From positions 1 to 22,051 of the IMG/VR virus record IMGVR_UViG_3300006802_000661: a DNA stretch of 22,051 nucleotides; one strand, written 5' to 3'. Origin of the DNA: a virus. Below are positions 1 through 22,051 of this stretch, one piece after another; within the stretch, counting starts at the first letter, position 1, and each line of letters begins with the position of its first letter. Position numbers and translations under genes: made by a program. The notes beneath the pieces are model-generated. The model was not told where the DNA came from and made no database searches. It saw only the letters and a list, made by a program, of their open reading frames with translations.

Positions 1-1427
1 CTGGTCCTACTGGCCCAACCGGCACTAGCGGCCCGACCGGTCCTACTGGAACGGCTGGTCCAACGGGACCCGGTGTCGGCGCAACTGGTCCTACAGGCCC
101 AACAGGGGCAACCGGTGCTGGCGGCACGGGTCCTACAGGTCCTACAGGGGCTAATGGAATTGATGGCCCGACAGGCCCGACTGGTGCAACTGGTCCTGCC
201 GGTGGTGGCCCAACGGGTCCGACGGGTCCCGCGTCTACGGTAGCGGGCCCGACTGGTCCTACGGGAAGTTCTGGCACTGCTGGTGCCGTTGGCCCAACTG
301 GGCCGACAGGCGCATCAGGTGGTGGCGGTTCCTCATTTTGGGTTAGCGTTGCTGATTATGGGGCTGTCGGTAACGGCTCAACAGATGACACGTCTGCCTT
401 TCAGTCTGCAATCAACTCTCTCGGCGCGGCTGGCGGTACAGTTATCATTCCTGATGGGTTCCGGTGCCGAATCGCTTCCAATCTGACGGTGAAGCCAAAT
501 GTGACCCTGAAAGGTCCGTTTAAGTACGTGGGCACCCCCGGCAACAACTCTTCTACGCCCTATGGCAGCGTGTCCGCTATTCTTCTGAGTTCTAGCGCCA
601 CCATTGAGCTTCAAGGCGGCGCTGGCGTTGATGGCTGTCTCATCTACCGTTATGGCATGTCATTCCCGGAAAGTAGTTCTTCTGGGTTCTCTGGCACGGC
701 CATTCAAGTTAGCTCCTATGACGATGCGTTTGTCACAGGCTCTATGATCCTTGGCTTCAATCAGGCCATTTACTCCACCAACTCTCAGAGAATCAGAGTG
801 GTGGATGTCTATATTGACTGTAACAACGGTGTGTGGATTGACCAGTGCGCAGACATCTCGCGTCTGGCGCGGGTGCATTGCTGGCCGTTTGTCACCATTG
901 CGGGCGGGGGCGGAACGTCTCGTCTTCAGAGAAGCGGCAACGCTTTTTACTTCACTAATCTCAATGACTGGGGCAAGGTAGTTGACTGCTTCAGCTACGG
1001 GTATTTTAGAGGTTATCACGTTAACGGACCTGATGAGATGTCCTTCATCGGGTGTGGTGCTGACAATACACCCGGTGCTTATTCCGGCTCCATTGGGTTC
1101 CTTGTCACGGGCAGCAGCACCAATACGACATTGGTTGGCTGTCAAACCGCAGCGCAACAAAACGGATATTACTTCTCAACGTCTGGCAGCAGCCGCATGA
1201 TTCACTGCGATGCTTGGGGCTGCACAGACAATGGGATTGTTGTCTCCGCTGGCGATGTAGCTATTATGGGTGGCGGCATCCGTTATGTTGGGCCTTATGG
1301 TCCGGCGACAGGATTGGCTCGCGTAGGTGGCAACGCATATGTGTGGGGTGTTGGGTTCCAGACAGGCGGAACCATGACGCCGACTTCTGGCACTATTACT
1401 ACTATGCCTGCGACTTATACATTCTAA
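1..1427 (+). CDS. Tail fibre/tailspike, collagen-like stalk plus pectate-lyase-like fold (5' partial)
   Basis: The reading frame is open from base 3 and runs to the TAA at 1425-1427, so the N-terminus lies outside the window. The first ~110 visible residues are Gly-X-Y triplets, mostly Gly-Pro-Thr, with a few interruptions, typical of trimeric collagen-like stalks in phage fibres. After a GGGGSS linker comes [16 protein letters not shown], the entry motif of the pectate-lyase-3 / right-handed beta-helix family (PF12708 type) found in tailspikes that bind or cleave surface polysaccharide. The rest is Gly/Ser/Thr-rich with short beta-strand-like stretches, as expected of a beta-helix. No S74 chaperone is seen at its C-terminus. 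Likely role: host surface recognition or depolymerisation. Catalytic activity cannot be judged from sequence alone. The modifying enzyme encoded 20 bases downstream may act on this protein (inference). Confidence 0.85.
3..332 (+). repeat. Collagen-like Gly-Pro-Thr triplet tract
   Basis: In the frame of the fibre gene this tract reads as a run of Gly-X-Y triplets, about 17 of them Gly-Pro-Thr, with variants [18 protein letters not shown] and short breaks (GG, STVA). At DNA level units such as GGTCCTACTGG recur with synonymous changes, so the tract is a degenerate repeat rather than a perfect microsatellite. Such tracts expand and contract easily and form triple helices in phage fibres. Confidence 0.9.
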
Positions 1428-1447
1428 ACCGGCACTAAGGGGGTCAC

Positions 1448-3040
1448 ATGCCGTTTAGCTCTCAGTCTGGCAAAGCCAGCATCAAATGGGTTATGTCCAA
1501 AATTCCGCAGCCTGAAACTGCGTTGGACATTGGCGTTGGCGAGGGTACTTACGCCAAGCTATTCCCTAAAATTAAATGGACAGGCGTTGAGATTTGGGAG
1601 CCATACGTTGAGAAGTATGGCCTTAATAAGCTGTATCCTGACCTGCATATTTCGGATGCCAGAACGTGGGACACAGATCAGCGCTTTGACGTATGCTTCC
1701 TTGGCGATGTTCTTGAACATATGGAGAAGGACGAGGCACAGGCTCTTGTCCGCCGCGCCAAGTGTTGGGCTGCGACTGTCATCATCAGCATCCCTATTGG
1801 CAAGTATCCGCAGGGTGAGTTTGAGGGCAACCCCCACGAGGCCCATGTTACTGACAATTGGTCTGACGCCGACGTTAAACTGTGCTTTGGCAAGCCTACG
1901 TGGTCTTATATTGACGGTGAGATCGGCGTGTATGTTTACTCGCCGTTTGAGATCAAGTTAACTTACTGCGTCTACGCCATCAGCAAGAATGAGGAACAAT
2001 TTGTTCAGCGGTTCTGCGAGTCTGCCAAAGAGGCTGATCTTGTCCTCATTGCTGACACTGGAAGCACTGATAGGACGGCTGATCTATCCCGTGAGTGCGG
2101 CGCAAAGGTCCACGATATTTACGTCAACCCTTGGCGCTTTGACATCGCTCGCAATGCTGCTCTTGCTCTTATTCCCCGGTCTATTGATATTTGCATATCG
2201 CTGGATTTGGACGAGGTTTTAGAGCCGGGCTGGAAAGACAAGATTGAGCGTGTCTGGGTTCCCGGTAAGACTACGAACCTGTGGTACTACTTTGACTGGG
2301 GCCACAACATCCGGTTCCCCTATCGCAAAATCCACAGCCGTCACGGCTACCACTGGCACCACCCCTGCCATGAGGATTTGCGGATTGATGGGCGCGTGGA
2401 GCATGTCACGGCATGGTGTCCGCACCTGCTCGTGTCACATCACCCGGACCCGACCAAAAGTCGTGGTCAATACATGGAAATGCTGGAGGTGGCTGTCAAA
2501 GAGGACGCCACCGATCCGCATCATTATTTCTACTATGCCCGCGAGTTGACGTTCTATCGCCGCTGGGAGGAAGCCAAGAAGGCGTTGACGACCTATCTGG
2601 GCATGAACGCCGCCAGCAATCAGAACGAGCGGTGCTACGCCATGCGACTCATGGGTAAGTCCTACGCTGAGACTGGCGACATAGTGCAGGCTGAGAAGTG
2701 GTATTACATGGCCGCTGGCGAGGCCCCCAATACCCGCGAGCCGTGGTGCGAGCTTGCCATGCTCATGTATCGCCAGAGTCGTTGGGAGGAGTGCTTCGCC
2801 GCCTCCATGCGTGCGCTGAAGATCAAGGATAAACAGCTTGTCTATACCTGTGACCCGGCGGTTTGGGGCTACTGGGCGCACGATCTTGCCAGCATTTCTG
2901 CTTGGCGGCTTGGGCTAAAAGACATTGCCCTTGAGCAGGCAAAAATTGCGGCTGAGATGGAGCCTAACGACTTACGTTTGAGACAAAATTTAGAGTATAT
3001 TCTCAACGCAATTCAGGCGCAGGGGGAGAAAGCGGCATGA
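1448..3040 (+). CDS. Methyltransferase - family 2 glycosyltransferase - TPR fusion protein
   Basis: ATG start is preceded by AAGGGGGT. Residues ~12-165 form a class I SAM methyltransferase: motif I ALDIGVGEG (25-33), acidic E48 at the end of strand 2, D70-A-R, and FLGDVLEHM (84-92). Residues ~171-360 resemble a GT-A family 2 glycosyltransferase: ISKNEE near 178-183, DTGSTDRT (203-210), and the DxD-like LDLDE (252-256) that would bind the metal and nucleotide sugar. Residues ~385-530 are TPR-like helical repeats. The 530-residue length fits three domains without truncation. It sits between the fibre and the lysis genes in a late gene block, so it probably acts on a virion protein or on host surface glycans. 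The target, sugar and methyl acceptor are unknown; O- or N-methylation of the added sugar is one possibility (inference). Confidence 0.8.
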   Translation: MPFSSQSGKASIKWVMSKIPQPETALDIGVGEGTYAKLFPKIKWTGVEIWEPYVEKYGLNKLYPDLHISDARTWDTDQRFDVCFLGDVLEHMEKDEAQALVRRAKCWAATVIISIPIGKYPQGEFEGNPHEAHVTDNWSDADVKLCFGKPTWSYIDGEIGVYVYSPFEIKLTYCVYAISKNEEQFVQRFCESAKEADLVLIADTGSTDRTADLSRECGAKVHDIYVNPWRFDIARNAALALIPRSIDICISLDLDEVLEPGWKDKIERVWVPGKTTNLWYYFDWGHNIRFPYRKIHSRHGYHWHHPCHEDLRIDGRVEHVTAWCPHLLVSHHPDPTKSRGQYMEMLEVAVKEDATDPHHYFYYARELTFYRRWEEAKKALTTYLGMNAASNQNERCYAMRLMGKSYAETGDIVQAEKWYYMAAGEAPNTREPWCELAMLMYRQSRWEECFAASMRALKIKDKQLVYTCDPAVWGYWAHDLASISAWRLGLKDIALEQAKIAAEMEPNDLRLRQNLEYILNAIQAQGEKAA

Positions 3041-3044
3041 AACG

Positions 3045-3290
3045 GTGGACCCCCAGTCCCTCATAAACTTGGCTGTAGGAATAATCCTTACTGGTCTTGG
3101 CTGGTTTGGGCGGCAACTTTGGGATGCCGTCAAAGACTTGCGTAAAGACCTGCATAAGATTGAGTCGGAACTCCCGCGAGTCTACGTCGCCAAGGAGGAG
3201 TTCCGGCATGACATCCAAGAAATTAAGCAAATCTGCAATGAGATATTCCGCAAAATAGACGATCTGCGCGACAGAAAGGCAGACAAATGA
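3045..3290 (+). CDS. Small membrane protein with coiled coil (holin candidate)
   Basis: The start is GTG, 4 bases after the preceding stop, with AGGGGGAG upstream inside the previous gene. The ATG at 3037 opens only a 9-codon reading frame. The 81-residue product has one hydrophobic segment (residues ~6-22, INLAVGIILTGLGWFG) followed by a charged, heptad-like helix to the C-terminus, ending in DRKADK. Proteins of this shape are common beside phage endolysins and are often listed as putative holins or accessory lysis proteins, but the architecture alone does not prove pore formation. It overlaps the next gene by ATGA, indicating coupled translation within the lysis cassette. Alternative: a membrane-anchored scaffold or an antiholin. 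Confidence 0.7.
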   Translation: MDPQSLINLAVGIILTGLGWFGRQLWDAVKDLRKDLHKIESELPRVYVAKEEFRHDIQEIKQICNEIFRKIDDLRDRKADK

Positions 3291-3757
3291 GCCTCGACGT
3301 TGACCGAATCACTAAGTCGGTTGGCGCTGTCACGGCTGTCTTTGCCATGGTTGGCGGGGGTTATACCGCCTCAGATAAGCTTGGCTTGTTCAGAAAGCCG
3401 ATCCTTGAGTGGTCGGCGGAGCATTTCAGCATTACGGATGGCCCCGCCAATGGTGAGTTTGCCGTGGTGGCAGCGCGCCGAAAGATCAGGGACGATTGCT
3501 CGGTTGAGCAGTTCTATCTGGAGGTTCGCGACTCCCGATACATTGTCCACAAAGCTAACCCATCCATAGCCAAGTTTTCTGGTCCAGCTAATGATAAGGT
3601 GGATAAGTTTGGCTACACCATAACCATTGAGGATTCCAATAGAGTAGCACCCGGAAGGGCCACTTTGTTGGCTCATATCAGGTACAAATGCCCAGAGGGT
3701 GAGGTTCTTCTTAATTACCCGGATCACGCCAATCTGACTTTCAACATCACCAAATAG
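3287..3757 (+). CDS. Membrane-anchored hypothetical protein in lysis cassette
   Basis: I do not recognise this family. The ATG overlaps the previous stop (ATGA). The N-terminus has a moderately hydrophobic Gly/Ala-rich segment (residues ~11-28) that could be a membrane anchor or uncleaved signal. The remaining ~120 residues alternate short hydrophobic and polar stretches as in a beta-sandwich, and contain exactly two cysteines, C71 and C135, which could form a disulphide if the domain faces the periplasm. It lies between the small membrane protein and the endolysin, so a part in lysis timing, spanin-like function or superinfection control is possible but unproven. Confidence 0.65.
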   Translation: MSLDVDRITKSVGAVTAVFAMVGGGYTASDKLGLFRKPILEWSAEHFSITDGPANGEFAVVAARRKIRDDCSVEQFYLEVRDSRYIVHKANPSIAKFSGPANDKVDKFGYTITIEDSNRVAPGRATLLAHIRYKCPEGEVLLNYPDHANLTFNITK

Positions 3758-3767
3758 GAGCTGTGCC

Positions 3768-4487
3768 ATGCGTATGTCTGAAGATGGATTGGCGCTGGTC
3801 AAGGAGTTTGAGGGCCTGCGTCTGAAGGCATATAAGTGCCCGGCGGCTGTCTGGACTATTGGCTACGGCCACACTTCTGCGGCTGGCGCGCCCACCGTGA
3901 ATCCCGGCATGGAGATCACCAAGGAGGAAGCCGAAGCTATCCTCAAGCGTGACATGGTGCAGTACGAGGCCGGTGTCGAGAAGCTCGTCAAAGTGGAGCT
4001 TACGCAGGGCCAGTTTGATGCGCTGGTGGACTTTGCCTACAACGCTGGTGTTGGCGCGCTTGCTAAGTCTACGTTGCTGAAGAAGGTTAACGCAGAAAAG
4101 TTTGATGAAGTTCCCGCCGAGTTCATGAAATGGACCCGTGGCGGCGGCAAAGAGCTTCCGGGCTTGGTTCGCCGCCGTCGCGCAGAAGTAAAACTCTGGC
4201 GCGGTTTGGACACCGAGAAGCCCATTCCGGTGGAAGAAGCTCGTATGGAACCGGATGCTCCGGCACCCAAGAAAAGCATCGTGCAGTCCAAAGAGGCCAA
4301 TGGCGCTGTCATTGCTGGTGGTGCGGGCGCGATTGCTGTGGTTCAGGAGGTCATGCCTATCGTGAAAGAGGGAGGTGACATCCTGTCTGCCATGAGTACG
4401 ACAGCTATCGTATGTCTCGTAATTGTTGTGGCTGCGGGCGCTATTTGGTATTTCCGCAAGCAGAGGCTTGACGAGGAGGGGGCATGA
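3768..4487 (+). CDS. Endolysin, GH24 lysozyme with C-terminal membrane helix
   Basis: Hydrolyses the glycan backbone of peptidoglycan to release progeny. Start ATG has AGGAG seven bases upstream. The GH24 triad appears as E15, C24 and T30 (E-x8-C-x5-T), the version with cysteine in place of the T4 aspartate, as in P1 Lyz-type enzymes. WTIGYGHT (29-36), QFDALVDFAYNAG (82-94) and GLVRRRRAE (132-140) complete the family signature. After a proline-rich linker (151-170) there is a Gly/Ala-rich stretch (179-193) and a strong transmembrane helix (~211-229) with a basic flank FRKQR. Plain GH24 enzymes end near residue 150-165, so the C-terminal ~75 residues are an extension that would tether the enzyme to the inner membrane. 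The stop overlaps the i-spanin start (ATGA). The fold assignment is firm; the role of the tail is inferred. Confidence 0.92.
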   Translation: MRMSEDGLALVKEFEGLRLKAYKCPAAVWTIGYGHTSAAGAPTVNPGMEITKEEAEAILKRDMVQYEAGVEKLVKVELTQGQFDALVDFAYNAGVGALAKSTLLKKVNAEKFDEVPAEFMKWTRGGGKELPGLVRRRRAEVKLWRGLDTEKPIPVEEARMEPDAPAPKKSIVQSKEANGAVIAGGAGAIAVVQEVMPIVKEGGDILSAMSTTAIVCLVIVVAAGAIWYFRKQRLDEEGA

Positions 4488-4714
4488 TTGGGTTTTTGTT
4501 CTCGCCCATCGGGCGCTTTGTGTCAGCGGTTGGCGGGGTCCTCCTCGCCATCGCCGCTGTTTATGGCAAAGGCCGGAGAGACGCCCGGCAAAAGCTGGAG
4601 GCCGAAGCCAATGCTGATGCTCTTGCACGCACGCAGTCTGCTATTCGGGCTGGCGATAACGCTGCTACTGATTCTGCCCGGCTGCGCGACTCCGACGGCC
4701 ACCGTCGCGACTAA
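4484..4714 (+). CDS. Inner-membrane spanin (Rz-like)
   Basis: A 76-residue protein beginning at the ATGA overlap with the endolysin. It has an N-terminal transmembrane helix (residues ~11-27), then a charged helical periplasmic stretch (GRRDARQKLEAEANADALAR and onward), ending in RLRDSDGHRRD. This is the shape of an i-spanin: anchored in the inner membrane, it pairs with the outer-membrane lipoprotein encoded in the overlapping frame to fuse the two membranes at the last step of lysis. It is short for an Rz protein, but the nested partner gene supports the call. Confidence 0.8.
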   Translation: MIGFLFSPIGRFVSAVGGVLLAIAAVYGKGRRDARQKLEAEANADALARTQSAIRAGDNAATDSARLRDSDGHRRD

Positions 4715-4835
4715 CAAATCTGTCTGCGAGGTTTGGAAGCCAGTCTCGTGGTCCAAGAAAGATACAGACCAGACAATTACGGAAGTTAAGGTCAACAACG
4801 CTCGTCGTGAGGGGTGGTGCCACGACGCCAAATAA
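4611..4835 (+). CDS. Outer-membrane spanin lipoprotein (Rz1-like), overlapping the i-spanin
   Basis: Read in a different frame, starting inside the i-spanin gene and running 121 bases past it. The frame is open further upstream, but ATG 4611 has GGAG ten bases ahead and places a proper lipoprotein signal at the N-terminus: basic HAR, a Leu/Ile-rich core, then L22-P23-G24-C25 as lipobox, so C25 would be lipidated and the mature chain is 50 residues. Mature C39 and C70 (counted from the ATG) could allow a disulphide. Partial nesting of o-spanin in i-spanin is a known arrangement and supports both calls. A second in-frame ATG at 4617 is possible. Confidence 0.82.
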   Translation: MLMLLHARSLLFGLAITLLLILPGCATPTATVATNKSVCEVWKPVSWSKKDTDQTITEVKVNNARREGWCHDAK

Positions 4836-4868
4836 ATGGTATCATGAGCAAAACCGCGAGGCTTGACC

Positions 4869-5585
4869 GTGACTACAGGTCTTACTTACTCCACTTATAA
4901 GACCCAGATTGCGACCTTGGCGGTTGTTTCTGAGACAGATGCCAATTTTTTGACAATCCTGCCTCAGACCATCACCTACGCTGAGAACCGCATTTATCGC
5001 GATCTTGATCTTCTCAGCACGGTTACGAGCAACACGTCCTACTCTTTGACCGCTGGCAACAGGAACGTAACGGTTCCTGCGTCTACGTTTGTCACGATCC
5101 AAGAGGTGAACGTGCTGCTGCCTGCTGGCGCGGTAGACCCGGAGATCAGCACACGTGTCGCCCTTGTGCCGACGACCAAAGAGTTCCTTAACGTAGTCTA
5201 TTCCAGCATCAGCGGAGCAGCTACGCCGGAATACTTTGCGATGTTGGATCAGAGCAGCTTTGTTGTTGGTCCATGGCCTGACAACAACTACACGGTAGAG
5301 ATTGTTGGCACGATCCGTCCTGCCAGCTTGTCGGCTGCTAATACCGAAACATTCATCAGTCTGTATCTGCCTGACCTCTTCATCATGGCAAGCATGATTT
5401 ACGTGTCTGGCTATCAGCGTAACTTTGGCCGTCAGTCAGATGACCCCGCCATGGCGCAATCTTATGAAACGCAGTACCAAGCTCTTCTGAAGGGCGCGAC
5501 TGTTGAAGAGTACCGCAAGAAGTTCCAGTCTAGTGGTTGGTCTTCTATGTCGCCTGCTGTTGTTGCAACGCCTTCTCGGGGATAA
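4869..5585 (+). CDS. Head-to-tail adaptor protein (SU10 adaptor-like)
   Basis: A 238-residue protein without membrane segments. I chose GTG 4869 because GCGAGG at 4856-4861 lies seven bases upstream; a TTG at 4863 in the same frame is only one base from that site. The N-terminal helical part contains TYAENRIYRDLDLLSTV, a pattern seen in adaptor proteins of SU10-type and related podoviruses, followed by a beta-rich middle and a C-terminal helical segment (YETQYQALLKGATVEEYRKK). Such proteins sit under the portal and connect it to the nozzle. The next gene encodes a nozzle-like protein, as expected. Family assignment is from motif memory and position, not from a database search. Confidence 0.68.
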   Translation: MTTGLTYSTYKTQIATLAVVSETDANFLTILPQTITYAENRIYRDLDLLSTVTSNTSYSLTAGNRNVTVPASTFVTIQEVNVLLPAGAVDPEISTRVALVPTTKEFLNVVYSSISGAATPEYFAMLDQSSFVVGPWPDNNYTVEIVGTIRPASLSAANTETFISLYLPDLFIMASMIYVSGYQRNFGRQSDDPAMAQSYETQYQALLKGATVEEYRKKFQSSGWSSMSPAVVATPSRG

Positions 5586-5588
5586 TAA

Positions 5589-7685
5589 ATGCCCCACGCT
5601 TCACTAAAGCTAGTTCCCGGCGTTGATCAGAACAAAACACCCGCTTTGAATGAGGCGGGTATTTCTGAATCAAATCTGATCCGGTTCATTCCTGACAGGA
5701 ACGGCCTTGGTCTGGTTCAGAAACTTGGCGGCTGGACACAGTTCTATCCCAACCCGATTGAAAGCCCTGTCCGCGCGCTTCATGCGTGGCAAGGTCTTAG
5801 CACGGACACGTATCTGGCAATCGGTGCCGAAGAATCTCTGTCGGTCTTGACTCCAGTTACGTCTACTACACGCAACCGGAAAGACATCACTCCGCAGACG
5901 ACCGATAGCACAACGTCTGTGTCTTTCACGACGACGACCGGCGCTAACGGTTATATCGTGAATGTGGATGATACTGCCAGTAACATTGATAACTATGACT
6001 CTGTTTGGATTAAAACACAGGTGTCCGTTGGTGGCTTGATCCTGTTTGGCGTTTATCAATGCTATGCAGTTAGTGCTAATCAGTTTCAGATTTATGCTCG
6101 GGACAAACTTGGCAATCTTGAATATGCCACTTCTGCGGTTGCTGCTGGCGGTTCACTAGCGCAGTTTGCTACGACTAGTGGCTCTGCGAGCGTTACTGTA
6201 ACCTTGAACAATCATGGCTACGTAGACGGGGGGTTCTTCCCCGTGCTGGTTGCGACGACCGTTGGCGGAATTACGTTCTCCGGCGTTTATGAAGTCTTTA
6301 ACGCAACCACTAATACGTTCACGATTACCGCCAACAACACAGCTACAGCTACGACAACTGGATATATGAACGGCGGAAACGCTCAGTTCACATATTTCAA
6401 CGGTGTCGGGCCTCTGGCGGGCGGAACCGGTTACGGTGTTTTGGGTTATGGCCGTGGTGGTTATGGCACTGGAACGCCGCAGCCTGCGGGAACAGGAACG
6501 CCTATCACGGCTACTGATTGGTCCTTGGACAACTGGGGCGAGACGTTACTCTCATGCCCAGCAGGCGGAGCAATCTATTACTGGTCGCCTACATCCGGCA
6601 ATCCTATTGGCGTCATTATTCCAAATGCCCCGCCAGTAAATGATGGCATGTTTGTCGCGATGCCTCAGCGTCAGGCAATCGCATGGGGTTCCACGTTTGA
6701 TGGCGTGCAAGACCCCCTTTTGATCCGCTGGTCAGATGTCGGTAACTTTAATCAGTGGATTGGCTTGGTTGAGAATCAGGCCGGTTCATACCGCATACCC
6801 AAAGGCTCCAAGATTGTGTCCTGTATTCAAGGCCCTCAACAGGGTCTTGTTTGGACGGACCTTTCTGTTTGGGCGATGCAATATATTGGCTACCCGGATG
6901 TGTACGGGTTTAACGAGATTGGAACGGGCTGCGGTCTGATCTCTCGCAAAGCCTGCGCGTCCATGAACGGCGTGGTTTACTGGATGAGCCAAAGCCAGTT
7001 CTTCCGGCTGGCTGGTTCTGGTCCTGAGCCTATTCCGTGCCCCGTCTGGGACGTAATCTTCCAAGACTTGGACACAGACAATTTGGACAAGATTAGAATC
7101 GCTCCAAATAGCCGGTTCGGTGAAATCTCTTGGTTCTATCCCACTGTCGGCAATGGCGGAGAAATTAGCCATTACGTTAAGTACAATATCTATCTGAACA
7201 GTTGGGACTTTGGCACGTTGCAGCGGACGGCTTGGATTAACCAGTCCGTCCTTGGACCGCCTATCGGCGCGGGTCTTCTGCCGGGAGGCGCTGATCCGTT
7301 CATTGTACAGCATGAGACATCTACAAACGCTGTTAATGCTGGCAATGAATCGGTAGCCATGAACTCGTACTTCCAGACTGGTTACTTCCAGCTTCAGGAC
7401 GGCGATCTGCTGACATTCATTGACCAATGGTGGCCCGACGCTAAGTGGGGCTACTACGGCAGTCAGGATCAGGGAGCAGAATTGCTGCTGACATTTTATG
7501 TCACGCAATATGCCGGTGACACGCCTATCGCCTATGGCCCGTTCACGCTGACTGAAGCAACGCAGTATGTAACACCCCGACTGCGCGGACGTTTGGTGTC
7601 CATGAAGATTGAAAGCAACGACATCAACACGTTCTGGCGTATCGGCAATATGCGCTATCGCTGGCAACCTGACGGGAAGTTCTGA
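5589..7685 (+). CDS. Tail nozzle / packaged-DNA stabilisation protein (P22 gp10-like)
   Basis: A 698-residue beta-rich protein directly behind the adaptor. It opens with LVPGVDQNKTPALNEAG and RFIPDRNGLGLVQKLGGW, the start of the propeller-like nozzle proteins that close the short tail channel (P22 gp10 / T7 gp12 functional class). Residues 113-170 and 192-248 are two related inserts sharing VGG-x-x-x-x-GVY and N-x-F-x-I-x-A, absent from the core pattern. Later segments (LIRWSDVGNFNQWIG near 380; WMSQSQFFRLAG) are repeated blade-like strands. No signal peptide or membrane helix. Ends with TGATG overlap into the next gene. The class assignment is good, the exact family is inferred from position and pattern. 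Confidence 0.7.
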   Translation: MPHASLKLVPGVDQNKTPALNEAGISESNLIRFIPDRNGLGLVQKLGGWTQFYPNPIESPVRALHAWQGLSTDTYLAIGAEESLSVLTPVTSTTRNRKDITPQTTDSTTSVSFTTTTGANGYIVNVDDTASNIDNYDSVWIKTQVSVGGLILFGVYQCYAVSANQFQIYARDKLGNLEYATSAVAAGGSLAQFATTSGSASVTVTLNNHGYVDGGFFPVLVATTVGGITFSGVYEVFNATTNTFTITANNTATATTTGYMNGGNAQFTYFNGVGPLAGGTGYGVLGYGRGGYGTGTPQPAGTGTPITATDWSLDNWGETLLSCPAGGAIYYWSPTSGNPIGVIIPNAPPVNDGMFVAMPQRQAIAWGSTFDGVQDPLLIRWSDVGNFNQWIGLVENQAGSYRIPKGSKIVSCIQGPQQGLVWTDLSVWAMQYIGYPDVYGFNEIGTGCGLISRKACASMNGVVYWMSQSQFFRLAGSGPEPIPCPVWDVIFQDLDTDNLDKIRIAPNSRFGEISWFYPTVGNGGEISHYVKYNIYLNSWDFGTLQRTAWINQSVLGPPIGAGLLPGGADPFIVQHETSTNAVNAGNESVAMNSYFQTGYFQLQDGDLLTFIDQWWPDAKWGYYGSQDQGAELLLTFYVTQYAGDTPIAYGPFTLTEATQYVTPRLRGRLVSMKIESNDINTFWRIGNMRYRWQPDGKF

Positions 7686-8044
7686 TGGCCTCGTTAGACG
7701 ACATTCTCACTACTCAGAAGAATGGTGTTGTCGCCATCAACAACCTTAACAATACATATCGTATTGAGGTTGGCACAAATACGTCTGACACGGTGACTGC
7801 TGACTCTCTAGTGATTGCAGGTCGCGGCAAGATCATCAACATCTCGGTTGTAGTGGCTGGAAGCAGCAATGGCGTGATTTATAACGCCAGCGCCAACATT
7901 GCAGGTCTGCTGACTAACGCTTCTCGGCTGCTTGCCATACCGAATACTATTGGCGTGTTTCCCGCCGGGGTTTTGTTCACAAACGGGATTGTGATTTCTC
8001 CCGGTACTGGGCAGGCCGTCAACGTAACTTATGCGCTGGGGTAA
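7685..8044 (+). CDS. Small virion-associated protein, unknown function
   Basis: A 119-residue protein starting one base inside the previous stop (TGATG). It has a short polar N-terminus (DDILTTQKNGVVAINNL), then alternating hydrophobic beta strands (RGKIINISVVVAG, GVIYNASANIAGLL, GVLFTNGIVISPGTG), as in a single small beta-sandwich. No cysteines, no membrane helix. Position between nozzle and internal proteins suggests a structural or decoration role. I do not know a named function for this family. Confidence 0.7.
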   Translation: MASLDDILTTQKNGVVAINNLNNTYRIEVGTNTSDTVTADSLVIAGRGKIINISVVVAGSSNGVIYNASANIAGLLTNASRLLAIPNTIGVFPAGVLFTNGIVISPGTGQAVNVTYALG

Positions 8045-8047
8045 GCC

Positions 8048-8596
8048 ATGCCACTGAAAAAAGGTTCATCCCAAAAAACAGTTAGCTCCAACATCTCGGA
8101 GCTTGTTCACTCGGGCAAGCCGCAGAAGCAGGCTGTTGCAATAGCTTTGAATGTTGCTCGGGAGAGTCGCGCCAAGAGAGCGTTTGGTGGCGACGTCACG
8201 ACTACAGAAAAGGTCCATGTTGGCCCGATCCACTCTCCGGTCGCTGGCCGCACTGACCATCTGCCTATGCACGTTCACTCTGGATCGTATGTCATCCCGG
8301 CTGACATCATCTCGGCCATGGGTGAAGGCAATACGATGGCAGGTTTTAAGGTTGCCAATGAACTATTCGGGCCTGAGCAGGGTATTCCATTGGCGAGGGC
8401 AAAAGGGGGAGAGACTGGTGAGATTGTTCCAATCATAGCGGCAGGCGGTGAATATGTGATTCACCCGGACGACGTAACGCGAATTGGCAACGGGACCTTG
8501 GATGAGGGGCACAAGGTTCTGGACCACTTTGTGAAAAAGATGCGGGCCAAGACGGTCCAAACCTTGAAGAATTTACCCGGCCCCGCTAAGGACTAG
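8048..8596 (+). CDS. Conserved phage structural-block protein with internal duplication
   Basis: A 182-residue protein of unknown function. The N-terminus, a MPLKKGSSQKTVSSNI-type start followed by SGKPQKQAVAIALN, is a segment I recognise from many phage proteins near head-tail genes and is predicted helical. The rest holds two related blocks: residues 77-102 (GSYVIPADIISAMGEGNT and onward) and 132-157 (GEYVIHPDDVTRIGNGTL and onward), identical at about 10 of 26 positions by eye. R44-A-F-G-G and R117-A-K-G-G precede these blocks. No catalytic motif is apparent. Probably a minor virion or assembly protein, judged only from context. Confidence 0.7.
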   Translation: MPLKKGSSQKTVSSNISELVHSGKPQKQAVAIALNVARESRAKRAFGGDVTTTEKVHVGPIHSPVAGRTDHLPMHVHSGSYVIPADIISAMGEGNTMAGFKVANELFGPEQGIPLARAKGGETGEIVPIIAAGGEYVIHPDDVTRIGNGTLDEGHKVLDHFVKKMRAKTVQTLKNLPGPAKD

Positions 8597-8599
8597 CTT

Positions 8600-9091
8600 A
8601 TGTCTGAAGATATTGGCATCAGGGTTGGCACGCCGGAGGACGTAGATGCGATCATGGAGATCGCTCTGTCGGCGTGTGAAGAAAATGGGTTTGTTGACCC
8701 CAATCCTGCAAAGCTTCTGGGTGAAATCTGGCCCGCGCTTAATCTGGAAAAGGGCCTGATCGGAATTATTGGCGATCCCGGTGGCAAGGCAGAAGGAGCA
8801 GTTCTTCTGCGAATTGGATCAATGTGGTATAGTGATAAAGAGGTGCTTGAGGAGAAGGCTATCTTTATTCACCCCGACTACCGCAGCGCTAAAGGGGGCA
8901 GGGCGCGTCGGCTTTGTCAGTTTTCTAAACAGGTAGCCGACAGTCTTGGCATCCCGCTTATTATTGGGGTGCTGTCTAACAACAGGACCGAAGCCAAGGT
9001 CCGCCTTTATGAGCGTCAGTTTGGTAAGCCAAGCGGTGCGTTCTTCCTTTACAATGCCCGTACTGGCGGGTTCAGGGCTGCTGCGGAGTAA
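8600..9091 (+). CDS. GNAT-family N-acetyltransferase-like protein
   Basis: A 163-residue protein with the GNAT layout: IRVGTPEDVDAIMEIALSA at the N-terminus, a central strand EEKAIFIHPDYRSAKGGRARRL carrying the acetyl-CoA pyrophosphate loop (HPDYR-x-x-x-x-G-x-A-R-R-L replacing the usual Q/R-x-x-G-x-G/A), and C-terminal RLYERQFGKPSGAFFLYN. Start ATG has AAGGA seven bases upstream. It would transfer an acetyl group from acetyl-CoA to an amine; the substrate is unknown. It sits inside the virion-protein block, upstream of the large internal protein, which suggests that its target is a virion protein or that the fold has been reused structurally. Confidence 0.8.
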   Translation: MSEDIGIRVGTPEDVDAIMEIALSACEENGFVDPNPAKLLGEIWPALNLEKGLIGIIGDPGGKAEGAVLLRIGSMWYSDKEVLEEKAIFIHPDYRSAKGGRARRLCQFSKQVADSLGIPLIIGVLSNNRTEAKVRLYERQFGKPSGAFFLYNARTGGFRAAAE

Positions 9092-9096
9092 CTGGA

Positions 9097-12000
9097 ATGG
9101 GTGGAAAGACCGCTACAACTACGCAATCGGTCAAAATCCCTGAAGAGGTGATGGCCCGATATAATGCGGTCAATGCCCGCGCTGAAGAAGTGGCAAAACA
9201 GCCCTTTCAGCAATATCAGGGGCAGTTTGTAGCTCCACTCACCCAGACACAGCAGGCAGGTATTGCCGGGACTTCCGCCGCAGCAGGAATGGCCCAGCCG
9301 TACTATCAAGGAGCTACGCAGCAGCTTCTTGGCGCACAGCAGGCAGCGACTCCTCTCTACTATGGCGCGCTTGGCACCGCTGGCGGGGCCGCAGAACAGG
9401 CTCAGAATCTCTACGGTTCAGCTCTTGGCGGCATTAATCAGGCTCAGAGAGCAGGTCAATCCATCACTGGCGCGGCCATGCAGCCGATCATGGGAGCCCA
9501 GCAGGCTTCTGCGCCCCTAATGGGTGCCGCCGCTGGTTTGACCGGGGCTGGTCTTTCTGCTGCACAGCCGTACATGGGCGCTGCTGGTGGCTATCTGGCT
9601 GGTGGCACGCAGGGGATTGCTCCGGGTGCGCTTACTGGTCAGGAAATCAACCAGTATATGTCGCCTTATATGTCTAATGTGATTGGAGCCCAGCAGGCGC
9701 TTCAGGCACAAGAGAACGCAGCGCAGCGTGCCGCTCTATCCAGCCAGCAGATTGGACGCGGTTCCTTTGGTGGTGAACGGGCTGGTCTGGGTCAGGCCAA
9801 TCTGGCTAGACAGCAAAGCCTCGCCAATCAGGCGACTCTCGCCAACCTGCTTCAGTCTGGATACGGGCAGGCCCTTGGCACAGCCCAACAGCAGCAGGCG
9901 CAGCAGCTTGCGGCGGAACAGGCGAATCGCGCGGCCATGCAGTTCGGCGTGCAGGCCGCTGGCAATCTGGGTCAACAGGCTTTCGCGCAGAACCTTGCTG
10001 CGGGTCAACAGCTTGCCAATCTCGGTCAGTCTGCATTTGGGCAGAACATTGCTCAAGGCCAAGCTCTTGCTGGTCTTGGTCAGCAGCAGTACGCTCAGGG
10101 TCTTGGCGCTGCTCAGGCGCAGGCTGGCATCGGCCAAAACATTTATGGCATGGGCGCGCAGCAGGCGGCGCTTCAGCAGGGCGTTGGGCAGGGCCTTTAT
10201 GGCATGGGCGCTCAAACCGCTCAGTCCTTGGCGGGGCTTGGCGCGGGTGCGCAGCAGGCCGCGTTGCAGGGTGCGCAGGCTCAGATTGGCGCTGGCACGC
10301 TGGAGCAGCAGACTCAGCAGGCCGACGCTACGGCTCGCTATCAGCAGTTCCTTCAGGAGCGTGGGTATCCGTTCCAAGTGGCGCAGTTCCTTGCGAACAT
10401 CGCCATGGGCACGGGCGCACTGTCTGGCAGCACCACCACCACGCAGCAGCCTGCTCCGTTCTTCTCTGACGTGCGACTCAAGGATGATGTTGAGCCCGTC
10501 GGTGAGCTTTATGACGGCCAGAAGGTCTATCGCTACAGCATGGGTGATGGGCCCAAGCAGCTTGGTCTGCTGGCTCAAGAAGTTGAAGGCGTGCGCCCGG
10601 ATGCTGTTGGCGAGGCTTCAGGCTTCAAGACCGTTGACTATGACCGCGCTACTGAACAGGCGGCTGGCCTTGGCGCTGCGGCATCCATGGGTGGCGCTGT
10701 CACCCAGCCGGGCGCTTATGCTGCGGGCGGTCTGGTAGACGGCGACGATCTCAAGGCTATTCTTGCTGCGCAGGCGCAGTCGTTCGGTCCATTTGGCGGC
10801 GCTGGCATGTATGGCGGCAGTGCGCAGGGCGCTCCGTTTGGCGGCGTTAAGGGCTTTGTGCCGGATGCCAAATTGCCGGTCGCCAAACTTGCGACGGCTG
10901 GTAATGCGCCTGCCCAGCGCCAGTCTGGTCTTGGTGAAGCCGTTCAGACTGGCAAATCTATTGCTGACCTTGGCAAGATGGCAAAGACTGGCCTTGTTGG
11001 GTCCGAAGCCACCAAGGACAATCCCAAGGGTGACGCTGGACTGTTTGGTTCTGGCGGCAAGTTCTCGTCCGAAGACAATCTCTTCACTCGCGGCAAAGAG
11101 TTTTTGGGTTTCTCCTACGGCGGACTGGTGCCGCGTGATGGCTATGCCACCGCAGGTTCGGTGAACCCTTATGAGAAGACTGAGGACCCGCTTGAGAATG
11201 TGCTTGAAGAGCAGAGCAAGAATGACATTGAGCCGATTAAGCCCGGTCAAATGCCTGCTCCTCCCAAGTCTGCGATGAGTGACATCTTAGACATGGGTAA
11301 ATTGGCAATGGCCGCATATTCCATGTCGGATGCTCGCTTGAAAGATAATATCCGACCCGTGGGCGAGACGTATGACGGCCAGAACATCTATGCCTATGAC
11401 ATGGGTGATGGTCGCACCCGCATTGGCTTGATGGCGCAGGAAGTCATGAAGCGTCATCCTGAAGCGGTTGGTGAGCGCAACGGGTATCTGACGCTGGACT
11501 ACGACAGAGCGACTGGCGAGGCTACGCCGTATGCTTACGGCGGTCTGGTCCCGCGCCAAAGGTACGCCACTGAGGGCGCTGTTGAGGAAGAGCCCGCGTT
11601 TGACATTGAGAAAGCCAAGGGCGCGATTGCCTCTATTGAGAGCAGGGGTCAAGCCGCGCCATATGAGGCCCTTGGCCCTGTGACAAAACGCGGCGACCGT
11701 GCCTACGGCAAATATCAGGTCATGGGAGCTAACATTCCGTCGTGGACGGAAGAGGCCCTTGGCAAGCGTCTGACGCCGGAAGAGTTTGTGAAAAACCCTG
11801 ACGCTCAAGAGAAGGTGTTTGAGCATCACTTTGGGAAAGCCGTTAAACAATACGGCAATCCTTATGATGCTGGCTCTGTGTGGTTCTCTGGTCGTCCCAT
11901 GGCTCGTGCCGGGAATGATTCTGACATACTTGGCACTACTGTTCCTGCGTATGTTTCCAAGTTCCGCGCATCCTATGAAGGTCAAGGTGCGCCGCGTCCG

Positions 12001-13572
12001 CCGGGTCTTGTTCCCGGTGACGAGCGCCGCGCGGCTGGCGTGGAATATGTGAAGGGCTCTGAGCCAAAGTCCATGTTTGACAATCTGGCCGAGAAGGCGA
12101 CCTCTCGCGACTTCTTGGTTCCGGCGCTGTCGTTTGTCGGCAGTATGCTGTCTTCCAAGAGCCCGTATCTGGCGGGGGCTATCGGTGAGGGCATTGTTGG
12201 TGGTGTGGCTGGTTATCAGTCCAACGTTAAGCAGCAGGCCGACCTCGCCAAGAGTGTGCTGGACATTGTGAAGGATCGGTTTGTCATCCGTTCTGAGGGT
12301 GGCAAGACTATTTACTTTAACAAAAGCACCGGACAGATTCTTACGCCTGAACAGTTCAACTCTGCGGTTTCCAAGATCGCCACAGGCATCGGCGTTTCCC
12401 CCGCCGTTCTTGGTATTGACACGACCGCCACAAACGCTCCTGCCGCTATCGGTGCGATCCCTGCTATTGGTGCCCCGCAGACTGCTGGGCAACCGCAGGC
12501 GGCTCCGGGTGCTGAACCCGCGAAGCAGGGTGACCCTGCAAAGCCGGGTGAGCCTGCGAAGGCCGATCAACGTCCGCCTGCCGACATCTTTAAGATGGGT
12601 AAGCTGGAGTTGTTTGACTACGCGGTTAAGAACAAGGCGCAGTTTGGTCTTCTTGATGACCGCGATCCAGACATGCTTGAGAAGAAAGCTCAAGCTTACG
12701 AAATTGAAATGAACAACGCTCAGAATCAGGGCAATGAGCAAGAAGCCCAGCGCATGGCTATGCTGATGAAGGACGCGCGAGATCGCCGCCGTGCTTACGT
12801 TGAGGACGCCATTGACAAACAGTACAAGGACAATCTGGAAATCCAGAAGGCGTCTACGCAACGCGGTGAAGAGTATCGTGCTGACATCAACAAGCGCCTA
12901 CAAGGATATTCTCAAGCACGTGGTGCCCTAACGCGACTTGCTGACATTTACGGCAAGTTTGAGCCGGGTCGCGCTGAACCGCTGAAGGCTGAACTTGCTT
13001 CTTGGGCGAGGACGTTCAGTATCCAGTTGCCTGAAAGCTTCAACACCTCCAGCTACGATCAGGCGCTTAAAATTGCCCTGTCTCAAGCCTTCAGCGTGGT
13101 TGGCGATCAGAACTTGTCGCGCTCGCCCAAGGCTGCTCTTACGGAAGCCGTTCAGACCGTTCCCAACCCGTCGCTTGATCCCGGCGCTACTTATGCGCTT
13201 ATCGGGCGCGCTCTTGGAGAAATGGATTATGTCAACGCCCGTGACAGGGATTACCTGAAGCGCGGTCGTGGCATCACGCCGGAAGACTTTGTGGCCGACT
13301 ACGATAAAATTAGCGGTAATGAGGAAAAGAAGTTCATTGGCAAAGCCTTTGAGGAGATTCCGGTTGGCCGTGGCGTTCAGCGGCGCGATTTGGACAGCCT
13401 TGCTCAGACCTATAACTTCAACAAGTTCTCTGATCGTGAGCGCGAGGGGCGAGAAACGCAAGCGCCTGCAATCCCGCCAGCGGATCAGCGCGAGACTGGT
13501 AAGGTCTATACGGTTCCCGGTAAAGGTGAGTACCGCTGGATGGGCACTGGCTGGCAGAAGGTGGGACAATGA
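9097..13572 (+). CDS. Large internal virion/ejection protein with two S74-like modules and a lytic transglycosylase domain
   Basis: A 1491-residue protein, the longest in the window. Residues 1-~440 are Ala/Gln/Gly-rich helix-forming sequence. Residues 457-519 and 744-806 are two copies (39 of 63 identical by eye) of a tail-fibre-domain / S74-like module: SDxRLKDx, PVGExYDGQ, YxMGDG, GLxAQEV, PxAVGE and DYDRAT; each keeps the Ser-Asp...Lys start of the S74 chaperone family. Residues ~836-965 are lysozyme-like: E848 in IASIESRG is the likely catalytic acid and YGKYQVMG follows, as in SLT lytic transglycosylases, which would cut peptidoglycan at entry (T7 gp16 analogy). A hydrophobic Gly/Ala stretch (~1010-1045, FLVPALSFVGSMLSS) may contact membrane. 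The C-terminus is helical, then a short GKVYTVPGKGEYRW tail. The ATGA overlap couples it to the next internal protein. Confidence 0.78.
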   Translation: MGGKTATTTQSVKIPEEVMARYNAVNARAEEVAKQPFQQYQGQFVAPLTQTQQAGIAGTSAAAGMAQPYYQGATQQLLGAQQAATPLYYGALGTAGGAAEQAQNLYGSALGGINQAQRAGQSITGAAMQPIMGAQQASAPLMGAAAGLTGAGLSAAQPYMGAAGGYLAGGTQGIAPGALTGQEINQYMSPYMSNVIGAQQALQAQENAAQRAALSSQQIGRGSFGGERAGLGQANLARQQSLANQATLANLLQSGYGQALGTAQQQQAQQLAAEQANRAAMQFGVQAAGNLGQQAFAQNLAAGQQLANLGQSAFGQNIAQGQALAGLGQQQYAQGLGAAQAQAGIGQNIYGMGAQQAALQQGVGQGLYGMGAQTAQSLAGLGAGAQQAALQGAQAQIGAGTLEQQTQQADATARYQQFLQERGYPFQVAQFLANIAMGTGALSGSTTTTQQPAPFFSDVRLKDDVEPVGELYDGQKVYRYSMGDGPKQLGLLAQEVEGVRPDAVGEASGFKTVDYDRATEQAAGLGAAASMGGAVTQPGAYAAGGLVDGDDLKAILAAQAQSFGPFGGAGMYGGSAQGAPFGGVKGFVPDAKLPVAKLATAGNAPAQRQSGLGEAVQTGKSIADLGKMAKTGLVGSEATKDNPKGDAGLFGSGGKFSSEDNLFTRGKEFLGFSYGGLVPRDGYATAGSVNPYEKTEDPLENVLEEQSKNDIEPIKPGQMPAPPKSAMSDILDMGKLAMAAYSMSDARLKDNIRPVGETYDGQNIYAYDMGDGRTRIGLMAQEVMKRHPEAVGERNGYLTLDYDRATGEATPYAYGGLVPRQRYATEGAVEEEPAFDIEKAKGAIASIESRGQAAPYEALGPVTKRGDRAYGKYQVMGANIPSWTEEALGKRLTPEEFVKNPDAQEKVFEHHFGKAVKQYGNPYDAGSVWFSGRPMARAGNDSDILGTTVPAYVSKFRASYEGQGAPRPPGLVPGDERRAAGVEYVKGSEPKSMFDNLAEKATSRDFLVPALSFVGSMLSSKSPYLAGAIGEGIVGGVAGYQSNVKQQADLAKSVLDIVKDRFVIRSEGGKTIYFNKSTGQILTPEQFNSAVSKIATGIGVSPAVLGIDTTATNAPAAIGAIPAIGAPQTAGQPQAAPGAEPAKQGDPAKPGEPAKADQRPPADIFKMGKLELFDYAVKNKAQFGLLDDRDPDMLEKKAQAYEIEMNNAQNQGNEQEAQRMAMLMKDARDRRRAYVEDAIDKQYKDNLEIQKASTQRGEEYRADINKRLQGYSQARGALTRLADIYGKFEPGRAEPLKAELASWARTFSIQLPESFNTSSYDQALKIALSQAFSVVGDQNLSRSPKAALTEAVQTVPNPSLDPGATYALIGRALGEMDYVNARDRDYLKRGRGITPEDFVADYDKISGNEEKKFIGKAFEEIPVGRGVQRRDLDSLAQTYNFNKFSDREREGRETQAPAIPPADQRETGKVYTVPGKGEYRWMGTGWQKVGQ
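10465..10653 (+). repeat. S74-like module, copy 1
   Basis: Encodes residues 457-519 of the 1491-residue protein, beginning S457-D-V-R-L-K462 and ending DYDRAT. Matches copy 2 (11326-11514) at 39 of 63 residues. In classic S74 proteins the chain is cut just before this serine. Confidence 0.75.
11326..11514 (+). repeat. S74-like module, copy 2
   Basis: Encodes residues 744-806, beginning S744-D-A-R-L-K749 and ending DYDRAT. It is followed, as is copy 1, by a short Y-x-x-GGLV segment, so the repeated unit is larger than the module itself. Confidence 0.75.
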
Positions 13573-15938
13573 GCGACAAGCTGCTTTCTGATGCCGATCT
13601 TGGCTTGGACAAACCAAATCTGCTGTCTGATGCCGACCTTGGCATTGGATCCAGACCTGCTCCAAAGCTGACATCCGGGGAACAGCAAGCTCTTTCCGAC
13701 GAGGCAAAAATCAAGGCTGCGGAAGGTGTTGTCCCTGAGTCTGTGAAAGCTGGCACGTACAGCGCGCTCAATACCGCTTTGTTTAATGCGCCCTCTCATG
13801 CGGTCGCTCTGAAGACATATCTCTCTGGGGATCGTCCCTACAGTGAGGTTTATAAAGAGCAGAAGGACTATGAAGAGGCCCTTGCCCGGCGCAGTCCGAT
13901 TGCCTCAAAGGTCGGAATGGGCGCTGGCTTTGTGGGCGGCTTGGCCGTACCTCTCGGTCCTGTGGCGAGGGCTGGTCAGGCAGCTAAAGCTGTGGTGGCT
14001 CCTCGTGCTGGTGAATTGGCAGGACGGGCCGCTGAAGCATCCACTATGGGCGGGGTTCTGTCTGGCGCGGGCTCTTATGTTGAGAGTGGAGGGCCATTTG
14101 CGGCTGAAGAAGGCGCTGGCGCTAAAGCTCTCCGTGATGCTGCGGTTGGCGCTGGTGCGGGTGCTGTGCTTGGCCCTGCCATCGGTGGCATTGCAAGTCG
14201 CCTCGCCAAGAAGCCGGATGTGACGGATGCCGCTGGTGAGCTTTCTCCGGCTGCTGCAAGAGCAGTGGAGGAAGCGTTTGGCAAGCGCTTGTCTCCTGAA
14301 GATATTCAACGCATCCGTCCGCAGCTTGAAGAAGTCATGGGCCAGAAGGGTATTTCTGTTGCGGCTGCAAAAGAAGCTCTACTGAAAGCGGAAGGTATTG
14401 ACCCGACCAAGAGCATGGTGACGGGCAAGAAGCCTCCGGTGTCTGCCGCCGAAGCTGCCGAAGAAGGCGCGATTACCGCTCGCGAGAAGATTGCCGAGAC
14501 TGGTCAGGCTATGGCTGGTCCGCGTCCGCCTGAGTCCGCTGTTGCTCGCGCGCTCTATGAGACAGAGCGTGACTATTACAACATGGCGAAAGCTCAGTAT
14601 GAGAAGACCTTTTCTCATCCCGGCTACTTTGACACGGATTTTACCGATCTGGTCCTGCCAAATGTTGTGAAAGAACTAAACAGTCGGAGTCTTCCGACCA
14701 GTTACGACAGGCTGCCTCAGTTCACCTATGCCCCGCAGGCTATGCGCCTTCTCAGTGATGTTGGCTCTGGTCACTTGCCCCTTAATCAGCCCATCAACAT
14801 GAAAAATCTTGATGAGGTAAATAAGGGCCTTAATACGTTATGGGCAAAAGCCTCTGGAGAAGATCGCATCGCCATTCAGGCAATGAAGAAGGGATTCATG
14901 AACTCTCTTGATGAGGCCCTGACAAACAATTTGTTTTATGCGGGAACTTTTGACCAAGGAACTAAATCTGCAATTCAACAAGCATTTGGCCGCAGGCTTT
15001 CTTCTCCGGGCGGCGAGTCTCTTGTTGAGGACCTAAAAAAGTCTCGTGATCTTTGGTCCATATATCGTCAAACCTTTTATGGAAAAGACGATGCGGGAAA
15101 GGTTTTCCGCAAGGCGCTTGAGAAATTCAAGGAGCCTGATGGCAGCATGACAACTTTTGTTGAGCCTGCTGCTGCTGAAACCGCTCAGGCGGTTATCAAT
15201 TCCAACTTGCTCAAGGGCAACATGGGCGCTCAGGTTTATGAGAAACTTGAGTCCGCGCTTGGTCGTGGCTCTCCCGGCATGGAAGCGGTTGATCGCTACA
15301 TCAAGAACTACGCCTTTGACTTCCAAAACAATCTGACAAATCTTCCCAAGAAGATTGATAGCTTCCTTGCGCCTGAGAACCTTTCCCTTGCCAAGAAGGT
15401 GTTCACGCCCGCCGAGATTAGTCAGATGCGTCGTCTCTCAGAGGCGACTAAGATCATCAATGCTCGCAAAGTCGCTGATGCAGAAAAAGAGGGCCTATTT
15501 GTTAAGGCCGCAAAGCGCGTTGCTCCGGCTGTAATTGGCGGCATCGCGGGTTCTTTTCATGGCATCCCCGGCTCAATCCTTGGTTCTCTTGCAGCGGAAA
15601 GCATTGGCTCAGGGGTACGCGGTCTGGCGAGGTCTGTCCAAATTGGGGCAGAGAAGGCAGGCGCTCCCGTGGTCCGCCCTGAAGTTACAATTCCCGCACC
15701 TGTCAGAAATGTGCCCGGCTTATATCCTGTTGAGGAAGAATCGGGCTATGGCCTTCCGCCGGATCGGGTTGGCCGCGCTGATGGTGGCAAAGTGATGGGC
15801 GCAGAAGGTCATGCTGACCGTCTTGTTGCCATGGCAGAGAAAGCCAAGCATAATCTTGGCAAGGAAACTAAACCGCTCCTCAATGCGCCGGATGAGCATA
15901 TTGCCAAGGCGCTAGAGATCGCGAACCGGCACATCTGA
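13569..15938 (+). CDS. Internal virion/ejection protein
   Basis: A 789-residue, mostly helical protein, coupled by ATGA to the transglycosylase-bearing protein. The N-terminus holds two copies of LLSDADLG (residues ~5-12 and 18-25), then a long Ala/Gly-rich region with hydrophobic Gly-zipper-like stretches (VGMGAGFVGGLAVPLG; DAAVGAGAGAVLGPAIGG; VIGGIAGSFHGIPGSILG) that could insert into a membrane. The C-terminus reads GRADGGKV and then HADRLVAMAEKAK and PDEHIAKALEIAN, a tail I have seen in other phage internal proteins. Long, Gly/Ala-rich, amphipathic and next to an SLT protein, it fits a pilot or ejection protein (P22 gp20/T7 gp15 functional class) that forms the DNA conduit. No enzyme motif found. 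Confidence 0.7.
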   Translation: MSDKLLSDADLGLDKPNLLSDADLGIGSRPAPKLTSGEQQALSDEAKIKAAEGVVPESVKAGTYSALNTALFNAPSHAVALKTYLSGDRPYSEVYKEQKDYEEALARRSPIASKVGMGAGFVGGLAVPLGPVARAGQAAKAVVAPRAGELAGRAAEASTMGGVLSGAGSYVESGGPFAAEEGAGAKALRDAAVGAGAGAVLGPAIGGIASRLAKKPDVTDAAGELSPAAARAVEEAFGKRLSPEDIQRIRPQLEEVMGQKGISVAAAKEALLKAEGIDPTKSMVTGKKPPVSAAEAAEEGAITAREKIAETGQAMAGPRPPESAVARALYETERDYYNMAKAQYEKTFSHPGYFDTDFTDLVLPNVVKELNSRSLPTSYDRLPQFTYAPQAMRLLSDVGSGHLPLNQPINMKNLDEVNKGLNTLWAKASGEDRIAIQAMKKGFMNSLDEALTNNLFYAGTFDQGTKSAIQQAFGRRLSSPGGESLVEDLKKSRDLWSIYRQTFYGKDDAGKVFRKALEKFKEPDGSMTTFVEPAAAETAQAVINSNLLKGNMGAQVYEKLESALGRGSPGMEAVDRYIKNYAFDFQNNLTNLPKKIDSFLAPENLSLAKKVFTPAEISQMRRLSEATKIINARKVADAEKEGLFVKAAKRVAPAVIGGIAGSFHGIPGSILGSLAAESIGSGVRGLARSVQIGAEKAGAPVVRPEVTIPAPVRNVPGLYPVEEESGYGLPPDRVGRADGGKVMGAEGHADRLVAMAEKAKHNLGKETKPLLNAPDEHIAKALEIANRHI
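13581..13643 (+). repeat. Direct repeat encoding LLSDADLG twice
   Basis: Bases 13581-13604 and 13620-13643 match at 22 of 24 positions, with a 39-base offset that keeps frame. Both encode Leu-Leu-Ser-Asp-Ala-Asp-Leu-Gly at the N-terminus of the second internal protein. Confidence 0.85.
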
Positions 15939-15948
15939 GGACTGAGAC

Positions 15949-17439
15949 ATGACCTCCACGTACACCACCAACAAGAACTTAGAGAAGCCGGGCAATAACG
16001 ACTACATTGATACGTGGAATGTGCCGGTTAACGCTGACTGGGACATCATTGACAAAGCGTTTGGCGGCGTGGCGACGCTCACCGATACGAGCGGCACACG
16101 CACGCTGGCGGACACGGAATATCAGGCTCTTATCCTTGCCTCTACTGCTACGCTTGTCGGCAATGTGACCTACCGGATTCCATCCGGTGTCGGCGGTCAG
16201 TGGATTGTGGATAACCGTACCACGGGTTCCTACACCTTCACCGTTTCTTCACTTGGCGGCGGCACATCCGTTACCTGCACGCAGAACGCCAGAACGCTGA
16301 TCTTCAGTGATGGCACCAATATCCGCCTGTCATCTGATGCCACGGTCACGTCTGGCACGGGCATTACGGTGTCTGGCGGTCAAGTTAACTTGGACGTGCC
16401 TGTAACTGCGGTGCGTGGTGGCACTGGGTTCACGACCTACACCACTGGCGACATCATTTACGCCTCTGGCACCAACACGCTTGCCAAACTCTCGGCTGGC
16501 ACGGCGGGCTATATCCTCACCATGTCTGGCGGGGTTCCTGTTTGGGCCGCGAACGCTGGCGGCGGCGGTGGTGGCGGTACGGTCACGAGCATTACGGTTG
16601 ATGGCGGCACAACTGGCCTGTCATTCACACCTGCTACGCCGGTCACAACGTCTGGCACGTTCTCTATGCAGGGCACGCTTGGCGCTGGCTATGGTGGCAC
16701 CGGGTTCTCGTCTTACGCTGTTGGCGACATTCTGTATGCCAATACGGGCAGCACCCTCGCCAAGCTGGCGGGTACGGCGACGGGCAATGCACTTATTTCT
16801 GGTGGCGTCGGCGCGGCTCCCTCTTGGGGCAAGATTGGCCTGACGACTCACGTTAGCGGCACCCTTCCGGTCGCGAACGGTGGCACGGGCACGGCTTCTA
16901 CGCCGTCTAACGGTCAACTCCTGATTGGCAATGGGTCGGGCTTCACGCTTGCGTCCTTGACCAACGGAACCGGCATTGGCGTCTCTGGCGGCGCTGGCTC
17001 TATCACGATCAGCAATTCCGGCGTCACGAGCGTTGCAGCGGGAACCGGGATTAGTGTCTCTGGCTCTACCGGTAGCGTCACAATCACTAACACTGGTCCT
17101 TCCAGTATTGTGGCTGGCACGGACGGTGGTATTTCCGTGAGCGGCACGTCTACTGTGACGATTGCGCAGGCTCCCTACACGGGCACGTCAGCCACCAACA
17201 CCAATTACCCGATTGGTTCCATGGTGATCTTGGAGTCCAGCACCAACACTCCGGGAACGCCCGGATTCTATATGAACCAATCAACAACTCTTTATGCAGG
17301 CACCAGCCCATTCACCCCATACAACGTCAATGACTTGGGTTCTGGTTCGGCTCTGAGTGGCACGTGGCGCTTCCGTGGCTTGTCTGGCGTGGACACTGGT
17401 GCGGGCAAGTATTACTACATGTATCAGCGTGTTTCTTGA
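15949..17439 (+). CDS. Tail fibre with GGTG repeats
   Basis: A 496-residue protein, very rich in Gly, Thr and Ser with almost no charged residues after residue ~40, as in beta-structured trimeric fibres. The N-terminus (TTNKNLEKPGNNDYIDTW, then VPVNADWDIIDKAFGG) is a typical virion-attachment segment. Three repeat modules with GGTG cores follow, two of them sharing GDI-x-YA and TLAKL. A run of eight glycines sits near residues 203-210. The C-terminus (WRFRGLSGVDTGAGKYYYMYQ) would form the receptor-binding tip. GAGGAC upstream serves as ribosome site. It is the second fibre in the window, distinct from the collagen-like one at the left edge. Confidence 0.82.
   Translation: MTSTYTTNKNLEKPGNNDYIDTWNVPVNADWDIIDKAFGGVATLTDTSGTRTLADTEYQALILASTATLVGNVTYRIPSGVGGQWIVDNRTTGSYTFTVSSLGGGTSVTCTQNARTLIFSDGTNIRLSSDATVTSGTGITVSGGQVNLDVPVTAVRGGTGFTTYTTGDIIYASGTNTLAKLSAGTAGYILTMSGGVPVWAANAGGGGGGGTVTSITVDGGTTGLSFTPATPVTTSGTFSMQGTLGAGYGGTGFSSYAVGDILYANTGSTLAKLAGTATGNALISGGVGAAPSWGKIGLTTHVSGTLPVANGGTGTASTPSNGQLLIGNGSGFTLASLTNGTGIGVSGGAGSITISNSGVTSVAAGTGISVSGSTGSVTITNTGPSSIVAGTDGGISVSGTSTVTIAQAPYTGTSATNTNYPIGSMVILESSTNTPGTPGFYMNQSTTLYAGTSPFTPYNVNDLGSGSALSGTWRFRGLSGVDTGAGKYYYMYQRVS
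16411..16960 (+). repeat. GGTG fibre repeat modules
   Basis: Three diverged units starting near 16411, 16681 and 16864 encode V-R-GGTGF, G-Y-GGTGF and A-N-GGTGT respectively. Units 1 and 2 continue with GDI-x-YA, a TLAKL motif and a GG-V-x-x-W end. The pattern is a known feature of phage tail fibres. Confidence 0.75.
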
Positions 17440-17447
17440 GGTGAATG

Positions 17448-17672
17448 ATGGCTGCACCCGCTCGCAATCTTAACAACTGCCAGATCATGCCTGACGGCGC
17501 ATATCTGGTCCAGTTGGAAATCTACGATACAGCAGGGCAATCATGGGTCGCTTGTCCGTATGTCGCGCGAGAATCTGACGGTACGCCCGTGGCCGTTTGG
17601 GTGCTTGCGGAAATCGCGACTGGCAAATATCCCATCTCGCCATGGGTGCCTCCGACGCCGCCTACGCCGTAA
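17448..17672 (+). CDS. Small fibre-linked hypothetical protein
   Basis: A 74-residue protein following the second fibre by a few bases. Two adjacent ATGs exist (17445, 17448); GAGGTG at 17438-17443 is better spaced for the second. Contents: LNNCQIMPDGAYLVQLEIYD, an aromatic strand pair, and a proline-rich end WVPPTPPTP. No family recognised. Position suggests a fibre chaperone, assembly factor or tip subunit. It is the last gene of the plus-strand block. Confidence 0.65.
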   Translation: MAAPARNLNNCQIMPDGAYLVQLEIYDTAGQSWVACPYVARESDGTPVAVWVLAEIATGKYPISPWVPPTPPTP

Positions 17673-17680
17673 AGGTAAAT

Positions 17681-17712
17681 TGCCCCGGCTACGCAAAACG
17701 CAAGCCGGGGCA
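17681..17712. terminator. GC-rich hairpin between convergent gene blocks
   Basis: TGCCCCGGCT (17681-17690) and AGCCGGGGCA (17703-17712) form a perfect 10-bp stem with a 12-base loop, located 8 bases after the last plus-strand stop and 46 bases from the end of the minus-strand block. Neither side has a good T-run, so it may be an inefficient or bidirectional terminator, or protect mRNA 3' ends. Confidence 0.7.
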
Positions 17713-17758
17713 GTAAGCGTTACGATCTGACGCTGTGACAGTTATTGAAAACCAGAGG

Positions 17759-18097
17759 CTAGGTTACTGGCCCTGATTCAGTGGGAGCGACATGCTCCCG
17801 CTCTCCGCTTTGCGAAGCTCGTAAAACTGTTTCCTCATATCGGCGGACGCCCTGAAGGATGCTCGTATGATCCTTTTGGCCGCTATAAAATGCAAGCCAT
17901 AAATAGCTCTTCTTGCACTCATGCCGCCCGCGCCACCACGCCTCGCGGCGAGCTTTAACGAGCTTCATAGTCCGCCTTTCACCGTCAAGCTCTTCCATGG
18001 TTATGCCGTGTTTAGCACAAACCTCACGCTTAACCTGATGATAGCTTTTTGGTTTTGGCTCTTGGCACGTAGCTGAAGGCAAAGAATCGCTCTCCAT
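17759..18097 (-). CDS. Stand-alone DnaA domain IV-like DNA-binding protein
   Basis: A 112-residue protein whose residues ~18-91 follow the DnaA C-terminal duplex-DNA-binding domain: an ITMEELDGERR segment (basic R41-R42), KLVKARREAWW, and the signature LAFYSGQKDHTSILQGVRRYEE (D76-H77-T78-S79), which matches the DnaA box-recognition motif G-x-x-D-H-[ST]-[TS]-[VI]-x-x-A/G. The AAA+ ATPase and domain I of DnaA are absent and there is no room for them. Start ATG 18097 is firm: GGGAGG lies 6 bases upstream. It is the last gene of the minus-strand operon. It may bind host DnaA boxes or phage origins as competitor or regulator (inference); its own targets are unknown. Confidence 0.72.
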   Translation of the reverse strand: MESDSLPSATCQEPKPKSYHQVKREVCAKHGITMEELDGERRTMKLVKARREAWWRGRHECKKSYLWLAFYSGQKDHTSILQGVRRYEETVLRASQSGEREHVAPTESGPVT

Positions 18098-18227
18098 CTG
18101 GGGCCTCCCATAAGTCTAAATACGCAGCCTTTTCATGGCGAGGATCGGACGACATGCGAATGTCCCCATCCGGCTCCTCATATGCCCAAAGACCCTGCTC
18201 TATGTCATCACGTTCTGGGCGTCTCAA
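18030..18227 (-). CDS. Small phage hypothetical protein (start uncertain)
   Basis: A frame open from 18329 to 18030. I place the start at TTG 18227, which overlaps the previous stop as TTGA and gives 65 residues; ATG 18329 would give 99 residues but a 106-base overlap with the preceding gene, and ATG 18155 only 41 residues. The product is acidic then basic (RRPERDDIEQGLWAYEEPDG, then AYLDLWEAPDGERFFAFSY, ending RAKTKKLSSG). It overlaps the DnaA-like gene by 68 bases. No family recognised. Confidence 0.5.
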   Translation of the reverse strand: MRRPERDDIEQGLWAYEEPDGDIRMSSDPRHEKAAYLDLWEAPDGERFFAFSYVPRAKTKKLSSG

Positions 18228-18454
18228 CCACCCAAACGTATTATGCCATCCTGATTTGATGACTTGATATTCCGACCGAAAGTCGGATTGTCGGTTGCTC
18301 TCACGTCCTTGTTTTCCCATGTCCAGCACTCCCCATCCTCATGAAAGCATATCCATAACCAGTGATGTTCTGCGCCATAGTCCACGATGAAATGCGCAAG
18401 AGCTTTGCCTTTCGGCGTGTTCAGAGGAATAGTAGGGTTAAGTTGTAAGATCAT
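18224..18454 (-). CDS. Conserved small phage protein, unknown function
   Basis: A 76-residue protein coupled to the GcrA-like gene by ATGA, with GGAGG four bases before the ATG. The N-terminal part (LNPTIPLNTPKGKALAHF, then VDYGAEHHWLWICF and DGECWTWENKDVRA) is a pattern I recognise from many phage and prophage genomes, usually 60-75 residues long and without assigned function. The conserved part ends near FGR (residue ~61); the last ~15 residues are extra and overlap the next frame. Confidence 0.75.
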   Translation of the reverse strand: MILQLNPTIPLNTPKGKALAHFIVDYGAEHHWLWICFHEDGECWTWENKDVRATDNPTFGRNIKSSNQDGIIRLGG

Positions 18455-18951
18455 TTAGCCTCCAAGTATCTTGGATTTAATTGAAATGCCTTGCGCGGTC
18501 TGTCGCGCTTGCGCGGCTCTGACTTGATGTAGCAAATACTGTGATGGTCCTCACAGTACGATCCTGTCTTCTTTGGCTTGCCGCAGAACAGGAAGTCAGA
18601 GGGCTTCTTGCTGTCATTGATGACAAATCGGCAGGATGTCGCCTTCAGCTCCATGAGCGACAGGGGCCGCAAACCGTCCTCCACCGGCGGCAGTGGCGGC
18701 AGCGCCCTGCTCTTATTGCTCTTAACAAACGGATAAGACTTACGCTGCGCCCGCTCCTTGGAGGATATGTTCTTCTTCTGCGCGGGGTCCCTGTATTCAA
18801 GTAGCCCGAGTTTGCGCAGACGACCTACTTTCCCCAGAACGGCGCTTCTAGTCATCCCTAGCTTTTCACCGATCTGTTTGCCGGTAAGTCCTTTCTCCCA
18901 AAGCTCTAGTATTTTCTTAACTGTTTTATGGGCATGCTGTATCGCAACCAT
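18451..18951 (-). CDS. gcrA: GcrA-family cell-cycle regulator homologue
   Basis: GcrA in Caulobacter and relatives binds sigma70-RNA polymerase and activates promoters bearing CcrM-methylated GANTC sites. This 166-residue protein has both expected parts: an N-terminal helix-turn-helix (residues ~10-48, ILELWEKGLTGKQIGEKLG then TRSAVLGKVGRLRKLGL) and the C-terminal GcrA segment SCRFVINDSKKPSDFLFCG with YCEDH, giving C107, C123, C133 and H136, matching the family's conserved Cys/His. The linker (51-95) is basic. It differs from host GcrA at the extreme N-terminus, which normally reads W-T-x-E-R. AGGTGA precedes ATG 18951. It sits mid-operon in the early-type block, so it may redirect host RNA polymerase or cell-cycle genes (inference). 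Confidence 0.85.
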   Translation of the reverse strand: MVAIQHAHKTVKKILELWEKGLTGKQIGEKLGMTRSAVLGKVGRLRKLGLLEYRDPAQKKNISSKERAQRKSYPFVKSNKSRALPPLPPVEDGLRPLSLMELKATSCRFVINDSKKPSDFLFCGKPKKTGSYCEDHHSICYIKSEPRKRDRPRKAFQLNPRYLEAK

Positions 18952-18958
18952 GTATCAC

Positions 18959-19120
18959 CTATTTCTTATTCCTTATGTCATCCCACTTTTCTCTCGCTAA
19001 CTCCCAACCCATGAGGGTCAGGAGTCCTGTCACCATAATGATCAGGACCGTTATGCAACTCAGCATAATGATCCCCAAGAATGTTGCGGCCTCTACCATG
19101 TGTATAATGTCCCTGCCCAT
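18959..19120 (-). CDS. 53-residue single-span membrane protein
   Basis: A short frame in the gap between the transglycosylase and gcrA genes. ATG 19120 is preceded by AAGGTG with 5-base spacing and lies 28 bases inside the transglycosylase 3' end; the stop TAG ends 8 bases before the gcrA start. The product begins MGRDIIHMVEAA, has one strong hydrophobic helix (residues ~15-37, mostly Ile, Leu, Met, Val, with one Cys) and a charged tail WELAREKWDDIRNKK. Good ribosome site, tight packing and clear membrane topology argue for a real gene. A role beside a secreted transglycosylase could be holin-, pinholin- or exclusion-related; this is speculation. Confidence 0.6.
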   Translation of the reverse strand: MGRDIIHMVEAATFLGIIMLSCITVLIIMVTGLLTLMGWELAREKWDDIRNKK

Positions 19121-19713
19121 GCTGGCACCTTGGACGCCTGAGCCATCCGCACGTATTTGGCGCGGTATGCCTGAGCTTTCCGGTTAAGTTTCTTATTCCA
19201 GCCGCCCCAGCCAGCAACGTGACACGCCGCTAATTGGTTGTAGCTCTTAGCCCCCACGGAGATGCACTTCTCCATGTGCTTGATCCCCGCCATGATCTGC
19301 GCCTTGCAGTCACGATGAAGATCATATGAGCTGATCCCAAAGGCTTCCGCACTCTTGGGCAGCACTTGCAGCGGGCCCACAGCGCGCCCGTGGCGGGTCT
19401 TGGGGCCAAGGACATGGCACCGATACCCACTCTCCAGTTTGGTCAGCCTGAGAGCGTCCTGCACGTGCTGCTGGCCCAGTACGGATTTAGCTTCCGCAGC
19501 GACCATAGCCGCAACCTTGGCCTTGTCTGGCGACATAGCGTTTAGGTCTAGCTTGCCCGCCCACGCTGGAGTTTCGGGGGCGCGTAGCCCCCTACTCCAG
19601 TAGTCGCGATCTTTACGGAAGAAATCTGCCGCTGATTCATCAGCCGCCAGCGGGTGTATCAGGCTGGTTAGGGTGAGAGCCGTAGCCGTTGTCATAGCTA
19701 TCAGTCGGCGCAT
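19093..19713 (-). CDS. Secreted SLT-type lytic transglycosylase
   Basis: The frame is open to 19794, but I start at ATG 19713: GGGAG lies seven bases upstream and this places a signal peptide first (MRRLIAMTTATALTLTSLIH, cleavage likely after PLAA). The 206-residue product has a lysozyme-like domain with E94 in LTKLESGY as predicted catalytic acid and GPLQVLPKSAEAFG following, as in Slt/VirB1 enzymes; GWGGWN and the AQAYRAKY end complete it. Four cysteines (YRC, RDC, EKC, AAC) fit two periplasmic disulphides. It would cleave peptidoglycan from the periplasm. It lies in the minus-strand block, away from the late lysis genes, so it may serve superinfection exclusion or remodelling early in infection (inference). 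Overlaps the upstream gene by 74 bases. Confidence 0.8.
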   Translation of the reverse strand: MRRLIAMTTATALTLTSLIHPLAADESAADFFRKDRDYWSRGLRAPETPAWAGKLDLNAMSPDKAKVAAMVAAEAKSVLGQQHVQDALRLTKLESGYRCHVLGPKTRHGRAVGPLQVLPKSAEAFGISSYDLHRDCKAQIMAGIKHMEKCISVGAKSYNQLAACHVAGWGGWNKKLNRKAQAYRAKYVRMAQASKVPAWAGTLYTW

Positions 19714-20044
19714 TGGTATTCTCCCGTTTAGGTGCGAGCCGCCTTGCCATAGCGGCGATGTCATCCTCAATGTTTCCAAACTGCGCAGCCGCAAACTGCC
19801 CAGCGATAGCCGTGTAGTTTACGTCATCAACCCACGAGTCAACAAGCGTGGGGTTTTCTGTCTGACGTGCTTGCTTCACGCACGACATGATGATTGCAAC
19901 GTCATACATGCTGATCGGCCTGTTCAGGCGGATAGATGCGAGCTTCGCGGCGCGATCAAATGAGAGTTCCACGGGGCCGTATTGATGGCCGCGTTCTTTC
20001 AACGTGTGCGCTGCGGTTGTCAAAATTTCTGTGTGGTTCATCAT
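19640..20044 (-). CDS. DUF6378-like phage protein
   Basis: A 134-residue protein of a family common in phages. Core pattern: LKERGHQYGPVELSFDRAA, then DVAIIMSCVKQARQTENP and DSWVDDVNYTAIAG, resembling DUF6378 and more loosely MazG-like helical folds with Asp/Glu-rich helices. Whether it hydrolyses nucleotides is not known. Two adjacent ATGs (20044, 20041) are possible; AGGA lies 5 bases ahead of the second. The C-terminus is low complexity (asparagine, proline, aspartate) and overlaps the transglycosylase gene by 74 bases. Confidence 0.72.
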   Translation of the reverse strand: MMNHTEILTTAAHTLKERGHQYGPVELSFDRAAKLASIRLNRPISMYDVAIIMSCVKQARQTENPTLVDSWVDDVNYTAIAGQFAAAQFGNIEDDIAAMARRLAPKRENTNAPTDSYDNGYGSHPNQPDTPAGG

Positions 20045-20306
20045 AGTCCTGTTCCTTTCCGTATTCCAAGTAGACTTGCACTTTACCGATATGATTGGTG
20101 TTTAAGAGTATATCACCCCTATCTTCCCATATTGTCTCTCCCGTTATGTGATCTTTGCGCTTATAGTAAAGAAGCACCTTAACAAAGATGTCGTCATTTA
20201 GTTGCTTCAGAAACTTATCAAGCGTTTCACACTCTGTCTCAACCGTCATCTGGTGGACAAGGTACTCTTTGGCGCTTGGCATGTTCATTGTGATGAGCAG
20301 CTTCAT
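19956..20306 (-). CDS. Hypothetical protein with long 3' overlap
   Basis: A 116-residue protein, coupled to the upstream nuclease-like gene by ATGA. Residues 1-~85 look like a compact alpha/beta domain (TVETECETLDKFLKQLNDD, then VKVLLYYKRKD and GDILLNTNHIGKVQVYLEYG). Residues ~86-116 are polar and arginine-rich and lie entirely in the 89-base overlap with the next gene, so the conserved domain ends near the start of that gene. No other frame explains 20045-20306. Function not recognised. Confidence 0.65.
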   Translation of the reverse strand: MKLLITMNMPSAKEYLVHQMTVETECETLDKFLKQLNDDIFVKVLLYYKRKDHITGETIWEDRGDILLNTNHIGKVQVYLEYGKEQDYDEPHRNFDNRSAHVERTRPSIRPRGTLI

Positions 20307-20815
20307 TTCTGTTCCTCAATGGAGATAAACTTGCAATCTTTCGGATGGCACGTGTAGTACTTTTCAAACTTTTGAGTGTTTGATGCGTATATATCCCGTA
20401 TCTCCCACTCGTCTATTTTGCTTCCTTTAACAATAATCATATGAGTCATGTCTTTATTCAGAATTAAGTAAGCAGAGATGTGCCCGCGATTTCTCTGAAC
20501 GGTATATATGTTTGATACAATCACGGACGGATGAGGGAAGTCTTCCGCGCACGTAAACTTGGTCTGCTTGAAGTGTTTGACCTCAACTATTGATTGGCTG
20601 CCGTCATCATTGGTGATGATGATGTCACCCTTGTCTACGTACTTCAGAAACTCTCTATGCTCTGGAGAATACCGAATAGCAGGAATGGTCACGGTCTTGC
20701 CCTTTCTATGCAGCCATTCAGCTACCTTAAAAAGAGCAGGACGTGATCCATCCAAACGCTTCAGGAATCTCTCGTGAGATTCAGCTCTCTGCGTCTCGTC
20801 TGACAACGGTTCCAT
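20303..20815 (-). CDS. Probable PD-(D/E)XK-type nuclease or restriction-endonuclease-like protein
   Basis: A 170-residue product from ATG 20815; the frame extends to a TTG at 20881 and a GTG at 20848 but those deepen the overlap with the HNH gene. No strong ribosome site precedes any of them. The centre holds KYVDKGDIIITNDDGSQ followed by IVEVKHFKQTKFT, that is D-x13-E-V-K, the metal-binding pattern of the PD-(D/E)XK fold (acidic residue on one strand, E-x-K on the next, lysine after). Downstream strands (HISAYLILN, THMIIVKGS) fit the core sheet. It could act in recombination, DNA processing or host DNA breakdown. Assignment rests on this motif and predicted strands only. Confidence 0.55.
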   Translation of the reverse strand: MEPLSDETQRAESHERFLKRLDGSRPALFKVAEWLHRKGKTVTIPAIRYSPEHREFLKYVDKGDIIITNDDGSQSIVEVKHFKQTKFTCAEDFPHPSVIVSNIYTVQRNRGHISAYLILNKDMTHMIIVKGSKIDEWEIRDIYASNTQKFEKYYTCHPKDCKFISIEEQK

Positions 20816-21134
20816 CCATCTTGCGTTTCCACTTGGAGTTCCTGCCACCCGGTATCGGGCTTTTGGATTTCTTGGCTCCAATGTGGCGTTGGTGTATGCG
20901 TTTTACCTTGGCGATCAGGGGAGCATCCACAGTAGCAGTATGAGCACGATGGCACTTGCGATGGGCAACCAGCCAATTACTAGCATCGTCAGCGCCACCT
21001 GCTTCCAATGGAATTTCATGTGACACGTCCCACTCTTGTCCGGGGATCACTTTCATGTTGCACAGGTGGCAGATGCCGCCGTGCCGCATAAAGATGTCAG
21101 CCCGCGTTTTGGCCGTGATGCGTACCCGTTTCAT
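20781..21134 (-). CDS. HNH endonuclease
   Basis: A 117-residue protein with zinc knuckle C22-x2-C25 and C61 later, and the HNH core WDVSHEIPLEAGGADDASNW with H39, N53 and H62. HNH proteins nick or cut DNA; stand-alone copies near phage packaging genes help terminase, while others are homing nucleases. The C-terminal tail is strongly basic (SKWKRKMDGTVVRR) and could bind DNA. It is coupled by ATGA to the acidic protein upstream and followed by the nuclease-like gene. No terminase gene is in the window to test the packaging link. Confidence 0.85.
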   Translation of the reverse strand: MKRVRITAKTRADIFMRHGGICHLCNMKVIPGQEWDVSHEIPLEAGGADDASNWLVAHRKCHRAHTATVDAPLIAKVKRIHQRHIGAKKSKSPIPGGRNSKWKRKMDGTVVRRDAES

Positions 21135-21436
21135 TGCAAAATTTGCTCTTCATCGTCTTCTTCTTCATCATCAAAGTTCATATGCACAAACTCGTATATG
21201 CGCGCGTGCATGGTTGCAGACATGCACTTTGCGGCAACTCCGTTCTTTGCGACAGAGCTAATGACACGCCCAGCAACAACCGTGGCAATAGTTAGCGCCA
21301 TGCTTTCATCTACATTCTCCAAAATCTTGATAATCTGATCTGATATTTTTTTTAACTTAACAGCAGCTTCTATTCCCTCTCGGACCTCATCTACTAGGCG
21401 AGTCAATTGCTCAATTTCATCTTCATGATCGCTCAT
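21131..21436 (-). CDS. Small acidic helical protein, unknown function
   Basis: A 101-residue protein; AGGAG lies seven bases before ATG 21436. The N-terminal half is a charged coiled coil (EIEQLTRLVDEVREGIEAAV), the middle is a hydrophobic helix (SMALTIATVVAGRVISSV), and the C-terminus is an acidic run FDDEEEDDEEQ. No enzyme motif. The acidic tail could mimic DNA or bind a basic partner such as the HNH protein encoded next (inference only). Confidence 0.65.
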   Translation of the reverse strand: MSDHEDEIEQLTRLVDEVREGIEAAVKLKKISDQIIKILENVDESMALTIATVVAGRVISSVAKNGVAAKCMSATMHARIYEFVHMNFDDEEEDDEEQILQ

Positions 21437-21446
21437 ATCATATCTC

Positions 21447-21764
21447 CTACAGCTTCATTTCCGCGCGCTTGGTGGCCTCATGTGATTGCCACTCATGAAA
21501 GCGCATCCTGATATATTCCAGTTGGACTTTGAGCAGAGACGCCTTTTCACGCGCCTCTACCATGCTCTTGACGTACTCACGCCACTCGCCAGAAGCCTTG
21601 ACGTTCATCTCGGCGCGACTGACAGGCATATCTCCCTGCCCCGCCATCATCTGAGCAAGCACGCTAGATTTGGTTTCCTCCAACATGGAGGCCGCAGAGT
21701 CCGCATCAACCCACTTTTTGGCGATGACGCGAAACTGTTCTGAGAGAGGGAGATTTGCGTCCAT
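21447..21764 (-). CDS. Conserved phage coiled-coil protein, unknown function
   Basis: Residues from ATG 21764 (a TTG at 21770 is also in frame): a helical protein with LSEQFRVIAKKWVDADSAAS, LEETKSSVLAQ, RAEMNVKASGEWREYVKSM and LLKVQLEYIRMRFHEWQSHE. I recognise this pattern from many phage genomes, where it sits beside a single-strand-binding-like protein in early operons, as here. It starts 2 bases after the stop of that neighbour. No function is established that I know of. There is no strong ribosome site, so translation is probably coupled. Confidence 0.72.
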   Translation of the reverse strand: MDANLPLSEQFRVIAKKWVDADSAASMLEETKSSVLAQMMAGQGDMPVSRAEMNVKASGEWREYVKSMVEAREKASLLKVQLEYIRMRFHEWQSHEATKRAEMKL

Positions 21765-21766
21765 GG

Positions 21767-22015
21767 TCAAAAAGGAATCTCGTCGTCAGAAACAGCCTGA
21801 CGCGGGGCAGATTGGGGAGCGTTCTGGCGCGGCTCTTTCTTCTTGAAAGAGAATGAATACCAAGGGTTGCCGTTCTTATCCACTTTGCGCCAGCCGTTGA
21901 TCCAGTAGGTCTGACCGTCAATCATGACATCTCCGGTCATGTCGGCCTGTCTGTCATTATCTTTGCGGGTGTTCTTGATCATAGAGCCGCTGTTATCCCT
22001 AAGCTCATACGCCAT
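21767..22015 (-). CDS. Small single-strand-DNA-binding-like protein with acidic tail
   Basis: An 82-residue protein beginning MAYELRDNSGSMIKN, followed by GDVMIDGQTYWINGWRKVDK and WYSFSFKKKE, a short beta-barrel-like set of strands known from many phage proteins, and ending SDDEIPF. The last motif is the acidic tip seen at the C-terminus of bacterial SSB (DDDIPF), which docks replication and repair partners. AGGAGA lies six bases before ATG 22015. Fits an early DNA-metabolism role; DNA binding itself is not shown. Confidence 0.65.
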   Translation of the reverse strand: MAYELRDNSGSMIKNTRKDNDRQADMTGDVMIDGQTYWINGWRKVDKNGNPWYSFSFKKKEPRQNAPQSAPRQAVSDDEIPF

Positions 22016-22051
22016 TATATTTCTCCTTCAGCTTGGAAACCATTTCATCCA
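22005..22051 (-). CDS. 3' end of an upstream minus-strand gene (partial)
   Basis: The frame from the right edge reads DEMVSKLKEKYNGV then a TGA at 22007-22005, overlapping the SSB-like gene start by 11 bases. The other two minus frames carry earlier stops. The charged helical tail is consistent with a real C-terminus but too short to identify. Confidence 0.4.
   Translation of the reverse strand, partial: DEMVSKLKEKYNGV

Follow-up and report, generated by a model that had tools for sequence, protein, structure and literature searches.

One minus-strand gene run in the window (the whole stretch of phage DNA analysed, 22,051 nucleotides of IMG/VR record IMGVR_UViG_3300006802_000661) encodes a homologue of the cell cycle regulator GcrA and a stand-alone copy of DnaA domain IV. 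The observation is real and lies far beyond chance. The operon would yield two regulators that act on DNA and were taken over from the cell cycle of alphaproteobacteria, and the preferred reading, to which we assign a probability of about 40%, is that the pair competes for host DnaA sites and redirects GcrA-dependent transcription. This reading is plausible and partly supported; we infer DNA binding, host sites as targets and an effect on the host cell cycle.

Gene organization and phage background

The run (17759 to 19120) comprises, in reading order, a gene for a small hydrophobic protein, gcrA, genes for 76- and 99-amino-acid (aa) proteins, and dnaA-C, which encodes the DnaA domain IV protein (Table 1). 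From gcrA to dnaA-C, all genes lie on one strand with overlapping ends, and the first-pass annotation, which had placed dnaA-C three genes downstream of gcrA in the same run, is borne out by this order. Scans of Pfam and PHROG gave no match for the 76-aa protein and no family match for the 99-aa protein, and a Pfam scan gave no significant match for the 233-aa protein farther upstream. In the related phage G499, a 99-aa frame with a similar N terminus occupies the equivalent place. A promoter scan of the operon found consensus sites no more often than in shuffled sequences.

Table 1. Features of the gcrA/dnaA-C region, in window coordinates
Feature	Position	Strand	Basis or remark
GcrA homologue, both domains, 166 aa	18451..18951	-	PF07750, PDB 7ye1, model matches, conserved columns
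GcrA HTH DNA-binding domain, residues about 10-50	18802-18924	-	part of 166-aa GcrA
GcrA sigma-interacting domain, residues about 98-145; C107, C123, C133, H136	18517-18660	-	
Stand-alone DnaA domain IV protein, 112 aa, without AAA+ domain	17759..18097	-	PF08299, model versus 1j1v, dN/dS
Bac_DnaA_C domain proper, recognition motif KDHTSILQGVRRYEE	17843..18037	-	profile positions 3-67 of 69, contact residues
76-aa gene between gcrA and dnaA-C; 4-base overlap with gcrA	18224..18454	-	open frame; G499 and G500 copies nearly identical
99-aa gene, GTG start, overlaps both neighbours	18030..18329	-	open frame
53-aa hydrophobic gene directly upstream of gcrA	18959..19120	-	open frame; DNA-level conservation in G499 and G500
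233-aa gene, upstream in same run; transglycosylase-like by eye only	19093..19794	-	open frame; retained in kin phages
TTATACACA, consensus DnaA box (TTATNCACA)	19099..19107	-	about 150 bases upstream of gcrA start; identical in window phage, G499 and G500

The window and the 56-kb record IMGVR_UViG_3300025848_000049 represent the same phage, with 99.96 to 99.97% identity over two shared blocks (14.7 kb; window 1 to 4662 and 11995 to 22051). The window joins both ends of that record and adds 7.3 kb absent there, an arrangement that indicates a probably circular map of about 63.5 kb. The phage encodes an O-like/HTH_36 initiator, SF2 helicase, Toprim primase, ERF, YqaJ, RusA, TerL and a podovirus-like portal. 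Since these genes supply initiator, helicase and primase functions, the phage does not need DnaA as an initiator. The nearest named records are an uncultured Manatee Spring phage (portal 63%), followed by Pelagibacter, Caulobacter RW-group and Roseobacter phages, and from these relatives together with GcrA we infer an alphaproteobacterial host. A megablast search of phages with the window DNA gave no match, and a search of one genome per species gave no close homologue of the 112-aa domain. Elsewhere in the window, a tail-fibre-type protein begins with collagen-like GPTGPTG repeats (positions 3 to 300), and a 530-aa protein amid the structural genes (1448 to 3040) resembles, on visual inspection, a fusion of a methyltransferase with a glycosyltransferase.

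Two candidate signs of GcrA/CcrM biology were rejected. A methyltransferase-like protein of the phage (IMG/VR 3300025848_000049, 40402 to 41061) matches only phrog_799 and no Pfam methylase, and so does not qualify as a CcrM-like partner. GANTC reaches only 0.72 of its expected frequency, yet depletion is stronger for CCNGG (0.44) and CTNAG (0.64), and the GANTC value is therefore uninformative. Locus L013 contains an AAA+/DUF2201-VWA gene pair (13666 to 15866; record 33666 to 35866) of 64% GC with 22 GANTC sites in 2.2 kb, compared with 99 in the other 54 kb of its record.

GcrA homologue

The 166-aa protein matches PF07750 at 76.8 bits (cut-off, 26.9) over profile positions 7 to 153 of 155, and PDB 7ye1 chain G matches it across both domains (E 3.8e-11). 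The predicted model has a pLDDT of 81, with both domains above 90, and the closest solved structures (7ye1, 5yix and 7ye2) are all Caulobacter GcrA. C107, C123, C133 and H136, together with A37, V38, G40 and R44, are invariant in an alignment of 30 phage and bacterial GcrA sequences. The first-pass description of a GcrA-like protein with these three cysteines, the histidine and an HTH thus holds, as does the profile search that it had proposed. The WPIGD motif of host GcrA proteins is FVIND in the window protein. GcrA binds region 2 of sigma70 and methylated promoters (PMC7403470), and with both domains intact, the phage homologue could possibly take part in sigma70/GANTC-type transcription.

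Stand-alone DnaA domain IV protein

The product of dnaA-C had been described as a 112-residue protein with the DnaA box-recognition motif and no ATPase, and both the Bac_DnaA_C profile search and the structure prediction agree with this. It matches PF08299 at 37 bits, above the curated cut-off of 31.5, and has no AAA+ ATPase domain III and no Pfam match besides domain IV. Its AlphaFold model (pLDDT 86.5) has the domain IV fold, aligning with 1J1V at Z 13.4 (rmsd 1.8 Å over 80 residues) and with 3pvp at Z 13.2, compared with Z 6.7 for the best unrelated fold; DnaA domain IV structures are its only strong PDB matches.

R399 and the helix formed by residues 434 to 451 read the DnaA box (PMC5742627). 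The window protein retains the box contacts R399, R407, D433, H434 and T435 (E. coli numbering) and carries conservative or other changes at T436 (to S), V437 (to I), H439 (to Q) and K443 (to R). As T436, V437 and H439 are changed, specificity may have shifted. The recognition motif of the kin phages is KDHTTIIHGVRRYEE, which marks the S and Q of the window motif as local changes. Among 86 phage stand-alone proteins, R399 is present in 79, R407 in all 86 and H434 in 82; the search patterns of the viral survey contained DHT or the R407 region, so that conservation there is partly built in, with R399 and P423 lying outside the patterns. Binding of the 112-aa protein to DnaA-box-like sites is possible, judging from its intact contact residues.

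Conservation in related phages

In the related phages G499 and G500 (portal 92%), gcrA and the DnaA domain gene occur in the same order as in the window phage, and the gap between the two domains is 465 bases, compared with 467 in the window phage. The pair is under purifying selection, with dN/dS against kin of 0.17 to 0.19 for the DnaA domain and 0.20 (against G500) for GcrA. Two other portal relatives carry one gene each: GcrA only in G505 and the DnaA domain only in G511. Between G499 and G500 (loci L357 and L356), GcrA is 55% identical and the DnaA domain 90%, as if gcrA had been swapped or pressed to change.

Distribution and co-occurrence of the two families

At least 321 IMG/VR loci were confirmed to carry stand-alone DnaA domain IV, and 138 to carry GcrA; among the best 80 of the domain loci, 56 of 82 frames were shorter than 200 aa. 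The GcrA profile also exceeded its cut-off in a control genome, that of the archaeon Sulfolobus acidocaldarius. A search of the open-access literature found no description of the pairing or of stand-alone DnaA domain IV in phages, and the reuse of this domain alone in many phages appears to be new to the literature.

PF07750 was detected in 12 of 50 domain-bearing contigs (10 over cut-off), and PF08299 in 9 of 50 GcrA contigs (6 over cut-off, two of these being full-length DnaA frames). By comparison, and only roughly, about 1 in 115 alphaproteobacterial genomes has a phage-type stand-alone domain. Eight of 16 non-redundant pairs lay within 500 bases of each other on the same strand, where random placement predicts 0.28, and pairs came in both gene orders, as if the pair had been put together more than once. 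The pairing is not confined to the window phage: four cultured Caulobacter phages, and numerous uncultured phages, have both families. The same pair in other, distantly related viruses suggests that such viruses may steer when host DNA is read and copied. In L215 and L217 (IMG/VR 2935750917 and 2935684952; 8740 to 10510), a 407-aa DnaA-like frame with AAA+ and domain IV stops 1 base before gcrA.

Adjacency was nevertheless rejected as proof of joint function, because the control RusA, an unremarkable early gene, lay on the same strand and within 1.8 kb of the DnaA domain in 9 of 9 cases, as close as GcrA does. Closeness therefore mainly marks an early DNA-metabolism module, to which the DnaA domain belongs on the evidence of its neighbours (replication-initiation, methyltransferase, RusA and MuA/MuB genes). 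Two further stand-alone domain IV genes, in alphaproteobacterial genomes, are placed immediately behind MuA/MuB in Mu-like prophages (L087, 9752 to 10090; L088, 9871 to 10185).

DnaA boxes

The phage holds two TTATNCACA sites in about 63.5 kb, where 1.2 are expected, and a search for a DnaA-box cluster in it found none. The TTATACACA box upstream of gcrA sits where two coding frames overlap by 28 bases, and its conservation is thus explicable by coding alone. In 72 loci with the domain, TTATNCACA was at chance level (8 seen, 8.8 expected) and no locus had a cluster; use of a phage origin via DnaA boxes was rejected, the boxes being neither enriched nor clustered. This chance level counts against a phage origin rich in boxes and against a large regulon of phage genes driven by them; the remaining options are host sites or an altered target site. 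In 66 phage loci with GcrA only (L177 to L252, without DnaA_C), TTATNCACA was in excess (18 seen, 7.5 expected).

Proposed function and alternatives

In the host-directed mechanism, the stand-alone domain IV would bind DnaA-box-type sites. Lacking the ATPase, the 112-aa protein would be unable to oligomerise or open DNA and would therefore sit on sites required by host DnaA, namely oriC and DnaA-regulated promoters, and possibly also on the single conserved box before its own operon. The phage GcrA, whose sigma70-interacting domain is intact, would maintain sigma70 transcription at promoters of the GcrA type, or redirect it. Jointly, the two proteins would favour S-phase-like gene expression without new initiation of the host chromosome, while the phage replicates by its own initiator, helicase and primase. 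The identity and fold of the domain, its contact residues, purifying selection, the phage's own replication genes, boxes at chance level and joint occurrence in cultured Caulobacter phages all argue for this mechanism. Against it stand the RusA control and the best-studied small DnaA-IV-like proteins, GafY and the N terminus of GafA, which activate phage-like genes rather than block oriC. Further points against it are the possible shift in specificity through the changed residues and the frequent presence of the domain in Mu-like prophages and in phages that lack GcrA, so that it need not work with GcrA. The first-pass annotation had proposed that the phage competes for DnaA boxes and redirects methylation-dependent transcription; its family assignments were right, with DnaA-box contacts and both GcrA domains intact, and its host-directed part is favoured by boxes at chance, but the GafY/GafA relatives mean that it is not the sole reading.

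The strongest rival is that the domain acts like GafY, binding upstream of phage promoters and recruiting RNA polymerase, with GcrA as a separate sigma70 cofactor, so that the pair runs the phage transcription programme; we consider this somewhat unlikely. GafY shows that a DnaA-IV-like domain on its own can serve as a sigma70-contacting activator, and it provides the chief competing model for the phage protein. Caulobacter crescentus GafY and the N terminus of Rhodobacter capsulatus GafA resemble DnaA domain IV; GafY, which binds RpoD, switches on the gene-transfer-agent cluster, and GafA acts through RNA polymerase omega (PMC11150451, PMC9638019 and PMC6363796). Small chromosomal DnaA_C proteins of alphaproteobacteria (L089 to L095) have DRTT, not DHTT, and directly precede a DUF6456/GafZ gene in all six cases tested; they are probably GafY-GafZ pairs in many alphaproteobacteria. 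The box kept upstream of gcrA in three phages would also suit such an activator. However, GafY proteins group on a separate branch (SH-aLRT 95, in a poorly resolved tree of 91 columns) that excludes the window protein, and they mostly have DRTT without R399, whereas the phage proteins have DHT[TS] with R399. None of ten neighbouring window proteins is a DUF6456 partner, the neighbours of phage domains are replication, methyltransferase and RusA genes and not late-gene switches, and these phages show no enrichment of DnaA boxes, although the site may differ. Weak GafZ-like matches (E 1e-3 to 1e-4) occur a few kilobases downstream of some phage DnaA domains (L113, 12228 to 13181; L107, 12689 to 13330; L138, 8553 to 9125), and the order in L138 is DnaA_C, GcrA-like HTH, GafZ-like.

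A further host-directed reading is a recurrent two-protein module in which the DnaA-box occupant blocks host DnaA and the phage GcrA supplies the transcription otherwise set off via host gcrA, uncoupling S-phase expression from initiation. DnaA activates gcrA in C. crescentus, and a DnaA-blocking phage would there gain by carrying its own gcrA. We regard such a module as unlikely.

The two genes could instead do unrelated jobs, sharing an early run only because phage early genes cluster; the domain would then repress its own operon locally, and GcrA would act alone, as proposed for phiCbK. The equally tight linkage of RusA, the faster divergence of GcrA than of the domain between G499 and G500, and the many phages (most of those surveyed, and G505 and G511 among kin) that have one gene without the other are in its favour. 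The frequency of the pair in contigs of either family, set roughly against alphaproteobacterial genomes, and the occurrence of both gene orders speak against this explanation, which appears improbable. Least probable is a protein marking the phage replication origin for the O-like initiator and helicase: the gene adjoins replication-initiation, primosomal or RusA genes in many phages and directly follows MuA and MuB in Mu-like prophages, but neither the window phage nor the 72 domain loci have a DnaA-box cluster, and in the window phage it lies about 11 kb from the primase-helicase-initiator block.

Ever since phiCbK, GcrA in phages has been regarded as a curiosity. Its repeated pairing with a stripped-down DnaA domain, both in kin phages under purifying selection and in cultured Caulobacter phages, provides a laboratory system for asking whether phages take over the alphaproteobacterial cell cycle. 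If the host-directed reading is true, the domain would offer a naturally occurring dominant-negative means of interfering with the initiation of bacterial replication.

Comparison with known systems

Phage-borne GcrA is already known. The phiCbK homologue gp222 (Gill et al. 2012, PMC3556154) has, like the window protein, both the DNA-binding and the sigma-interacting domain, and the same role, altering the host replicative state, has been proposed for it. It and other phage GcrA proteins, including those of Brevundimonas phages vB_BpoS-Gurke and -Kikimora, are about 30 to 32% identical to the window GcrA. The window gene differs in lying beside a DnaA domain IV gene, a neighbour not described for phiCbK. 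phiLM21-like prophages carry GcrA, and one also lists a DnaA-type protein (PMC12429752). Caulobacter phages RW, GB2A, RLK and KcrB resemble the window phage in having both families in one genome and a distantly related portal (31%), but carry the pair in a reduced version: gp61 retains only the DNA-binding part of GcrA, gp42 (annotated 'dnaA domain' in RW) matches the DnaA profile weakly at 16.4 to 16.7 bits, below cut-off, and the two genes are 12 kb apart.

The 112-aa protein shares its fold and DNA-contact residues with domain IV of host DnaA at only 20 to 25% identity to the solved structures, and lacks domains I to III, and so has no ATP binding, oligomer formation or strand opening. Like GafY and the GafA N terminus, it is a small DnaA-domain-IV-like protein, DNA-binding by type, without an ATPase and tied to phage-like genes in alphaproteobacteria; GafY is distinguished by its GafZ (DUF6456) partner and altered recognition residues (DRTT). 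The E. coli prophage protein YfdR is reported to bind DnaA, and its gene cluster to inhibit replication initiation (PMC4776307). YfdR is thus a prophage product aimed at DnaA-dependent initiation, as proposed here for the window protein, with the difference that in that account YfdR binds the DnaA protein itself.
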